Positions 1 to 64,000 of a stretch of 64,000 nucleotides of DNA are shown in pieces. The stretch lies in assembly GCA_036480375.1 (NCBI GenBank), contig JAZGGI010000018.1, positions 1-64,000 of the forward strand, read 5' to 3'. The number at the start of each line of letters is the position of its first letter. Positions within the stretch are counted from its first letter, which is position 1. The DNA is from Candidatus Zixiibacteriota bacterium. GTDB taxonomy: Bacteria > Zixibacteria > MSB-5A5 > GN15 > JAAZOE01. The position numbers were made by a program, and so were the translations under genes. The notes under the pieces were generated by a model. That model saw nothing but the letters and a program-made list of their open reading frames with translations, made no database searches and was not told where the DNA came from.

Positions 1-41
1 TTGAGAAGTTCTTTAATTAAAGCGGGATCAATCGAATTCAT
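1..41 (-). CDS. Start of an unidentified gene, cut by the window edge
   Basis: An ATG at position 41 on the minus strand is preceded by a good ribosome binding site (AGGAGA at 48-53, six bases away). Thirteen codons are visible before the window ends, beginning MNSIDPALIKELL. This is too little to assign a family. The strong start signal, and its position just downstream of the acetyltransferase on the same strand, are the only support that it is a real gene. Confidence 0.5.
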   Translation of the reverse strand, partial: MNSIDPALIKELL

Positions 42-116
42 GTTAATTCTCCTGTGTAAATGCTTCTCTTTTTAATTTCGAAGCATAATCAATTATTTAC
101 ATTTACACAAAATTCC

Positions 117-482
117 TTACAGGCTCACAGATTCATAAAATAGTTTTTGTTTTTCATCATCATCGGTGAGAAGAACATGCGCTCTGACATGTTCGAATCT
201 TTTCAAACATCGATTAAGGAGTTCACGGCCTATCCCGCGATGCTGAAAATCCGGATCAACAAGAATATCCTGGAGGTAGTGGATAGCGCTATCGTCAGAC
301 AGACAGCGTGCCAGGCCAATAAGCTTATCATTGTCCATGCAGATAACTACGTAAGTAGAGTTTGTTACGGCCTTAATGAGATTATCCGGCTCTTTTGTAT
401 AGGTGGTCCAATTGACTGAATTGTACAACCTGAGAATATCGTCTTTTGAGATATTCTCGATGCCCTCGGTATATTTTAGCAT
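117..482 (-). CDS. GNAT-family N-acetyltransferase, C-terminus short
   Basis: A 121-residue protein of the GNAT fold, which transfers an acetyl group from acetyl-CoA to an amine; the substrate is unknown. The acetyl-CoA loop is visible as QHRGIGREL at about residues 82-90. It is preceded by the strand YLQDILVDP and followed by the LTDDDEKQKLFYES segment typical of small cytosolic GNATs. The frame is open back to 638, but I chose the ATG at 482 because GGAG lies six bases upstream and family similarity begins there. The protein stops at FYESVSL, where relatives usually have FYESxGF and roughly 10-20 more residues. The residues CKEF appear in another frame directly after, so a recent one-base frameshift is possible. 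Confidence 0.75.
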   Translation of the reverse strand: MLKYTEGIENISKDDILRLYNSVNWTTYTKEPDNLIKAVTNSTYVVICMDNDKLIGLARCLSDDSAIHYLQDILVDPDFQHRGIGRELLNRCLKRFEHVRAHVLLTDDDEKQKLFYESVSL

Positions 483-717
483 ATTTTTCTCCGGCGTTAA
501 AACAAATTTTCGAATACAAGGAATGAAGCCCTCGGGGCTCCAGCCAATCGCACAGGACGCTATAAAGATGTGAATTTTTGGCTGAAGTCCGGTGGGTTCC
601 CGCATAGAGCATTTACAATTATCCAACCAATCCACCATTATTTCCGAAACAATCCGCAGTTAATAAGGTGGAACAGTTTGTAAAGATACAATTGTCTGTA
701 AGGGCGTGGATAACTCT

Positions 718-747
718 GCATGGATTCCCGCTTTCGCGGGAATGACA
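718..747. repeat. Dispersed palindromic repeat (GGATTCCCGC...GCGGGAATGACA type)
   Basis: A perfect 8-bp inverted repeat, ATTCCCGC / GCGGGAAT at 724-743, with a TTTC loop and the flanks TGG and GACA. This matches the widespread intergenic element whose conceptual translation gives CHSRESGNP in many bacterial genomes. Only one copy is in the window. It sits in the 330-bp spacer between the acetyltransferase and the divergent transporter. It could form a stem-loop, but there is no T-tract. Confidence 0.75.
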
Positions 748-900
748 CAGTGTTTTGATCCTGCCTGTCGTATTTACCACCGAGTTGATATGACCCAAAA
801 CGTTAATCTGAGGAAACAAACCCATTTTGAATTGATGTAGGTCGAGTTCTGAGGACGGTAGCCCGAAAAACCCGATATTCTGAACGACTATAGCTTTCGT

Positions 901-929
901 TTGACTCCAAACCGTTTTTGTCATAATTT
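901..929 (+). promoter_or_regulatory. Possible sigma-70-type promoter of the MFS transporter
   Basis: TTGACT (901-906) is followed by a 17-bp spacer and TAATTT (924-929), about 40 bp upstream of the transporter start codon. The -35 box is good and the -10 box is weak (an overlapping CATAAT at 922-927 has a short spacer). This is a sequence match only. Confidence 0.35.
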
Positions 930-969
930 GGATAAATTCTTTTTCTAACTACATCGAAGGGAGTTGTAC

Positions 970-2451
970 ATGTCCCGGGATACGATAGCAACACAGCCGG
1001 AACAAAAAGAAGGCATGTTTCGTCAGTTGAGCGGTTTCGGTATGCCGTTCTGGATGGTCAATATTATGGAGATGTTCGAACGTCTCGCCTACTACGGTGT
1101 GCGAGTTGTTATCCCCATTTATATTGCCCAGGCGGATCAAATCGGCGGATTACATTTTTCGCAATCGGACAAAGGTTGGATATTTTTCTGGTGGGCTCTG
1201 GTTCAATCATTAGTCCCCGTTTTCTCGGGAGGCTTTGCCGACCGTTATGGCTACAAAAAATCGATCGCCGTCTCCATCACGATAAAAATAATCGGATATT
1301 TGATGATGGCTACGATGACCTCGTATTATCCTTTCCTGTTGGGATGCTGTGTTCTCGCGGCGGGTACGGCCATCTTCAAACCGGGCGTACAGGGAACAAT
1401 GGCTCGTTGTCTGAACAAAGAGAATTCCTCGGTTGGCTGGGGCACTTTTTATATGCTGGTTAATATCGGAGGATTTCTGGGGCCGCCCCTGGCGCATTTT
1501 CTATACGGCATTTCATGGCCGGCCGTGTTTTTTGGCTGTGCCATAATCGTCTCGATTAACTATCTGGTTCTTTTGACTTACAAAGAAGTCGCGGCGGGTG
1601 GCGATCAAACCGGCAGTGTTATGAAAATTATTAAGATTACTCTGAACAATATAGTCAAGCCGCGTTTGGCGGCATTTGTGCTTATCATGTCTGGCTTCTG
1701 GCTGATGTTTATGCAATTGTTCGATATGTTACCCAATTTCATCGTTGACTGGGTTGACACCTCCCGAATCGCGGCGTTTCTCGGCAATCCATCATTTATG
1801 ACGGTTGAAACGCCACGGGGGACAATGATTACTCAGGAATGGCTGATAAATTCCAACGGAGGATTGATTATAATCGCGGTCGTACTTCTTTCATGGATGG
1901 TCGCCAGGATGCGGCGCATTCATTCCATATTTTTGGGAATAATAATCGCTTCAATCGGGCTGATTCTCGCGGGATATTCCATGTCGGGATATTTTTGTGT
2001 TATCGGAATCTTAGTATTTACCGTCGGAGAGATGCTGGCGTCGCCTAAAATGCAGGATTATCTTGGAATTATCGCGCCCGAAGGTGAAAAAGCGCTCTAT
2101 ATGGGGTATTCCAATATTCCCGTCGCGATCGGCTGGGCCATCGGCAGCCTAATGGCCGGAAATATTTATGAAAACATGGGAGATAAGGCCAATCTGGCCA
2201 TTCGCTATTTAACCGAACGTAACTATTTCAGCGAACCTTTGACTGGCGAGGCCTTCAATAATTTCAGACCTGAGGCCGTGATAAAACTCCAGGAGCATCT
2301 CGGCATCGACGCCATCGAGGCGACTAATCTCCTTTGGAAAACTTATGACCCGTACCTGCTCTGGCTGCCCTTTGCAGGAATAGGGATTGCTTCAGCTATT
2401 GGAATATTCTTCTATGCCCGCTGGGTTAAGGAATACGAAAAAGGCGTATAA
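970..2451 (+). CDS. MFS transporter resembling the POT/PTR oligopeptide symporters
   Basis: A 493-residue inner-membrane protein with about 12 hydrophobic segments. Features typical of proton-dependent oligopeptide transporters are the start EMFERLAYYGVR (about 35-46), the loop GGFADRYGYKKS, GTAIFKPGVQGTMAR at about 140, and FYMLVNIGGFLGPPL at about 160. The likely role is proton-coupled uptake of small peptides or related solutes, but the match is to the superfamily, so the substrate is open. A TTG at 964 also opens the frame. I chose the ATG at 970 because AAGGGAG ends six bases before it. The gene is monocistronic, with a strong hairpin terminator directly after it and a convergent nitroreductase beyond. 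Confidence 0.8.
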   Translation: MSRDTIATQPEQKEGMFRQLSGFGMPFWMVNIMEMFERLAYYGVRVVIPIYIAQADQIGGLHFSQSDKGWIFFWWALVQSLVPVFSGGFADRYGYKKSIAVSITIKIIGYLMMATMTSYYPFLLGCCVLAAGTAIFKPGVQGTMARCLNKENSSVGWGTFYMLVNIGGFLGPPLAHFLYGISWPAVFFGCAIIVSINYLVLLTYKEVAAGGDQTGSVMKIIKITLNNIVKPRLAAFVLIMSGFWLMFMQLFDMLPNFIVDWVDTSRIAAFLGNPSFMTVETPRGTMITQEWLINSNGGLIIIAVVLLSWMVARMRRIHSIFLGIIIASIGLILAGYSMSGYFCVIGILVFTVGEMLASPKMQDYLGIIAPEGEKALYMGYSNIPVAIGWAIGSLMAGNIYENMGDKANLAIRYLTERNYFSEPLTGEAFNNFRPEAVIKLQEHLGIDAIEATNLLWKTYDPYLLWLPFAGIGIASAIGIFFYARWVKEYEKGV

Positions 2452-2473
2452 ATTTACATGATATTGGAAAATC

Positions 2474-2504
2474 AGAAGGGGTCGTTTCCGACCCCTTCTT
2501 TCCT
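2474..2504. terminator. Rho-independent terminator between convergent genes
   Basis: An 11-bp perfect stem, AGAAGGGGTCG (2474-2484) and CGACCCCTTCT (2489-2499), with a TTTC loop and a short T-rich tail. It lies 23 bp after the transporter stop and 25 bp from the stop of the convergent nitroreductase, so it can serve both transcripts. Confidence 0.85.
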
Positions 2505-2524
2505 AGCCCCCTCCGGTGACGCTG

Positions 2525-3175
2525 TCACCTGAGAGCACTATTAAACGTCCCTTGAGAAACCAATCTTGTCAAATCTTTTCTTGAGGACGGCTTTTCAACC
2601 AAGCGCATCTTTTCCGGGAGAGTTTCGGGATCGCCTTGATTACCAATCGCGGCCATCGCCCGGACCTCAAAACCATCGGGGATATTCAAATCTTCTTTGG
2701 CTTTTTTATAATCAAACCCGGCCATGCCATGAACCACCAGACCTCTCCGGGCGCCTTCAAGAGCCAGCATCCCCCAGGCCGCGCCAGTATCGAAGGCGTG
2801 CGTATTCATCGGTTTGCCATTATGATCGAAGGTCGTTTTGGAAATAATAACCATCAAAATCGATACGTTTTTACACCACACCTGGTTTGCTTCAGCCAGT
2901 AAATTAAAATAAGTATCCCATTCCTGAGTGCCCTTTTTGGCATAAAGAAATCGCCACGGCTGATTATTATATGAAGACGGCGCCCAGTGAGCCGCCTCAA
3001 ACATGGCCAGTAAATCATTTTCATCAACGGGTATATCGCTCATCGCCCGCGGCGACCAGCGATTTCGGAATATATCATGGCTGCCATATTTATTCGGCCG
3101 GTACTGGTCAATATCAAACTTATTATTTCTCATCATGCTGTCCGAATCCTGCTCTATTTTACTATTAACTAACAT
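2525..3175 (-). CDS. Nitroreductase-family FMN oxidoreductase
   Basis: A 216-residue cytosolic flavoprotein of the NAD(P)H-dependent nitroreductase fold. FMN-binding elements are visible: RWSPRAMSD near the N-terminus, AAHWAPSSYNNQPWRF at about 60-75, the central DTGAAWGMLALEGARRGL segment and GFDYKKA after it. These enzymes reduce nitro compounds, quinones or flavins, and the physiological substrate cannot be deduced. The frame is open upstream into msrA, but the ATG at 3175 has a GGGTGA-type ribosome site and avoids overlapping msrA. It starts 25 bp after the msrA stop, so the two are probably co-transcribed, which fits a shared role in redox or oxidative stress. Confidence 0.85.
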   Translation of the reverse strand: MLVNSKIEQDSDSMMRNNKFDIDQYRPNKYGSHDIFRNRWSPRAMSDIPVDENDLLAMFEAAHWAPSSYNNQPWRFLYAKKGTQEWDTYFNLLAEANQVWCKNVSILMVIISKTTFDHNGKPMNTHAFDTGAAWGMLALEGARRGLVVHGMAGFDYKKAKEDLNIPDGFEVRAMAAIGNQGDPETLPEKMRLVEKPSSRKDLTRLVSQGTFNSALR

Positions 3176-3200
3176 ATCTTCACCCTGTCGAAAATTAATG

Positions 3201-3689
3201 TTAACCGGCTTTTTTGGAAGTGAACTCACAGGAGACCAAATCCTTCTTTTCGAAATATCGTTGATGCTGTTCTTCCGCCGGATAGAATTTTTCGGTCGGG
3301 AGTATTTCAGTCGCGATAGGATATTTGTAAATTTTCATATCACTTATTTCCTGAGCTGATTCAAGAGCCTGATTCCTCTGCTCAAGATTATTATAAAAAA
3401 TGGCTGACCGGTACTGCGAGTAAAGATCATAATCCAGATAATTCATCATTGTCGGATCATGATTAATCCAAAAGATATCCAAAAGGTCCCGGTATGTGAT
3501 AACCTCGGGATTGAATTTAATTTCCACCGCTTCCGCGTGACCGGTCTGCCCACTACAGACTTCCCGATATGTGGGATTGGGAGTATTCCCGCCAGTATAT
3601 CCGACCGTGGTCGAAACCACGCCGTCAAATTTGCTAAATACGGTTTCGACTCCCCAAAAACATCCCACCGCAAAAACTGCTTTTTCCAT
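3201..3689 (-). CDS. msrA: Peptide methionine-S-sulfoxide reductase MsrA
   Basis: A 162-residue repair enzyme that reduces the S-epimer of methionine sulfoxide in proteins. The catalytic motif GCFWGVE is at residues 9-15, with the reactive cysteine at position 10. GYTGGNTPNPTYREVCSGQTGHAE and SQYRSAIFY are standard MsrA blocks, and EEQHQRYFEK closes the domain. The usual DxGxQYRS loop reads DYDLYSQYRS here, a modest deviation. I chose the start at 3689 because GGAG lies 8-9 bases upstream and the next upstream Met adds only non-conserved residues. There is no fused MsrB domain and no msrB in the window. It lies directly upstream of the nitroreductase on the same strand. Confidence 0.93.
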   Translation of the reverse strand: MEKAVFAVGCFWGVETVFSKFDGVVSTTVGYTGGNTPNPTYREVCSGQTGHAEAVEIKFNPEVITYRDLLDIFWINHDPTMMNYLDYDLYSQYRSAIFYNNLEQRNQALESAQEISDMKIYKYPIATEILPTEKFYPAEEQHQRYFEKKDLVSCEFTSKKAG

Positions 3690-3824
3690 TTTTACTACTC
3701 CGTTAACTTTTTTGCCCCTGAGCATTCTTTTGAATCCAAATCCGGGCGTGTTTACGAACTTTTAATGATGTAACCGGGAATCGGCCCTGACTGTTCCCTT
3801 AAAATGGATTAAATTAGGCAATTA

Positions 3825-3935
3825 TCACTCAAATACGCTAAGAAGTACACGACCCGAAATAATCAGAAGAATGGTTCCGATAATTAGGTTGAACCAAACT
3901 TCATCGGTTTTGATGTGAATTAGAAACCTGTTCAA
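3825..3935 (-). CDS. Possible 36-residue membrane peptide (TTG start)
   Basis: A short open frame in the 320-bp gap between the decarboxylase and msrA. It encodes a charged N-terminus (LNRFLIHIKTDE) followed by a strongly hydrophobic stretch, WFNLIIGTILLIISGRVLL, and then a stop. A single transmembrane helix after a basic start is suggestive. However, the only start codon is TTG and I see no ribosome binding site, so this may be a gene remnant or chance. Nothing else is recognisable in 3726-4012. Confidence 0.2.
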   Translation of the reverse strand: MNRFLIHIKTDEVWFNLIIGTILLIISGRVLLSVFE

Positions 3936-4012
3936 GTATAATAATTGAGACTAATGTTATTTCATCAAGAGGGGGCAGCATAGGTCAAACCCAGGATAGA
4001 GTGGACATCGAT

Positions 4013-5296
4013 TCACGACCAGAATTTGAACAAATCATTGAGGTTTTCACGTTCTTTAATTATTTCGAATTCTTCAGTGGTGGTATTGATACCAATGATT
4101 TTAGGCATTTTTCGGCTATTATATCGCGACCACATACTCACCGTATAGGCTCCGGTATCATGAATAACAATAATATCACGCGGTTCGATTATTGGAAGCT
4201 CAATATCTGAGGCGAGCATATCACCGGAAAAACAGAGCGGCCCGGCGATATTATATTTCTGTTTATTATTTTCCGTTTTTGGTTTTCCCATACTATCAAG
4301 GACTGAGATTTCGTGATACCAATCGTCCGGGCGATAGCACCTGCGAAGCAATAAGTCAGCGCCGACATGGATAATCGCGGTTTTGATTCCGGATGAGGAT
4401 TTTACATATTCGACCCGTGAAGCGACGAACCCGGAATTCGCGTAAACATATCTGCCAAATTCGGTGATAAGCTTAAACTCAGAGTTTTCGATATGCTCAA
4501 ATATTCCTCGTAAGCCCCCGGCATAATCAGTAACCGGAAGAGAAATGTCATTGGCTTTATACTTTACGGGCAATCCGCCTCCAATATCGATTGTGGAAAT
4601 ATGCCGCTTTGGATCTTTTTTCGCCAATACAGTATTAACTTCATTGATGAAATCCTTGAGTATTTCCGCGCCCTTCAAAAGCATTTCCCCGGAGCAACCC
4701 TGAGAACCAATATGTATATGAACTCCGTATAACCACGCATAATTAATAAAGCTTTCAATTATTCGGTCGCGAAATTCAATTACCGGAATACCGAATTTGG
4801 AATACTCCCCAGCGGTACTGCTCGATACAATTGCACCGGCGCCTGCCTGCGGATTAAGCCTGATCCCTATTTTACTCATGGAGTCTACTTTTTTAAGTAA
4901 CTCGTCAATACGTTTTAATTCCTCAAATGAATCGGCATTGATATATACTCCTTCCCGCAACGCATACTCCAACTCAGGAACGGTTTTGGCCGGTGAATCA
5001 AAGACAATTTTATGCGGAGGAAATCCCGCCTTTTGGGCCAGGTACAATTCGGGCAGGGAAGCCGCTTCCGCGCCCATTCCCCATTTGCTTATCCGATTAA
5101 GAATTTTAGAAAGAGGATTGGCTTTAATTGCGATTGCATGCAGAGCATTCGTCGGAAAGGCATGTTTGACCTCTTCTATTTTTGCTCGCAATATCTCCAA
5201 ATCATAAAAGATGACAGAGTTATCGTTTGCCGAAAAAAAATTTTCCGTAATGGAGCGGGAAATGGCCGCACCAATTTTATCCAGTGACAAGTTCAT
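4013..5296 (-). CDS. PLP-dependent decarboxylase, diaminopimelate decarboxylase-like
   Basis: A 427-residue fold-III decarboxylase (group IV, LysA/ornithine decarboxylase family). The PLP lysine lies in AIKANPL (K58), followed by GAEAAS for phosphate and ring contacts, HIHIGSQ (193-199), the phosphate loop DIGGGLPVKY (237-246), EFGRYVYANSG (279-289) and GPLCFSGDM with Cys355 for the second subunit's active site. GAYTVSMWSRYNSR (382-395) matches the LysA C-terminal block. The most likely reaction is meso-diaminopimelate to lysine. Some positions, such as EFGRY instead of EPGR, differ from classical LysA, so carboxynorspermidine-, ornithine- or siderophore-type decarboxylation cannot be excluded. 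No lysine biosynthesis neighbours are present. Confidence 0.75.
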   Translation of the reverse strand: MNLSLDKIGAAISRSITENFFSANDNSVIFYDLEILRAKIEEVKHAFPTNALHAIAIKANPLSKILNRISKWGMGAEAASLPELYLAQKAGFPPHKIVFDSPAKTVPELEYALREGVYINADSFEELKRIDELLKKVDSMSKIGIRLNPQAGAGAIVSSSTAGEYSKFGIPVIEFRDRIIESFINYAWLYGVHIHIGSQGCSGEMLLKGAEILKDFINEVNTVLAKKDPKRHISTIDIGGGLPVKYKANDISLPVTDYAGGLRGIFEHIENSEFKLITEFGRYVYANSGFVASRVEYVKSSSGIKTAIIHVGADLLLRRCYRPDDWYHEISVLDSMGKPKTENNKQKYNIAGPLCFSGDMLASDIELPIIEPRDIIVIHDTGAYTVSMWSRYNSRKMPKIIGINTTTEEFEIIKERENLNDLFKFWS

Positions 5297-5372
5297 AAGG
5301 TTTCGCTTTTATTCAATACAAAGATAAAAAACGGGATGTTTAAATTCAAGAATTGTCTAATAAAAATTGGGT

Positions 5373-5442
5373 AAAAAAAATGAGGAGGCCCGCGGTCCGA
5401 AGAACGAGGGGAAAAGACACTCCAGACGCACAAAACCTCCTC
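5373..5442 (-). terminator. Structured element with T-run, possible terminator of the efflux operon or small RNA
   Basis: On the minus strand, GAGGAGG (5436-5442) and CCTCCTC (5382-5388) can pair across a 47-base, partly GC-rich loop and are followed by A and eight Ts (5373-5380). It lies 180-250 bp beyond the last gene of the minus-strand efflux operon. A hairpin followed by a T-run is the form of an intrinsic terminator, but the loop is unusually long, so a small structured RNA ending here is an alternative. The rest of 5297-5621 shows no gene. Confidence 0.4.
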
Positions 5443-5621
5443 TTATCAAATCTATACGAATATATATTAATTATTCAATGAAAAAAAGATATTTATTTTG
5501 GCCTCCTTTTCAATACCAATAGTATTGTCGTTTCTTGCCGTATAGCAACCGACAGGATTACTATTTCGAAGTCCCCATTCGAAAACTGTCATATTCCAAT
5601 ATATAAAATTATTTACCAAAA

Positions 5622-6365
5622 TCAAATAAACTTTTCGCGATTTTGAAGTTTTAAAAGCCCCATGAGGGTCATTAATATCGAGCCGACTATTAAATAAATG
5701 CGGTTATAGAGGGTTAGATCGGTTTGCAAAATCCCGGCAAAATCTTCAGACGATTCAAATGGATTGTAAAAGATATCCCATTTGTTAGCGTTTATATCTT
5801 CTGTGATAATGTTGTATATTAGTAGAAATACAACGAGGATGGCCGCTGTACCGTTTCCGTTCTTGATAAAAGTAGACACCATAAATCCAAAACTGCCGAC
5901 AAATAACAGCGGAAACATGATATGGTATACCATTGACCAGATATTAAAATCAGCAAGAGCCAGTTGGCAGACTATCGCATAAATCAATAAGAGACCGGCA
6001 GTTACGATGTATTGAGCGGCACATCTGGCCAGCCAAACCTTATATCGATAATCCGGAATTCCAAAAATAGTTTCTATCATTCGAGAATCCGTATCTCGCT
6101 GAATAGCGTAGGCAGCGGGATAAAAAATCAAGAGAAGTCCCGGAGAATATAAAAAATAGTAAATATCTTCCGCTGTCGGAGGAGTGTTTTCCTCAATTGT
6201 GTAGATTACAACTATGGTTAAAAACAAAGCCAGCGACAGAAATAAAAAATATTTGAATTTGCCGGCAAAGACATGATTGGCGTTGTATCTAAAAAAAGAA
6301 ATCAGGAGCCTTAATTTATCCAGAATTCCAACTCCGGCATTTTGTCTTACTTGAGAATTCGACAT
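5622..6365 (-). CDS. ABC-2 type permease, partner of the RND-ABC fusion
   Basis: A 247-residue inner-membrane protein with six hydrophobic segments in the arrangement of ABC-2 exporter permeases: a long first helix after a polar N-terminus, a cytoplasmic loop YAIQRDTDSRMIETIFGIPDYRYKVWLARCAAQ that is typical of the coupling region, then four further helices. Its ATG shares the final base of the upstream TAA (TAATG), so translation is coupled to the RND-ABC fusion, whose C-terminal ATPase is the obvious energy partner. It would contribute the membrane channel of an ABC exporter, but the substrate is unknown. It is the last gene of the seven-gene operon. Confidence 0.8.
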   Translation of the reverse strand: MSNSQVRQNAGVGILDKLRLLISFFRYNANHVFAGKFKYFLFLSLALFLTIVVIYTIEENTPPTAEDIYYFLYSPGLLLIFYPAAYAIQRDTDSRMIETIFGIPDYRYKVWLARCAAQYIVTAGLLLIYAIVCQLALADFNIWSMVYHIMFPLLFVGSFGFMVSTFIKNGNGTAAILVVFLLIYNIITEDINANKWDIFYNPFESSEDFAGILQTDLTLYNRIYLIVGSILMTLMGLLKLQNREKFI

Positions 6366-9300
6366 TAATTCTCCTTGTCTCCGAGAAGCCATAAATACGA
6401 ATCTTCCAATGTTGGCGTTACTTGAACTGCGTCGCGTGTTGGCATTGATTCCGCTAATATACGGATCCGAATTCGATCTCCTTCACGAGTGTGATGCACT
6501 ATGCGGGCGGCGGCTCGCATTTCTTCAAACTCCGCCTCGGTGACGTGCGCCTGCCAGACATACCCTTCGGTCAAAGCGACCATATCACGCGGGGTACCCA
6601 AGAATTTGACTTTGCCTTCTCCCAAAACCGCTAATTTATTGCAGGAACTTGAAATATCTTCAATGATATGGGTCGAGAATATGACAATCCGGTCGCGCGA
6701 TAATTCCGACAAAAGATTTCTAAAGCGGATGCGTTCCCGGGGATCAAGACCGGCGGTGGGTTCATCGACGACCAATATCCGGGGCAAATGCAACAGGGTT
6801 TGCGCAATCCCTACGCGCTGTTTCATCCCACCGGAAAAGGCCTGGATTTTGATATTTTTGCTATCCCCCAAATGTACAGAATTAATTGCTCGCTCGACTA
6901 TCTCGTGGCGCTTGTCATTATCCAGCAATCCTTTTAGAATAGCCTGATAATCAAGAAACTGATAGGCCGTCATAGTTTCATAAGTTCCAAATTCCTGAGG
7001 CAGGTATCCTATAAGCGCCTGTAATTCTTCTCGTTTTTCATCGATATCGATATCGTTTATCGTCACCTTGCCGAAGCTTTTTGAGAGTATGCCACACACG
7101 ATTCGCATTAAGGTTGTTTTTCCCGCTCCATTGGGTCCCACCAAACCAAACATGCCGTTGCCAATATCCATGGAAACCTGATTGAGCGCCAAAAACGGCG
7201 TTTTCTTCTTGCCGATAATAGGGATTAACTTGACAAAACGATAAAACGTTTTTCTGATTCTCTTGAATCTGCCCGTTATTCGATTTATGTTTATTTTTTC
7301 TCGATAGAGTTTTCGCGAAGTGTGGTAAATCAGAACACCCAAATACCAGAGGATGCCGATAAATACAGCCATTGCGTTTCCATTCATTTCGAGAAAAAGC
7401 CAGAGAATATTAATCAGAGGCCCGAACCAAAATATAACGATAAAGCCAATTTTCCGCAGGAGCCGCATTCTGATTTTGGAATTATCATCGGGATTCAAAA
7501 ACGGACGCGCCAGATAGACGGCATAAGCATAAAATACAATTGAAAAGAGGGTAACCCAGAAACCGCTTTCAAGGTACAAGTAAGTAAAGTAAAAAAGAAA
7601 AACCACAAGCGGCATTTGCCAGAGTAATCCCATAATTCCTGCCGATTCGGGCAATTCTCCTCGGAGCCGTTTTCTTTCCCGAAGGCGCCTGCCACCCTGC
7701 CATTCCTGCATAAAGCGCGAGTAATTGCCGTATAGCTTGACGACATTTCTGATTGAGATATTAATCGGCACATCGCCGGGAATCAATTTGGCGCTGCTTC
7801 GGCGGAGTGACGTCTTAAGAAAATAGGTCATGGCCGGGACAACCATAATGATGACGCAAGTGTCTATTGCACGCCAGAGGAAAGAATCTATATAAGTGTA
7901 AATCGCGGCGATCCCCGCAATCGCAATTATCACCTGAGCCAGGCGCAAATACCACTTCAGGCCGCGCCACCATTTAACCACATTTTCGAGTCCGAATGCA
8001 ACCGTAGGAATAAATATCAAGGTGAATAAGGTTCCCGCGACCAGACCGCCTATGACGGTAATTGCAAATGGAGCGCCGATCTTGGCGACGTATTCCGCCT
8101 TGCCCATCGCCAGCGGAAACATGGCCAAAATAGTCGTAATGGCAGTAATTAAAATTGGACGAACTCTGGCCTGGCCGGCCATTAATAACGCCCGGCTGGC
8201 GGAATATTCCCGGCGCCGCAATAGTCGATAATAATCCATTAAAATAATACCGTTATTAACCACGACTCCCAACAGTATTAAAAATCCGGTTAAGACGTTC
8301 GCATCATAAATCGAGTTGTTTGTCAGAATCAATCCCCAAAAGGCGCCGATGGTCGCCAAAGGCAAAGTAAACATCATCACCAGGGGAGTCAAAAGCGATT
8401 CGAATATTGATGCCAGGATCATATAAATCAGAATTACGCCGGTAAAAATAAGAAAATAAAAATCGGATAAGTCTGTCTCGTCATGTATCGCTTCAATTGC
8501 AACTCCCGGCGGAAGATTTACGGCCGCGACTATCTGGTCAATTTCCGCGCGAGCGCCGTCTAATAGCTGTTTTGAATCTTCAACTTCCACTTCAAAACGA
8601 TATATGACTTCAACTATTTTCTCTTGATTGGTACGATTGATACTTGAATAACCATTATTATAAACGAGGCGTGCCAGCTGCGTAAGCGGCACCGTTCCGC
8701 CGGAATTGCTCGGCACAACCACTTGCCGCAAATCATCCGAGGTTTTATCGGTTTCTTCTTCATCTGAGCTTTTGAGAATAATACTTATCTCTTCGGTTCC
8801 TTGCTGCAACGTCGCGCCGGAAGTAAATTCCCCCTGGAATCCGGCCAGTTCAGACATAATGGAAGTTGTTCTAACATTGAAATGGCTCAGAGCGGTTTTA
8901 TCGAATAATAAGTCAATTCCCGGTTGTCTCTGAGACACCGACAGATTCGCTCTCCGGACGGTGGAAAGATTTTCGATATTAAACAGAATATCGTCGGCAA
9001 TGCTTGTTAATAGAGCCATATCCTGACCCTTGACGACCACTCGTTCCTCGCTGGAACCGATTCCCAACAGCCGCTCAAAAGCCCGTCCCGCACGCCCCAT
9101 GCCTCCTCCACCGCCTCTGCGATAACGAACGTTGGATACGGGTTGATTATAGGAGAAATCAATACGGCGGTAGGCACCTTCGAGTTTCTCCAAAATATCT
9201 GATTTTATCGCGTTCAGATCCCGATCGTCAATATCTTTGTAATCCTCGACTAATTGAAAAGTAATAGTCGAAACCTCTTCCTCAATATTGGCTCGTCTTT

Positions 9301-11074
9301 CCTCAATTTCCGGAATTTCCGAGAGGCGCGTATCCATCTCGAGTATTTGTTCATCCGATGATTCCAAAGTCGTTCCCGCCGGCATGGTCGCATAGAGGGT
9401 AAACTCATCCAGTTCGACCTCGGAAGGAATATTTATACTCAAAGCGAGGCAGATAATTACGCTCAGGAAAAATACGGTCGTTCCGATTAAGATTGTTCGA
9501 GCAGGGAAACGCAGACACGATTTCAATAGCAGAGTATAAATTTGCATCTGTCGATTGATTTGGGACATTCTGGTGAATATGGATTTTTGTTTTTCCCTTT
9601 TATTTTTCAGGATACGATAGGTAAACGAGGGTATAAGCAAAAAGGCGATTGCCAGCGAAACCAGGAGAGCCGAGATAATCGACACTCCGACATGCTTCCC
9701 AATCGTGCGAACCAGGAAATTGTCAGAGAATATGAAGGGCAAAAAAATGGCTACCGTAGTTAGCGTTGCCGCGGAAACTGCGCGCCAGACTTCTTTGGTA
9801 CCCGTCAACACCGAATCCCATGCCGATTTGCCGTGAGCGGCGTGACGATAGATATTTTCCATAACGACAATGCTATTGTCAAGAAGCATACCCAGGGCAA
9901 CCGCCAGGCCAACCAGGGTTAAGGTATTAATGGATATGTCGAAGGCATAGAAAAAGTTCAGCGCGATCATTACCGAAATCGGAATAGTAAGCGCTACCAC
10001 TAATACCAATGGTACATTGCGAAGAAAAATCCATAATACGACAATAGCCAGGATGCCGCCGACAAGAGCCAGCAATTTTATAATTTCGATATTCTCCACG
10101 ATCGGTTCAGCGGCATCGGTCTGAATAGCCAGGACAATACCATCGGATTCCAAGCGGTCATTTAATGATTCGATAATATCGCGGGTTTCCCGCGAGAGGC
10201 TAAGCAAATTAGTCTGCTGGTCACGAACCAGAGTGATGGAAATCGCTTCCATGCCGTTAATACGCGAGATTGATTCTTCCTCCGCCCCGCCGTCAATAAT
10301 CGTACCGAGATGTTTTAAGAGAACCGGGCCCTGTTCTTTGATAATCAGATTTTCAAGATTACTAATCGAAGTGTAATCAGATTCAAGATTAACGAAGAAC
10401 TCTCGATTACCTTCTACGACCTGCCCCAAGTACTGACGCCCCGATGAACCTTCCGAAATCTTCGATGAGATTTGAGACGCAGTGAGATTATGAGATCGCA
10501 GAGCGCTTTCATCAAGGCGAATTTCAATCGAACGTTGTCTTCCACCATAAACTTCAATATTGGCAATGCCGTCGATCTGCTCAAATTCCGGGATAACTTT
10601 GCGGTCAACAATCTCTCGGATTTGATCGAGACTGCCTTCCCCCCGGGCCTGAAGGGTCATAAACATATTAGCTAATTGCTCGGTATCGACTTTCCATACC
10701 CGGGCGAAAAAACCGCCCGGCAGTTCAGCCGAGGCTGATTCCACTCTCTCCTGCAATTTCAGATAGGCGTATTTGTAATTGACGTCTTCAGTATAATAGA
10801 CAAATATGGTCGCCCGGGAACGATCGATGTACGATTCAATTGTTTCAATATCAGCCAACCCGGCAATGGAGTTTTCGAGAGGAATGACGGCTTGTTGTTC
10901 GAGGTAGTGCGGATCAGCGTCTCGGGCGCCGCCGACCTGGACGATTAGCATGGGAAGTTCGGCAAAGGGTATCAGTTCAACCGGCAAGCGGTTATATGAG
11001 ATAATGCCCAGAAGGCAAAACCCGATTATTAACATTGCCGTGAAGACCGGCCGCTTAATAATAAACGCGATCAT
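6365..11074 (-). CDS. RND efflux permease fused to a membrane linker and an ABC ATPase
   Basis: A single 1569-residue open frame. Residues 1 to about 1030 are a complete RND pump: N-terminal helix, first periplasmic pair, TM4 block GMLLDNSIVVMEN with the proton-relay Asp399, central helices, second periplasmic part with a glycine-rich insert near 660, and helices 7-12 ending at about 1030. Residues 1040-1270 add about six more membrane helices. Residues 1290-1520 are an ABC ATPase with Walker A GPNGAGKTT (about 1311), signature FSGGMKQR (about 1412), Walker B ILVVDEPTAGLD (about 1430) and switch STHIIED (about 1467). RND proteins normally end near 1030-1050. The first codon overlaps the upstream RND stop (ATGA). 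The frame is uninterrupted through both junctions, so an assembly artefact would need precise in-frame joining. I infer coupling of proton-driven and ATP-driven export. Confidence 0.9.
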   Translation of the reverse strand: MIAFIIKRPVFTAMLIIGFCLLGIISYNRLPVELIPFAELPMLIVQVGGARDADPHYLEQQAVIPLENSIAGLADIETIESYIDRSRATIFVYYTEDVNYKYAYLKLQERVESASAELPGGFFARVWKVDTEQLANMFMTLQARGEGSLDQIREIVDRKVIPEFEQIDGIANIEVYGGRQRSIEIRLDESALRSHNLTASQISSKISEGSSGRQYLGQVVEGNREFFVNLESDYTSISNLENLIIKEQGPVLLKHLGTIIDGGAEEESISRINGMEAISITLVRDQQTNLLSLSRETRDIIESLNDRLESDGIVLAIQTDAAEPIVENIEIIKLLALVGGILAIVVLWIFLRNVPLVLVVALTIPISVMIALNFFYAFDISINTLTLVGLAVALGMLLDNSIVVMENIYRHAAHGKSAWDSVLTGTKEVWRAVSAATLTTVAIFLPFIFSDNFLVRTIGKHVGVSIISALLVSLAIAFLLIPSFTYRILKNKREKQKSIFTRMSQINRQMQIYTLLLKSCLRFPARTILIGTTVFFLSVIICLALSINIPSEVELDEFTLYATMPAGTTLESSDEQILEMDTRLSEIPEIEERRANIEEEVSTITFQLVEDYKDIDDRDLNAIKSDILEKLEGAYRRIDFSYNQPVSNVRYRRGGGGGMGRAGRAFERLLGIGSSEERVVVKGQDMALLTSIADDILFNIENLSTVRRANLSVSQRQPGIDLLFDKTALSHFNVRTTSIMSELAGFQGEFTSGATLQQGTEEISIILKSSDEEETDKTSDDLRQVVVPSNSGGTVPLTQLARLVYNNGYSSINRTNQEKIVEVIYRFEVEVEDSKQLLDGARAEIDQIVAAVNLPPGVAIEAIHDETDLSDFYFLIFTGVILIYMILASIFESLLTPLVMMFTLPLATIGAFWGLILTNNSIYDANVLTGFLILLGVVVNNGIILMDYYRLLRRREYSASRALLMAGQARVRPILITAITTILAMFPLAMGKAEYVAKIGAPFAITVIGGLVAGTLFTLIFIPTVAFGLENVVKWWRGLKWYLRLAQVIIAIAGIAAIYTYIDSFLWRAIDTCVIIMVVPAMTYFLKTSLRRSSAKLIPGDVPINISIRNVVKLYGNYSRFMQEWQGGRRLRERKRLRGELPESAGIMGLLWQMPLVVFLFYFTYLYLESGFWVTLFSIVFYAYAVYLARPFLNPDDNSKIRMRLLRKIGFIVIFWFGPLINILWLFLEMNGNAMAVFIGILWYLGVLIYHTSRKLYREKININRITGRFKRIRKTFYRFVKLIPIIGKKKTPFLALNQVSMDIGNGMFGLVGPNGAGKTTLMRIVCGILSKSFGKVTINDIDIDEKREELQALIGYLPQEFGTYETMTAYQFLDYQAILKGLLDNDKRHEIVERAINSVHLGDSKNIKIQAFSGGMKQRVGIAQTLLHLPRILVVDEPTAGLDPRERIRFRNLLSELSRDRIVIFSTHIIEDISSSCNKLAVLGEGKVKFLGTPRDMVALTEGYVWQAHVTEAEFEEMRAAARIVHHTREGDRIRIRILAESMPTRDAVQVTPTLEDSYLWLLGDKEN

Positions 11075-14000
11075 GTTGTTTCTTGCTCAGTCTTCAGATC
11101 AATAGTTGATACTTTTCCGGCCAGAATATAATAAACCGCAGGGATGACAATCAGGGTCAAAGCCGTTGAAGTGAACAGTCCGCCGATAACGGCGACCGCC
11201 ATCGGCGCCCGGAGTGATGCCCCTTCTCCAATTCCTATCGTGAGCGGCAATAGCGCAAGAATGGTCGTCACACTTGTCATTATAATTGGCCTAATGCGAG
11301 TTTGTCCGGCGTTTATTATGGCAGGCAGTAACTCAAGCCCGGCTCGGCGGTTTTGATTGATGCGATCTACCAGAATGATTGAGTCGTTTACGGCGATTCC
11401 GGCCAGCATAATGATTCCGATAAACGACATGACGTTAAACGGCATATTGAGAACAAACAACAGAAGTACTGCTCCGACTCCCGCCAGGGGTATCGTGAGC
11501 AGTATAACAAAGGGATGACGAAGCGATTCGAATTGAGAAGCCATCACCATATAAACCAGAATTATCGCCAGCAAAAGCGCGAAGCGCAGATTTCCAAAGG
11601 CTTCCTGGCGCAATTTTTCTTCACCGGTGACGGCAATCGAATACTCCGGCGGGAGCGCAATCGTTCTTAACGATTCTTTTACCTTAGCGGCGATTTTATC
11701 AAATGAAATATCATTAGTGATATGGGCCGTTACTCGCGCGATTCTGGTTTGATTATTTCGGATAATTTCGCGCGGGGAATATGTCTGCTCAATTCGGGAT
11801 ATCTCGTCAACCCGAACCTGACGTCCTGAAGATGTTTCCAATAACAGGCCTTCGAGTTCGGTCAGAGTTATATCAGGGCGTAGTAATTTAATATCGGTAT
11901 ATTCACCCTGATGATTTATCTGCCCGGCATCACGACCGCTGAGAGCGTCCTTTAATTGCGAGCCAATTGACTGCGGAGTAAGTCCGAATTCGGATGCCAT
12001 GGTTCTATTTATCTGCAGATTTATCTCCGGGCGACCTTCCTGAAAACTGGTTTCAATGTTTTTAAGCTCGGCGATGGCGATAACTCTTTGCTGAACGGTG
12101 TCGGCCAGTTCTTCCAAAAGATCCAAATCCTGCCCCTTAATTTCGATTACCATCGGTTCCGTTTCTGTGCCGAGGGTGGAACGCAAGGCGGTCTGTTCGA
12201 TAACCAGTCGGGCTTCAATATCCGGCAGTCCGGTTAGAATTTGATTTATACCGGCAATAACTCTTTCTGATGAATTAGGTACTTCGCGATTAAGAAGAAT
12301 GTTTATTACGGCGTTATTCTCATCGGCTAAGGCATCGATTTCGAGGTCGGCCGCTCCCCCGGGGCCGACTCGCGAATATATATGGCTGATATTATTTTCA
12401 AATTGCTGCATGAGGATATTCTCGATATTTCTAACGGCGCCTTCGGTTCTCTCTAAACTGGTTCCTTCGGGCAGGGCGAGATTAATCGATAATTCACCCT
12501 GGTCGGCACGAGGCATAAACTCACTGCCTACGATTGGGATTAAAATGATGGAGATGACAACAAGGACAAATCCGATTGCTATGACTTGCCCACGCCGGAC
12601 AATAACTTTTTCCAAAAAACTCCCGTATGAGGAAAAAGTAATTGTCTGCTTTACAGTATAAGTTTGTCGCTTTTTGAGTAGTCTCGAACATAACATTGGA
12701 ATGACGGCCAGGGCGACGAACAGAGACGAAATCAGTGAATATGCCACCGTCCATGCCTGCTCCCGGAATAACTCACCGGCGGCTCCATGCAAATATACAA
12801 TCGGCAAAAAGACAATGATAGTCGTCAAGGTTGAGCTGGTGATGGCGCTGCCGACCTCCCCCGCTCCATGAATTGCGGCATCTGTCAAAGATTTGCCATC
12901 CTCGAGATGCCTGAAGATATTTTCAACGACGACAATGGCGTTATCGACCAGCATCCCGGCCCCGAGGGCGAGACCTCCCAATGTCATTATATTCAATGAG
13001 AGATCATTGAAGTACATCAGGTTAAAAGTCGCTACGACAGAAATGGGAATGGCAAAGCTAATAACGGCCGTAACGCCGATTCTCCTCAGGAATACATATA
13101 GAACAATAACGGCCAGGAGAATTCCAAAAATTCCGGTCTGTCCGACTTCGGTTACGGCCGAGCGAATAAAACGAGCCTGGTCCTGAATAATGGTTAATTC
13201 GTATCCCGGTAAAGCGGTATTGAGCTCCTCCAATCGCTCAAGAGCCGCCGCCGCGGCATCAATTGTATTTGAGCGAGCTTCTTTGTAAACCTCGAGGGCC
13301 AGACATTTCTGACCATTGAGACGAACGATATTTTCGGGGTCGCTAAGACCGAATTCAACGGTCGCGACTTCACGTAAGTAAATGGGTACCCGGTCAGCTG
13401 TGTTTGCAGCCTGATTACCATCGGGAGATTTATAAGAAACAATTAAATTCTCAATATCATCCTTATCATAGAACTCACCGACGCCCCTGATGACATATCT
13501 TCGCCCCATTTCGACAATTGATCCGCCAGTCATATTGCGGTTGGATGAGAGGATTTGACCGGCTAAAAGATCAAGGGAAATTCCATAGGCCTCAAGAGTG
13601 AAAGCGTCGGTTTTAATTTCGACCGCACGACGTCTTCCGCCGATGATGTCAACTTCGGCCACACCGGGTAAGCGTATAAGCTCATTGGAGATATTATTTT
13701 CGGCCGTCTGGCGCAGTTTATCCAGATCTTTGATTTCGGAATGTGAAAAGATGGCCGTGACAACCGGGACAGCGTTGGGATCATGCTGGCTGACCGAAAT
13801 TTCATCGACATTCGACACCTGAGAATAATCGGCGATAGCTTTCTGTAAATCCAGAAAAGCCTCATCCATATCTGCGTCCCAGGCATACTCGACCGTGATT
13901 AGCGCCCGTCCGACGCGGGATATTGAGGATACGTTTTCGACCTTGCGCCCGCGAGCGGCGACCGCCTCAAGTTGGGATACATATTGCTCCTCAATTTCCT

Positions 14001-14172
14001 CGGGAGGTCTCTCCCCGGCGCCGATTTCCACAAATAAACGAGGGCTGTTAAGCTCGGGAAGCAAATCGACGCCAAGTCGGGTAAAGGAAATATACCCCAG
14101 AAGCAGGACCGCCAAGACTACCATCATAATGGTCGTTGGATATTTAACTGAAAAACGTGTAAGTTTGTACAT
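11071..14172 (-). CDS. RND-family efflux permease
   Basis: A 1033-residue inner-membrane proton/substrate antiporter of the AcrB/MdtB type (HAE family), of normal length. Recognisable blocks are the N-terminal helix with GVDLLPELNSPRL, the porter-domain phrase LPGVAEVDIIGG, TM4 GAGMLVDNAIVVVENIFRH with Asp410, FLPIVYLHG after TM5-6, the second half QGELSINLALPEGTSLE, and the C-terminal helices with GIAVNDSIILVDRINQNRR. It has one Asp in TM4, where AcrB has two. It works with the adaptor encoded 18 bp upstream and the channel upstream of that. It overlaps the RND-ABC fusion start by four bases. The fusion is a second, divergent RND protein, so the two may form a heteromeric pump as MdtB/MdtC do; that is inference. 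Confidence 0.92.
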   Translation of the reverse strand: MYKLTRFSVKYPTTIMMVVLAVLLLGYISFTRLGVDLLPELNSPRLFVEIGAGERPPEEIEEQYVSQLEAVAARGRKVENVSSISRVGRALITVEYAWDADMDEAFLDLQKAIADYSQVSNVDEISVSQHDPNAVPVVTAIFSHSEIKDLDKLRQTAENNISNELIRLPGVAEVDIIGGRRRAVEIKTDAFTLEAYGISLDLLAGQILSSNRNMTGGSIVEMGRRYVIRGVGEFYDKDDIENLIVSYKSPDGNQAANTADRVPIYLREVATVEFGLSDPENIVRLNGQKCLALEVYKEARSNTIDAAAAALERLEELNTALPGYELTIIQDQARFIRSAVTEVGQTGIFGILLAVIVLYVFLRRIGVTAVISFAIPISVVATFNLMYFNDLSLNIMTLGGLALGAGMLVDNAIVVVENIFRHLEDGKSLTDAAIHGAGEVGSAITSSTLTTIIVFLPIVYLHGAAGELFREQAWTVAYSLISSLFVALAVIPMLCSRLLKKRQTYTVKQTITFSSYGSFLEKVIVRRGQVIAIGFVLVVISIILIPIVGSEFMPRADQGELSINLALPEGTSLERTEGAVRNIENILMQQFENNISHIYSRVGPGGAADLEIDALADENNAVINILLNREVPNSSERVIAGINQILTGLPDIEARLVIEQTALRSTLGTETEPMVIEIKGQDLDLLEELADTVQQRVIAIAELKNIETSFQEGRPEINLQINRTMASEFGLTPQSIGSQLKDALSGRDAGQINHQGEYTDIKLLRPDITLTELEGLLLETSSGRQVRVDEISRIEQTYSPREIIRNNQTRIARVTAHITNDISFDKIAAKVKESLRTIALPPEYSIAVTGEEKLRQEAFGNLRFALLLAIILVYMVMASQFESLRHPFVILLTIPLAGVGAVLLLFVLNMPFNVMSFIGIIMLAGIAVNDSIILVDRINQNRRAGLELLPAIINAGQTRIRPIIMTSVTTILALLPLTIGIGEGASLRAPMAVAVIGGLFTSTALTLIVIPAVYYILAGKVSTIDLKTEQETT

Positions 14173-14190
14173 TATTTTTGCGCCCGCAAT

Positions 14191-15249
14191 TTATTTGGTG
14201 ATCTTTACCCGAGAACGATTGCGTAGAGTTTCAAATCCCTCGACGACCAATCGATCGTTTTCTTTTAATCCGTTTAATATTTCAATTTCTTCCTGATTGG
14301 CCAATCCCGTTTCCAGTCGACGTTCTACCGCGATTGATTTTTCAACAACATAAACAGTCTTGGATCCGCGCCGCTCGATGATAACATTTTTGGGGATAAC
14401 AAGGGTTGAATCTCTTTCCTTGACGATTATATTGGCCTGAACGAACATCCCCGGGCGTAAAGATAAATTCTCATTATCAATCTCAAGCAGGGCCTTAAAC
14501 ATTCGGCTGGTTGGATCGAGAACCGGCGAAACCTGAGTAACGACGCCATATGCGGTGTCTTCATCGCTGGCATATGAGGTTACCAGTACTTCCTGGTCGG
14601 GCAAAACGGCCCCCAATTCTTTGCTCGGAAGAGTAACTTCCGAATAGAGCCTGGAGTAATCCATAACTTTCCCAAGAGCGGTACCAGCGGTAACCAGAGT
14701 CATCGGGCTATTATAGGGTAAATCAACAATTATGCCATCAAAGGGAGCCATGACGTTCATTTTGAGGAGTTGAATTTTCGCGTTTTCGTAAGCGTATTCA
14801 GCATTAATATAGTTGCGCTCGGCGTTGGTTAATTCCGTCAGTGTTACACCGCCTTTGTCGTACAAACTTTTTTGTTTATCGAATTCGCGTTTGGATATCT
14901 CAAAATTGAGTTTCTCGGCTTCAATTCCGATTTGGTTTTCCAATTCCGGATTAATCAGTTTTATAATAGTGTCGTATTGCTCAACGTGATCACCCATCGC
15001 AAAATATTCCCCCGTCCGAGGATTTTTTTGCAAAACATAGGCTCCCTGCTGAAGGGTTGTCATATCCGCTTCATTGACAGCCTTAGCCGTTCCGGTCGCA
15101 TAGGCAAATTCCTGAATTTTCTTGAATTTCACATCCTCAACCCTGACGGGAACCTGAGATTCCACGTCGATTTCCGGGCCTTCCGGTTCGCATCCGATAA
15201 AAAAAAGTATTAAAGCAGGAACCAATGCGTATTTTAATATTCGTTTCAC
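14191..15249 (-). CDS. Periplasmic adaptor (membrane fusion) lipoprotein of the RND system
   Basis: A 352-residue HlyD/AcrA-type adaptor. The N-terminus has a signal with a lipoprotein-like cleavage site ending in Cys20 (FFIGC), so it is probably lipid-anchored. A lipoyl/barrel half follows, then a helical hairpin (about 100-165: KQKSLYDKGGVTLTELTNAE). The second lipoyl half has MNVMAPFDGIIVDLPYNSP, the beta-barrel has LRPGMFVQANI, and the membrane-proximal domain ends at about 350. It should bridge the inner-membrane RND pumps and the TolC-like channel. It sits between them in the operon (10-bp and 18-bp spacers). Only one adaptor serves two RND proteins and two ABC transporters here. Confidence 0.9.
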   Translation of the reverse strand: MKRILKYALVPALILFFIGCEPEGPEIDVESQVPVRVEDVKFKKIQEFAYATGTAKAVNEADMTTLQQGAYVLQKNPRTGEYFAMGDHVEQYDTIIKLINPELENQIGIEAEKLNFEISKREFDKQKSLYDKGGVTLTELTNAERNYINAEYAYENAKIQLLKMNVMAPFDGIIVDLPYNSPMTLVTAGTALGKVMDYSRLYSEVTLPSKELGAVLPDQEVLVTSYASDEDTAYGVVTQVSPVLDPTSRMFKALLEIDNENLSLRPGMFVQANIIVKERDSTLVIPKNVIIERRGSKTVYVVEKSIAVERRLETGLANQEEIEILNGLKENDRLVVEGFETLRNRSRVKITK

Positions 15250-15259
15250 GTCAATTCTC

Positions 15260-16759
15260 CTATTGCAAAGCGATTACAGGCTGATTTTTGGAAAAATCCC
15301 ATAGCGACCTGATTTTCAAATCCAACAAGGCTACCTGATAGTTAATCAGGGCCGCGATTTCATTAAGCTGTTCTCGTGATAACTGGTTTTGATAAAACTC
15401 TATATCTTTTGAGGATAGATCTCCGTTGCGATATCTCTCGAGATTAATTTCATATGTTCGCCGAGCGTTGACTACATTTTTTTCCGCGATTTCAATTTGT
15501 GTGTTCTGATTTAAGAGATTGCGGTATGCCTGGCGGATCTGATATTTTATCTGCTTTTGTTCCTCATCAGCCGATATCCGCTGCTGTTCGACACGTTTCC
15601 GAGACGACTCCATTTGATGCTTCTTCTTGCCCCAATCAAAAAGAGGAATATTAAGCCTTATTTCGACCATTTGATTGCGCGTCGGTGAGCGATATATATC
15701 TCCAAATAAGCTATCGGTGCCAACAATTCCATAAGTCAAATCCACACTGGCCAAAAATTCGTTTTCAGAACCGGCTCGAATCAAATCATCAAGGGCATAT
15801 TGAATATCTATATCCCTCTGCCTCAATTCCATCCGATTTTGCAGGCCATAATTCAGAGCTTTCATCAAATCGACATCGACGAGCAATTTTTCTATATTAG
15901 CCAAAACCTGTAAATCCTCGTCAAGAGACATGCCGAGGAGTATCTTGAAATTGTCGAGAGAATTTTCAAATTGAATTTGGCTGTTTTCGAGCGAAGCCCG
16001 GCTGTTGGCCTGAGTTAAGTCAGCTTGAAAAAGCTCTTCTTCGGCCGAAATACCCGCTTCGACTTTGCTTTTTATAATTTCATAACTTTCCGTGGCGTTG
16101 GTTAATTCTTCTTTTGATATTTCAACGCTTCTCTGCCTGAAATACAGGTTCAAAAATTCCTGAGTGACCTGGCGCTCAATTTGTAGGCGTTGGATGGCGA
16201 AATTCAATTGCGCGTTTTCCAGAGCCAACTCGAGCTCTTTAATTCGCATCTGAGTACGATTGTAAGTAAAGAGAGGCTGATTAAGACTTAAATAAAGCGA
16301 ATTTCTATACGATCTGTCTTTTACCGTTCCGGTCAACGAACTGGACGATTCCCGCCAATCGAAATCTTCAACAATTCGCAGGGTACCGTCGGTCCATTTA
16401 ATCGGCTGTAGAATTGACAAGCGTGCCGCTGAACTGGTCTGTTCTATAGTGTAATATTGGGAAAAGCGATCATCAAAAACCCGGTCTTTTGAAAACCGAA
16501 ATGGAGTCACCGTCAGATTAAACTGCGATTTTAATGATGCCTGCTGTGCCCACAGGTTTCTTTCGCTCCTTTCCAGATTTAAGCGAGTATTTATTATCGT
16601 TGGGCTTTTGGTCATAGACATTTCGAGAGCCTGTTCCAGAGTCAGCTCTATCGCCGCAACCTGACCGGATAATCCCCATAGGAAAAAGATCGCTATCAAG
16701 AGGAGAATTGTCGTTTGAATAATCTTTCTGATAGCAATACAAGTTATCACTTTTGACAT
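15260..16759 (-). CDS. TolC-like outer-membrane efflux channel
   Basis: A 499-residue outer-membrane factor. The N-terminus has a signal peptide (basic start, hydrophobic core to about 36), then LTLEQALEMSMTKSPTIINTRLNLE, the canonical start of the OEP repeat. Two long helical repeats follow, with the second starting around ALNYGLQNRMELRQRDIDIQYA (about 300). LFDWGKKKHQMESSRKRVEQ and the final YRNGDLSSKDIEFYQNQL are typical of TolC relatives. It forms the trimeric exit duct for the adaptor and pumps encoded downstream. It lies 10 bp before the adaptor gene and 42 bp after the ABC permease gene. Confidence 0.9.
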   Translation of the reverse strand: MSKVITCIAIRKIIQTTILLLIAIFFLWGLSGQVAAIELTLEQALEMSMTKSPTIINTRLNLERSERNLWAQQASLKSQFNLTVTPFRFSKDRVFDDRFSQYYTIEQTSSAARLSILQPIKWTDGTLRIVEDFDWRESSSSLTGTVKDRSYRNSLYLSLNQPLFTYNRTQMRIKELELALENAQLNFAIQRLQIERQVTQEFLNLYFRQRSVEISKEELTNATESYEIIKSKVEAGISAEEELFQADLTQANSRASLENSQIQFENSLDNFKILLGMSLDEDLQVLANIEKLLVDVDLMKALNYGLQNRMELRQRDIDIQYALDDLIRAGSENEFLASVDLTYGIVGTDSLFGDIYRSPTRNQMVEIRLNIPLFDWGKKKHQMESSRKRVEQQRISADEEQKQIKYQIRQAYRNLLNQNTQIEIAEKNVVNARRTYEINLERYRNGDLSSKDIEFYQNQLSREQLNEIAALINYQVALLDLKIRSLWDFSKNQPVIALQ

Positions 16760-16801
16760 TATTTATTCTCCCATAACCTTCTTAAAGGCGATAAAGTCTA
16801 A

Positions 16802-19800
16802 TTAACGCTTGACCCATTTGATCGCGTCGGCAGTAACGACCTGGGTACGGTTTTTATCGGTCATCTCAATTTTATTGGAGCCGGCAGGCAGGCGATAAGT
16901 CCCCAAATAGTTCCAGCCTTCTTCGGCATCGTCCAGATCAAGAAGAATTTTATCGACGCCGTCCTCATGATAAACAAAAAACTGTTTTTCACCCATATCT
17001 CGATTTCTATTCCTGTTCCGATGTCCCCACCAACGCTCATAGCTTTCATCCTCAAAATAGAAATAAACATCAAAATCACCGGACGCATCCAAATCAATTT
17101 CCCAGGCGATTTTGTTTTCCCCGGTGCCGGACTTCTTATGCATCGCCGACTTAATGAACTTGCCATGGAATTTTTGCCCGGTTGTCGGGAGCCAAATGCC
17201 TGGCGCGTCCCAGGAACGTATCCCAACGTAAGGGTCTTCAATCTCGCCTATGTCAAAAAGCTCGCGGAGATTGCGTCTCAGCCAGTTTTCGGGAATAATC
17301 CCTATTATAGTAAAACCGGGGTCTTCATTATCAACAAGATAATCTCCGTCCGAATCGCTATCATTATCTACAAGAATCATTAAAGAATCTTTTTCAACCG
17401 GCGCTTCTTTACGGCGCATTTGTTGATCGCGAAATGGATGGTTCAGAATGGCCGGTATATTCCGGGAAACATAGGTATCGATAGTCATTGACGACGGGGG
17501 CTGGTCGATAATAAATCCGATTTCTCGCAGCGTTTGAGCCGGGATATAGTACATTTGCGAGTAATCATATTGCTGTTGCATACGCGCCCACCAGGGGCCA
17601 AAATTCGCTTCCTGTCTCTGATATCGCAAACTAATCTTGATAAGACCGTCAACATCGGTAGGATTGGTGACCTTAAATTTCACCTGGGTCTTAGTTCGTT
17701 CATCATGGATAATATTGTAGCTTTCAATATCTTCAAAAATATATCCGGCCAGAGTCGTATCCCGGTACCAGGTTTCAATATCAGACGAAAAATCAGGACT
17801 CCCCGCCTCGGAGGCGAAGGCCAAAAGCCCGGAATCGGTGACATTTTGAAAACTGTTAGCCTTAACGAAATTGTTTATTTCGTTGGTAAATTCATCATTA
17901 ACCGATCTTGCTTCAAGTAGCGATAACAGACTTAAGCCTTTTGATTTAACGGCCGCATGAACCGTTTCATCTTTCACGTCCGAAGTTGAAATAAGTTCAT
18001 TTAAAGAAAATTCTTTTAGTGCCAGATTGGCTCTTTCCTGCTCGGTTAAGCCTCGCCAACTGCGCCATCGGGTTTGCGACGGAGGTTTGATGCGATTTTC
18101 AAAATATGATTCGAAGGCGTAATTCAAGAGCGGCCACTTATCGGAATGGATGTTCGTCATAAAAGAGATGAAATTGGGTAGTATCCGAAACCGGATATCG
18201 ACGTTTTCGTGCCGCGCCAGGCCGCGCATTCCTTCCAGAAATCCAAGGAGATCAATCTTGGCAAAGTAGTTTAGATATGTGGCCTGAATTACTTTGGGAT
18301 CTTCCAGTTGATTGGCTCGTTCCTGCGATCGGGTTGTACTACGGCGCATCATCCTGAAATCGCATCCGGAATTGGCAGTCCCCATTTCTGTTAAATATAC
18401 AACCTGTGGTTGTACTGTTTCCTGACCTATTGTCCAGTACCGATTATAAGCGTAAAACTGAATCGGGGCTTCGACCAGGCTGAATTTTTCATATGGATAT
18501 TCCAAGCCCAAATGAACTTCGTATTCGTTTTTCAGTTCCGTAATAAGTGTCGCCATTGTATCGCTCAATTGGTCGAAATATTCCATATAATAATCGTGCC
18601 CGGGCAGAGTATATAGAGAATATTCAACATCCTCCACGGTCAGCGAACGCCGTTCATATTCGCCGACGGTTAGAGAAATCTGAGGCAGTAATTTAACAGG
18701 CGTAAAAGAGTAGTCCGTCCGTCCGTTCTTTTCTTCGGTAGAGACTTTCCCTTGAGAGATTGCCGTTAATCCGGGGGGAGTCGAGACGGAGAGATTAAAT
18801 TTGGTGAAATCTCTCGCGGGCGAATTGGGAAAGGCCGTTCCCGGCTGAAGACCTGCAACGGGATACCATCCGCTCTCCGGAGTCAAATGCAAATACCTGT
18901 CAGTTACAAATGAATAATACTTGGGTATTCGAAAAAGCCACAGGCTGTATTCCGATTCAAGTTTGTCATTGGGCAAATCAAGATAACAATAACGATCATC
19001 AATCGTTCCTGAATACTCAATTTCGACTGAAATTGTCTCTCCCAGATCTAATGGCATATTAGGTTTAGCCCAAATCAGAAATCTATCCTGTGAAAACTCA
19101 ATCTCCTCTCCGGAAATTGATATTGACGCGACTTTCAATCCCGGATTTAGTGAAAACAGTAGTGAATCCATGCTGGATTCGTTCTTATTGGCGGCCCTCA
19201 ATGTTGACTGCCCGGATACAATACTGCCGTTCCAATCGATCTCAAGCGAATTTTCCAGGATACTAACAGTAGATGTATTCGGAGCGCTTTGGGATAGTAA
19301 CTTCAAGTTTTGTCTATATTCCCGACTCTGGTAATTTGAATTCAGGTAGGTCGTTCCGAGTAAGACAGATGAGACCAAACATACGATCGAAATCACGAGA
19401 GCGGCCGCATTGGCAAAATTCGATTGTTTTAATCGTTTGGTCATAAATACCGAAATGAAAAACATCCCCAATCCGAGAATAAAGTACGCCCCCCTCAAGA
19501 GAAACAGATCGGTCCAGTTACCCAATCCTACAAATCCGGAAAACACCAGGGGTTGATAGAGCATATAAGCATCGAAAATGAAAAAGAAGTGACGCCCCAA
19601 ATAAATCAGCGATAATAATGAAAATCCAAGCATCGCAACGAAGACAACGGCTTGGCTGCGAAATAGAGTTACCAGTAAAACCGATCCGCCGATTACAAAT
19701 ATTAAGGTCGGCAGACTTACCAAAAGCGGAAACCAGAAATAAGGTTCCCAAGCAAAGGCCGCTTGCGATAAAAAAGCGTCAAAGAAAAATGTCATGAGTA

Positions 19801-20176
19801 CTATAACGGCATTCAGTGCGGAGAAAACGCCGATAATGCCCAAAAACTTTCCAAGGAGATAATCTATATTTGAAAAGGAGCGGGTAAAGATAACCTGTGA
19901 AGTATCGTGTTTTCTATCGCGCTTTAAAAACTCGGTTGCCATAAAGGCCGCTATTATTCCTTGATAAATATTGAGCATTTTTAGATTGGCCAGGAGAAGA
20001 GAACCACCCAAAGCACGCATAAAGTGAGGCATTCCGCCGATTTTGGTGCCCATACCCACACATATACCGAATAATATGACTATGCCTAAAATGGAAAAGA
20101 TTCTGAATGCCCACGAGCGGAACAGTAGCTTGGCTTCATACCAGGCGACACATCTTATAGCATATATATTCAGCAT
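16802..20176 (-). CDS. ABC-2 permease fused to a non-catalytic M1-peptidase-like domain
   Basis: A 1124-residue protein. The first 290 residues contain about eight membrane helices of an ABC-2 exporter permease (ATEFLKRDRKHDTSQVIFTRSFSNIDYLLGK is the typical coupling loop). Residues from about 310 to 720 resemble the N-terminal beta and catalytic domains of M1 aminopeptidases, as in known permease/M1 fusions (LTPESGWYPVAGLQPG, YPYEKFSLVEAP). I find no HEXXH zinc motif anywhere: where it is expected the chain reads EMGTANSGCDFRMMRR. Peptidase activity is therefore unlikely. The C-terminus (about 1000-1124), ending in GTYRLPAGSNKIEM and VVTADAIKWVKR, resembles golvesin-type beta-sandwich domains. 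Its ATPase is encoded 15 bp upstream. Confidence 0.82.
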   Translation of the reverse strand: MLNIYAIRCVAWYEAKLLFRSWAFRIFSILGIVILFGICVGMGTKIGGMPHFMRALGGSLLLANLKMLNIYQGIIAAFMATEFLKRDRKHDTSQVIFTRSFSNIDYLLGKFLGIIGVFSALNAVIVLMTFFFDAFLSQAAFAWEPYFWFPLLVSLPTLIFVIGGSVLLVTLFRSQAVVFVAMLGFSLLSLIYLGRHFFFIFDAYMLYQPLVFSGFVGLGNWTDLFLLRGAYFILGLGMFFISVFMTKRLKQSNFANAAALVISIVCLVSSVLLGTTYLNSNYQSREYRQNLKLLSQSAPNTSTVSILENSLEIDWNGSIVSGQSTLRAANKNESSMDSLLFSLNPGLKVASISISGEEIEFSQDRFLIWAKPNMPLDLGETISVEIEYSGTIDDRYCYLDLPNDKLESEYSLWLFRIPKYYSFVTDRYLHLTPESGWYPVAGLQPGTAFPNSPARDFTKFNLSVSTPPGLTAISQGKVSTEEKNGRTDYSFTPVKLLPQISLTVGEYERRSLTVEDVEYSLYTLPGHDYYMEYFDQLSDTMATLITELKNEYEVHLGLEYPYEKFSLVEAPIQFYAYNRYWTIGQETVQPQVVYLTEMGTANSGCDFRMMRRSTTRSQERANQLEDPKVIQATYLNYFAKIDLLGFLEGMRGLARHENVDIRFRILPNFISFMTNIHSDKWPLLNYAFESYFENRIKPPSQTRWRSWRGLTEQERANLALKEFSLNELISTSDVKDETVHAAVKSKGLSLLSLLEARSVNDEFTNEINNFVKANSFQNVTDSGLLAFASEAGSPDFSSDIETWYRDTTLAGYIFEDIESYNIIHDERTKTQVKFKVTNPTDVDGLIKISLRYQRQEANFGPWWARMQQQYDYSQMYYIPAQTLREIGFIIDQPPSSMTIDTYVSRNIPAILNHPFRDQQMRRKEAPVEKDSLMILVDNDSDSDGDYLVDNEDPGFTIIGIIPENWLRRNLRELFDIGEIEDPYVGIRSWDAPGIWLPTTGQKFHGKFIKSAMHKKSGTGENKIAWEIDLDASGDFDVYFYFEDESYERWWGHRNRNRNRDMGEKQFFVYHEDGVDKILLDLDDAEEGWNYLGTYRLPAGSNKIEMTDKNRTQVVTADAIKWVKR

Positions 20177-20191
20177 GCGCCTTTTCTCCGT

Positions 20192-21103
20192 TTACCAGCC
20201 ATTATCTGATGCCTCCAAATCCATATCACATCCGCTGGTTTGCATGAAATAAATATAAGCATCTTCGAAGTTAGGCTCAACCGGTTCGGCATCTTTTTCC
20301 ACAACTTCCTTCGCAACCAGACGCAACTCATAACCGTGTTCGGCGGGAATTGCGGAAATAACGGGATATTTCTCTTTAAATTTATCAAGCTCCTGCCCGT
20401 CGACATAAACTCGCCATACTTTTCCCTTGGTATTGTCTATTAATTTATCCGGCGAGCCGTTGTAGATTATTTTGCCGGCGTTAAGAAGTGCCATATCATG
20501 ACAGGTGGATGAAATATCCCCCACAATATGAGTCGATAATAGAATAATTATATCTCGGTGGGATAAATCGGCCATCAGATTCCTGAATCTTAAACGCTCC
20601 TGGGGATCAAGACCTACGGTCGGTTCGTCCACAACTAAAATTTGCGGATCTCCGATGAGGGTCTGGGCAATACCCAACCGTCTTTTCATGCCGCCCGACA
20701 GTTTACTCGCTTTGCGGTCACGAACGTCAAAAAGGCCGACTTCATCCAGCAGTTTATCGACCTTTTCGAGTCGCTCTTTCTTTTTTTTGACGCCGCTCAT
20801 CCGGGCCGCATAATCAAGAAATTCCCAGACGGCGATTTTTGCGAAAGTACTAAATCCCTGAGGCAAATAACCGATTAAGCGGCGAATCTCTCGCCGTTCC
20901 TTCTGTAGGTCCATCTCATTTATTTTAATATCGCCCTGGGTGGGTTTTAGAAGAGTAACCAGAATACTCATTAAAGTCGTTTTGCCGGCTCCGTTAGGTC
21001 CCAAAAGTCCGAATAATCCACTCTTAATCGTCAGGTCCACGTCGCGTAGAGCAAATTTACCGCCCGGATATTGTTTTGTCAGATTATTTATTCTAATTTC
21101 CAT
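20192..21103 (-). CDS. ABC transporter ATPase, first gene of the efflux operon
   Basis: A 303-residue cytoplasmic ATPase of the ABC-2/CcmA-like exporter class. Walker A GPNGAGKTT is at 35-43, the Q-loop region GYLPQGFSTF at about 78-87, signature LSGGMKRR near 135, Walker B ILVVDEPTVGLDPQER near 155 and switch STHIVGDIS near 190. The C-terminal 80 residues form the usual accessory domain. GAGG lies five bases before the ATG. The protein pairs with the M1-like permease encoded 15 bp downstream. It is clearly paralogous to the ABC domain at the C-terminus of the RND fusion (shared FRNL..LS, GDISS/EDISS and KVW blocks). The 298-bp region upstream separates it from the response regulator on the same strand and should hold the operon promoter, although I see no convincing -35/-10 pair. 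Confidence 0.9.
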   Translation of the reverse strand: MEIRINNLTKQYPGGKFALRDVDLTIKSGLFGLLGPNGAGKTTLMSILVTLLKPTQGDIKINEMDLQKERREIRRLIGYLPQGFSTFAKIAVWEFLDYAARMSGVKKKKERLEKVDKLLDEVGLFDVRDRKASKLSGGMKRRLGIAQTLIGDPQILVVDEPTVGLDPQERLRFRNLMADLSHRDIIILLSTHIVGDISSTCHDMALLNAGKIIYNGSPDKLIDNTKGKVWRVYVDGQELDKFKEKYPVISAIPAEHGYELRLVAKEVVEKDAEPVEPNFEDAYIYFMQTSGCDMDLEASDNGW

Positions 21104-21401
21104 GTTGCCTCAAATAGTTCGCCCGGATGAAAAAACCCGTAAACATCTCTAACTTATTAGACCAGAATTTAACCGATTAGTTTCATTTGGCAAGTCGCTT
21201 ACAATGTTAATTCTATTTTTCTGCATTTTTAATCAGTCTCAAAAATAAGACAACCAATTGCCGATAAAGACTAATTGTTTTATCATGCAATAGAATGAAA
21301 CGCAAGAATTTGGCATCGGCTCAGTCAATCACGGGATAATTTACGCAAAATCTATAATTAAGTTGCGTTTGGATAGCAATTTAGATATTGCGACCGGAAT
21401 C

Positions 21402-22097
21402 TCATTCATTCACGATCAGACGAAAACCTTTTCCGTGAATTCCCATTATTTCAATTCTGGGATCATCTTTGAGGTATTTTCGCAATTTAGAAATAAAAAC
21501 GTCCATGCTGCGACCACTGAAATAGTTTTCCGTATCCCAGATTTTTCTTAGCGCCTCATTTCGGTCAAGGGTTTTATTAAGGTTGAGACATAGAAGGCGC
21601 AATAAATCAGCTTCCTTGGGAGTCAACTTTCTTTCTTTATCGTTAAGTATTAGAACGCTCCGATTATAATCGAATGAAAATTTCCCGATTTTGAAATGCA
21701 CTCGCTTATTGTCACTTTCCCGAGCGTTTACTCGTTTCATGATGGCCCGCAGGCGCAAAAGGAGTTCTTCGATGCTAAACGGTTTGGTTATATAATCATC
21801 GCACCCTATTCCGAAACCTTTTATTTTGTCTTCAGTTAGAGATTTGGCCGTCAGAAAAACAAGGGGGATGTCTTGATCCATATCGCGAACTTTGCGTGCG
21901 AAGGTGAAGCCGTCCATTTTGGGCATCATTACGTCAACCAGGCATAGGTCGTAAGAGTTATCACGGAATTTTCCCCAACCTTCGGCGCCATTCACACACA
22001 GGGTGACTCCAAAACCCTGCATCTGCAAATGTTCCTTGAGAATTAATCCAAAATTGGCATCATCCTCCAAAAGGAGAATTTCAGTTTTCTGGCTCAT
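21402..22097 (-). CDS. OmpR-family response regulator, RprY-like
   Basis: A 231-residue two-component regulator. The receiver domain has acidic residues EDD at 11-13, phospho-acceptor Asp55 in LCLVDVMMPKMDGFTFA, and Lys105 in DDYITKPFS. The C-terminal winged helix (about 135-230) contains LTPKEADLLRLLCLN and GRSMDVFISKLRKYLKDDP, typical of OmpR/PhoB DNA-binding domains. The receiver is closest in style to RprY of Bacteroides. The ATG at 22097 lies 17 bases inside the end of the kinase gene, so they are translationally coupled. The four 10-bp repeats upstream of the pair are a likely binding site, and the efflux operon starts 298 bp downstream on the same strand. Confidence 0.92.
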   Translation of the reverse strand: MSQKTEILLLEDDANFGLILKEHLQMQGFGVTLCVNGAEGWGKFRDNSYDLCLVDVMMPKMDGFTFARKVRDMDQDIPLVFLTAKSLTEDKIKGFGIGCDDYITKPFSIEELLLRLRAIMKRVNARESDNKRVHFKIGKFSFDYNRSVLILNDKERKLTPKEADLLRLLCLNLNKTLDRNEALRKIWDTENYFSGRSMDVFISKLRKYLKDDPRIEIMGIHGKGFRLIVNE

Positions 22098-23817
22098 GCC
22101 TACCCGCCTCAGCATCAATCGTCGGAAAAACAAGCGTTATTACGGTGCCTTTATTGAGTTCGCTTTTGAGTTCAACCATGCCGTTCATCGCATCGGTCAT
22201 TAGTTTAACATAACTCAAACCGAGGCCGAATCCTTTGACATCATGCACATCTCCGGAGGGGACACGGAAATACTTGTCAAAAACCAGCCCGGCGTCCGCT
22301 TTACTGATTCCGCGGCCTTTATCGGAGATACTAATTTGAATATAATTTTTTCGATTCCGAGTGGAAACGTTAATTATTGGAATATCAGGAGAATATTTGG
22401 AAGAGTTGTCCAACAAATTCCTTATAATACCCGCCAGGTGAATCGGATCGGCAGCGATGATATTTCTTTCGGCCTTGAGTGATGTCTCGATTTTTCCTTT
22501 CCTGTGCTCTATGCGCAACGCTTCCCGACCTACTTCGGCCAGAATAATCTCATGGACGTTCACATTTTCTAAGTTGAGATCAACTTCACCCTCTTCCAGT
22601 ACCGCCATCTGCAAAATCTTTTCGGTCTGACTACTCATCCTTTGATTCTCGCTTTGAATCATCCGGCTGTATTGCAACACTTTTTCTTTCTGACCGATGA
22701 TATCGGTTCGGGTAATGGCTTCGCAGGCAAGTTTCACGGTCGAGATTGGCGTTTTGAATTCATGAGTCATATTATTAATAAAATCTACCATAAGCGTTGA
22801 AAATCTCTTCTGGCGGATAATCGTTCTAATCGTGTAAGCAAAGCAACCTATAATGACGAGCATGAAGGCAAATGTTAAAAAGAAAATGGGGCCGGTCTCC
22901 CACCATAAAAAGGCTCTTTGACCGGGAAAATATAATCGTAATTCATTACCGATCATAAAAGGCGCCATCGGGAAAAGTTGCGATCGAAAGTTGGTATTTA
23001 GTAACTCATTTTTATGCTCTTCGGAATGTAGCATGACCAGCGAATCGCCTCGGGATTCAAAAATCCCAAATGAATACTCAAGATCAATATCGTATTCCCT
23101 TAAACTCTGAGAGATCAAAGAATCCAAAAGTTTTGGATCAGGTAAATCTAATTTATCATTTCCGCTGCCACTCATAAATTCTCGCATGATATTTACAAGT
23201 ATTAGCTCATGACCCGAATCGGCGACAATTTCCTGCGATATCTCACCCATAACTCCGTCAGACCAATGCAACGTAGCCGAACTGCTGTCCGATACGATCT
23301 TGACCAGAAACCGTCCACGATTAAGGAGGTGATCTTCCAGATTAAGACGGTATTCGCCTTCCTGCAAAAACGTATCGACGACGATTTGATCCATGCCTTC
23401 ATCAAGGTTATAACTATATATGGTCATTCGTTGAGGGACACGGACGGGATAACTCAAAACTCCGTTATCAATCCGATATTGATCAATGCATTTAATCGAA
23501 TCAGCACCGAACCTTTTGGCCCGGATTATCGCCTTTTCGGAAATTACATGATTGTCTAAGCTGTCAGAATTTACACCGTTAATTTGAATGCTTATTGAAT
23601 CTTCAACATTCCTTTGAAAAAGAGTAAAATCGATTAATTCGTTGGTAATGAGCTTCTGCGTCGCTAACGCCATTGAGGCATTGACGTTGCGCCGGAAAGC
23701 CTGCTTCTTGAGATCGATAGCGTAGTTAAGAAGCATAATTTGCAGAACGACTAAACCGGACAGAGCTCCCACAATCAACGCGATGATCAGTCCCACGGTT
23801 TTATTAGACAACTTCAT
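22081..23817 (-). CDS. Membrane sensor histidine kinase, RprX-like
   Basis: A 578-residue sensor kinase. An N-terminal helix (about 8-30) and a second helix (about 310-335, FFLTFAFMLVIIGCFAYTI) flank a periplasmic sensor of about 275 residues with no recognised domain. The cytoplasmic part has the H-box DFINNMTHEFKTPIST, the N-box NLLDNSSKYSP, DKGRGISKADAG and GFGLGLSYVKLM. The gene starts 138 bp from the divergent PDZ operon, with the 10-bp repeat array in between, so a single regulator could control both directions. Confidence 0.92.
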   Translation of the reverse strand: MKLSNKTVGLIIALIVGALSGLVVLQIMLLNYAIDLKKQAFRRNVNASMALATQKLITNELIDFTLFQRNVEDSISIQINGVNSDSLDNHVISEKAIIRAKRFGADSIKCIDQYRIDNGVLSYPVRVPQRMTIYSYNLDEGMDQIVVDTFLQEGEYRLNLEDHLLNRGRFLVKIVSDSSSATLHWSDGVMGEISQEIVADSGHELILVNIMREFMSGSGNDKLDLPDPKLLDSLISQSLREYDIDLEYSFGIFESRGDSLVMLHSEEHKNELLNTNFRSQLFPMAPFMIGNELRLYFPGQRAFLWWETGPIFFLTFAFMLVIIGCFAYTIRTIIRQKRFSTLMVDFINNMTHEFKTPISTVKLACEAITRTDIIGQKEKVLQYSRMIQSENQRMSSQTEKILQMAVLEEGEVDLNLENVNVHEIILAEVGREALRIEHRKGKIETSLKAERNIIAADPIHLAGIIRNLLDNSSKYSPDIPIINVSTRNRKNYIQISISDKGRGISKADAGLVFDKYFRVPSGDVHDVKGFGLGLSYVKLMTDAMNGMVELKSELNKGTVITLVFPTIDAEAGRHEPEN

Positions 23818-23856
23818 ATTCCTATTATACGGTAAATCCGTGCAAATTCTACTCCA

Positions 23857-23896
23857 TTAACATATATTAACAAAACCTAACATATCTTAACAAAAC
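23857..23896. promoter_or_regulatory. Four tandem 10-bp repeats, candidate response-regulator operator
   Basis: Four contiguous units start at 23857, 23867, 23877 and 23887. Units 1, 2 and 4 begin TTAACA and unit 3 begins CTAACA. Units 1 and 3 continue TATA and TATC; units 2 and 4 both continue AAAC. The exact 10-bp phase places each unit on one face of the helix, as for head-to-tail OmpR/PhoB/PhoP-family binding. The array lies between the divergent kinase/regulator genes and the PDZ operon, 60 bp before the PDZ start codon. Confidence 0.6.
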
Positions 23897-23955
23897 ATTT
23901 TATTATCTTTGGTGTATGCTAAACTATAGCATTAGATCGAATGGAGGAGTGAACG

Positions 23956-24708
23956 ATGCGGCGAATTAAAATACTTTTTGCAATCCTAATTATACTGGGA
24001 GTCACAACAATTATGTTTGAAATATCTCCGGCTCAGCAAATGGTGAAAATTGATTTAGGCGATGGAGACGCCTTTTTTCTGCAGGAAATTGGCTGTCTGA
24101 TAAAATTGGATGGTGAACAACTGGTCATTGATTTATTGTTACCGGCCGACGCCCGCCCCAAGGAATATCAGGATATTGATTTCCAAAAAGGTGATATAAT
24201 TGCCATGATGAATGGTAAAAGACTCAAGAGTATAAAAGATATTGAGGATAAATATGCGAGCATCGCCGAGGGGGAGCCGGTCAAAATGGGTATCAAACGG
24301 GGAAAGGATATGATGATTGTTTCGTTTGATAAACCCGACGCCAGTTCCGTTCAACCGGGGCAAAGAAGGGTGGTAATCGGGACCCCGGGCGGAGTTTCAG
24401 AGGGAGGCTCGGGGTTGCCTCTAATGGGGCTGGGAATATATATAGATGATGAAAATGACAAAGTTGTCGTATCCGAAGTAATGTACAAAGCTCCGGCGAC
24501 GGAAGAGGGGCTAAGTTTTGAAAAAGACGATATCATCACAAAAGTAAACGGAACTTCGGTAACATCGGCCAAGCAGCTATTGGAAAAATTTGAAGGCCTC
24601 AAACCCGGAGAAAAAATATCTTTCGAGGGGACGCGGGCAGACAACCCGTTTACGATTACTTTTGAAAAACCGGAGATTAAATCTCGAACCGTGATACAAG
24701 AAAACTAA
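23956..24708 (+). CDS. Secreted or periplasmic protein with two PDZ domains
   Basis: A 250-residue protein with an N-terminal signal sequence (MRRIKILFAILIILGVTT, cleavage probably near PAQQ) and two PDZ-like modules, at about 55-125 (FQKGDIIAMMNGKRLKSI) and 155-240 (LSFEKDDIITKVNGTSV). There is no protease domain and no other catalytic motif. PDZ modules in the periplasm usually bind exposed C-termini or hydrophobic peptides. The ribosome site GGAGGAG is strong. The gene starts the plus-strand operon and is followed 11 bp later by the NEW3-type protein, so it may recruit or present substrate to the ABC exporter encoded downstream. That role is inference. Confidence 0.75.
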   Translation: MRRIKILFAILIILGVTTIMFEISPAQQMVKIDLGDGDAFFLQEIGCLIKLDGEQLVIDLLLPADARPKEYQDIDFQKGDIIAMMNGKRLKSIKDIEDKYASIAEGEPVKMGIKRGKDMMIVSFDKPDASSVQPGQRRVVIGTPGGVSEGGSGLPLMGLGIYIDDENDKVVVSEVMYKAPATEEGLSFEKDDIITKVNGTSVTSAKQLLEKFEGLKPGEKISFEGTRADNPFTITFEKPEIKSRTVIQEN

Positions 24709-24719
24709 AAGGGCATCCA

Positions 24720-26222
24720 ATGGTTACCACTACTCGTTATATACTATTAAGTTTTATCTGCCTGCTATTGATGAGTTCAATTGTATCCGGGCAGGCTTAT
24801 AATCCATTTAATCAGCGCGATGACAGGTATCGGCTTTTGGGGCTCAAACGAGCTAAGGAAGCTCATGATGCTGCCCGCGCAGAATTTAGCAGACAACAGG
24901 AATTGTTTGACCATAAATTGATTTCAAATCAGGAACTGGAACGAGCGCGATCATTTTATTCCGACGCCGAGGTCAACTACCATCAGTCACTTTTGGCGGT
25001 ACTATTCGAAGAACAGTATGTAACCGTATCAAAAGCGATAAAGTACCAAAGCGCGACCGGTGAGAAAAAGGTGCGTTTGACATTGACCAATCCCTCAGGC
25101 GGGAGCGCAGAATTTCAGAAATTGCTCGAGATCGATGATGAATTATTCCGATCACTCCAGCCCGATGTGATTAATAATGTATATGTATCCCTTCTCAATG
25201 ACGAAAACGCAATCATCAGTCAGCCATATGAGATAAAAATTCCGGTTTTGCGATTTGGCGAACCGGTAGAAATCGATTTTGAATTATTGCAGGACCTCGA
25301 TGCCGTTAAAGTGTTCATTATTTACAGCAACGGCTCCCAGCGCGAGATGAAAATATTTCTGCAAAAGGACGTTACTGTCAATCGCGTCGCGGTTCAGTCG
25401 GAGCAATTCTCCCAGGAAGTTGAACTGGGAGGCGCTGCTGCCTATGATTTAAGTCTTGAACTATACAGCAGTTCAGAAAACACATTCAGCCTGAAAGTTG
25501 TCAATCTCCCCCGCCAAATCGGCCGCGTATTCAAAGATAAATCCGGTCAGGCACGTTTGAGCCAGGTGAAATTCACGCAGTCGTCTCGCAGCAAGCAGGC
25601 CTCATTGGAGATTACTTTGCCGAATCGCCCTACTGACGAGGTAAATATGGACAAGCCAATCAGCTTCTTTGTCCTTGTCCTGCCTCGTGATAAGCTGAGA
25701 GATATACCCGATCTGCGCACGCGCTTCTGGACAATGGACGAAATTAATAATCTTGATATCGGATTCGTTCGGCTTGAATTAGTACCCCGAGGCAAAGGCA
25801 AGCTGCTTGTCAGGGCGCCTCAACTATATCATGCTATCATGCCCGACGAGGCGGTGGAAATGTATATCGACATTATCAATGAAGGCAGCCGTCGTTTGGA
25901 TAATATCCGCATCGAGACCGATATGCCTCTCAATTGGACCAAGGATATCCGGCCGTCATTAATTGAGTCGCTGGAAATTGATGAGGAAAAACGAATACGC
26001 CTGACCTTTACACCTTCTTCCGATGCTTCAACCGGCAAATATGAAGTGCGCGTTAAAACCAGCGGTATGTCTGATAATCAACCGGTAACCAGCGACGACA
26101 AGACCGTCTCAGTCGAGATTAAATCAGAAACGAATATTTTTGGAATCGCTATTCTAATGGTTCTTGTCGTCGGTCTTGTGGGCGGAATAGTGTTTTATGG
26201 CGTCCGACTATCTCGCAGATAA
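24720..26222 (+). CDS. Membrane-anchored periplasmic protein with helical hairpin and NEW3-like domain
   Basis: A 500-residue protein with a signal peptide ending near SGQA (about 26). A charged helical segment at about 38-95 (ARAEFSRQQELFDHKLISNQELERAR) reads like the hairpin of HlyD/AcrA adaptors. About 290 residues of mostly beta structure follow, including an Ig-like NEW3/NPCBM-associated domain (about 360-465: LYHAIMPDEAVEMYIDIINEGSRRLDNI). One C-terminal helix (IFGIAILMVLVVGLVGGIVFYGV) is followed by a short basic tail. The topology is periplasmic with a C-terminal anchor. NEW3-type proteins often precede ABC-2 exporters. Here the ATPase starts 22 bp later. I cannot name the substrate. 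Confidence 0.65.
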   Translation: MVTTTRYILLSFICLLLMSSIVSGQAYNPFNQRDDRYRLLGLKRAKEAHDAARAEFSRQQELFDHKLISNQELERARSFYSDAEVNYHQSLLAVLFEEQYVTVSKAIKYQSATGEKKVRLTLTNPSGGSAEFQKLLEIDDELFRSLQPDVINNVYVSLLNDENAIISQPYEIKIPVLRFGEPVEIDFELLQDLDAVKVFIIYSNGSQREMKIFLQKDVTVNRVAVQSEQFSQEVELGGAAAYDLSLELYSSSENTFSLKVVNLPRQIGRVFKDKSGQARLSQVKFTQSSRSKQASLEITLPNRPTDEVNMDKPISFFVLVLPRDKLRDIPDLRTRFWTMDEINNLDIGFVRLELVPRGKGKLLVRAPQLYHAIMPDEAVEMYIDIINEGSRRLDNIRIETDMPLNWTKDIRPSLIESLEIDEEKRIRLTFTPSSDASTGKYEVRVKTSGMSDNQPVTSDDKTVSVEIKSETNIFGIAILMVLVVGLVGGIVFYGVRLSRR

Positions 26223-26244
26223 TAATAATGCTTAGGAGAATAAA

Positions 26245-27006
26245 ATGAGTGATATCGACATCTCAGCGCAGAAGCCTCGCTTGCAGGCGGTCAATTTGAC
26301 CAAACGATATGAAGATGGAGTGTTGGCTCTGGATCATATTAATTTCTCGGTCAACCCGGGACAAATATTCGTTATGCTCGGGGGCAACGGATCGGGAAAA
26401 ACGACGGCTATCAATCTATTTTTTAATTTCATAGAACCTACCGAAGGTGAAGCCCTGGTCAACGGAATCGCGTCGCATAAGGATCCTCTGGCAGTCAAGA
26501 ATCTGATGTCGTTCGTTTCGGAAAACGTCATGCTCTATAGCAATTTTACGGCCCTGCAAAACCTCGATTTCTTTGCCAAACTGGGAGGCAAAAACGACTG
26601 CACGCGTGATGATTATTCAAAAGTATTACTCCGGGTCGGTCTGGAAGAGGAGGTTCACGATAAGCGTTTACGCGGGTTTTCCAAAGGGATGAGACAAAAG
26701 TGCGGTATCGCTATCGCTATTCTCAAAGGCGCCCCGATTATTCTTCTGGATGAGCCGACTTCGGGTTTGGACCCCAAGGCCGGATTCGAGTTTATCCGCC
26801 TGCTAAGCCAACTCCGCGACGAAGGCAAAACAATTCTGATGTCCACTCACGATATTTTTCGCGCTTGGGAAGTAGCCGATACTATCGCGATAATGAAAGA
26901 AGGCCGGATAATTATGCAGAAGCCGGCTGCTGAACTGGCCGGGCAGGATTTAGAAGATGTCTATATGCGGTACATGGCCGGTCATGAAAATATGGTGACG
27001 ACCTGA
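26245..27006 (+). CDS. ABC transporter ATPase (CcmA/NosF-like)
   Basis: A 253-residue ATPase. Walker A is GGNGSGKTT (about 48-56), Walker B IILLDEPTSGLDPKAG, and the switch is STHDIFRAWE. The signature reads FSKGMRQK, the form seen in NosF/CcmA-type exporters, in place of LSGGQ. It should energise the two permeases encoded directly downstream, the first starting 15 bp after its stop. AGGAG precedes the ATG. It is part of the PDZ operon and differs from the ATPases of the other two export operons in its signature and accessory tail. Confidence 0.88.
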   Translation: MSDIDISAQKPRLQAVNLTKRYEDGVLALDHINFSVNPGQIFVMLGGNGSGKTTAINLFFNFIEPTEGEALVNGIASHKDPLAVKNLMSFVSENVMLYSNFTALQNLDFFAKLGGKNDCTRDDYSKVLLRVGLEEEVHDKRLRGFSKGMRQKCGIAIAILKGAPIILLDEPTSGLDPKAGFEFIRLLSQLRDEGKTILMSTHDIFRAWEVADTIAIMKEGRIIMQKPAAELAGQDLEDVYMRYMAGHENMVTT

Positions 27007-27021
27007 TTGGGAGTAATTGAT

Positions 27022-28434
27022 ATGTTAAAAGTAATTATCGAAAAAGAAATTCGAGACATTATCGGGTCGTTAAAATTTGTCATTTCATTCAGCGTCTGCG
27101 CCGTTTTGATTCTGCTTTCATTCTATGTCGGGGCGACCAACTATAAAATCAGCATGGAACAATATGAAGCCGCAAAAGCGGAAAATTTGCGGCAGATGGA
27201 TGGGCTTACCGAATGGTATTCTATTCAACAACATCGCGTATTTCTCCCCCCTAATCCCCTGGCATCGCTGGTCAGCGGAGTATCCAACGATGTTGGCCGC
27301 ACAATTGAGGTGAATCATCGCGGCGAGTTAATCGCCCAGGACAGCAAATTCAACGAGGAACCGATTTATGCTGTCTTTCGATTTGTTGATTTAAGTTTTA
27401 TTTTTGGCGTCGTTATTTCTTTGTTCTCTATTTTGTTGGGATATGATGCTATTTGCGGAGAAAAAGAACACGGCACTCTCCGGTTGTCTTTTGCTAACGC
27501 TGTCCCCCGGGCGACTTATATCCTGGGAAAATTGATCGGCTCGTTTCTGACTCTGACGATTTCACTGATTCTGGCCATCTTGATAGGCTGCCTCCTGTTG
27601 CCGGTTTTGGATATTTCTTTGGCGGGAGATGGCTGGATACGATTATTGCTCATCATTGGTACCGGGCTTCTCTATTTTAGTGTGTTTCTGACTTTATCAG
27701 TATTTATATCATCCCTTTGTCGGAGTTCGTCCTCATCATTTCTTATGCTATTAGTGATCTGGGTTCTTAGCGTTCTCATAATACCGCGAGCTTCCGTTCT
27801 TCTGGCCGGGAGAGCCGTCGATGTCCCTTCGGTTGATGAATTGGCGGCTCAAAAAGCCAGTTTTTCAAGGCAAACCTGGAAGGAATTTAATACCCGGCTT
27901 AGCGGATTTGAAACCGGCCCGGTGGACGATATTGAGCAGACAATGGATATTTTCCATCGCTTTATGGACTCATTAACGGTAGAAAGAGACCGTAAAATTG
28001 ATGGACTGGTTGACCGCTTAAACGAAACTCGAAGAAATAAACAGATGGAGCGGGAAAAAATCGCCTTATCTATGGCAAAAATATCTCCATCAGCATCGCT
28101 CTCTTTAGCCCTGGCCAATCTGGCCGGTACCTCATTGGAATTGAAAAACCGGTTCACCCAAACAGCCCTGGATTACAGAAAAGTCTATAATGACTTTATA
28201 AATGAAAAAACCGGTATGGTGGTCGGAGGACGGATGGTTATGATAAGAATCGGTGACGAAGAAGAGGAACCCGAACAGATCAATCCCGCCGAACTTCCGG
28301 AATATACATTTAATCAAATTCCGCTTAAGGAGGCATTGTCGGCGGCGATGGTTGATATCGGAATTTTGTCCCTATTTAACATCATTTTCTTTGTTGGCGC
28401 GTTTGTGTCATTTCTGCGATACGATGTTCGCTAA
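27022..28434 (+). CDS. ABC-2 type permease, first of a pair
   Basis: A 470-residue permease. A first helix (about 15-40) is followed by a long extracytoplasmic region of about 85 residues, then a block of helices from about 130 to 260 with the coupling phrase YDAICGEKEHGTLRLSFANAVPRATYILGKL, a second polar region of about 150 residues with coiled-coil character, and a last helix near the C-terminus. The two large periplasmic insertions resemble the NosY/DUF3526-type permeases. I chose the ATG at 27022, with GGGAG eight bases upstream, over a TTG at 27007. It is paralogous to the next gene and the two probably form a heterodimer. Confidence 0.82.
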   Translation: MLKVIIEKEIRDIIGSLKFVISFSVCAVLILLSFYVGATNYKISMEQYEAAKAENLRQMDGLTEWYSIQQHRVFLPPNPLASLVSGVSNDVGRTIEVNHRGELIAQDSKFNEEPIYAVFRFVDLSFIFGVVISLFSILLGYDAICGEKEHGTLRLSFANAVPRATYILGKLIGSFLTLTISLILAILIGCLLLPVLDISLAGDGWIRLLLIIGTGLLYFSVFLTLSVFISSLCRSSSSSFLMLLVIWVLSVLIIPRASVLLAGRAVDVPSVDELAAQKASFSRQTWKEFNTRLSGFETGPVDDIEQTMDIFHRFMDSLTVERDRKIDGLVDRLNETRRNKQMEREKIALSMAKISPSASLSLALANLAGTSLELKNRFTQTALDYRKVYNDFINEKTGMVVGGRMVMIRIGDEEEEPEQINPAELPEYTFNQIPLKEALSAAMVDIGILSLFNIIFFVGAFVSFLRYDVR

Positions 28435-28452
28435 GGTCACGGGAGAATTATT

Positions 28453-29898
28453 GTGTTAAAACATTTGATACATAAAGAGCTAAAGGCCATACTCTTGAGT
28501 CCCAAGTTTTTTACGACTTTTGGGATCTGTTCATTACTCCTTCTCATCAGCGTATCCATCGGCATTAAAGAATATCAGGCGCAGCTTAAGCAATATGAGA
28601 CCGGAGTCAATTTGGCCAATCAGGAGATTTCCGAAGAAACCAGTTGGCACAATTTGGAATATAAAGCCTCTCGCCGGCCCGATCCGATGCAGATTTTTGT
28701 CTCCGGACTAAGCAACGATATCGGGCGATGGTCTTTAATTTCTCCGGAAGGCTCCGTCAAATTAAAACACTCCATATATTCTGACGATCTCATCTTCGCC
28801 GTCTTTCGTTTTGTTGACTTTGCATTTATCGTTCAGGTCGTCTTGACGTTGTTTGCGATCCTGTTTACTTATGACGCCGTGTGCGGAGAACGAGAACAGG
28901 GCATGTTGCGATTGCTTTTTGCCAATGCGGTGAACAGATCGCATTACATTACCGCCAAAATAATCGGAGCCTGGCTCGGATTAGTCGTTCCAATTTTAAT
29001 ACCGACGATATTATGCCTTCTAATTGTTATAATATTTCAGGTTCCTCTCACATCTGAACATTGGATAAAACTCATAACATTTTTAGGAGTTTCCGGACTG
29101 TTCTTTACCTTTTTCATTGTTTTCGGTGTCTTCATATCTTCAATGACGCGCCGCTCGAGTATCTCCTTTTTAATTTCGCTGATGCTCTGGGTTTTATTCG
29201 TTCTGATAATTCCGCGGGTCGGCATCATGACGGCCGGTCAAATTGTACGAGTACCACGGTTGGCTGAAATCGAAGGACAGCGCGATGCCTTTGCCAAAGA
29301 TAAATGGGATCTGTTTTACAAAGGTATGATACAACGGGCTCGCGAATATTATGCCGAGAATAAAGAACAAGATGAAATGGCCGAATGGCGCCGCATGGAG
29401 GAAGAAGATTCCCTGAGGAAAGAAGTGATTAAAGATATTGAAAATCATTATAACAAACTATTGGACGAACTTAACCGCCGTCGAGCCGCTCGAGGGAAAT
29501 TGGCGTTTAATTTATCCCGCCTGTCCCCGGCTTCGGCTTATCAACTGGCTGCTTCGGATTTAGCTGGAACGGACATTGGCATCAAGAGCAGGTATAATGA
29601 GTCTATGTCCCGGTATCGTAACTCATTTATTGAATACGTCGAGAGAAAACAAAAAGAAAATGGAGGAGGCATGGCCGGAATAAATATTCGGATGTCCAGC
29701 GAATCGGGACTTAGCATTCAAGTTCCTCAAGCCAACGATGTTATCGGCGTCAGCGATATGCCAAAGTATGTTCCGGAAGAATCTATTTATAGCGGCGGGA
29801 TGGAGAATGTTGTCATCAATGCCGGACTGATTAGCCTCTATACGATTCTGGCTTTTGCGGGGGCGTTTATCCGCATGCTAAAATATGATGTCAGGTGA
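28453..29898 (+). CDS. ABC-2 type permease, second of a pair (GTG start)
   Basis: A 481-residue paralogue of the preceding permease. It has the same order of elements and shared blocks: FVSGLSNDIGRWS against LVSGVSNDVGRTI, and YDAVCGEREQGMLRLLFANAVNRSHYITAK. The central polar segment (about 270-350) is very rich in charged residues and likely coiled coil. It is the last gene of the PDZ operon and ends nine bases before the convergent histidine kinase gene. The GTG start at 28453 is supported by GGGAG seven bases upstream. Confidence 0.82.
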   Translation: MLKHLIHKELKAILLSPKFFTTFGICSLLLLISVSIGIKEYQAQLKQYETGVNLANQEISEETSWHNLEYKASRRPDPMQIFVSGLSNDIGRWSLISPEGSVKLKHSIYSDDLIFAVFRFVDFAFIVQVVLTLFAILFTYDAVCGEREQGMLRLLFANAVNRSHYITAKIIGAWLGLVVPILIPTILCLLIVIIFQVPLTSEHWIKLITFLGVSGLFFTFFIVFGVFISSMTRRSSISFLISLMLWVLFVLIIPRVGIMTAGQIVRVPRLAEIEGQRDAFAKDKWDLFYKGMIQRAREYYAENKEQDEMAEWRRMEEEDSLRKEVIKDIENHYNKLLDELNRRRAARGKLAFNLSRLSPASAYQLAASDLAGTDIGIKSRYNESMSRYRNSFIEYVERKQKENGGGMAGINIRMSSESGLSIQVPQANDVIGVSDMPKYVPEESIYSGGMENVVINAGLISLYTILAFAGAFIRMLKYDVR

Positions 29899-29907
29899 TA
29901 CCGAAAA

Positions 29908-31263
29908 TTAAAATCTGAGGACAAATCGGGTCATTTCGGAAGGTGTTGACTGGACCGTAATACTTCCCTGGTGTAAACGCATAATCTGGCGAGATAAACT
30001 GAGGCCGATACCGGAGCCTTCCTTTTTAGTCGTGAAGAATGGAGTGAATATCCGCTCCTTGATGTCATCGTCAAATCCCGGGCCATTATCCTCCACCGCG
30101 ATAATAACCCGCCCGCGATTGTTCAATTTCGCTTCAATTAAAATTCGGGGATTTTCAGTGCCGGAAAGGGCTTCGATCGCATTTAATAGCAGATTAATTA
30201 TAACTTGTTCAATTAATTCATTATCCGCGACTAATTGCAGATTGTCCGGTTCTACATTCAATTGGACCTCTATCCCGCCAGGATCAAACTGACTCCTCAT
30301 AAATTTAATAATTCCATCAAGAAATGGTTCAAACTTGAAAATTCCAAATTTTGGCCTGGGAATACGAGCCAGATTTCGATAAGCGTCAACAAAATGCAAT
30401 AATCCTTTGCTTCTTTTCTCAATGGTCGCGGCGGCCTGCCGAATATCCTTTTTAATATCGACGGGCAATTCCGTATTTTCTCCGTCCTCCAAATCGGTTT
30501 CCTCTATTATATCATGAACGGTAGAGGCCAGTGACGCAATGGGAGTGATTGAATTCATAATTTCATGCGTTAAAACTCTAATCAGTTTTTGCCAGGCGGC
30601 CATTTCCTGCTCAGCCAATTCACTTTCTATATTTTGCATTGAAACCAGTTTGAGCAATCTGTCGCGCATTCTAAACTCAGTGCAATGAATCGCCAGCGTC
30701 ATGCTTTCTTCACCATTATCGAGTTTAACCAGAGTCTTCATACCAGCCTTGCAATTATTCAAGACATTAACCAATTCAGATGATATTTCCTGCAATTTAT
30801 TTATATTGTTTAAGTGACTTATATTAAGAAGCCGTTTGGCGGATCTGTTAATAAGATCAATATCTCCCTGGGAATCAAAAGACATAACTCCCAATCCAAT
30901 ATGTTGAACCAGAGTCTGAAGATAACGATATTGCTGTTCTTTTTCTGAGCGAGCTTTGTGAAATTGAGCAATCACCTCCGAAAAGGCATTAGCCAAATAG
31001 TCATAGGACCGTCCGCGGCCGCGGCTTGAAAATGAACTGGAAAAATCGGAATACTTAATCGATTCCAAGAATCGAGTTAAATCCCGATTTGTTTTTTCCA
31101 CATAACGAATAAATGACACAATTTGTCCGATGACCAATCCACCGACCATCAGAATCAACGCACCCGTATGAGACGAGTTAAAAAGATAAACCATGAACGA
31201 AATTGAGGCCGCAAGAACGATGACGCGAATGACGCATTGAATCCGAAATGATTTAAATATCAT
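29908..31263 (-). CDS. NtrY-like histidine kinase
   Basis: A 451-residue sensor kinase with two closely spaced N-terminal membrane helices (about 10-52) and almost no periplasmic loop, so the signal is probably cytoplasmic or within the membrane. A PAS-like region (about 110-220, GLGVMSFDSQGDIDLINRSAKRLL) precedes the H-box VLTHEIMNSITPI, the N-box INLLLNAIEAL, DNGPGFDDDIKERIF and SGIGLSLSRQIM. The start overlaps the end of the sigma-54 regulator gene by 11 bases, so the two are coupled partners. The protein ends immediately before the PDZ operon end on the other strand. Confidence 0.9.
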   Translation of the reverse strand: MIFKSFRIQCVIRVIVLAASISFMVYLFNSSHTGALILMVGGLVIGQIVSFIRYVEKTNRDLTRFLESIKYSDFSSSFSSRGRGRSYDYLANAFSEVIAQFHKARSEKEQQYRYLQTLVQHIGLGVMSFDSQGDIDLINRSAKRLLNISHLNNINKLQEISSELVNVLNNCKAGMKTLVKLDNGEESMTLAIHCTEFRMRDRLLKLVSMQNIESELAEQEMAAWQKLIRVLTHEIMNSITPIASLASTVHDIIEETDLEDGENTELPVDIKKDIRQAAATIEKRSKGLLHFVDAYRNLARIPRPKFGIFKFEPFLDGIIKFMRSQFDPGGIEVQLNVEPDNLQLVADNELIEQVIINLLLNAIEALSGTENPRILIEAKLNNRGRVIIAVEDNGPGFDDDIKERIFTPFFTTKKEGSGIGLSLSRQIMRLHQGSITVQSTPSEMTRFVLRF

Positions 31264-32650
31264 ATTTTTGAATTCTTCGATATAATGACGCCCTGGTCAA
31301 CCCAAGCTCTTCAGCGGCTTTAGATACGTTACCGCCATGCTTGGACAGGGCTTTCCTGATTACTTTTTGTTCCACGTCATCCAGTTTATAACTTTCGAGA
31401 GATAAACCATTACGTTTCGCTTTCGGTCCCGCGATCATAAAATCACCAGGTTTTAGCGAGTTGGAATCACTCATAATTATTGCTCTCTCAATTACGTGAT
31501 CCAATTCCCGGATGTTTCCGGGCCAATTATGATGTTCCAGCTTTTTCAATGCCGTGGGAGAAATTTGCGAAATATCCTTCATATACTTGCGACTGTATAT
31601 TTTCCTGAAATGATCAGCCAGAATCGGTAAATCACCGGTACGTTCTCGCAATAGAGGTAATTTTATCTCCACTGTGTTTATTCGATAAAGCAAATCCTGA
31701 CGAAATCTGTTTTCGGCGACCATCTCATAAACAGGAAGATTGGTAGCGCAAATAAGCCGGATATCAACCTTAACAGGCTTATTTGAACCCACGCGATAAA
31801 TTGTCCTGTTGTTCAGAACCGTCAAAAGCTTGGGCTGAAGCGATAACGGCAAATTGCCTATTTCATCGAGAAACAGAGTGCCTCCCGATGCGGTTTCGAA
31901 TCGTCCCGCGCGGTCTTCCCGCGCGTCTGTAAAGGCGCCCTTTACGTTCCCGAATAACTCACTTTCGAATAGGGATTCCGGTATCGCTCCCATATCAGCC
32001 GAAATAAAAACATCATCAGAACGAGATGACCGACGATGTATTTCTCGAGCGACAAGTTCCTTCCCCGTGCCATTTTCGCCCAGGATTAATACATTGGCAT
32101 CAGTATCCGCGACCTTTTCAATAGTGTTAAATACATCCCGCATCGCTTCTGACTCGCCCAAAATACCCTTATATGGGAGGTCCAGCTGCTGTGAGAGCTG
32201 TTTTTCACGAGCCTTTAGTGTAATGATTTCTTCATGTGAATGACTCAGGCGTATTCCGGCCGATATCGTTGCCAGCAATTTTTCATTCTGCCACGGCTTC
32301 AAGACAAAATCGGCAGCGCCGGCTTTAATCCCCTGTACAGCCATTTCAATATCACCGTAGGCGGTAATTAGAATAACTACAGTTGACGGATCAATTTCCA
32401 ATATTTTTTCCAGCCAGTGAAATCCTTCCTTGCCACTCGATACGTCCTGAGTAAAATTCATATCAAGAAGTATTACGTTGAAATCACTATCGCTCAATAA
32501 AGAAGGGATATTTTGAGGATCAGATTCAGTCATTACAGACGAAACATGTTTCTTCAATAGAAGCTTGGCCGCCTGCAGAACATCCTCATCATCGTCAACA
32601 ATTAATACTCGCCCGGAATCTTTTGTCATAAAACTTTTTTCCCGATTCAT
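31253..32650 (-). CDS. NtrC-family sigma-54-dependent response regulator
   Basis: A 465-residue activator in three parts. A receiver has Asp63 (ILLDMNF). An AAA+ domain has Walker A GENGTGKE at 191-198, the sigma-54 contact loop KGAFTDA near 237-243, Walker B GGTLFLDEIG and WPGNIRELDHVIERA. A Fis-type helix-turn-helix forms the C-terminus (GGNVSKAAEELGLTRASLYRRIQKY). The contact loop is GAFTDA rather than GAFTGA, a variant known in this family. The ATG at 32650 has AAAGGA eight bases upstream; MTKDSG at 32629 is an alternative. The divergent MacAB-type operon has a sigma-54-like promoter and is the likely target. Confidence 0.92.
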   Translation of the reverse strand: MNREKSFMTKDSGRVLIVDDDEDVLQAAKLLLKKHVSSVMTESDPQNIPSLLSDSDFNVILLDMNFTQDVSSGKEGFHWLEKILEIDPSTVVILITAYGDIEMAVQGIKAGAADFVLKPWQNEKLLATISAGIRLSHSHEEIITLKAREKQLSQQLDLPYKGILGESEAMRDVFNTIEKVADTDANVLILGENGTGKELVAREIHRRSSRSDDVFISADMGAIPESLFESELFGNVKGAFTDAREDRAGRFETASGGTLFLDEIGNLPLSLQPKLLTVLNNRTIYRVGSNKPVKVDIRLICATNLPVYEMVAENRFRQDLLYRINTVEIKLPLLRERTGDLPILADHFRKIYSRKYMKDISQISPTALKKLEHHNWPGNIRELDHVIERAIIMSDSNSLKPGDFMIAGPKAKRNGLSLESYKLDDVEQKVIRKALSKHGGNVSKAAEELGLTRASLYRRIQKYDI

Positions 32651-32731
32651 TTATGTATTCCTTTTAATTTATGCATTATTAAAGGAAACTGAAAGACAAA
32701 TTGCCCTCAAAAGGTCTAAAAAGCCAAAAAA

Positions 32732-32748
32732 GTGTCCGTTATTGGACA
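32732..32748. promoter_or_regulatory. Inverted repeat, candidate enhancer for the sigma-54 activator
   Basis: TGTCC (32733-32737) and GGACA (32744-32748) form an inverted repeat with a six-base spacer. A further half-site, CGGACAC (32765-32771), is the reverse complement of GTGTCCG at 32732. The site lies about 90 bp upstream of the -12 element of the sigma-54-like promoter, in the usual range for NtrC-family upstream activating sequences. Confidence 0.45.
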
Positions 32749-32824
32749 TTGATTTTCTCATATGCGGACACATTGCCATTCCCTGACAAACTTAATATGC
32801 TGTCATTTAACACTTTACGTTCAT

Positions 32825-32841
32825 TGGCATTATCTTTGCTA
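32825..32841 (+). promoter_or_regulatory. Sigma-54-like promoter of the MacAB-type operon
   Basis: TTGGCATTATCTTTGCT has the -24 GG (32827-32828) and -12 GC (32839-32840) dinucleotides at the exact sigma-54 spacing, with TGGCA and TTTGCT close to consensus. Transcription would begin near 32852, about 55 bases before the adaptor start codon. The divergent gene encodes a sigma-54 activator. The same bases contain TATCTTTG, which also fits the Bacteroidetes -7 box, so the sigma factor is not certain. Confidence 0.6.
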
Positions 32842-32907
32842 CATACTTAATGAATATGTGAGCAAAAACCGGACCTATTGAAATGTAATAGAAGTGAGAG
32901 ATTGATT

Positions 32908-34170
32908 ATGTCGATGGATCGAAAAATAGAAAAGAAGATAATAACCCCCAAAAGAATTTTTTATGGTATCGGTTCAATCGCGCTACTGGTGATTATAATA
33001 TATGGTTACTTGTCGGCCAGTGACGGCGCCACACTCAGAGTAGAAGCCGCCAGATTGACTATTTCGGATGTTGTAAACGGTGAATTTCAAGAATATATAT
33101 CGAACAGCGCCGAAGTCATTCCCCTTAAAACAGTATATCTCGACGCAATCCAGGGCGGACAAATTACTCAAATCTACGTTGAAGAGGGAAGCATTGTAAA
33201 AAAGGGCGATAGTATTTTGCAACTGGATAATACCGATTTGCATCTTGATATTATGTATCGCGAGGCGCAGCTATTCGAACAAATAAATAATTTGAGAAAT
33301 ACCAGATTGGCAATGGAACAAAATAGTCTTCGTCTGAGAGCCGACCTTTTGGATATCGACAGGCAAATTGGTAACACGGAACGGCTATTTAGACAAAACC
33401 AGGATCTCAAAGAAAAGAAACTGATATCAGAATTTGAATTTAAAGGGACTAAGGACGAATATAATTACTGGATTCAAAAGCGCGAATTAACTCTTGAAAC
33501 TCAACGCCAGGATTCGATTTTGCGATCTATCCAGATAAATCAGCTTGAAGAATCGGTTGAGCGTATGCAGAACAACCTCGGGGTAGTCAGACAAAAGCTT
33601 GATAACCTTGTCTTGCGGGCGCCTATTGACGGCCAATTATCATCCCTGGACGCCGAAGAAGGCGTCTCAAAACCGACTGGCAGCCGGTTGGGCAAGATTG
33701 ATGTTCTGGACGGTTTCAAGCTCAGGGTTTATATTGATGAGTATTATATTGCCCGGATAAACAGCGGCCAATCCGGTACGGTGAAAATTGGCGATACGAC
33801 CCATAGTTTAATAATCAGCAAAGTATATCCTGAAGTCCGCGACGGACGCTTTCAAATCGATCTTCAATTTGTAGATGAAGAGCCGGTCGGCATAAGGCAG
33901 GGTCAAAGTCTGCAAATACGAATCGCTCTGGGTAATCTGGCGATGGCGACGATGATACCCAGCGGAGGTTTTTATCAGACTACGGGAGGCAACTGGATTT
34001 TCGTTTTAGATGAATCCGAAGAGCTCGCGGTACGTAGAGAAATAAAGATAGGTATGCGAAATCCTCAAATGTATGAGGTCCTTGAAGGGCTTTCGGCGGG
34101 GGAGAAGGTGATTACGTCTTCGTATACGAATTATGAGAATTTTGACCGCCTGGTATTTAAGGATAGATAA
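32908..34170 (+). CDS. MacA-like periplasmic adaptor of the FtsX-permease operon
   Basis: A 420-residue membrane fusion protein anchored by one N-terminal helix (about 17-38). The first lipoyl half has GGQITQIYVEEGSIVKKGDSILQLDN and the long helical hairpin runs from about 115 to 225. The second lipoyl half has LVLRAPIDGQLSSLDAEEGVSKPTGSRLG, and a beta-barrel and membrane-proximal domain follow (PSGGFYQTTGGNWIFVLD). It would connect MacB/FtsX-type permeases to a TolC channel; none is encoded in this operon. I chose the ATG at 32908, since the frame upstream has only an ATT. A second Met, two codons later, is possible. It is the first gene after the sigma-54-like promoter. Confidence 0.88.
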   Translation: MSMDRKIEKKIITPKRIFYGIGSIALLVIIIYGYLSASDGATLRVEAARLTISDVVNGEFQEYISNSAEVIPLKTVYLDAIQGGQITQIYVEEGSIVKKGDSILQLDNTDLHLDIMYREAQLFEQINNLRNTRLAMEQNSLRLRADLLDIDRQIGNTERLFRQNQDLKEKKLISEFEFKGTKDEYNYWIQKRELTLETQRQDSILRSIQINQLEESVERMQNNLGVVRQKLDNLVLRAPIDGQLSSLDAEEGVSKPTGSRLGKIDVLDGFKLRVYIDEYYIARINSGQSGTVKIGDTTHSLIISKVYPEVRDGRFQIDLQFVDEEPVGIRQGQSLQIRIALGNLAMATMIPSGGFYQTTGGNWIFVLDESEELAVRREIKIGMRNPQMYEVLEGLSAGEKVITSSYTNYENFDRLVFKDR

Positions 34171-34227
34171 TATAGATATAGAACTGTCAATCACACAAAA
34201 TTGAAGACAATGGAATTGGAGAAAAAC

Positions 34228-34917
34228 ATGATTCGAACCAACGATTTAATGAAGGTCTACCGAACCGAAGAAATTGAAACAACGGCTCTCAATTCAATTA
34301 ACATGGAGATCAAAGAAGGGGAGTTTGTATCCGTCATGGGGCCATCCGGATGCGGTAAGTCAACTCTTCTGAATTTACTGGGGCTGCTCGATAATCCCTC
34401 GGGTGGTGAATACTATTTTCTCGACGAAAAGGTGTCTCATTACAGCGAACGACAGCGGGCCGGACTTAGAAAAGAAAACATCGGCTTTGTGTTTCAAAGT
34501 TTTAATCTTATCGATGAATTAACGGTTTTCGAAAATGTGGAACTGCCTCTTCTCTACCTGGGCGTCCCTTCATCTGAACGCAAAAAGAAAGTCGAGGAAA
34601 CTCTCGAACATATGGAAATAATCGCTCGCAAGAAGCATTTCCCTCAGCAACTATCGGGCGGTCAACAACAGCGCGTAGCCGTCGGCCGAGCTGTTGTGGC
34701 CAAACCAAAAATGATATTGGCGGACGAGCCTACCGGTAATCTTGATTCCGCACACGGCGATGAAGTCATGGGTCTTTTATCCGAACTCAATTCCAATGGC
34801 ACAACCATAGTCATGGTAACTCACTCCCCGGCCTATGCTGAGTATGGAAATCGCATAATTCACCTTTTTGACGGTCAGATCGTGACGGAGAACGTTCAGG
34901 AAAAATTCCACGTTTAA
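34228..34917 (+). CDS. MacB/LolD-type ABC ATPase
   Basis: A 229-residue ATPase. Walker A is GPSGCGKST (about 39-47), followed by the Q-loop FVFQSFNLIDELT that is typical of LolD/MacB/FtsE, signature LSGGQQQRVAVGRA, Walker B MILADEPTGNLDS and switch VTHSPAYAEYG. All catalytic elements are intact, unlike the second ATPase of the operon at 47716. The frame extends to a TTG at 34201, but GGAG six bases before the ATG at 34228 decides the start. It should energise the tandem FtsX-like permeases downstream. Confidence 0.9.
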   Translation: MIRTNDLMKVYRTEEIETTALNSINMEIKEGEFVSVMGPSGCGKSTLLNLLGLLDNPSGGEYYFLDEKVSHYSERQRAGLRKENIGFVFQSFNLIDELTVFENVELPLLYLGVPSSERKKKVEETLEHMEIIARKKHFPQQLSGGQQQRVAVGRAVVAKPKMILADEPTGNLDSAHGDEVMGLLSELNSNGTTIVMVTHSPAYAEYGNRIIHLFDGQIVTENVQEKFHV

Positions 34918-35281
34918 CCGTCATAAATTACGGCCATTAATTTACAGAAGTCAGGCACAGGAATATTGGGCGAAAATATGTTTGTTTTCTATCGTCTTTT
35001 AAGAATAGCTCCTTACATAATAGGTACGGTAGGTCTATTATGGGGAACTATAAGATTGCTGTTTTAATTTCGCGCCTATTGAATCAAAATGAGCGACGGA
35101 AAAACCGAATGAGCAGAACTTATCCTATTAACGCCGTCAAAACTCTTCTCGAATTTTTTTATTTACCTGATTACGTAATATGTGGGATCAATACTTATGG
35201 TATTATAGTTTTCCAGGTTATACATCCAAATAAATGTCCCCTGTTCTGTAATCGCAACCACCTATACGCGGGAGTGATTTT
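34918..35281 (+). other. 364-bp gap with a possible 29-residue peptide
   Basis: This is the only long spacer in the first part of the operon. It contains a short frame at 34978-35067 encoding a hydrophobic peptide (MFVFYRLLRIAPYIIGTVGLL and eight further residues) without a clear ribosome site. It also has a longer frame from 35040 that runs 19 bases into the next permease gene and has no family resemblance. I regard neither as established. The region may be untranslated leader or the remains of a deleted gene. Confidence 0.3.
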
Positions 35282-37684
35282 ATGTTTAAAAATTACCTGA
35301 AAGTAGCCTTTAGAAATCTTTTGCGTCATAAAGGATTTTCGTTCATTAATATTATGGGCTTGGCCCTGGGTTTTGCCTGCTGTGTCTTTATTTTTCTCTA
35401 CATCAATCATGAAACCAGCTATGATTCATACCATCCCGATAATGATCGCATATTCCGCGTAGCCAAACATATCAAACGTGACGCCAATGAACAATCGTTT
35501 GCCTGGGTCAATATGTTGGTCGCTCCGACGCTAAAGGAAACTTACCCGGAAGTTTTGCACGCCGGCCGTGGGCACAGGCAACGACCTACCAAAGTTAGCT
35601 TTGAAGATAAGTTCTTTATGGAGGAAAATATTCAGCATATAGAACCTGATTTATTGAATATTCTCAAGATTGATTTTATTGACGGTAATCCGAAACAGGC
35701 GCTGGAACGACCAAATACCGCGATAATAACTGATTGTTTTGCCGCTCGGTATTTTGGCGATGAAAACCCGGTGGGAAAAAGTCTGCTGGTTGATACTTTG
35801 AGTTATGAGATAACCGGACTCATAAAGAATGCGCCTTCAAATACTCATTTCAAATATGAATTTCTGGGTTCCTGGGAAACAATTCAAAGTGGTGGATTTT
35901 TTAGAATGGGCAATGAGCTCATTAGAATGGCATGGGATATGCCCGGAAATGCGATCACGTACATAAAACTGGCCCCGGGGACCGATGTAGCTGATTTTGA
36001 GAATAAGATATGTGGCTTGATTCATCAATATAATGATGCCGGGCTTAAGGAACGAGGGCAGACGGTTGCTTTATTTCTTCAGCCGATAACAGATATCCAT
36101 CTGCATTCAAATATGACCTGGGAAAAAGACCCACCCGGCAATCTCCTATATGTCTATATATTTTCGGCGGTAGGAATTTTGATTCTATTTATCGCGGCGA
36201 CTAATTTTGTAAATCTTTCAACGGCTCGTTCTACCAATCGCTCGACTGAAGTAGGAATGCGTAAAATAATCGGCGCTAATCGCGCGCAATTAGTAGGGCA
36301 ATTTTTGGGGGAATCCCTGCTTGTAACCATTTTGGGTCTCATTATTGGATTAGTTTTCGCCGAAATCGCGCTTCAAAAATTCAATGAAATCTCAGGCATG
36401 TCATTTACCGGCGCCTCGTTTTTTCATAAGGACACAATCCTGTTTATCATCGGTATCGTTGGATTTATCGGGATTGCCGCCGGATGTTATCCGGCATTCG
36501 TACTTTCTTCGCTAAAACCCCTCAGCATAGTAAAGGGCAAATTAAAATCCGGACTCGGAGGAGTCTGGATGCGCCGAATCTCAGTTGTATTTCAATTCGC
36601 GATTGCGGTATTCCTGATAGCAGGGACACTTTTTGTTTTCGATCAAGTGAATTTCATGAAGAACCAGCATCTCGGCTTTGATAAAGAGCAAAAATTAATA
36701 ATTGAGATGCCGACCGATGTCGTTACACGAGATAGCTACTCCGGGGTTAAAAGTGAATTCTTAAATCATCCTTCGATTGAGGGCGCTACCTTCTCTTCCA
36801 GTGTTCCCGGACGGTGGAGATACTTATGGAATACTTATCCCGCCGGCAAGCAGGAGACCAACTCACATTCGATTAATCACATGCAGGTCGATTATGATTT
36901 TTTATCTGAATACGATATTCAATTGTTAACCGGTAGAGCCTTCAGCAAGGAACATGGCGACGCCTTTGGAGCCTGGATTATAAACGAAGCGGCAGCCAAG
37001 ACTTTTGGCTGGGGAACCGCCGAAAACGCCCTGGATAAACATCTATTTGAAGAAAATCATTCCATTGTAGGAATTATTAAAGATTATCATTTTCATGGTT
37101 TGCAGGAAGCGATTGGACCATTGGCTCTCTTTCCCATAGGCGATGATTTTCGCTATTTAAGCCTCAGAGTGGAAACTAACGAACTCTCGGAAACGGTTGC
37201 CAATATTAAAACAACCTATGAAGAACTTTTCCCCGGAACTATTTTTAATTATTTCTTTCTTGATAAGGAATTTAATCTTCAATATCGCAGGGAAGAGCAA
37301 ATCGGTAGTTTATTTGGCTGGTTTACATCCCTCGGCATATTCATAGCTTGTCTGGGATTATTCGGATTATCATCATTTCTGACAGAACAACGAACCAAAG
37401 AAATCGGTATTCGCAAAGTCCTGGGAGCTTCAATAAGCGGTATTGTACGCCTTATGACCAAAGAATACATCTGGTTAGTGATAATTTCCAATGTGATAGC
37501 GATGCCGATTGCATGGTATGCGATGAATCGATGGCTCGATAATTTTGCTTATCGAATTGAGATTGGATGGGAAACAATGGCGTATGCGGGAATCAGCGCC
37601 ATAATTATTGCTGTTGCGACTGTCAGCTTTCAAGCAATTAAAGCGGCTCTGGCCAACCCGGTTGAATCGATTAAATATGAGTAG
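35282..37684 (+). CDS. FtsX/MacB-like ABC permease, copy 1
   Basis: An 800-residue permease of the large Bacteroidetes-type architecture. TM1 is at about 20-43 (FINIMGLALGFACCVFIFLYI). A first periplasmic MacB-type domain runs from about 48 to 280. Three helices at 285-410 carry the FtsX motif STEVGMRKIIGANRAQLVGQFLGESLL. TM5 is near 432, a second periplasmic domain runs from about 455 to 670, and the last three helices carry TKEIGIRKVLGASISGIVRLMTKE. The C-terminus reads NPVESIKYE. It should work with the intact ATPase and the adaptor encoded upstream to move lipids, lipoproteins, peptides or drugs across or out of the inner membrane. The substrate is unknown. Confidence 0.88.
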   Translation: MFKNYLKVAFRNLLRHKGFSFINIMGLALGFACCVFIFLYINHETSYDSYHPDNDRIFRVAKHIKRDANEQSFAWVNMLVAPTLKETYPEVLHAGRGHRQRPTKVSFEDKFFMEENIQHIEPDLLNILKIDFIDGNPKQALERPNTAIITDCFAARYFGDENPVGKSLLVDTLSYEITGLIKNAPSNTHFKYEFLGSWETIQSGGFFRMGNELIRMAWDMPGNAITYIKLAPGTDVADFENKICGLIHQYNDAGLKERGQTVALFLQPITDIHLHSNMTWEKDPPGNLLYVYIFSAVGILILFIAATNFVNLSTARSTNRSTEVGMRKIIGANRAQLVGQFLGESLLVTILGLIIGLVFAEIALQKFNEISGMSFTGASFFHKDTILFIIGIVGFIGIAAGCYPAFVLSSLKPLSIVKGKLKSGLGGVWMRRISVVFQFAIAVFLIAGTLFVFDQVNFMKNQHLGFDKEQKLIIEMPTDVVTRDSYSGVKSEFLNHPSIEGATFSSSVPGRWRYLWNTYPAGKQETNSHSINHMQVDYDFLSEYDIQLLTGRAFSKEHGDAFGAWIINEAAAKTFGWGTAENALDKHLFEENHSIVGIIKDYHFHGLQEAIGPLALFPIGDDFRYLSLRVETNELSETVANIKTTYEELFPGTIFNYFFLDKEFNLQYRREEQIGSLFGWFTSLGIFIACLGLFGLSSFLTEQRTKEIGIRKVLGASISGIVRLMTKEYIWLVIISNVIAMPIAWYAMNRWLDNFAYRIEIGWETMAYAGISAIIIAVATVSFQAIKAALANPVESIKYE

Positions 37685-37699
37685 AGAGGAGAATATTGG

Positions 37700-40078
37700 A
37701 TGTTTAAGAATTATCTGAAAGTCGCAGTGAGAAATATCAAAAACAACAAATTGTTCAACATGATCAATATCCTTGGTTTGGTAATTGGGCTTGGTGTATG
37801 CCTGATAATAATCGGAATCGTCAACAACGAACTTGGATTTGAAGATTGTCACCTTAATAAAGACCAAATTTACCGTGTAGATGGCAGATATTTGTACAGA
37901 GGTTCCCGAATATCGATGGCCAGTATAGTTCCTGCTGTCGGCCCGGCAATCAGAGAATCTATTCCGGAAATTGAACGCCTGGCTCGGATTCGCCGGGAAT
38001 GGGACATAACCTTTGAATTTACTAACGACAAAACCCATCTTGCCCCAAAAGTCTTTGTTGCCGAACCGGACTATCTCAATATCTTTACATTGCCCCTTGA
38101 TGATGGGAATCCTGAAAATGCGCTCATCGCGCCCTTCTCAGTTATTATTTCGCAGGATATTGCGGCAACATATTTTGATAATCAAAGCCCACTAGGAAAA
38201 ACTGTTAAATTAGTGAAAGAAAACGATGCAGTCGATTTACAGGTTACCGGAGTTTTTGCGAAAATTCCGGCCAATACTCAAATGCGCTGCGATTTCGTCA
38301 TTTCATATTCAACCTTAGAAAAAATCGGTGAAGATGTCAGTTCCTGGACAGAGCTTTTTAAGGATTATACATATGTTTTATTGAATATGGATGCGGACCC
38401 AGCCTTAGTTGAAAGTAAAATTCCCGAAGTAATTGCTCAACAGATAGGAGAGGATCAGGCAAAATCGTTTGATCTTCAATTGCAGCCGCTTGAGGATATT
38501 TATTTTAATTCCGATTTAAGCTATGAATTGCCGCCTCAGGGGAATTTGATGCTGGTAAATATATTTTCCGGCGTAGCCGCGATAATAATGATTATTGCCT
38601 GCATAAATTTCCTAAACATATCCTCAGCTCGAATTTCATTTCGCCTTAAAGAAGTCGGCATTCGAAAAGTTCTCGGAGCCCTCCGCGGCCAGCTCTTCAA
38701 GCAGTTTCTGATCGAATCGATGTTCGTAACTGTTATTTCTATGATGGGCGGTTTGATAATATTTGAATTAATTCGCCCGCATATAGAATCTTTTATGGGA
38801 CGAACGTTGGAAATTAATATGTATCAGGATCCAATCTTACTCTCTTCGGTTTTTGCAATGATTCTATTAGTAGGATTATTATTCGGAAGTTATCCGGCTT
38901 TCCTGTTTTCTCGGTTCCAGCCGGTTACAATTCTAAAAAACAGCTTTTCGAATCAGTCTTCTAAATCCGGGTTTCGACGAATTATGGTTGTAACGCAATT
39001 TGTTCTGGCCGTTATCATGATATTCTGCACTATCGGCGTCTATAAACAAATTCAGTTTTCCTTAAATTCAGATCTTGGCTTTGATAAGGATAATATTTTG
39101 CTAATTGATATAGAGGATAATTTATCGCTTGATAAATGCAAGGTGCTAAAAGATGAAATTTTAAATAACGATTTGGCTTTATCTGCCACTATTGTTGATA
39201 TGGTTCCGGGCGAAAATCGCCACTTCTTATATGGAGTTCGCCCCGAAAACAAGGCGGATGAAGACCCGGCTATTATACACGGTATTCAGATAGACGCTGA
39301 TTATCTGAAAACTTTTAACATCGAAATTCTAGAAGGACGAGAGTTTTCCTCCGAAACCACGCCGGGTTCAATTCTGATTAATGAAACTGCCGTAAAGGAA
39401 TTTGAAATAAAAAATCCTATCGGTTTTAAATTCTTAAGGAGCGAATCCGAATTTACAGTGATAGGTGTGGTAAAAGATTTTCATCAATTTTCGGTTCATA
39501 CTCCAATCGCATCAACAGCCTTCATCCCGATCTCTCATGAGCAACGGCTGTTGGCCGTAAAACTTGAATCTGATAATATAGCTCGAACCACTGAGGAAAT
39601 AAAAACTATATGGGGCGGCATTGCGCCGGACATATCATTTGATTATCAATTCCTTGATGAATCCATGCATGAAAACTATGAAACCGAGGAGAAAACCGGC
39701 AAACTGTTTACTGCATTTACCTTGCTTGCTGTTTTTGTGTCATGCCTTGGATTGTTTGGTTTGGCATCATTTACGGCCGAAAGGCGCACTAAAGAGATTG
39801 GCATAAGGAAAGTACTCGGAGCATCTATCACCAGCATTACGGGATTAATCACCAAAGAGTTCTTCTTACTCGTTGCCATTTCTAATGTTATCGCATGGCC
39901 CATTGCGTATTATGCTATGAATCGCTGGCTGGAAAATTTCGCCTATCGAATAGATATTGGCTGGACTGTCTTTGCCCTTTCGGGTATCGCAGCGTTATTA
40001 ATTGCCTTATTAACGGTTGGCTTTCAGGCAATTAAGGCCGCCACCAACAACCCGGTTGATGCGATTAAGTATGAGTAG
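37700..40078 (+). CDS. FtsX/MacB-like ABC permease, copy 2
   Basis: A 792-residue paralogue with the same eight-helix, two-domain layout. The first FtsX motif reads LKEVGIRKVLGALRGQLFKQFLIESMF and the second TKEIGIRKVLGASITSITGLITKE; the C-terminus is NPVDAIKYE. The N-terminal 15 residues are almost identical to those of copy 4, but similarity drops sharply after them (KNNKLFNMINILGLVIGLGVCL). The 15-bp spacer to copy 1 carries AGAGAGGAGAAT as ribosome site. It is probably translated with its neighbours and may heterodimerise with them. Confidence 0.88.
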   Translation: MFKNYLKVAVRNIKNNKLFNMINILGLVIGLGVCLIIIGIVNNELGFEDCHLNKDQIYRVDGRYLYRGSRISMASIVPAVGPAIRESIPEIERLARIRREWDITFEFTNDKTHLAPKVFVAEPDYLNIFTLPLDDGNPENALIAPFSVIISQDIAATYFDNQSPLGKTVKLVKENDAVDLQVTGVFAKIPANTQMRCDFVISYSTLEKIGEDVSSWTELFKDYTYVLLNMDADPALVESKIPEVIAQQIGEDQAKSFDLQLQPLEDIYFNSDLSYELPPQGNLMLVNIFSGVAAIIMIIACINFLNISSARISFRLKEVGIRKVLGALRGQLFKQFLIESMFVTVISMMGGLIIFELIRPHIESFMGRTLEINMYQDPILLSSVFAMILLVGLLFGSYPAFLFSRFQPVTILKNSFSNQSSKSGFRRIMVVTQFVLAVIMIFCTIGVYKQIQFSLNSDLGFDKDNILLIDIEDNLSLDKCKVLKDEILNNDLALSATIVDMVPGENRHFLYGVRPENKADEDPAIIHGIQIDADYLKTFNIEILEGREFSSETTPGSILINETAVKEFEIKNPIGFKFLRSESEFTVIGVVKDFHQFSVHTPIASTAFIPISHEQRLLAVKLESDNIARTTEEIKTIWGGIAPDISFDYQFLDESMHENYETEEKTGKLFTAFTLLAVFVSCLGLFGLASFTAERRTKEIGIRKVLGASITSITGLITKEFFLLVAISNVIAWPIAYYAMNRWLENFAYRIDIGWTVFALSGIAALLIALLTVGFQAIKAATNNPVDAIKYE

Positions 40079-40089
40079 GAGGCTATACA

Positions 40090-42495
40090 ATGTTGAGAAA
40101 TTACTTGACGACGACATTTAGGCAAATAACAAGATTTAAGGGTTATTCCGTAATTAATATCGCGGGACTGGCCTTAGGTATTGCAAGTTGCTTAATTATT
40201 ATGTTATGGGTACAAAATGAACTGAGTTACGATCGCTACCATGAAAAGGCGAACAATATTTATCGCATCGGAATTGATGCGGATATGGCCGGAAACAATA
40301 TACGACTTCCTGTTAGTAATTACCCTTCATCCCCCGCTCTGCAACTAGATTTCCCTGAAATTATTAATGCTGTGCGTTTGAAATCATATTCAAATGTCCT
40401 CATATCCAACAATGATGTTAGGTATGAAGAAGATCGCCTGTTCTACGCAGATAACGAAATTTTTGAAATTTTCAGATTACAAATGGTGGAGGGCGATCCC
40501 TCAAACGCGCTTGCCGCATCACTTACCGCAGTCATTACAGAAGATGCGGCCCAAAAATATTTTGGCGATGAAAACCCGCTTAGACAAACTTTAACTGTAG
40601 ATAATCACGACAAATTTACCGTCACAGGAGTTATAAAAAATATACCTAATAATTCTCACTTGAAATTCGACGTGTTATTATCAATGAAAACATTGGAAAA
40701 TAAATTTGGAGAAAATATCAATCACTGGATAAACTTTAATTATATCACCTATCTTTTGCTCGCTGATAAGGCAGATTATAAATCGCTGGAAGAAAAATTC
40801 CCTGGTTTTGTGGATAGGCATATGGGCGAAATATTAAAGTCGTTTGGTGCACGGGTAGATTTATTTTTGCAGCCTCTAACCGAAATTCACTTGTACTCAA
40901 AATTACAGGGCGAGCTTGAGCCGGCAGGAAAAATTGAATATGTATATCTATTTTCTGCCGTCGCACTGTTTATATTAATCATTGCATGTATTAATTTCAT
41001 TAACCTAACAACAGCACGATCCCAAAAGCGGGCCCGAGAAGTTGGAATGCGAAAAACTCTCGGAGCGTCCAGGTACAAACTAATCCTGCAATTTCTGGGA
41101 GAATCAATCGGCTTGTGCGCACTTTCAGCATTTTTGGCGATATTTCTTACTGAATTGGCCTTGCCGACTATAAACTCAATTTCAGGCAACCAACTGCAAC
41201 TATCTTATTTTAGCTCGTTTTGGTCGCCATTGATTTTTGCAGGCTTTATACTAATTGTCGGGATGTTGGCCGGATTATATCCGGCGCTATATCTTTCATC
41301 ATTTCGTCCCGTACATATTTTGAAATCCGGCAAATCGGGCACCGGATCACATGCCGGATTTAGGAACGCTTTTGTTATCATACAATTTGTAATCTGCATT
41401 GCTCTTTTAATAAGTACAATAACGATTTATTCTCAACTTGATTTTATGAGAAACAAATCTCTTGGGTTTGATAAAGAACAGGTTGTTGTATTATCAGTTC
41501 CATCAGAACGCTTATCACAATCATTGCCTTCTATAAAAAGTGAACTCTTGGCAATTTCGGGAGTAAAGGGTGTTACCGCAACATCGAATACGCCAGGAGA
41601 TGGGTATTCTGTAGGAGTTTGTGTACCGGAAGGATATACTCTCGAAAACGCTCGAATGATGAATCTAATCAATGTTGATTATGACTTTCTCACAGTGTTT
41701 GATATGCAGTTGGTAGCCGGAAGAAATTTCTCTGCCGAAATGCCCACTGATTCTATTCGAGGAGTGATAATTAATGAAGCTGCTGCGGCTGATCTTGGTT
41801 GGGAAAACCCTGTTGGAAGAACATTTAAAACTGATGGCACCGGTCCCGGTACCGATGATTGGATTGAAAAGGAAATAATTGGAGTAGTTGAGGATTTTCA
41901 TCAGGTTTCGCTTCATCAACCAATCGTCCCAATTTTTATGTCTTACAAGTCCGAATATTTTAATTCTATATGTATCAAGATTTCGGGAGATAATATCATC
42001 GGCACGGTGGATAAGTTGAAGAATAAGTGGGAACAACTTTTCCCCGAAAGAATTTTTGAATATTCATTCCTAAACGATAAATTTGACTCTCAGTACAAAA
42101 ACGAGGAACGGTTAACCAATATTTTGATATCTTTTAGTTTCCTGGCGATTTTTATCGGATGCCTCGGCCTAATAGGACTGACATCGTTTATAACCGAACA
42201 AAGAACGAAAGAAATCGGTATAAGAAAGGTTTTGGGAGCAAGCGTATCTAACATAATTCGACTGCTGACTCGCGAATTTATTTTTCCGGTTATAATGGCA
42301 AACGTATTTGCCTGGCCTATTGCATGGTATGCAATGAATCGCTGGCTCGAAAATTTTGCCTATAGAACGGAAATGAACTGGCTGACATTTATAATCTGCG
42401 GAATATGCGCCATTGGCGTGGCTATTCTGACGGTCAGCTATCAGTCTGTTAAAGCTGCGACCTCAAACCCGGTTGATGCAATTAAATATGAGTAG
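40090..42495 (+). CDS. FtsX/MacB-like ABC permease, copy 3
   Basis: An 801-residue paralogue that starts MLRNYLTTTFRQITRFKGYSVINIAGLALG, so its N-terminus is the most divergent of the first four copies. FtsX motifs are AREVGMRKTLGASRYKLILQFLGES and TKEIGIRKVLGASVSNIIRLLTRE, and the C-terminus is NPVDAIKYE. The second periplasmic domain contains VDYDFLTVFDMQLVAGRNFS, a block repeated in all five permeases. It follows copy 2 by 11 bp. The eight membrane segments are in the expected places and there are no frameshifts. Confidence 0.88.
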   Translation: MLRNYLTTTFRQITRFKGYSVINIAGLALGIASCLIIMLWVQNELSYDRYHEKANNIYRIGIDADMAGNNIRLPVSNYPSSPALQLDFPEIINAVRLKSYSNVLISNNDVRYEEDRLFYADNEIFEIFRLQMVEGDPSNALAASLTAVITEDAAQKYFGDENPLRQTLTVDNHDKFTVTGVIKNIPNNSHLKFDVLLSMKTLENKFGENINHWINFNYITYLLLADKADYKSLEEKFPGFVDRHMGEILKSFGARVDLFLQPLTEIHLYSKLQGELEPAGKIEYVYLFSAVALFILIIACINFINLTTARSQKRAREVGMRKTLGASRYKLILQFLGESIGLCALSAFLAIFLTELALPTINSISGNQLQLSYFSSFWSPLIFAGFILIVGMLAGLYPALYLSSFRPVHILKSGKSGTGSHAGFRNAFVIIQFVICIALLISTITIYSQLDFMRNKSLGFDKEQVVVLSVPSERLSQSLPSIKSELLAISGVKGVTATSNTPGDGYSVGVCVPEGYTLENARMMNLINVDYDFLTVFDMQLVAGRNFSAEMPTDSIRGVIINEAAAADLGWENPVGRTFKTDGTGPGTDDWIEKEIIGVVEDFHQVSLHQPIVPIFMSYKSEYFNSICIKISGDNIIGTVDKLKNKWEQLFPERIFEYSFLNDKFDSQYKNEERLTNILISFSFLAIFIGCLGLIGLTSFITEQRTKEIGIRKVLGASVSNIIRLLTREFIFPVIMANVFAWPIAWYAMNRWLENFAYRTEMNWLTFIICGICAIGVAILTVSYQSVKAATSNPVDAIKYE

Positions 42496-42510
42496 AGAGG
42501 AGAATCTTAG

Positions 42511-44895
42511 ATGTTTAAGAATTATTTGAAAGTCGCGGTGAGAAATATCCTTCGTCATAAAGGATATTCACTCATCAATATCCTGGGTTTTGCCGCAGGG
42601 TTAACGACCTGCATTCTGATCGCCCTCTACATTAGTTTTGAATTTGGTTATGATACTTATCACGAAGATAATGAGCGAATTTATCGCGTTATAGCCAATA
42701 CCAAATATGGCGAAGAACTTCATTCATGGGCAGCAACACCCGAACCACTTGGTCCGACTATTCAAGAATACTATTCTAATAATTTAGATGTCGCCAGAAT
42801 TCAAGAACTCGGGCGCGTACGAATTAAAAAAGGTGAAGAATCCCTTTATGAATATTACTGTCTTGCAGCTGGCCCAAAGATATTTGACATTTTGAGCATT
42901 CCCTTTATTGCCGGAAACCCAAATAATGCGCTTGAACAGCCTCAAACGGCAGTAATCACCAAAAGTATCGCCGAGAAGTATTTTTCGAATTATCAAGTAG
43001 TTGGCGAAGTAATCACAATAAACGATCAGGATTATAGGATATCAGGAGTAATCGCTGATTACCCTGAAAATACCCATCTGAAATACAATTTTCTTCTGTC
43101 TTTTAGCACTTTCGAACCAAATGAAAACATGCAAAATTGGGGAAGAATGTCAACATATACATATCTTAAGCTTTCGCCAGATGCCAATGCAAATAGGTTA
43201 ACCGAAGACATAAATCGAACAATAGGCGCCCACGCAACAGAAATACTGGCAAAGCATGATAAAATAATGTCTTTTGCCCTGCAGCCTATAATCGATATCC
43301 ATCTTCATTCAGATCTATGGGGTGAAATATCCCCTCCGGGGAGTCTGCCTAATATCATTGTATTCTCAATCATTGGCTTTATTATTCTTACAACAGCATG
43401 TATAAACTACGTTAATCTAACCACCGCTCGATTTATAAACAGGCATAAAGAAGTTGGCATGCGAAAAACAATTGGCGCCAGCCGATACCAATTGATAATT
43501 CAATTTTTGGGCGAGAGCGTATTAATGACATTGCTTTCGTTGGCGCTGGCCTATATACTCGTTGAATTGCTTTCCCCATTATTAAGTAGCATTCTAAACA
43601 TTAAATTTTCTACAATCAATCTAACGGAACCGATAATGCTTCTTTCAATCATTGGATTTGCTCTAATGGTTGGCCTAATCGCGGGATGTTATCCGGCCTT
43701 TATTTTTTCAGCTTTCAAACCTGTGACTTTTTTCAGGGGAGTATTTTCATCAAATTATCGCCATGTAACTTTACGTAAACTTCTCGTTATTTTCCAATTT
43801 GTCGCTTCAATCGTATTGATAATAAGTCTTTTAACTGTGTCCAAACAGATATATCATATGAAAAATCAACCTTTGGGATTTGATAATAGTCATAAACTTG
43901 TTCTTCCTCTGGCCAGGGATATATCGATAGCGGATAATTATGAAACAATAAAGAATGAATTTACCAGGTATCCAGGAATCACCGGGGCCACAGTCTCTTC
44001 AAGCATCCCTGGCCGTATCAATTATATTCATGCATTTAAGGCGGCTGATATTGCAAATAGTGAATACAAACCATTCTATCATTTCTTTTTCGATGGTGAT
44101 TTCATCTCTGAATACGGTATTCAATTGGCCGATGGTAGATCATTCCAAAAGGAAATGCCGTCAGATTTGCAGGGTGCGATTATAATTAATGAAACGGCAG
44201 TGAGAGCATTTGGCTGGTCATCAGCATCGGAAGCAATTGGAAAATCTGTTGATTTTGGCGAAGATCGGCTTAATGTTATCGGCGTAACAAATGATTTTCA
44301 TTTCCATGGACTTCAACGTCCAATAGAACCTATAGTAATGCAGATGTATCCGGGAAAATTCCATAGTATTAGCCTTTCTCTACAAACTAACAACACCGAA
44401 GAAGTAATCGCAGATATCAAGAAAACTTTTCTGAAGCTTTTCCCAAACACTCCCTTTAGATACTATTTCGCAAAAGAGGATTTTGAGAAAAATTACGGCG
44501 CTGAGGAAAAAATGGGCGCCATTGCGGGCGGCTTTACCGGCTTAGCTATTATATTAACCTGCCTGGGTCTGCTTGGATTAACATCCTTTTCTATTGAAAG
44601 CCGAAGCAAAGAAATTAGTATTCGCAAAGTTTTTGGGGCATCAATCAATGCCATTATTCGATTGGTGACCAGGGAATTCATTATTCTGGTGGCAATGGCC
44701 AACATCATTGCCTGGCCGATTGCTTATCTGGCCATGAGCCGTTGGCTTGAAAATTTCGCTTATCGAACAGAAATCACATGGACAGTATTTACCATTTCCG
44801 GAATTGCCGCCCTAATTTTCGCTATCCTTACCGTTAGTTTCCAGGCCATAAAGGCCGCCACGGCCAACCCGGTCGACGCGATCAAGCATGAGTAA
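42511..44895 (+). CDS. FtsX/MacB-like ABC permease, copy 4
   Basis: A 794-residue paralogue. The N-terminus MFKNYLKVAVRNILRHKGYSLINILG is close to copies 1 and 2. FtsX motifs are HKEVGMRKTIGASRYQLIIQFLGES and SKEISIRKVFGASINAIIRLVTRE, and the C-terminus is NPVDAIKHE. In the second motif GIRK has become SIRK. A 69-bp stretch that spans the ribosome site and first codons is nearly identical to the same junction before copy 2, which points to duplication or gene conversion. It is followed by the small unknown gene at 44922, not by another permease. Confidence 0.88.
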   Translation: MFKNYLKVAVRNILRHKGYSLINILGFAAGLTTCILIALYISFEFGYDTYHEDNERIYRVIANTKYGEELHSWAATPEPLGPTIQEYYSNNLDVARIQELGRVRIKKGEESLYEYYCLAAGPKIFDILSIPFIAGNPNNALEQPQTAVITKSIAEKYFSNYQVVGEVITINDQDYRISGVIADYPENTHLKYNFLLSFSTFEPNENMQNWGRMSTYTYLKLSPDANANRLTEDINRTIGAHATEILAKHDKIMSFALQPIIDIHLHSDLWGEISPPGSLPNIIVFSIIGFIILTTACINYVNLTTARFINRHKEVGMRKTIGASRYQLIIQFLGESVLMTLLSLALAYILVELLSPLLSSILNIKFSTINLTEPIMLLSIIGFALMVGLIAGCYPAFIFSAFKPVTFFRGVFSSNYRHVTLRKLLVIFQFVASIVLIISLLTVSKQIYHMKNQPLGFDNSHKLVLPLARDISIADNYETIKNEFTRYPGITGATVSSSIPGRINYIHAFKAADIANSEYKPFYHFFFDGDFISEYGIQLADGRSFQKEMPSDLQGAIIINETAVRAFGWSSASEAIGKSVDFGEDRLNVIGVTNDFHFHGLQRPIEPIVMQMYPGKFHSISLSLQTNNTEEVIADIKKTFLKLFPNTPFRYYFAKEDFEKNYGAEEKMGAIAGGFTGLAIILTCLGLLGLTSFSIESRSKEISIRKVFGASINAIIRLVTREFIILVAMANIIAWPIAYLAMSRWLENFAYRTEITWTVFTISGIAALIFAILTVSFQAIKAATANPVDAIKHE

Positions 44896-44921
44896 CTAAA
44901 TTAGTAAAAGGTGAGGTTAAT

Positions 44922-45194
44922 ATGAAAGAAGTCGTTATTCAAATTCCGACTCTCGACGCCGAGCAAAATATCGAAATCGATGTCAAGATCAATGGGCGAA
45001 AAAGAACGATTAAGTACTGCGTCGAGATTATAGAATGGGAAAGTGGCCACGGCAATGAAGATAAGATTGATGTCCTGAGAAGAGTTATAAAAGAGCATGA
45101 TAAGAACTGGGAGTTAATCCAAATCGGCATCCCGACTAAGGACGGCATCCCGGTTATGTTCAGAAAGAAATCGGAGAGAAAAACGGTTGAATAA
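44922..45194 (+). CDS. Small conserved-looking protein of unknown function
   Basis: A 90-residue soluble protein, highly charged, with no signal peptide and no membrane segment. It begins MKEVVIQIPTLDAEQNIEIDVKI, continues with an alternation of beta strands (TIKYCVEIIEWESG) and one helix (KIDVLRRVIKEHDKNWELIQIG), and ends in the basic tail KKSERKTVE. AAGGTGAGG eight bases upstream is a strong ribosome site, so I accept it as a real gene. I do not recognise the family. It interrupts the permease array, where the tail of a lost permease copy also lies. It may be an accessory or regulatory subunit, or cargo from the recombination that removed that copy. Confidence 0.7.
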   Translation: MKEVVIQIPTLDAEQNIEIDVKINGRKRTIKYCVEIIEWESGHGNEDKIDVLRRVIKEHDKNWELIQIGIPTKDGIPVMFRKKSERKTVE

Positions 45195-45212
45195 GGCATC
45201 CAATTATTCATT

Positions 45213-45272
45213 ATGCGATGGAAAAGACCTCTAACAAACGCCAACTCGGTCGATGCGATTACTTATGAGTAA
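45213..45272 (+). pseudogene. Fossil C-terminus of an additional FtsX-like permease
   Basis: In frame up to the stop at 45270-45272, the DNA reads KRPLTNANSVDAITYE, closely matching the shared permease tail (K-A-A-x-A/S-N-P-V-D-A-I-K-Y-E). As at the other permease junctions, the stop is followed 14 bases later by GGAGG and the ATG of the next permease. No other permease sequence remains upstream. This is best read as the relic of a sixth copy lost by deletion, not as a 19-residue gene. Confidence 0.7.
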
Positions 45273-45286
45273 CATTGGAGGTGCCC

Positions 45287-47665
45287 ATGTTTTCTTCTCA
45301 TATTAAGCCTATATTGCGCTCATTATTCGGGCATAAGGGATATGCGGCAATAAACATAATCGGGTTGTCAGTGGGATTGGCATGCTCTCTGATTATTATG
45401 CTTTTTGTAATGGACGAATTAAGTTTTGACGCCTGCCATAAAAAAGCCGACCGAATATATCGAGTCTTAACATTTAACGAAGGTTTTGAGGCTCGAACGC
45501 CGGAGACTTCTTTTCTTCTGGCCCCGACCCTCAAAGATAATTTTCCCGAAATCGAATACACCGCTCGCATTCGATTTGTATCCTGCCGCATTAAAAACAA
45601 TGAAGGCTGGCAAAGAGGCAGACGCTTTTACGCCGCTGACCCGGAGATATTTAATATCTTTACAATTCCCCTCGTGAGGGGAAATCAAGACCAAGCCCTG
45701 GCGGCCCGCTTTTCAGTTATCCTGTCCGAGAATATGGTTCAGCGACATTTTCCCGACTCTGATCCCATCGGTCAAAACCTGCTAATTAACTGCCGCGGCG
45801 AAGAAATAAATTTGACAGTCACCGGAGTCATGGAAAATTTGCCCCGCAAATCTTCGTTTAAGGCAGACTTTATCTCGTCTCTTAACATCGGACAAATTTA
45901 TTTACAGAGACTTTTTAAGAGCTATAATCTCTCGCTGGATGATTCCTGGGATCAAAAACACTATCGCACATACTTATTGCTTTCCGAAAACGCTAAGGCA
46001 GATATATTATCGAAAGATATCCCAATTCGGCTGAAACAGTATAATGAAAAAGCCGAAACTGACGCACAAATACTTCAAGCCCTGCCTGATTTCTATCTGA
46101 ACTCCTCCCACATTGTCAACCACCACATGGCCTCGGGAAATCTCCAAAACATCTATATTTTTTCCGCGGTTGCCTTTTTAATACTCATCCTGGCCGGGGC
46201 AAATTATGGCATCTTATCGATGGCACGATCACTCATACGAACCAAAGAATATGGGGTTCGAAAAATTATTGGTGCGAGTTCTGCAATGATCGTCCGGCAA
46301 ATAATCGGTGAATCACTTTTAACAACTATTAGCGCTCTACCCATAGCAATTGTTTTGATCGAAATCTTTCTTCCATTTGTCAATCGATTGTTTGTGACCC
46401 AACTGGAAAGTAACTTTTATTCCAATTGGTCATTCTGGATCGGGACATTATTAATTATTATTTTCATTGGGGTCGCTTCCAGTATTTACCAAGCCTTTGT
46501 CATTTCAAAATTCAATCCTATAGCGATCTTTAACAAAAACGCTATGCTAGGTTCTGGAAAATCTATTTTTCGTAGAATTATAGTCACAGCCCAACTCGTA
46601 ATTTTTGTGTCCTTAACGGCAAGTTCCCTTGTCATTTATAAACAAATAGATCATTCGATAAGTGGAGAAGTTGGTTTTGACCGCCAAAATGTGCTGGCGA
46701 CATCTATTAGTCGCGATATTCGAGGAAAATATGAAACAATAAAAAATGAATTGGGTAACATCCCCGGCGTTATTGGAGTCTCCGGAACCAGTATCCTGCC
46801 TCCCAATGATGGTTATGCTATAATGCCCTTTCCCACAGCATTGGATTCTACTGTCACCAAGACGGTCGAAGGCATCTCGATTGATTATGATTTCTTTTCA
46901 ACGCTGGGTCTGACGATATTGGAGGGCAGAGATTTTTCCCCCGATATGGATGCTCCGGGAACTAATTCCGTTATTCTCAATGAAACCGCGGTAAAAGAAC
47001 TGGGAGTTGAAAATCCAGTCGGAAAAATCCTGGGTGGTTATAAAATCATCGGTGTTGTAAAAGATTTTCATCAGCATTCGTTTCGAATGGAAATCAAGCC
47101 GATGGTGTTTGATCTTAATCCACAATATATTTCCGATATCCTGGTGCGCGTAAACCCGGAAAATGCAACCGAAACCGTCGCGGCAATAAATAAGAGCTGG
47201 AGTGAATTGTATTCTTCTGCATCCAGTGATTTTCATTATCTGGCCGAATATTTTGAAAGTACTTATCACGAAGAAAGAAATTTCTCTCAGATAATATTGT
47301 ACTTTACGCTTCTGGCCATCGGAATCGCCTCCCTGGGGCTTTTGGGACTATCCTCTTTCATGGGAGAACGCAGGTCGAAGGAAATTGGGATCAGAAAAGT
47401 ATTTGGGGCTTCAATACCGAATATTGTCGTTTTGTTGATAAAGGAGTTTGTACTTTTGGTGATTTTGGCCAGTATTATTTCCTGGCCCATAATTCACTAT
47501 GTAATGTCTCACTGGCTGGAGAATTTTGTCTATCGGATAGACATTGGCGTTCAACCGGTGTTAATTGGCCTTGTTCTTGGACTGATAATAACCTGTATTG
47601 CCGCGGGTTACCATTCTCTTAAGGCCGCCCTGTCTAACCCGGTTGATGCGATAAAGTATGAGTAG
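45287..47665 (+). CDS. FtsX/MacB-like ABC permease, copy 5
   Basis: A 792-residue paralogue and the most divergent: MFSSHIKPILRSLFGHKGYAAINIIGLSVGLACSLIIML. FtsX motifs are TKEYGVRKIIGASSAMIVRQIIGES and SKEIGIRKVFGASIPNIVVLLIKE, and the C-terminus is NPVDAIKYE. GGAGG six bases before the ATG at 45287 decides the start over a TTG at 45275. It is separated from copies 1-4 by the small gene and the fossil tail, and is followed 50 bp later by the second ATPase. It may therefore form its own transporter with that ATPase. Confidence 0.88.
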   Translation: MFSSHIKPILRSLFGHKGYAAINIIGLSVGLACSLIIMLFVMDELSFDACHKKADRIYRVLTFNEGFEARTPETSFLLAPTLKDNFPEIEYTARIRFVSCRIKNNEGWQRGRRFYAADPEIFNIFTIPLVRGNQDQALAARFSVILSENMVQRHFPDSDPIGQNLLINCRGEEINLTVTGVMENLPRKSSFKADFISSLNIGQIYLQRLFKSYNLSLDDSWDQKHYRTYLLLSENAKADILSKDIPIRLKQYNEKAETDAQILQALPDFYLNSSHIVNHHMASGNLQNIYIFSAVAFLILILAGANYGILSMARSLIRTKEYGVRKIIGASSAMIVRQIIGESLLTTISALPIAIVLIEIFLPFVNRLFVTQLESNFYSNWSFWIGTLLIIIFIGVASSIYQAFVISKFNPIAIFNKNAMLGSGKSIFRRIIVTAQLVIFVSLTASSLVIYKQIDHSISGEVGFDRQNVLATSISRDIRGKYETIKNELGNIPGVIGVSGTSILPPNDGYAIMPFPTALDSTVTKTVEGISIDYDFFSTLGLTILEGRDFSPDMDAPGTNSVILNETAVKELGVENPVGKILGGYKIIGVVKDFHQHSFRMEIKPMVFDLNPQYISDILVRVNPENATETVAAINKSWSELYSSASSDFHYLAEYFESTYHEERNFSQIILYFTLLAIGIASLGLLGLSSFMGERRSKEIGIRKVFGASIPNIVVLLIKEFVLLVILASIISWPIIHYVMSHWLENFVYRIDIGVQPVLIGLVLGLIITCIAAGYHSLKAALSNPVDAIKYE

Positions 47666-47715
47666 GAGTAGCTGATCTAAATGATTATAATGTTTGAAAA
47701 AATGGAGAGTACGCT

Positions 47716-48396
47716 TTGATTAGATTGAACAACATCGAAAAACGATACAAAACGGGGAAAGATTTCACTTATGTCCTGCGTCAAATTTCTTTTGATGTCA
47801 AAGAAGGCGAATTTGTCTCTATCATGGGCCCGTCGGGAGCCGGCAAATCAACGCTGTTGCATATTATCGGAATGCTTGACGATATGTCCGGAGGCGAGTA
47901 TCATTTTTTCGACGCATCGGTCCATGAACTCAAAGAGAAGAAACGTTCCACCCTCTACAAAGAATACATTGGATTTATTTTCCAGAGTTATCATTTGATT
48001 GATGAATTGACCGTTTATGAAAATCTGGAAACGCCGTTATTGTATAAGAAAGTCAAAGGCAAAGACCGCAAGGGCATGGTTTGTGATATACTCGACCGAT
48101 TCAATATCGTGGGTAAAAAAGATCTCTTCCCCAGTCAATTATCGGGCGGCCATCAGCAAATGGTCGGAATCGCCCGCGCCCTTATCACCAATCCTCGACT
48201 GCTTCTGGCCGACGAACCGACCGGTAATTTACATTCCAAGCATGGCGAAGAAATAATGGACTGGTTTACGCGCCTGAATAAAGAAGAGGGGGTAACTATT
48301 ATCCAGGTAACTCATTCGGAAAAAAACGCCGCCTACGGCGATCGAATTATCACACTGCAGGACGGCTGGATAGAATCGGATACTGCCAAAACATAA
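47716..48396 (+). CDS. MacB/LolD-type ABC ATPase with altered motifs (TTG start)
   Basis: A 226-residue ATPase. Walker A GPSGAGKST and the Q-loop FIFQSYHLIDELT are intact, and Walker B reads LLLADEPTG. Two catalytic neighbourhoods differ from the ATPase at 34228: the signature is LSGGHQQMVGIARA instead of LSGGQQQRVAVGRA, and the D-loop is NLHSKHG instead of NLDSAHG. The switch His is present (VTHSEKNAAYG). Such changes are common in ATPases with weak hydrolysis or in asymmetric pairs, so it may heterodimerise with the intact copy. The start is TTG, with GGAGAG seven bases upstream. It is the last gene of the operon. Confidence 0.85.
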   Translation: MIRLNNIEKRYKTGKDFTYVLRQISFDVKEGEFVSIMGPSGAGKSTLLHIIGMLDDMSGGEYHFFDASVHELKEKKRSTLYKEYIGFIFQSYHLIDELTVYENLETPLLYKKVKGKDRKGMVCDILDRFNIVGKKDLFPSQLSGGHQQMVGIARALITNPRLLLADEPTGNLHSKHGEEIMDWFTRLNKEEGVTIIQVTHSEKNAAYGDRIITLQDGWIESDTAKT

Positions 48397-48462
48397 TTAT
48401 GGAAATTATTTCTTACGATTATTGGGCGCTTGAAAACTAGTATTGATCAATGGAAGATGATA

Positions 48463-48909
48463 TCAGGTATTCACCAACTTTTTAATGTTATCCGTCAGCT
48501 CGCAGAGTTTAAAAGGTTTTGAGAGGCTAACGTCGGCGCCTAACTGAAGCATAGAATCGAGAACGTTGGGCACTCCCGAAATTGCGATAATTTTCGCCGT
48601 CGCGTTTTTTGCCTGGGTGCGGACAAATCTCAGGACATCACCACCGTCTATATCCGGAAGATTGACATCGAGAATAACTAAATCGAAAGAATTAAACTCT
48701 AATAATTTGAGTGCTCCTTCACCCGTCAATGATGTTTTTATTTCAGTAGAAACATCTATAATTTCGAGAGCCTTAGAAAGGGTTTCGATCACCTGTTCAT
48801 CATCATCGACAATTAATATCCGTAACGCCTCTTGCCTGGTTTCTGTCGCTTTCACGGAGCTACATACGATATCAGGAGCCAAATCCTCTATGTTTTTATC
48901 TATCAACAT
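48463..48909 (-). CDS. Receiver-only response regulator
   Basis: A 148-residue single-domain regulator. After a 29-residue non-conserved leader, the receiver has RILIVDDDEQV (acidic pair at 35-36), phospho-acceptor Asp81 in LVILDVNLPDIDGGDVL, the switch serine in IIAISGVPN and Lys at about 127 in VSLSKPFK. There is no output domain, so it would act by protein contact or in a phosphorelay. No kinase is adjacent on its strand. It lies 168 bp downstream of the cytochrome genes on the same strand and converges with the permease operon. Its partner cannot be inferred. Confidence 0.85.
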   Translation of the reverse strand: MLIDKNIEDLAPDIVCSSVKATETRQEALRILIVDDDEQVIETLSKALEIIDVSTEIKTSLTGEGALKLLEFNSFDLVILDVNLPDIDGGDVLRFVRTQAKNATAKIIAISGVPNVLDSMLQLGADVSLSKPFKLCELTDNIKKLVNT

Positions 48910-49077
48910 CTTTATTCTCGCTAAATTCCAACCCCTGGTTATATAAATTCAATCCTGTGAACAAATTTCCCACAATAGTATTATCGGCAATAATTGAGAG
49001 TCTATTAAAAGTTGGTCTGCTAAATATTGAAGCACCGAATCAAATATTCATGCAATATATTCAAAAAAGAACAAAGA

Positions 49078-51879
49078 TTACCGGTATCCAAAGATAACCG
49101 CGTAAATTATCAGCAAAATCAGGGTTATTCCGGTGAAAAGGGCCACGCTTCCAAATACCTTCGCGGCTTTTACCAATACCGGCGGTAACGGCTGGGTTAA
49201 TCTTTTCTTGAATTTACGTGACCCCAAAAGCTCCCGATACTCCCGAGGCCGCTCCAACCGCAGTTCTTCGACGGTCATACGTCCGGTAAAGATAACCGTA
49301 TCCATCGGGAATTTATCCGGACGGAAATGAGTATTAAAGAAGTGAATCGTAAAGATAAACGCCGTTGCCAGGAGAGCCTCGTCGGAATGAATAATCGTCG
49401 CGACATTGATAATCCAGCCCGGCAAAAAGAGCGTGAAGAATTCCGGGAACCACAAAATAAGTCCGGTTGAACCGATAATTGCCACGCCCCAGAAAACGGC
49501 AAAATAGTCGAATTTTTCCCAGTACGTCCAACGGCCATAATCGGGTCGGGGACCCTTACCAAGGAACCATTTAAACGTCGCGATTAAATCCTTAAGATCA
49601 TCTTTATTCGGTATCATCGAGTTGGAGCTGAAAAGAGTTTCTTTCCATGATTTTCCGCTTTTGACTTTTCCGCGGATAAAGTCAAAAATATGAATTCCAA
49701 AATAGGTGAAAGTAATAATGGCACATAAGCGATGTATAACGCTGGTGGCGTCAAAACCACCCAAAACATTCGATAACCATTGCGCCCATCCCAGGTAAGA
49801 GAACTTAAGCACCATACCGGTGACCGCCAATCCCAGAAAACTGACGATAACCATGATGTGCAGAACGCTATGCAGTCTCTTGAACCGCCGGTAATGAAGT
49901 CGGCCGCGTGCCCGAGCCATCATCTCCTTATGCTCTTTCATCGCCTTGATTGACCGGGGTAACCACATCAACGTATGAGTTCCAGCCAGCATCAACGTTC
50001 CGACCAGTAAAAACGTCATAACCCAAAAGGTATAGAATAAAATCGGATACTTATCCCGGTCATGGTGGGTAGCATGAGTGAGATATCCGGCAAAATTCCG
50101 ATGCGAACCTTCATGGCACTGGCCGCACGTTTCCACTATATTTTGTCGAGATAATCGGGATTCGGTATTGACCGGCGGGAGAATATCATGCGAGCCGTGA
50201 CAATCGTGGCAGCGGGCCGCCGCATCATAACCGAGACGCGATACCTTCCCATGATGGGTATCGAAATATGTTTCTGTTACTTCAGCGTGACAGTTTCCGC
50301 ATTGGCCGATTATCTGGTGCATAAATCCTTCGGAATCGGTACGAGAAATGCTGTGCGATTGATGACATTGACTGCAGTTGGGTAGAGGTTTATCGGTATC
50401 ATTGGCGCTGGGTGAATGAATACTATTAACGAATCGCTCATAAATCCCCTTATGGCATTTGGCGCAAGTCTGCGCGACGTTATCATGATGAACGCTTGAC
50501 CGCGGATCATCCTTGGGTAATTCAAAATGATTGGTATGGCAATCGGTGCACATGGCCGTCACGACCAAACCGCTCTCCAATAGTCCCTTACCGTGGATAC
50601 TCATTGTATAGCTGTCAGCCATACTCGGTTCACCGCGTTGCTCGCGCCGTACCGCAGCCGAACCTCCCCGGACATGACACTGACCGCATAACTGTGGAAT
50701 TTTGGTCGGAAAGGTGGGTGATTCGGGATTCTGATACTTTTTAATGGTATGTTTTCCATGGCAATCCACGCAAGACGGTGCTGCCTGATCGCCCCTCTCG
50801 GCCAGGGTACCATGGATGCTCATACTATAAATGGTAACCGCTTCACTATGGCAGATAGAACAGTCAACTTTAGTTACTACTGTTTCGCATGATCGCTTCA
50901 AATTCGGGCTGACACCTGTATGGCATTGAGCGCATCGGGTTGAGCGATGAGCGGAGTTATGAACTTCATCCGAATCCACAAATAATGAAATCTCCTCGCC
51001 GTCACGAATAATCTTGAGGTCCGGATTTGAGTGACATTCCATACATTCCGCACTCGACACTTCACCATAAAACACTTTCCTGATTTCATGAGGCTGATGG
51101 CAATCGACACATACGGGAACTTTGTTTGGTTCCTTTACCCACAACTCGCCCTGAATAAATTTTTTATGTACCAGCTCAATACGACCGTGGCATTGCAGGC
51201 ACGTTTTTACAATTCTATCGCGATGAATGGAAGATCGAGGATCAGTATGGGGTAAAACACTATGGGCCGTATGACAATCGGAACAAACCGCCGTAACGGT
51301 TAACCCCTGCTGTAAAAGGCCTATTCCGTGAATTGACAGTGAATAATGCGACAGGATGCTGTCTTGTGGAATATCATAGGTCTGCGTGACCTCGGTGCCT
51401 TCTTTATGACATCGACCGCACATAAAAGGAATATTAAATATATCCACTTGTGAGCCGGGAACCGAGGCGGGAATAACATAATGGGCGCTATGGCAGTCCT
51501 GACATTGCGGGCCCAGTTTGCGGCCGGCCGCAGCCATCTGACCATGAAGACTCTGGCCATAAATCTCGGCTATATCATCATGGCACTCGCCGCAATTAAC
51601 CTTTTCAAGATTTTCGTCATGGGGGAAATCATCAAAACCGTCAAGATCGGAATGGCAACCAACGCATTCCAGATCGGCGTGTATTGAATTCGTAAATCTA
51701 TCAGTATCAATAAAGAGAGAAACTTCGCTTCCGTCGCGATCCTTAGTTAAATCAGGATCATCATGGCACACCATACAATCATCGATTGATTGCGCATTGA
51801 TGATATTCTGATTCCAGCTAAGAGACATTATCAAAGCAACCGCTATGGCTAGGCTCCGTTTAAGTCCAAAAAGAGTCAT
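49078..51879 (-). CDS. Cytochrome b / multiheme cytochrome c fusion, 19 CXXCH motifs (CbcL-like)
   Basis: About 933 residues. A signal peptide (LKRSLAIAVALIMSLSW) leads into a periplasmic domain of about 580 residues with 19 CXXCH heme c sites, counted directly, and many spaced His residues that can act as distal ligands. The C-terminal 310 residues have about six membrane helices with His residues in the pattern of formate dehydrogenase gamma/cytochrome b561 (RLHSVLHIMVIVSF, SVIHRLCAIITFTYFGIHIFDF). The plan matches CbcL-type quinol dehydrogenases of metal reducers: membrane quinol is oxidised by b hemes and electrons pass to periplasmic c hemes. A TTG at 51927 also opens the frame; I prefer the ATG at 51879, which starts a normal signal peptide. 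Confidence 0.88.
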   Translation of the reverse strand: MTLFGLKRSLAIAVALIMSLSWNQNIINAQSIDDCMVCHDDPDLTKDRDGSEVSLFIDTDRFTNSIHADLECVGCHSDLDGFDDFPHDENLEKVNCGECHDDIAEIYGQSLHGQMAAAGRKLGPQCQDCHSAHYVIPASVPGSQVDIFNIPFMCGRCHKEGTEVTQTYDIPQDSILSHYSLSIHGIGLLQQGLTVTAVCSDCHTAHSVLPHTDPRSSIHRDRIVKTCLQCHGRIELVHKKFIQGELWVKEPNKVPVCVDCHQPHEIRKVFYGEVSSAECMECHSNPDLKIIRDGEEISLFVDSDEVHNSAHRSTRCAQCHTGVSPNLKRSCETVVTKVDCSICHSEAVTIYSMSIHGTLAERGDQAAPSCVDCHGKHTIKKYQNPESPTFPTKIPQLCGQCHVRGGSAAVRREQRGEPSMADSYTMSIHGKGLLESGLVVTAMCTDCHTNHFELPKDDPRSSVHHDNVAQTCAKCHKGIYERFVNSIHSPSANDTDKPLPNCSQCHQSHSISRTDSEGFMHQIIGQCGNCHAEVTETYFDTHHGKVSRLGYDAAARCHDCHGSHDILPPVNTESRLSRQNIVETCGQCHEGSHRNFAGYLTHATHHDRDKYPILFYTFWVMTFLLVGTLMLAGTHTLMWLPRSIKAMKEHKEMMARARGRLHYRRFKRLHSVLHIMVIVSFLGLAVTGMVLKFSYLGWAQWLSNVLGGFDATSVIHRLCAIITFTYFGIHIFDFIRGKVKSGKSWKETLFSSNSMIPNKDDLKDLIATFKWFLGKGPRPDYGRWTYWEKFDYFAVFWGVAIIGSTGLILWFPEFFTLFLPGWIINVATIIHSDEALLATAFIFTIHFFNTHFRPDKFPMDTVIFTGRMTVEELRLERPREYRELLGSRKFKKRLTQPLPPVLVKAAKVFGSVALFTGITLILLIIYAVIFGYR

Positions 51880-51997
51880 TCCCCATTGGCCTTTCAATTC
51901 TCGCCTGTTTTTTCCGCGTTTAATCAAATCGCGGCATCCCTTTTAATCAAAAAAGAAAATTCCATTACACTCTCCAATACCACTTCAGAGAAGTCCC

Positions 51998-53944
51998 TTA
52001 CTTTTCAATATCCTTATCGCCCGGATGTTCATGGCGATACACATCCTCCGGCATCTTTCCGGTAAGCCACGCCGGATTCATCGGATACACTGCCGGATTG
52101 AAGATCGTTGAATACAGATGCCACACGATTATGGCAAGCATCGCCAGCCAAGCCTCATAATAGTGTAGAACGAGCATTACATCAAGAAATCCTTTGGGAA
52201 ACAACTGAACGGCAAAATTGTCAAACCAAAGGAAAAGCCCGCTGATAATCATCACAAAGGTCCCCCAAACCAGGGCCCAGTATTCAGCCTTTTCCATATA
52301 GCTAAAGCGATTGTAGGCAGGTTTGTGTTTCTTTATGCCGAGATTATAATAAACCGTCGCGAACCCTTCTCGGACATCGCTCATCCGGGGCCAAATATCC
52401 CGGAGGAACTGTCTACCCCGAGAGGTAGTTAGATAAATCAAATGCCAGATCACGGTAATTATAAAAATAACCGCTGCCGTCCTGTGAATGATGCCGCGTA
52501 GGGGAAAACCGCCTTCCCAGCCAAATAACCACTCAACCCAAAACGCTTCCGAGTAACGTAAAGCAAAACCAGTAACTACCAGGACGATAAAACTGGCCAT
52601 CAGAAAAGTATGTTGCCAGACTTCATTCATACTCATGCGTCTGATCTGCTTTCTTTGAAGCATTAGGAAAATCTGCTTGCGGATATCAATCGCCCAGTGA
52701 ATGAGCATGATTCCTATCGTAACAATGATAAGAATTACGTAAATATCCGCGATCAGACTCGCCAAAGGCGTCCGGGACTCACCGGGAGTGGAGTGAATTG
52801 GGGTAGTGGCCATTTCCGCTGAAATACCGGGATGGCAATTACCGCAAGTCTCCTGCAAATTTGCCGAATAAATCGATGAGGTAGAATCCGTATGAGGCAG
52901 AATGCGATGCGCCCCATGACAAGACGAACAATTGGCGACGGTTAGATCGCCCGCTTTACTCTTCAGGCCGTGATAACTATCATACCAGGTGTGCAATCGA
53001 CCGGATGGAATATCATATTTCTCATTAATAAATGCCGATTCATGGCAGGGCGAACAAGTTGATTCGGCTAAGCGGGCTGGACTTACATTTGAAGCCGGGT
53101 CCCGGGGATCGATGATTCCATGTTCTCCGTGACAATTCGTACAGACGGGTGAGTCTGTTTCACCCCGGGCCGCAAGTTGACCGTGAATACCTTCCCAATA
53201 ATCGTATTCGACGTTGCGATGGCATTGGCCGCATGTTTTGGGGATGTTAAAATGATTGATGGGTGAATCGGGGCTTCCCGGTGATAAAATTCGGTGCGAC
53301 GATCCGCCCGCCGAATGGCAATCATTGCAGGTTGCCGCCAGATACACTCCTCGTGAAGTTGCCTTGCCGTGGACGCTGCTTCTATACATTCCAATGGCTT
53401 TTCCAGCAACCAGATCATGTTTTTTTACCAGATCCAGATTTTCATGGCACTTGCCACACGTTTCCGGAAGATGAAGCGGATTAGTACGAGATTTTTTTTC
53501 AGACGAGGGCAATATGTCATGATTTCCATGGCAGTCTTTGCATTCGGGAATATCATGTTTACCTTCATGTTTTTGACGACCATGCCATTGATAAAGCTCC
53601 GCTTCCTCATCATGACATCCGCCGCAATCGACCATTTCAAGATTTTCATCGTGGGGGAAATCGTCAAAGCCATCGAGATCAGTGTGACATCCAACACATT
53701 CCAAATCAGCATGAATAGAATTTGTGAATTTATTCACCTTAATATAAAGAGAAATTTCGCTTCCGTCGCGATCCTTAGTCAAATCAGGATCATCATGGCA
53801 CGCCATACAATCATCGACTGATTGAGCGTGTCCTGAACCCGCACAAAATATCATAAGGAGTAATGCGACTGCATAAACGAAGAGTTTCATCACACCGTTT
53901 GAGAAACTGTTAATCTCTCTTTTAATAGTATTGATGATTTTCAT
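51998..53944 (-). CDS. Cytochrome b / multiheme cytochrome c fusion, 11 CXXCH motifs (CbcL-like)
   Basis: About 648 residues and a paralogue of the downstream cytochrome. The signal sequence (MKLFVYAVALLLMIFCAGSGHAQS) is followed by 11 CXXCH motifs over about 380 residues. A four-to-five helix cytochrome b domain comes next (EVWQHTFLMASFIVLVVTGFAL, IIHRTAAVIFIITVIWHLIYL, LHYYEAWLAMLAIIVWHLYS). The first 75 mature residues are almost the same as in the 19-heme protein (CHDDPDLTKDRDGSE, LECVGCH, DLDGFDDFPHDEN), so the N-terminal module was duplicated. The stop is 118 bp before the next gene's ATG, so co-transcription is likely. The start could be 53944 or 53890, and the frame is open to 54019. 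Confidence 0.87.
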   Translation of the reverse strand: MKIINTIKREINSFSNGVMKLFVYAVALLLMIFCAGSGHAQSVDDCMACHDDPDLTKDRDGSEISLYIKVNKFTNSIHADLECVGCHTDLDGFDDFPHDENLEMVDCGGCHDEEAELYQWHGRQKHEGKHDIPECKDCHGNHDILPSSEKKSRTNPLHLPETCGKCHENLDLVKKHDLVAGKAIGMYRSSVHGKATSRGVYLAATCNDCHSAGGSSHRILSPGSPDSPINHFNIPKTCGQCHRNVEYDYWEGIHGQLAARGETDSPVCTNCHGEHGIIDPRDPASNVSPARLAESTCSPCHESAFINEKYDIPSGRLHTWYDSYHGLKSKAGDLTVANCSSCHGAHRILPHTDSTSSIYSANLQETCGNCHPGISAEMATTPIHSTPGESRTPLASLIADIYVILIIVTIGIMLIHWAIDIRKQIFLMLQRKQIRRMSMNEVWQHTFLMASFIVLVVTGFALRYSEAFWVEWLFGWEGGFPLRGIIHRTAAVIFIITVIWHLIYLTTSRGRQFLRDIWPRMSDVREGFATVYYNLGIKKHKPAYNRFSYMEKAEYWALVWGTFVMIISGLFLWFDNFAVQLFPKGFLDVMLVLHYYEAWLAMLAIIVWHLYSTIFNPAVYPMNPAWLTGKMPEDVYRHEHPGDKDIEK

Positions 53945-54019
53945 AATGACGATGGCCCCACTTCCTATAATATATATCGGATGAACATAGCTTTTGCCTA
54001 TGCTTCCCGAAACATTCAA

Positions 54020-54554
54020 GAGATTGACAGCATTGAATATTAAAGGGATTAGATATCAGTTGAGCCCAATATCGAAAAATATTTAATAAATATTTTAACC
54101 CCGCCTGTCTCTTTGACCCGAACCTAACCATTGTAACCAGGACAAGCCTCCCACTCCCAGATATTTAATACTCTCTATAATCTTAATAGCGGATATCAGG
54201 ACCAAATCTCAGTCATAGATATCTCGTTCAATTCACAAAAAGTCAGGACAAAACTAATCCTGATTTTCAAGACGCAAAATACATTGAAATTCTAAAAAAT
54301 CAAGATATTATTGGGTTTGATTCGTCAATTTCCATTAATTTTTTGGGAAAAACAGTTTGCCAACGGAAACAAGATTAAAAATCTAAGCCTAAGTTGCATT
54401 AAGTCATTTTTACAATCCCCACTATTCATCGGATTTTTCATAGCGACCTATTGGAGTCTCTGTCTGGAATCTGACCAACTATAGTCCATTAACGCCTCCC
54501 CCCGATCTACCGATAATATAATGAAGTACTCTTTTTGGGCCTGACAGGAGACGT
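54020..54554. other. 535-bp divergent intergenic region
   Basis: No supported gene. It separates the minus-strand cytochrome pair from the plus-strand prepilin genes and must hold promoters for both. I see an AT-rich inverted repeat (AAATATT...AATATTT, about 54077-54095) and TATAAT at 54517-54522, 33 bp before the prepilin start, without a good -35 box. AGGAG at 54546-54550 is the ribosome site of the first prepilin gene. Confidence 0.5.
54517..54522 (+). promoter_or_regulatory. Possible -10 box of the prepilin operon
   Basis: A perfect TATAAT lies 33 bp before the first prepilin ATG. No convincing -35 sequence is seen 16-18 bp upstream, so this is a weak prediction. It could be an activator-dependent promoter. 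Confidence 0.3.
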
Positions 54555-55709
54555 ATGTCTATTTTATTCCGGCAAAACGGATACTCGTTGATTGAATTGA
54601 TTGTCGTTATCGTCATTATCGGGATTCTTGCTTCGGTGGCAATGAATACTCTGGACGGTGTTGAGGACGTGTCTCGATTTGAGGAAACTCGAGTAGAGAT
54701 GGATCTTCTCGCTTATGCTATCGCCGGTAATCCGGAACTGGTTTCCGGAGGCGTCAGGACAGATTACGGGTATATCGGCGACATCGGCGCCTTACCGCAG
54801 GACTGGGACGCGCTGGTAACCAATCCCGGATATATTACCTGGAAAGGCCCGTATATCACCGACGAATTTTCGACCGGGGCAGGCAATATCTATTTCAAAC
54901 TCGATGCCTGGGGTGCGGCTTACTCCAATCCCAACAACATTCAATTTATATCAACCGGTAATGGTCAGGCAATCACCCGGCAACTGGCAAAATCAGTCAG
55001 AGATTTGTTTTATAATCAGGTATACCTGACTCTGACCGATTATGATTTGACCCCGCCGGGAATCGATAATGTTGATTCTGCCAAAATTCTTCTCACTTAT
55101 CCTGACGGCGTTGGCGGTCTTACAACGAAAAGTAAAAATCCGACGGCTAACGGTTTGGTCGTATTTGATTCGGTACCGATTGGCATTCACCGCTTGGGGA
55201 CGATTATAATTCCCAACAATGATACCCTGATTAGAAAGGTTAATATCAATCCGGGGCAGGATTATTATGCCGATATTCAATACTATGAGGATATCTGGGG
55301 CAGCGGAGGTGGCACTGCATTTCAATTGGAATTGGTTTCCGGTTCGGATTCATTGACTTCCGCCAACTGCTTTAAGCTGACTTTCTGGATTGTCAACAAT
55401 ACCGGTTCACCGATTACTATATCTTCATTTGACTTATCCTGGACCGGCCCCGACGGGTATTACAAAAAGGCTGACTGGAACAGCATCAATGTCCGCAATG
55501 GAAATCCGGCCCTGGGTAATGGCGATGCGGTCGTATTTTCGTCCGCTCAGACAATAAATCCGGGTCAATCATTGCCGATTTCGGTTGAGCAGTTTCATCG
55601 CAACTCAAACGGCGGCGGGCCGCCGGTCGATATGACCGGCTCTCAATTCACGGTTGAATTTTCCGACGGATCAACAATCACGTTTACGGTGGCAACATGC
55701 GACGGATAA
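54555..55709 (+). CDS. Type IV prepilin-like protein with large C-terminal domains
   Basis: 384 residues. The class III prepilin signal is NG|YSLIELIVVIVIIGILASVA, with the conserved Glu five residues after the cleavage site, so it is processed by a prepilin peptidase. The pilin-fold middle contains RTDYGYIGDIGALPQDWDAL and NPGYITWKGPY, shared with the next three genes, then a small beta domain (FDSVPIGIHRLGTI). A unique extra beta-sandwich of about 130 residues (FKLTFWIVNNTGSPITISSFDLSW) resembles carbohydrate- or adhesion-type folds in style only. The likely role is a pseudopilin or surface filament subunit. No assembly ATPase or secretin is nearby. Confidence 0.75.
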   Translation: MSILFRQNGYSLIELIVVIVIIGILASVAMNTLDGVEDVSRFEETRVEMDLLAYAIAGNPELVSGGVRTDYGYIGDIGALPQDWDALVTNPGYITWKGPYITDEFSTGAGNIYFKLDAWGAAYSNPNNIQFISTGNGQAITRQLAKSVRDLFYNQVYLTLTDYDLTPPGIDNVDSAKILLTYPDGVGGLTTKSKNPTANGLVVFDSVPIGIHRLGTIIIPNNDTLIRKVNINPGQDYYADIQYYEDIWGSGGGTAFQLELVSGSDSLTSANCFKLTFWIVNNTGSPITISSFDLSWTGPDGYYKKADWNSINVRNGNPALGNGDAVVFSSAQTINPGQSLPISVEQFHRNSNGGGPPVDMTGSQFTVEFSDGSTITFTVATCDG

Positions 55710-56488
55710 ACTTCAAACAGACCGGATTTACTCTTATTGAAGTATTGATGGTAGTGATCGTCATCGGCATTGTTGCGGCGGTGGCGATTCAATCTATGAC
55801 GGTTTCGGTCGATGATGCCCGGCGGGCCGCGACAATGAGAGAAATTGAAATGCTGGCGGATGCCATTGTCGGCAACTCGGAGATTTCACAAAACGGCCAT
55901 CGGTCTGATTTTGGATATGTCGGCGACATCGGCGCTTTTCCCCCGAATTTGCAGGCATTGTATGAAAATCCCGGCGGATACGCAACTTGGAATGGCCCGT
56001 ATATAAGCCCCGGATTTATTCAGGATAGCCTCGGATTTAAATTTGATGAATGGGGTGATGCATATATTTATGGCAGCGGAGTAAGCATATCTTCATCCGG
56101 AAATGGCAATCCCATAAATAAAAGAATTGCCCGCGCGATTTCGGACTATCTACTTAACAGCTTCACGGGCTATATCAATGATGACTCCGGCGATGATCCC
56201 GACAGCGCTTTGACCAATTCGGTTGAAATCCTGATTACAATTCCCAATGGCGTCGGCGGAACAGTTACAAAATTATATTACCCCGACACAACCGGAACCT
56301 TTGTGCTGGATTCATTACCGGTTGGGACGCATCAGTTGAGAATAATTTATTCACCCGTTTCAGATACTCTTATCAAATTTATCACTATTTTCCCCCGGCA
56401 TAAAACACCTCAGTCGTTTAGATTTTCGGCAAATTATTTCACGGCAATTGAAAAGTTCAAAGAATGGGGCGTGTCGTGGCATGCTTAG
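55697..56488 (+). CDS. Type IV prepilin-like protein (second of four)
   Basis: 263 residues. The signal TG|FTLIEVLMVVIVIGIVAAVA is followed by the shared SDFGYVGDIGAFPPNLQAL and YATWNGPYI blocks (about 75-110), a DEWGDAY motif near 120 and a C-terminal beta domain, FVLDSLPVGTHQLRIIYSP, of carboxypeptidase-regulatory style. The ATG lies 13 bases inside the previous gene, so translation is coupled. It has the size and layout of copies three and four and lacks the extra domain of the first. The last 30 residues diverge from the others (FPRHKTPQSFRF) and the gene overlaps the next by 25 bases, so a late frameshift cannot be excluded. Confidence 0.75.
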   Translation: MRRINFKQTGFTLIEVLMVVIVIGIVAAVAIQSMTVSVDDARRAATMREIEMLADAIVGNSEISQNGHRSDFGYVGDIGAFPPNLQALYENPGGYATWNGPYISPGFIQDSLGFKFDEWGDAYIYGSGVSISSSGNGNPINKRIARAISDYLLNSFTGYINDDSGDDPDSALTNSVEILITIPNGVGGTVTKLYYPDTTGTFVLDSLPVGTHQLRIIYSPVSDTLIKFITIFPRHKTPQSFRFSANYFTAIEKFKEWGVSWHA

Positions 56489-57213
56489 ATAATAACAAAG
56501 GATTCACGCTGATCGAACTGGTGGCTGTGATAATAATCGTTGGAATTCTTGCGGCGATCGCCGCTCAGAAAATCGGCTCGGTCGCGGAAAATATCAAAGC
56601 GGAAGAAACTATGTTGGAAATGGAAATCCTCGCCCATGCCATTGTCGGAAACGAACTGTTATATGATAACGGAGTGCGCTCGGATTTTGGATATGTCGGA
56701 GATATCGGAGCTTTTCCGCCCAACCTTGATGCCCTAACATCAAATCCCGGATACGGTACCTGGAACGGGCCGTACATAAAAAACAGTTTTGAACAATTAT
56801 CGAGCGACTTTAAACAGGACTCCTGGCAGGTCGATTATATTCTGAGCGGAACTCAGATAACCTCAAGCGGTTCCGGAAACAATATTGTCAAATACATTTG
56901 CGGGTCGGTCGATGGAATTTTGTACAATAATGTTGAAGGAAATATTTTCGACCTCGACGGCACCCCTCCCGGCGATTCGCTTAATGCTTTTATATCTATT
57001 AGATTGACGTTCCCCAACGGCGCCGGAGGTTATTCGACTCTATCGAAAACTCCGGATAAGGGAGGCTATTTTCAATTTGATTCAATTCCGATAGGTAATC
57101 ACACTCTTGAGATAATCTATTCACCGAGTGGTGATATGTTGCGGCATCTCGTTTCAGTTACACCCGGTTCAAATTTATATGAGCAGAATTTTCTGACGGC
57201 TAATGAATGGTAA
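56464..57213 (+). CDS. Type IV prepilin-like protein (third of four)
   Basis: 249 residues with signal KG|FTLIELVAVIIIVGILAAIA, the blocks SDFGYVGDIGAFPPNLDAL and YGTWNGPYI, and the C-terminal domain FQFDSIPIGNHTLEIIYSP. The start overlaps the previous gene by 25 bases. A GTG at 56473 would give a shorter leader, and the overlap makes either plausible. The protein is probably an inner-membrane pseudopilin before assembly. Its partners are the adjacent prepilins. Confidence 0.75.
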   Translation: MGRVVACLDNNKGFTLIELVAVIIIVGILAAIAAQKIGSVAENIKAEETMLEMEILAHAIVGNELLYDNGVRSDFGYVGDIGAFPPNLDALTSNPGYGTWNGPYIKNSFEQLSSDFKQDSWQVDYILSGTQITSSGSGNNIVKYICGSVDGILYNNVEGNIFDLDGTPPGDSLNAFISIRLTFPNGAGGYSTLSKTPDKGGYFQFDSIPIGNHTLEIIYSPSGDMLRHLVSVTPGSNLYEQNFLTANEW

Positions 57214-57971
57214 CAGCAAATACTATTATGAAGAAGACAACTCAAAAAATAATCGGCGATAGTAACGGCTTCACTCTGATAGAGATCGTAATGGTCATAA
57301 TCATTCTCGGAATCCTGGCCGGAGTGGCTACTATGCAATTCGGATCAAATATTGATAATGCCAGGTTTGAGGCGACTAAGTCCGAAATGAACGCGTTGGT
57401 TTACGCCATCGTTGGAAATCAACAGATTACCTCAAAGGGTGCGCGATCTGAATTTGGATTTGTCGGAGACGTTGGCAATCTTCCTCCTAATCTTGACGCT
57501 CTTTATTTCAATCCGGGCTATGCCACCTGGAATGGACCCTATATGGACGGCTCTTCTCTGGCGAGTATCAAAGCCGATGAATGGGGCGCTGATTATATTT
57601 TTCAGGACACTTTGATCCGTTCGGTCGGGTCGGGGCAAAATATCGATAAAGTTTTTGCCGTTAGTACCGCATCCCTAATATCCAATAGATTTGACGGCCG
57701 GATAGTTGATGCCAGCGGCAATCGCCCGTCGGCGTCATATTTGGACTCGGTTTTGATTCGTCTTTATTATCCGGACGGGATCGGAGGAATCGTCTCACCA
57801 TTTACAAATCCTGATACAAAAGGCCAATTTAATTTTACGGGAATCCCTATCGGGATGCATACACTTGAAATTATCTATTTACCCGAAAATGATACTTTAA
57901 GCCATTCAGTTACTATAAATCCCGGACGCGATGCCAGTATTGATATAGTCTTCCCCGCTGATTTGTGGTAA
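57207..57971 (+). CDS. Type IV prepilin-like protein (fourth of four)
   Basis: 254 residues with signal NG|FTLIEIVMVIIILGILAGVA, SEFGFVGDVGNLPPNLDAL, YATWNGPYM, DEWGADY, and the terminal domain FNFTGIPIGMHTLEIIYLP. The ATG at 57207 overlaps the previous stop by seven bases. An ATG at 57228 would remove seven leader residues. It ends 109 bp before the dockerin-protein start codon. The shared C-terminal domain across all four suggests a common attachment or subunit-contact role, but this is inference. Confidence 0.75.
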   Translation: MVTANTIMKKTTQKIIGDSNGFTLIEIVMVIIILGILAGVATMQFGSNIDNARFEATKSEMNALVYAIVGNQQITSKGARSEFGFVGDVGNLPPNLDALYFNPGYATWNGPYMDGSSLASIKADEWGADYIFQDTLIRSVGSGQNIDKVFAVSTASLISNRFDGRIVDASGNRPSASYLDSVLIRLYYPDGIGGIVSPFTNPDTKGQFNFTGIPIGMHTLEIIYLPENDTLSHSVTINPGRDASIDIVFPADLW

Positions 57972-58080
57972 AAATAATGCTTGCATAAAATACTTACTAT
58001 CTTATATTTAATACAAGGTGAAAATATTTTCATTCAACACCCATCTCAAATCCTCATCGCGTAAAACCAGGGAGGGGTTT

Positions 58081-59208
58081 ATGTCAAAGAAGCTGTATTT
58101 ATCGGGCCTCATGTTATTAATCATCGTTTTTTTTGGGAGTGGAAGTTTAGTCTTTGCTCAATCCGATACCTGCGATGCCCAATTACCGGGTGATGCCAAT
58201 AGTGATGGAATTCGTGATATCGTAGATCTGTATTATCTGAAAGATTTTCTTTGTGCAAGTGGTCCGGCTCCGGAACCTCTGGCCAACGGAGACGCCAATG
58301 GAGATTGCTCTATCGACTGGGTGGATCTCGAATACATATATAGACATGTAAACTTTGGAACTCCGTTTACACTGGAATGTACTTGTGTTTCACCGACTAT
58401 TGGCGATTGCCCGGATACCTGTGCCAGTCAACTTATTGGCGATGTTGATAATGATGGCATATTACATTTCACTGACGCTTCCACTTTATTTGCATTCTTG
58501 CATATTGGTGGCCCACTGCCTGGTCCAAATGCAGATGTCAATGGCGATTGCATTATCAACATTGATGACTATAATTGCCTGATTAGTTATTTTCCATTTG
58601 CCTGTACTCAAATATTTTGTACCTGCGCCTTTCCTGAAATTGAATATATGTCCGATTCCTGTAATGTTCAGATGCCAGGCGATGTTGACAACAACGGTCA
58701 AATCACTATCTGGGATGCGGATTATCTGATAAAATATTTAAACCAAACTGGCCCACCGCCCGCAATAATGGCCAATGCCGATCCAAACGGCGATTGTGTG
58801 AAAGACTCGCTGGATATTATTCGCATCATTGGCTACATGTTTAAATGCAAAAAAGAAGCGAAATGCGGATATACTCCGGTCGAATGCACTTGCCAACAAC
58901 CTGAGTTGGGAGAGTATTTCCAGGACCCCTGTTTTGGCGAATTACCCGGCGATGCCAATTCAGACGGCAACCACGACATCGGCGATGCGGTTTATATTAT
59001 CAACCACGTCTTCAAGAACGGTCCTGCTCCGGTTCCCTATGACGGTTTGAACGGCGACGCTAATTGCGACTGCAAGGTAGACGTTGGTGACGCAGTCTAT
59101 ATGATTGCCCACATTTTTAAAGATGGGCCGGGACCCTGTGATTGTGCGGAATGGAGTGCCGGGTGCGATGGAAGCTGGATTCCAATTGAATGGTTTATGG
59201 GGCAATAA
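58081..59208 (+). CDS. Secreted dockerin-repeat protein (eight calcium-loop motifs)
   Basis: 375 residues: a signal peptide (LYLSGLMLLIIVFFGSG, cleaved near FAQS) followed by four dockerin-type pairs, that is eight EF-hand-like loops such as GDANSDGIRDIVD, GDANGDCSIDWVD, GDVDNDGILHFTD and GDANCDCKVDVGD, each followed by a short helix. Loops are separated by Cys-rich linkers (ECTC, CDCAEW). No enzyme domain is present. Dockerins bind calcium and often cohesins. Here they make up the whole protein, as is common in Zixibacteria-like genomes. I chose the ATG at 58081 because GGGAGGGG is just upstream, over a GTG at 58018. It follows the prepilins on the same strand and could be exported or displayed by them. 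Confidence 0.82.
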   Translation: MSKKLYLSGLMLLIIVFFGSGSLVFAQSDTCDAQLPGDANSDGIRDIVDLYYLKDFLCASGPAPEPLANGDANGDCSIDWVDLEYIYRHVNFGTPFTLECTCVSPTIGDCPDTCASQLIGDVDNDGILHFTDASTLFAFLHIGGPLPGPNADVNGDCIINIDDYNCLISYFPFACTQIFCTCAFPEIEYMSDSCNVQMPGDVDNNGQITIWDADYLIKYLNQTGPPPAIMANADPNGDCVKDSLDIIRIIGYMFKCKKEAKCGYTPVECTCQQPELGEYFQDPCFGELPGDANSDGNHDIGDAVYIINHVFKNGPAPVPYDGLNGDANCDCKVDVGDAVYMIAHIFKDGPGPCDCAEWSAGCDGSWIPIEWFMGQ

Positions 59209-59238
59209 GTATATATTGGAATTGCAAATCGGGTTGGA

Positions 59239-60678
59239 TTAAAACTTATCAACCGTGAATTTATAAATTTGGGCTTGCTTATCTTTATAGCTGTTTTTGG
59301 GTAATCCGGCTTTGAGGCAGGTCTGCTCCAGAAAAGTCTGCCGGCCCCATTTATTTTCAGTGGCGACCTGTGGAAGCAAAAGTCCGGAATGCAAATCCAG
59401 GCGAATTAATAGCCCATCCCGTCCTACCAGTATTTCTTTAAGGTCTGTGACCAGCGATAATGGCGACATAATCGAGATTTCGTATTCAAGATGAGGTATT
59501 TCATCCGCGGTTACCGATGGAAAACGAGGGTCTTCAAAAGCCGCGGCATGGGCCATTTCCGCCACTGCCTGATAAAGAGGCTGGCGGGCTTGTACCAATC
59601 CGATACAGCCGCGCAATCTCCCGTTTTTATTCAGGGTAACGAAGGCACCGCGTTTCTTTTCGAGTTTCGGCGTCGGAGGAGGCGGAATTTCGGCCTTTTG
59701 ACCAGATGCTGTTGCTTCAACTACATGGTGAGCTAACTTAAGCAAATATTTTTTCTCGTCTTCGGTAAATACATGTTTGAGCTGGGCCATTGGTGTACCT
59801 ATTAGATTTGATTTTTTGACCTCAATTTTTTTTCCGAGTATCACGGCCGATAAATAGCCGACCACTTCGGAAAAATCTCCACTCATCTCCCCGGATGTAC
59901 CGTAGCTAATTATTTCAACGGATTTACCGCCAATTCGTCGCTGCGCTTCGACAACCGCGGCGACCGGGCCATATCCGCAGGCTTCTGCCTTGCCACTGGT
60001 TACGGTTCTTATGATTTTATTGGTATCGAATGATTTGAGAGCTTCTTCAAAGTTTTTGTCCAGCCGATTGGCTTCTTTAACGGGATAAAAATGAGACATA
60101 TCGGTTGAAGCCACCATAAGGGCATTTTTATCTTTCAACGATGCCGATAAAACTTCGGTCGTTGCGCGAATAGTTGATTCTTCCTGATCGCCCATGACCA
60201 TCGCGACAAGTTTAAATTTCCCTAAAACCGTTTGCAGAAAAGGAAGCTGAACCTCAAGGGAATGTTCACCCTGCCCGCCGGAACCGACATGCCCGACGGT
60301 GGAAGCGTAAACATCGGGGTGTCGTTCTGAAATTTCCGACGATAATTCCGAATCAATCTCAATAACGCCAAGCGGCGTCTGATAAGCGCCGCCCGAATAG
60401 ACCGAAACCCCTTTGAAAAATCCATGATGGGGAGCGACCACTACGACAACATCATATTCCTCGCCTTCAATTTGCTTATAGGCATCGGCCGCCAACTGTC
60501 CCGAATACATATAACCGGCATGAGGAGCGATTACCGCCTTAATATGCTCACCAAATTGTTTTTTGGGAGCCTTGCTGAAAAATCCAGCCAGTTGTTTGGA
60601 AAGCTCGACCGGATTCGAAGGATAAAACATCCCCGCGACCATTGGCCGGCGCACTTCAAATTGTTCTTTCATATTCAT
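59239..60678 (-). CDS. Memo-AMMECR1 fusion (AmmeMemoRadiSam system proteins B and A)
   Basis: 479 residues. The Memo-like half (about 8-290) has metal-type residues in APHAGYMYSG (His53), APHHGFFKG (His84-85), STDMSHFYP and EACGYGPVAAV. The AMMECR1 half (about 300-479) contains the family hallmark LRGCIG, EMAHAAAFEDPRFPSV and LEYEISIMSPL. In bacteria these two modules occur together, usually with a radical SAM enzyme, as an RNA- or cofactor-modification system whose chemistry is not fully settled. No radical SAM gene lies next to it here. The ATG at 60678 is used, and one at 60672 is equally possible. It is a single-gene unit between convergent and divergent neighbours. Confidence 0.9.
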   Translation of the reverse strand: MNMKEQFEVRRPMVAGMFYPSNPVELSKQLAGFFSKAPKKQFGEHIKAVIAPHAGYMYSGQLAADAYKQIEGEEYDVVVVVAPHHGFFKGVSVYSGGAYQTPLGVIEIDSELSSEISERHPDVYASTVGHVGSGGQGEHSLEVQLPFLQTVLGKFKLVAMVMGDQEESTIRATTEVLSASLKDKNALMVASTDMSHFYPVKEANRLDKNFEEALKSFDTNKIIRTVTSGKAEACGYGPVAAVVEAQRRIGGKSVEIISYGTSGEMSGDFSEVVGYLSAVILGKKIEVKKSNLIGTPMAQLKHVFTEDEKKYLLKLAHHVVEATASGQKAEIPPPPTPKLEKKRGAFVTLNKNGRLRGCIGLVQARQPLYQAVAEMAHAAAFEDPRFPSVTADEIPHLEYEISIMSPLSLVTDLKEILVGRDGLLIRLDLHSGLLLPQVATENKWGRQTFLEQTCLKAGLPKNSYKDKQAQIYKFTVDKF

Positions 60679-60755
60679 AACTCAAATAAAAAGGTACTAA
60701 AGCATTATGAAAAAGTCAAACTAAGCCGAAAAACTATTTAGAATATTCAGACTAT

Positions 60756-60784
60756 TTGACGTAATTCAGGTAATGTAATATATT
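60756..60784 (+). promoter_or_regulatory. Sigma-70-type promoter of the antiporter gene
   Basis: TTGACG (60756-60761), a 17-bp spacer and TATATT (60779-60784) give five and four or five matches to the -35 and -10 consensus. The start would be near 60791, about 54 bases before the antiporter ATG. Confidence 0.6.
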
Positions 60785-60844
60785 AGTTGATTAGCTTGCG
60801 GGAATATTTATATTTGCATTTAATTAGATTTTTGGGGAGGTCGT

Positions 60845-62278
60845 ATGCGGCGTTTTCTACCGAATAGAAAATTGTTTATTTTCCTGATCGTCCTTTCGAC
60901 GGCCTGGTTTTTCTCCATTTTTACGATGGGTACCACTCCCGCACAGGAAACAACCGATAATTCAACCCAATTACAAATCAAACCGACGGAGGAGATAGAA
61001 AACGTACCCGCCGGCACAAACGATTCAAATGGTCAGCATAATGAAGTTTCCGATGTACTCCTGGGTTTGATTGTCATCTTGTTGGCGGCCAAAATCGGCG
61101 GCGACATGTTTGAACGGGTTAAGCAACCGGCCGTTTTGGGCGAACTGATATTTGGCATGATTATAGGCAATCTGTATTTGGTCGGAATAGATATCTTTGA
61201 GCCATTTAAGCATTCGGTAACGCTTGAAGTCTTAGCCGAAATCGGGGTTATAATTTTGCTTTTTCAGGTTGGTCTCGAATCTTCAATCGGTGAGATGATG
61301 AAGGTCGGACTGGCTTCATTTATGGTAGCCACTTTTGGAGTTGTCGCTCCCTTCTTCCTCGGATGGGGCGTGGGCGCCTGGTTCCTGCCGAATGAATCAA
61401 TTTACGTTCATATTTTTATTGGGGCCACGTTAACGGCAACATCGGTCGGAATTACAGCGCGGGTGTTACAGGACATAGGCAAAATCAAAACCAAAGAAGC
61501 AAAAATCATACTCGGCGCGGCAGTCATTGACGATATCATGGGCCTTGTGATTCTTGCGGTTGTGGCGGGCATAATCGCGGCCGCATCCGAAGGAGGCACA
61601 TTATCCAGCGGCAGCGTTTTCCTGATCGTCGCCAAAGCGGTCATTTTCGTGATAGGTTCGCTGATTCTCGGCCGCTTATTATCTCCTTATTTATTCAAGA
61701 TGGGCGCGAAAATGAAAGTAAAAGGAGTTTTACTTTCGCTCGGCCTCCTGATTTGCTTTCTGTTTGCCTATATAGCCAATATGATTGGCCTTGCCCCGAT
61801 CGTGGGAGCCTTCGCCGCGGGATTGATTTTGGAAAAAATAATCTATAAAGACTATACTGATCGCGGCGAGCATGGCGTGGATGATTTAATAGAACCGATC
61901 GCGATATTTTTAGTTCCGATATTCTTCGTTCGCATGGGCATGATGGTGCAGTTGGAAACTTTTGCTCATTTGGATATTCTTTTCTTTGCCGCCGTGATGT
62001 CCATTGTCGCAATCGTGGGAAAACAAGTGTGCTCCCTGGCCATTCTCGATAAAAATACAAATCGATTCGCCATCGGATTGGGCATGATTCCGCGAGGCGA
62101 AGTCGGATTGATATTTGCCGGCATCGGAGCCAAACTTATGCTCCATGGAGAACCGGTGATTTCCGGGGGAACTTTTTCGGCTATAATAATCATGGTTATT
62201 GTAACGACTTTGGTAACGCCGCCATTTTTGAAATATGCTATGCTCCGTGAGCCCAAAAAAAAGACTGGGGTAAGTTGA
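60845..62278 (+). CDS. CPA2-family cation/proton antiporter (KefB/NapA-like)
   Basis: 477 residues. After an N-terminal hydrophobic signal-like segment (about 10-30) and a polar, Gln/Thr-rich stretch of about 40 residues, there are about 12 membrane helices. Key blocks are QPAVLGELIFGMIIG, ILLFQVGLESS, GATLTATSVGITARVLQD, the ion-binding Asp pair in AAVIDDIMGLVIL, and GMIPRGEVGLIFAGIG. It exchanges Na+ or K+ for protons across the inner membrane. There is no C-terminal TrkA-N or TrkA-C domain, so it is closer to NapA/GerN than to full KefB. GGGGAGG precedes the ATG. Confidence 0.88.
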   Translation: MRRFLPNRKLFIFLIVLSTAWFFSIFTMGTTPAQETTDNSTQLQIKPTEEIENVPAGTNDSNGQHNEVSDVLLGLIVILLAAKIGGDMFERVKQPAVLGELIFGMIIGNLYLVGIDIFEPFKHSVTLEVLAEIGVIILLFQVGLESSIGEMMKVGLASFMVATFGVVAPFFLGWGVGAWFLPNESIYVHIFIGATLTATSVGITARVLQDIGKIKTKEAKIILGAAVIDDIMGLVILAVVAGIIAAASEGGTLSSGSVFLIVAKAVIFVIGSLILGRLLSPYLFKMGAKMKVKGVLLSLGLLICFLFAYIANMIGLAPIVGAFAAGLILEKIIYKDYTDRGEHGVDDLIEPIAIFLVPIFFVRMGMMVQLETFAHLDILFFAAVMSIVAIVGKQVCSLAILDKNTNRFAIGLGMIPRGEVGLIFAGIGAKLMLHGEPVISGGTFSAIIIMVIVTTLVTPPFLKYAMLREPKKKTGVS

Positions 62279-62334
62279 AATCATCTATCCCAATGCATAC
62301 CTCCGGTTTCGAAAATATTTATTGATTAGTTGAC

Positions 62335-62363
62335 TTGACAAACTAAGTTAAAACTAATAGATT
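62335..62363 (+). promoter_or_regulatory. Sigma-70-type promoter of the initiator tRNA
   Basis: A perfect TTGACA (62335-62340), a 17-bp spacer and TAGATT (62358-62363). The predicted start near 62370 lies just before the mature tRNA 5-prime end at 62376. Confidence 0.7.
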
Positions 62364-62375
62364 GGCAATTCTCGA

Positions 62376-62452
<77 letters not shown>

Positions 62453-63163
62453 TAATTCATTACATCGCAATTAGTTATACGCTCTCATGAGAAAATAGTC
62501 TGTGAAGGCTCCAGCCCGAAGGTCAAAATTATATTGTCTATTACTTTCTATTGATCCTTCTAATTTGGGAAATTTCTGCTTTGTGACCTTCGGGTTCTAT
62601 CTGCTTCACCGATACGAACCTCTTATCCGGCGGACGCAAGGCTCACTGCTGGTGTACATCATACAGATTTGTAGTCATTATAAACCTCCTATGCTTGGAT
62701 TGTAAAGGTGCTGTTTTTATTTCAGACAGATTTCGCTTTAGATTATGCAGACAGGTTATAACTTGCCTTTCTTGGCAAGTCAGTTAAAAAATCAAATATG
62801 GCGCCGGTGTTCCTGTCAAAAAAACATCTTGTCTGGATGTGAATTCTGTTGTATCCTTCAAAGCCTGATAAACCTACGCGGAAACCGGTGACGAACCGCT
62901 AGGGTGGAATTTGAAATACAATAAGGAAGCAGTTTAAGTCAAATAGGCAATAAAGGGGTAATGGGCGTGTCAGCAAATTCACTGGACAACACCCTGCCGA
63001 GGGGCGTCAACAAACAGCAATTATGGCAATTTGCCGTTCGTCGTAATCAGTCTAATGGTATTGATAACACAAATCACGTTACCTAGGCGCAAAGCGCATA
63101 CGGATATAAGTCGATCATAATAAATAAAGGAAATGAAAACCAATTGGAGTGAGGTGCCATCAA
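62453..63163. other. 711-bp non-coding region downstream of the tRNA with repeat and gene relics
   Basis: No supported gene. At 62513-62596 an inverted repeat has arms that copy the tRNA segment CCCGAAGGTC. On the minus strand, AGGAGG (62685-62690) sits six bases before an ATG at 62678 whose frame stops after 11 codons (MTTNLYDVHQQ) and is then open for 34 more, which looks like a decayed gene. A 7-bp hairpin ACTTGCC/GGCAAGT is at 62761-62780. A 41-codon plus-strand frame (62961-63086, MGVSANSLDNTLPRG and on) has no recognisable homology. The stretch looks like worn mobile or island DNA. Confidence 0.45.
62513..62596. repeat. Inverted repeat whose arms match part of the adjacent tRNA
   Basis: CCCGAAGGTCA at 62515-62525 and TGACCTTCGGG at 62584-62594 are perfect 11-bp inverted arms separated by 58 bases. 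CCCGAAGGTC also occurs in the tRNA at 62415-62424, exactly 100 bp upstream of the first arm. On the minus strand the right arm extends the match to 12 bases (AACCCGAAGGTC). It may be a small mobile element or site that used the tRNA as target. Confidence 0.5.
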
Positions 63164-64000
63164 GTGCAACCATTCAAGTCATTTGAGGAAGCCATTGCTG
63201 AACTCTTCAGGAATGCTGGTGCAGAACGTGTGGAATCAGACGTCGAGGTTGGTGGAAGACAGATTGACGTATTAGTTGCATTCTGGCAAATGGGAATAGA
63301 ATTTAGGGTCGCTGTCGAGTGCAAATACTACGAAAGAGCGGTCGGAGTCGATCTAGTTATGGAATTTGCTAAAACTCTAGATCATTTGCGCGAAGCTGGA
63401 CTCGTAGATACCGGCTCTATGGTTTCCAAGAGTGGTTTCACCCAAAAAGCTAAAAATTTGGCGAAGACTCGACGAGTTCATCTCCTGAATCCTTCAGATA
63501 TTCTGAGTCTCTCATTCAGGGGATTGTGGACACAGGTCGGATTGCGCTTTGACACCTTCTCAGTTCTTCACGCGATCGAAGGGATCTCAAATGACAGGGT
63601 GGAGCAGTTTCTCGGACTTGTTGGACGAGTTTCCAAAGCCAGAAAGTTGGTGCCTGCAGTCGACAAGGCATCGCTCTGGGACAGTGTTAAAAAATGCAGA
63701 GACTTGGCAGAGAGTCTTGGTGACATCTATCGAGCTGAGGCCATGTTACTTGAGGGTATACTGATTTACGACGAACAAAAGTACCAAAGCGCGAGCATCA
63801 GGTTTAGCATCACGCACGATATAGCAAAACGTTCACAAGCTCTGCATGTTTCGGCTGCTGCCAAGTTGTGGACCGCACGATGTTTGACTGGAATGAAAAA
63901 GTATGCTGAGGCGCTCGATGCTCTCGACTTGATGATTGAAGAATATAAGAGTAATCAAGCACTGACGGCCTTGTTGGTGAAGGCTAAGTACTGGCGTGCA
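63164..64000 (+). CDS. Mrr-like restriction-endonuclease domain protein with TPR-like C-terminus, partial
   Basis: A frame open from a GTG at 63164 to the window edge (279 codons). GAGGTG seven bases upstream is a good ribosome site. Residues 1-130 look like a PD-(D/E)xK nuclease of the Mrr/RecB-like type: a helix EEAIAELFRNAGAERVESD, then GGRQIDVLVAF with Asp35, VAVECKYYERAV with Glu52-x-Lys54, a helix, and VSKSGFTQKAKNLAK. From about 180 on, helical pairs (YRAEAMLLEGILIYDEQKYQSA, KLWTARCLTGMKKYAEALDALD) resemble TPR repeats. Such fusions occur in defence and signalling proteins; the target is unknown. Its codon use looks less A/T-biased than that of the neighbours. The end is not in the window. 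Confidence 0.75.
   Translation, partial: MQPFKSFEEAIAELFRNAGAERVESDVEVGGRQIDVLVAFWQMGIEFRVAVECKYYERAVGVDLVMEFAKTLDHLREAGLVDTGSMVSKSGFTQKAKNLAKTRRVHLLNPSDILSLSFRGLWTQVGLRFDTFSVLHAIEGISNDRVEQFLGLVGRVSKARKLVPAVDKASLWDSVKKCRDLAESLGDIYRAEAMLLEGILIYDEQKYQSASIRFSITHDIAKRSQALHVSAAAKLWTARCLTGMKKYAEALDALDLMIEEYKSNQALTALLVKAKYWRA

Follow-up and report, generated by a model that had tools for sequence, protein, structure and literature searches.

The 76 bases that follow a conserved small gene in a tandem array of ABC permease genes are very probably what erosion has left of the 3′ end of another permease gene, of approximately 800 codons, which would have lain between the small gene and the fifth intact permease. 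The array was found in the window, a 64,000-nucleotide stretch from the start of a contig of a Candidatus Zixiibacteriota bacterium, and all of its genes lie on the forward strand. An HlyD-type adaptor (32878-34170) and an ABC ATPase (34201-34917) form its head, followed by permease copies 1 (35282-37684), 2 (37700-40078), 3 (40090-42495) and 4 (42511-44895), the small gene of 90 residues (44922-45194), permease copy 5 (45287-47665) and a second ABC ATPase (47716-48396) which closes the array. The five permeases are intact, of about 800 residues each, and both Pfam PF12704 and PF02687 score above gathering in them, which places them with the MacB/FtsX-type ABC permeases; each, copy 4 included, has a MacB_PCD domain and two FtsX stretches, and each ends in a variant of ANPVDAIKYE. 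Protein identity among the copies is only about 33-43%.

The genes are tightly packed and the gap between the first ATPase and permease 1 (34918-35281) is, at 365 bp, unusually long for such an array; a scan of this gap for a second relic found no permease start, end or body, no small gene and no ATPase. A sigma-54-type response regulator (31253-32650, reverse strand) is divergent from the array, and similar-ended genes occupy its position in genomes G045 and G002 and in Bacteroidales loci. Beyond the array, 49078-54019 on the reverse strand encodes two long proteins that resemble multiheme cytochromes and are rich in CxxCH motifs.

Structure of the relic

The downstream piece of the relic, KRPLTNANSVDAITYE with its TAA stop (45222-45272, stop at 45270-45272), scored 26.6 against the five intact permease tails, on a scale where those tails themselves score 63-68 and the runner-up among the 5,939 stop-preceded 16-mers of the window reaches 17.6. 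In Markov-random sequence of the same dinucleotide make-up none of 386,694 stops attained 26.6, the maximum being 22.0. The permease-like C-terminal tail recognised in the sequence-only reading is therefore present, but its proposed length of 16 matching codons holds only in part: the last ten (ANSVDAITYE) agree with the consensus ANPVDAIKYE at eight of ten positions with no gap, while the KRPL part finds no match. A degenerate tail pattern run across the whole 3.6 Mb genome recovered the relic, and nearly all of the other matches were intact permease ends. The same reading had likened the spacing from the relic stop to the next ATG (45287) to that at other permease junctions, and the 14 bp found here compares well with the 15, 11 and 15 bp between copies 1 and 2, 2 and 3, and 3 and 4, respectively.

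It had also been supposed that everything upstream of the tail was gone; however, a second, frame-shifted piece survives. When the 48 bases 5′ of the tail were translated in three frames and set against the C-terminal regions of the permeases, CCAATTATTCATTATGCGATG (PIIHYAM, 45200-45220) was found to correspond to residues 734-740 of copy 5 (PIIHYVM), on a diagonal 59 residues before the C-terminus (motif positions -59 to -53), the counterpart in copies 1-3 being PIA(W/Y)YAM. Random 48-mers equalled this score in 2 of 1,500 cases against a five-copy profile and in 0 of 1,500 against copy 5, or about 1 in 1000, for a motif of seven codons whose search was made with the tail already known. At the DNA level 16 of 21 nucleotides are identical to copy 5, a value attained by none of the 50,980 21-mers outside the array. 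A search of the window for a remnant of a permease start 5′ of the tail found none.

The two pieces are in different frames but collinear, with about 36 codons missing between them and about 730 permease codons missing before the first, which starts only a few bases 3′ of the stop of the small gene. This arrangement points to a gutted permease gene and not to a small coding sequence. Above-chance similarity to the permease family is thus combined with loss of the open reading frame by a large deletion and a frameshift, as is the case for pseudogenes. Both pieces are closer to the copies of their own array than to permeases elsewhere in the genome; by nucleotide identity the upstream piece favours copy 5 and the tail favours copies 2 and 4, and at about 60-76 nt the relic is too short to single out a parent copy.

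We infer that a whole, functional gene once stood at this site, and the order of events may be envisaged as follows. A large deletion would have removed the region from just past the stop of the small gene as far as codon 734 or so, and a second one, of some 36 codons and accompanied by a frameshift, would have brought PIIHYAM next to the final 12-16 codons; alternatively, a single complex event could have produced both. In either course the genes on both sides remained intact and have their own ribosome-binding sites, which suggests that the array, made up of diverged paralogues, could tolerate the loss.

The companion gene and permease decay in related arrays

The small gene had been read as occupying the space vacated by the lost permease. 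Its distribution contradicts this, as it is, on comparison of sequences and their neighbourhoods, an old, conserved companion of these arrays. Relatives of 61-71% identity were found in metagenome-assembled genomes (MAGs) labelled Zixibacteria, Aminicenantes, Armatimonadetes and Cloacimonadota as well as in G045, and most of them have adaptor, ATPase or permease genes of this type next to them; in Bacteroidales the relatives are about 31-35% identical and lie directly 3′ of the ATPase. Apart from the window, the gene was located at L005 (5722-6003), L035 (9791-10066), L004, L006, L007 and L008, and in the Bacteroidales loci L009-L014, and its position within the array varies from one array to another. 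The protein has a strongly conserved WELIQI core and a predicted alpha/beta fold of moderate confidence (pLDDT 80). It had no family match in Pfam or NCBIfam, its model had no significant match among solved structures, and no such protein was found in phage records.

G045 and G083 are two congeners from the same order as the window. In G083 (L005) an intact permease (6044-8413) lies about 40 bp after the small gene, whilst in G045 the same slot (L035, 9743-9485, reverse strand) retains 20 codons of a permease start, which run out of frame into the final 66 codons. The slot behind the small gene is thus intact in one congener and gutted in the other, which provides the nearest equivalent support for a deletion in the window. 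In the window, in G045 and in the Cloacimonadota MAG alike the small gene is whole and the adjoining permease is gone; in the last of these (L008) a lone permease start of about 16-20 codons, with a ribosome-binding site, remains 5′ of the small gene.

Similar decay is seen elsewhere in these arrays. In G083 the second ATPase is followed by two intact permeases and one gene downstream of them, and the equivalent region of G045 has the first permease (65% identical), a 125-codon remnant and that same downstream gene (66%). This remnant, at the array end (L048, 14325-14702, reverse strand), consists of MLNYF running in frame into some 120 codons of the permease end, and is 66% identical to its orthologue, the second G083 permease, which is intact at 800 residues, the next best match being 54%. 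In G002, which belongs to the window's own family, a start of about 35 codons is fused to an end of about 25 codons (L042, 2824-3007, reverse strand) 5′ of the only permease left intact in the array; on the other side of this permease lies a bare tail of 12 codons and then what appears to be the broken start of the second ATPase (L042, 1-380, reverse strand). The gutted genes of L035, L048 and L042 keep between 5 and 35 start codons and between 25 and 120 end codons. Truncated permease ends were also found in G106, G115, G044 and G078 in a wider survey of arrays; L068 and L080, which had been taken for short-end stubs, are full-length genes with one internal break and were left out of the count. 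The original proposal of a relic left by a deleted permease is therefore well supported, both by the two collinear fragments in different frames and by the same decay in relatives.

Within the one genus, orthologous permeases occur in swapped order, as Z3-Z4 in G083 (L005, L049) and as a Z4-like followed by a Z3-like gene in G045 (L035, L048), which indicates that array members have been reshuffled as well as lost. A search of the relatives for orthologues of copies 4 and 5 gave no clear ones; in the permease tree copy 4 clusters with copy 1 and one of the G045 permeases, and copy 5 forms a long branch with no close orthologue.

Alternative accounts of the junction

There is a small chance that no sixth gene ever existed. 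In that event, recombination at permease 3′ ends would have brought the small gene, by insertion or by a move, to its place between copies 4 and 5, duplicating the end of copy 4 in the process. The small gene does lie at differing places in different arrays, and the relic shares with copy 4 its TAA stop as well as GCCAAC and GGTCGA; however, over the last 39 nt the relic agrees with copy 2 as closely as with copy 4, with 29 of 39 identical in each case. The upstream scrap is nearer to copy 5 (16/21 nt) than to copy 4 (13/21), and an insertion with tail duplication does not account for the intact permease behind the small gene in G083 or for the permease reduced to its start and end in G045. 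This explanation is weakened accordingly, and loss of a sixth permease is preferred.

A different suggestion accepts the deletion but sees more than debris in the stubs: were translation along the array co-ordinated by signals in the ends of these genes, deletions which keep the ends would be favoured. We regard this as very unlikely.

It is a little less likely again that the relic has been kept for a job of its own, either as a short coding stretch (MRWKRPLTNANSVDAITYE) or as a stop placed for the efficient passage of ribosomes to copy 5. An ATG at 45214 opens a frame of 19 codons and the stop stands as far from the next start as at the intact junctions; however, this ATG has no ribosome-binding site, and copy 5 carries its own (GGAGG) just 5′ of its ATG. 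Conservation of the segment as an independent short gene in relatives, which had been named at the outset as the finding that would speak against a relic, was not seen: with up to three mismatches allowed, the 30-nt tail is absent from all other genomes among the 132 of the phylum that were scanned. In addition, the small gene of G083 is followed by no segment of this kind, and G078 has a similar bare tail that is neither part of an array nor immediately 5′ of a permease start. The junction matched no RNA family, and a scan of it for promoters, terminators and RNA families gave nothing clearly above chance.

The match is a short one, but a chance resemblance or an assembly fault is hardly credible given that no random stop scored as high, that a second, collinear piece is present and that array copies so dissimilar in protein sequence make the collapse of repeats during assembly unlikely.

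Known systems and turnover of the array

The array bears a resemblance to two previously defined groups of duplicated ABC permeases, ADOP (TIGR03434) and the DarB-like proteins (NF038008) with their DarC/DarD-like adaptor and ATPase. In these, too, the permeases are of about 800 residues with MacB_PCD and FtsX domains, and are adjoined by an HlyD-type adaptor and MacB/LolD-like ATPases; the array described here differs in having five copies nearly in a row and a conserved 90-residue companion. It falls below the NCBIfam cut-offs of both groups: copies 1, 4 and 5 score 283, 270 and 234 bits where ADOP demands 622.3, and for the darobactin exporter DarB/DarC/DarD the values are 89-163 against 700 for DarB and 241 against 450 for DarC. 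A literature search of partial coverage gave no paper specifically on arrays of this kind in the phylum.

Birth-and-death turnover in tandem gene arrays is a familiar process. The pseudogene remnants which it leaves resemble the present case in that intact paralogues stand beside gutted copies whose orthologues in sister species are whole, and in that an internal deletion leaves one or both ends behind. There is no essential difference between them, other than that the genes here are MacB/FtsX-type permeases in arrays of a little-studied phylum. The relic is real and is well explained by the usual turnover of genes in a repeated cluster, and the small companion, conserved across several phyla, is more worthy of attention than the relic itself. 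The permease arrays gain and lose copies and the remnants record their past members, such that the array of the window is best annotated as five permeases and one dead copy.
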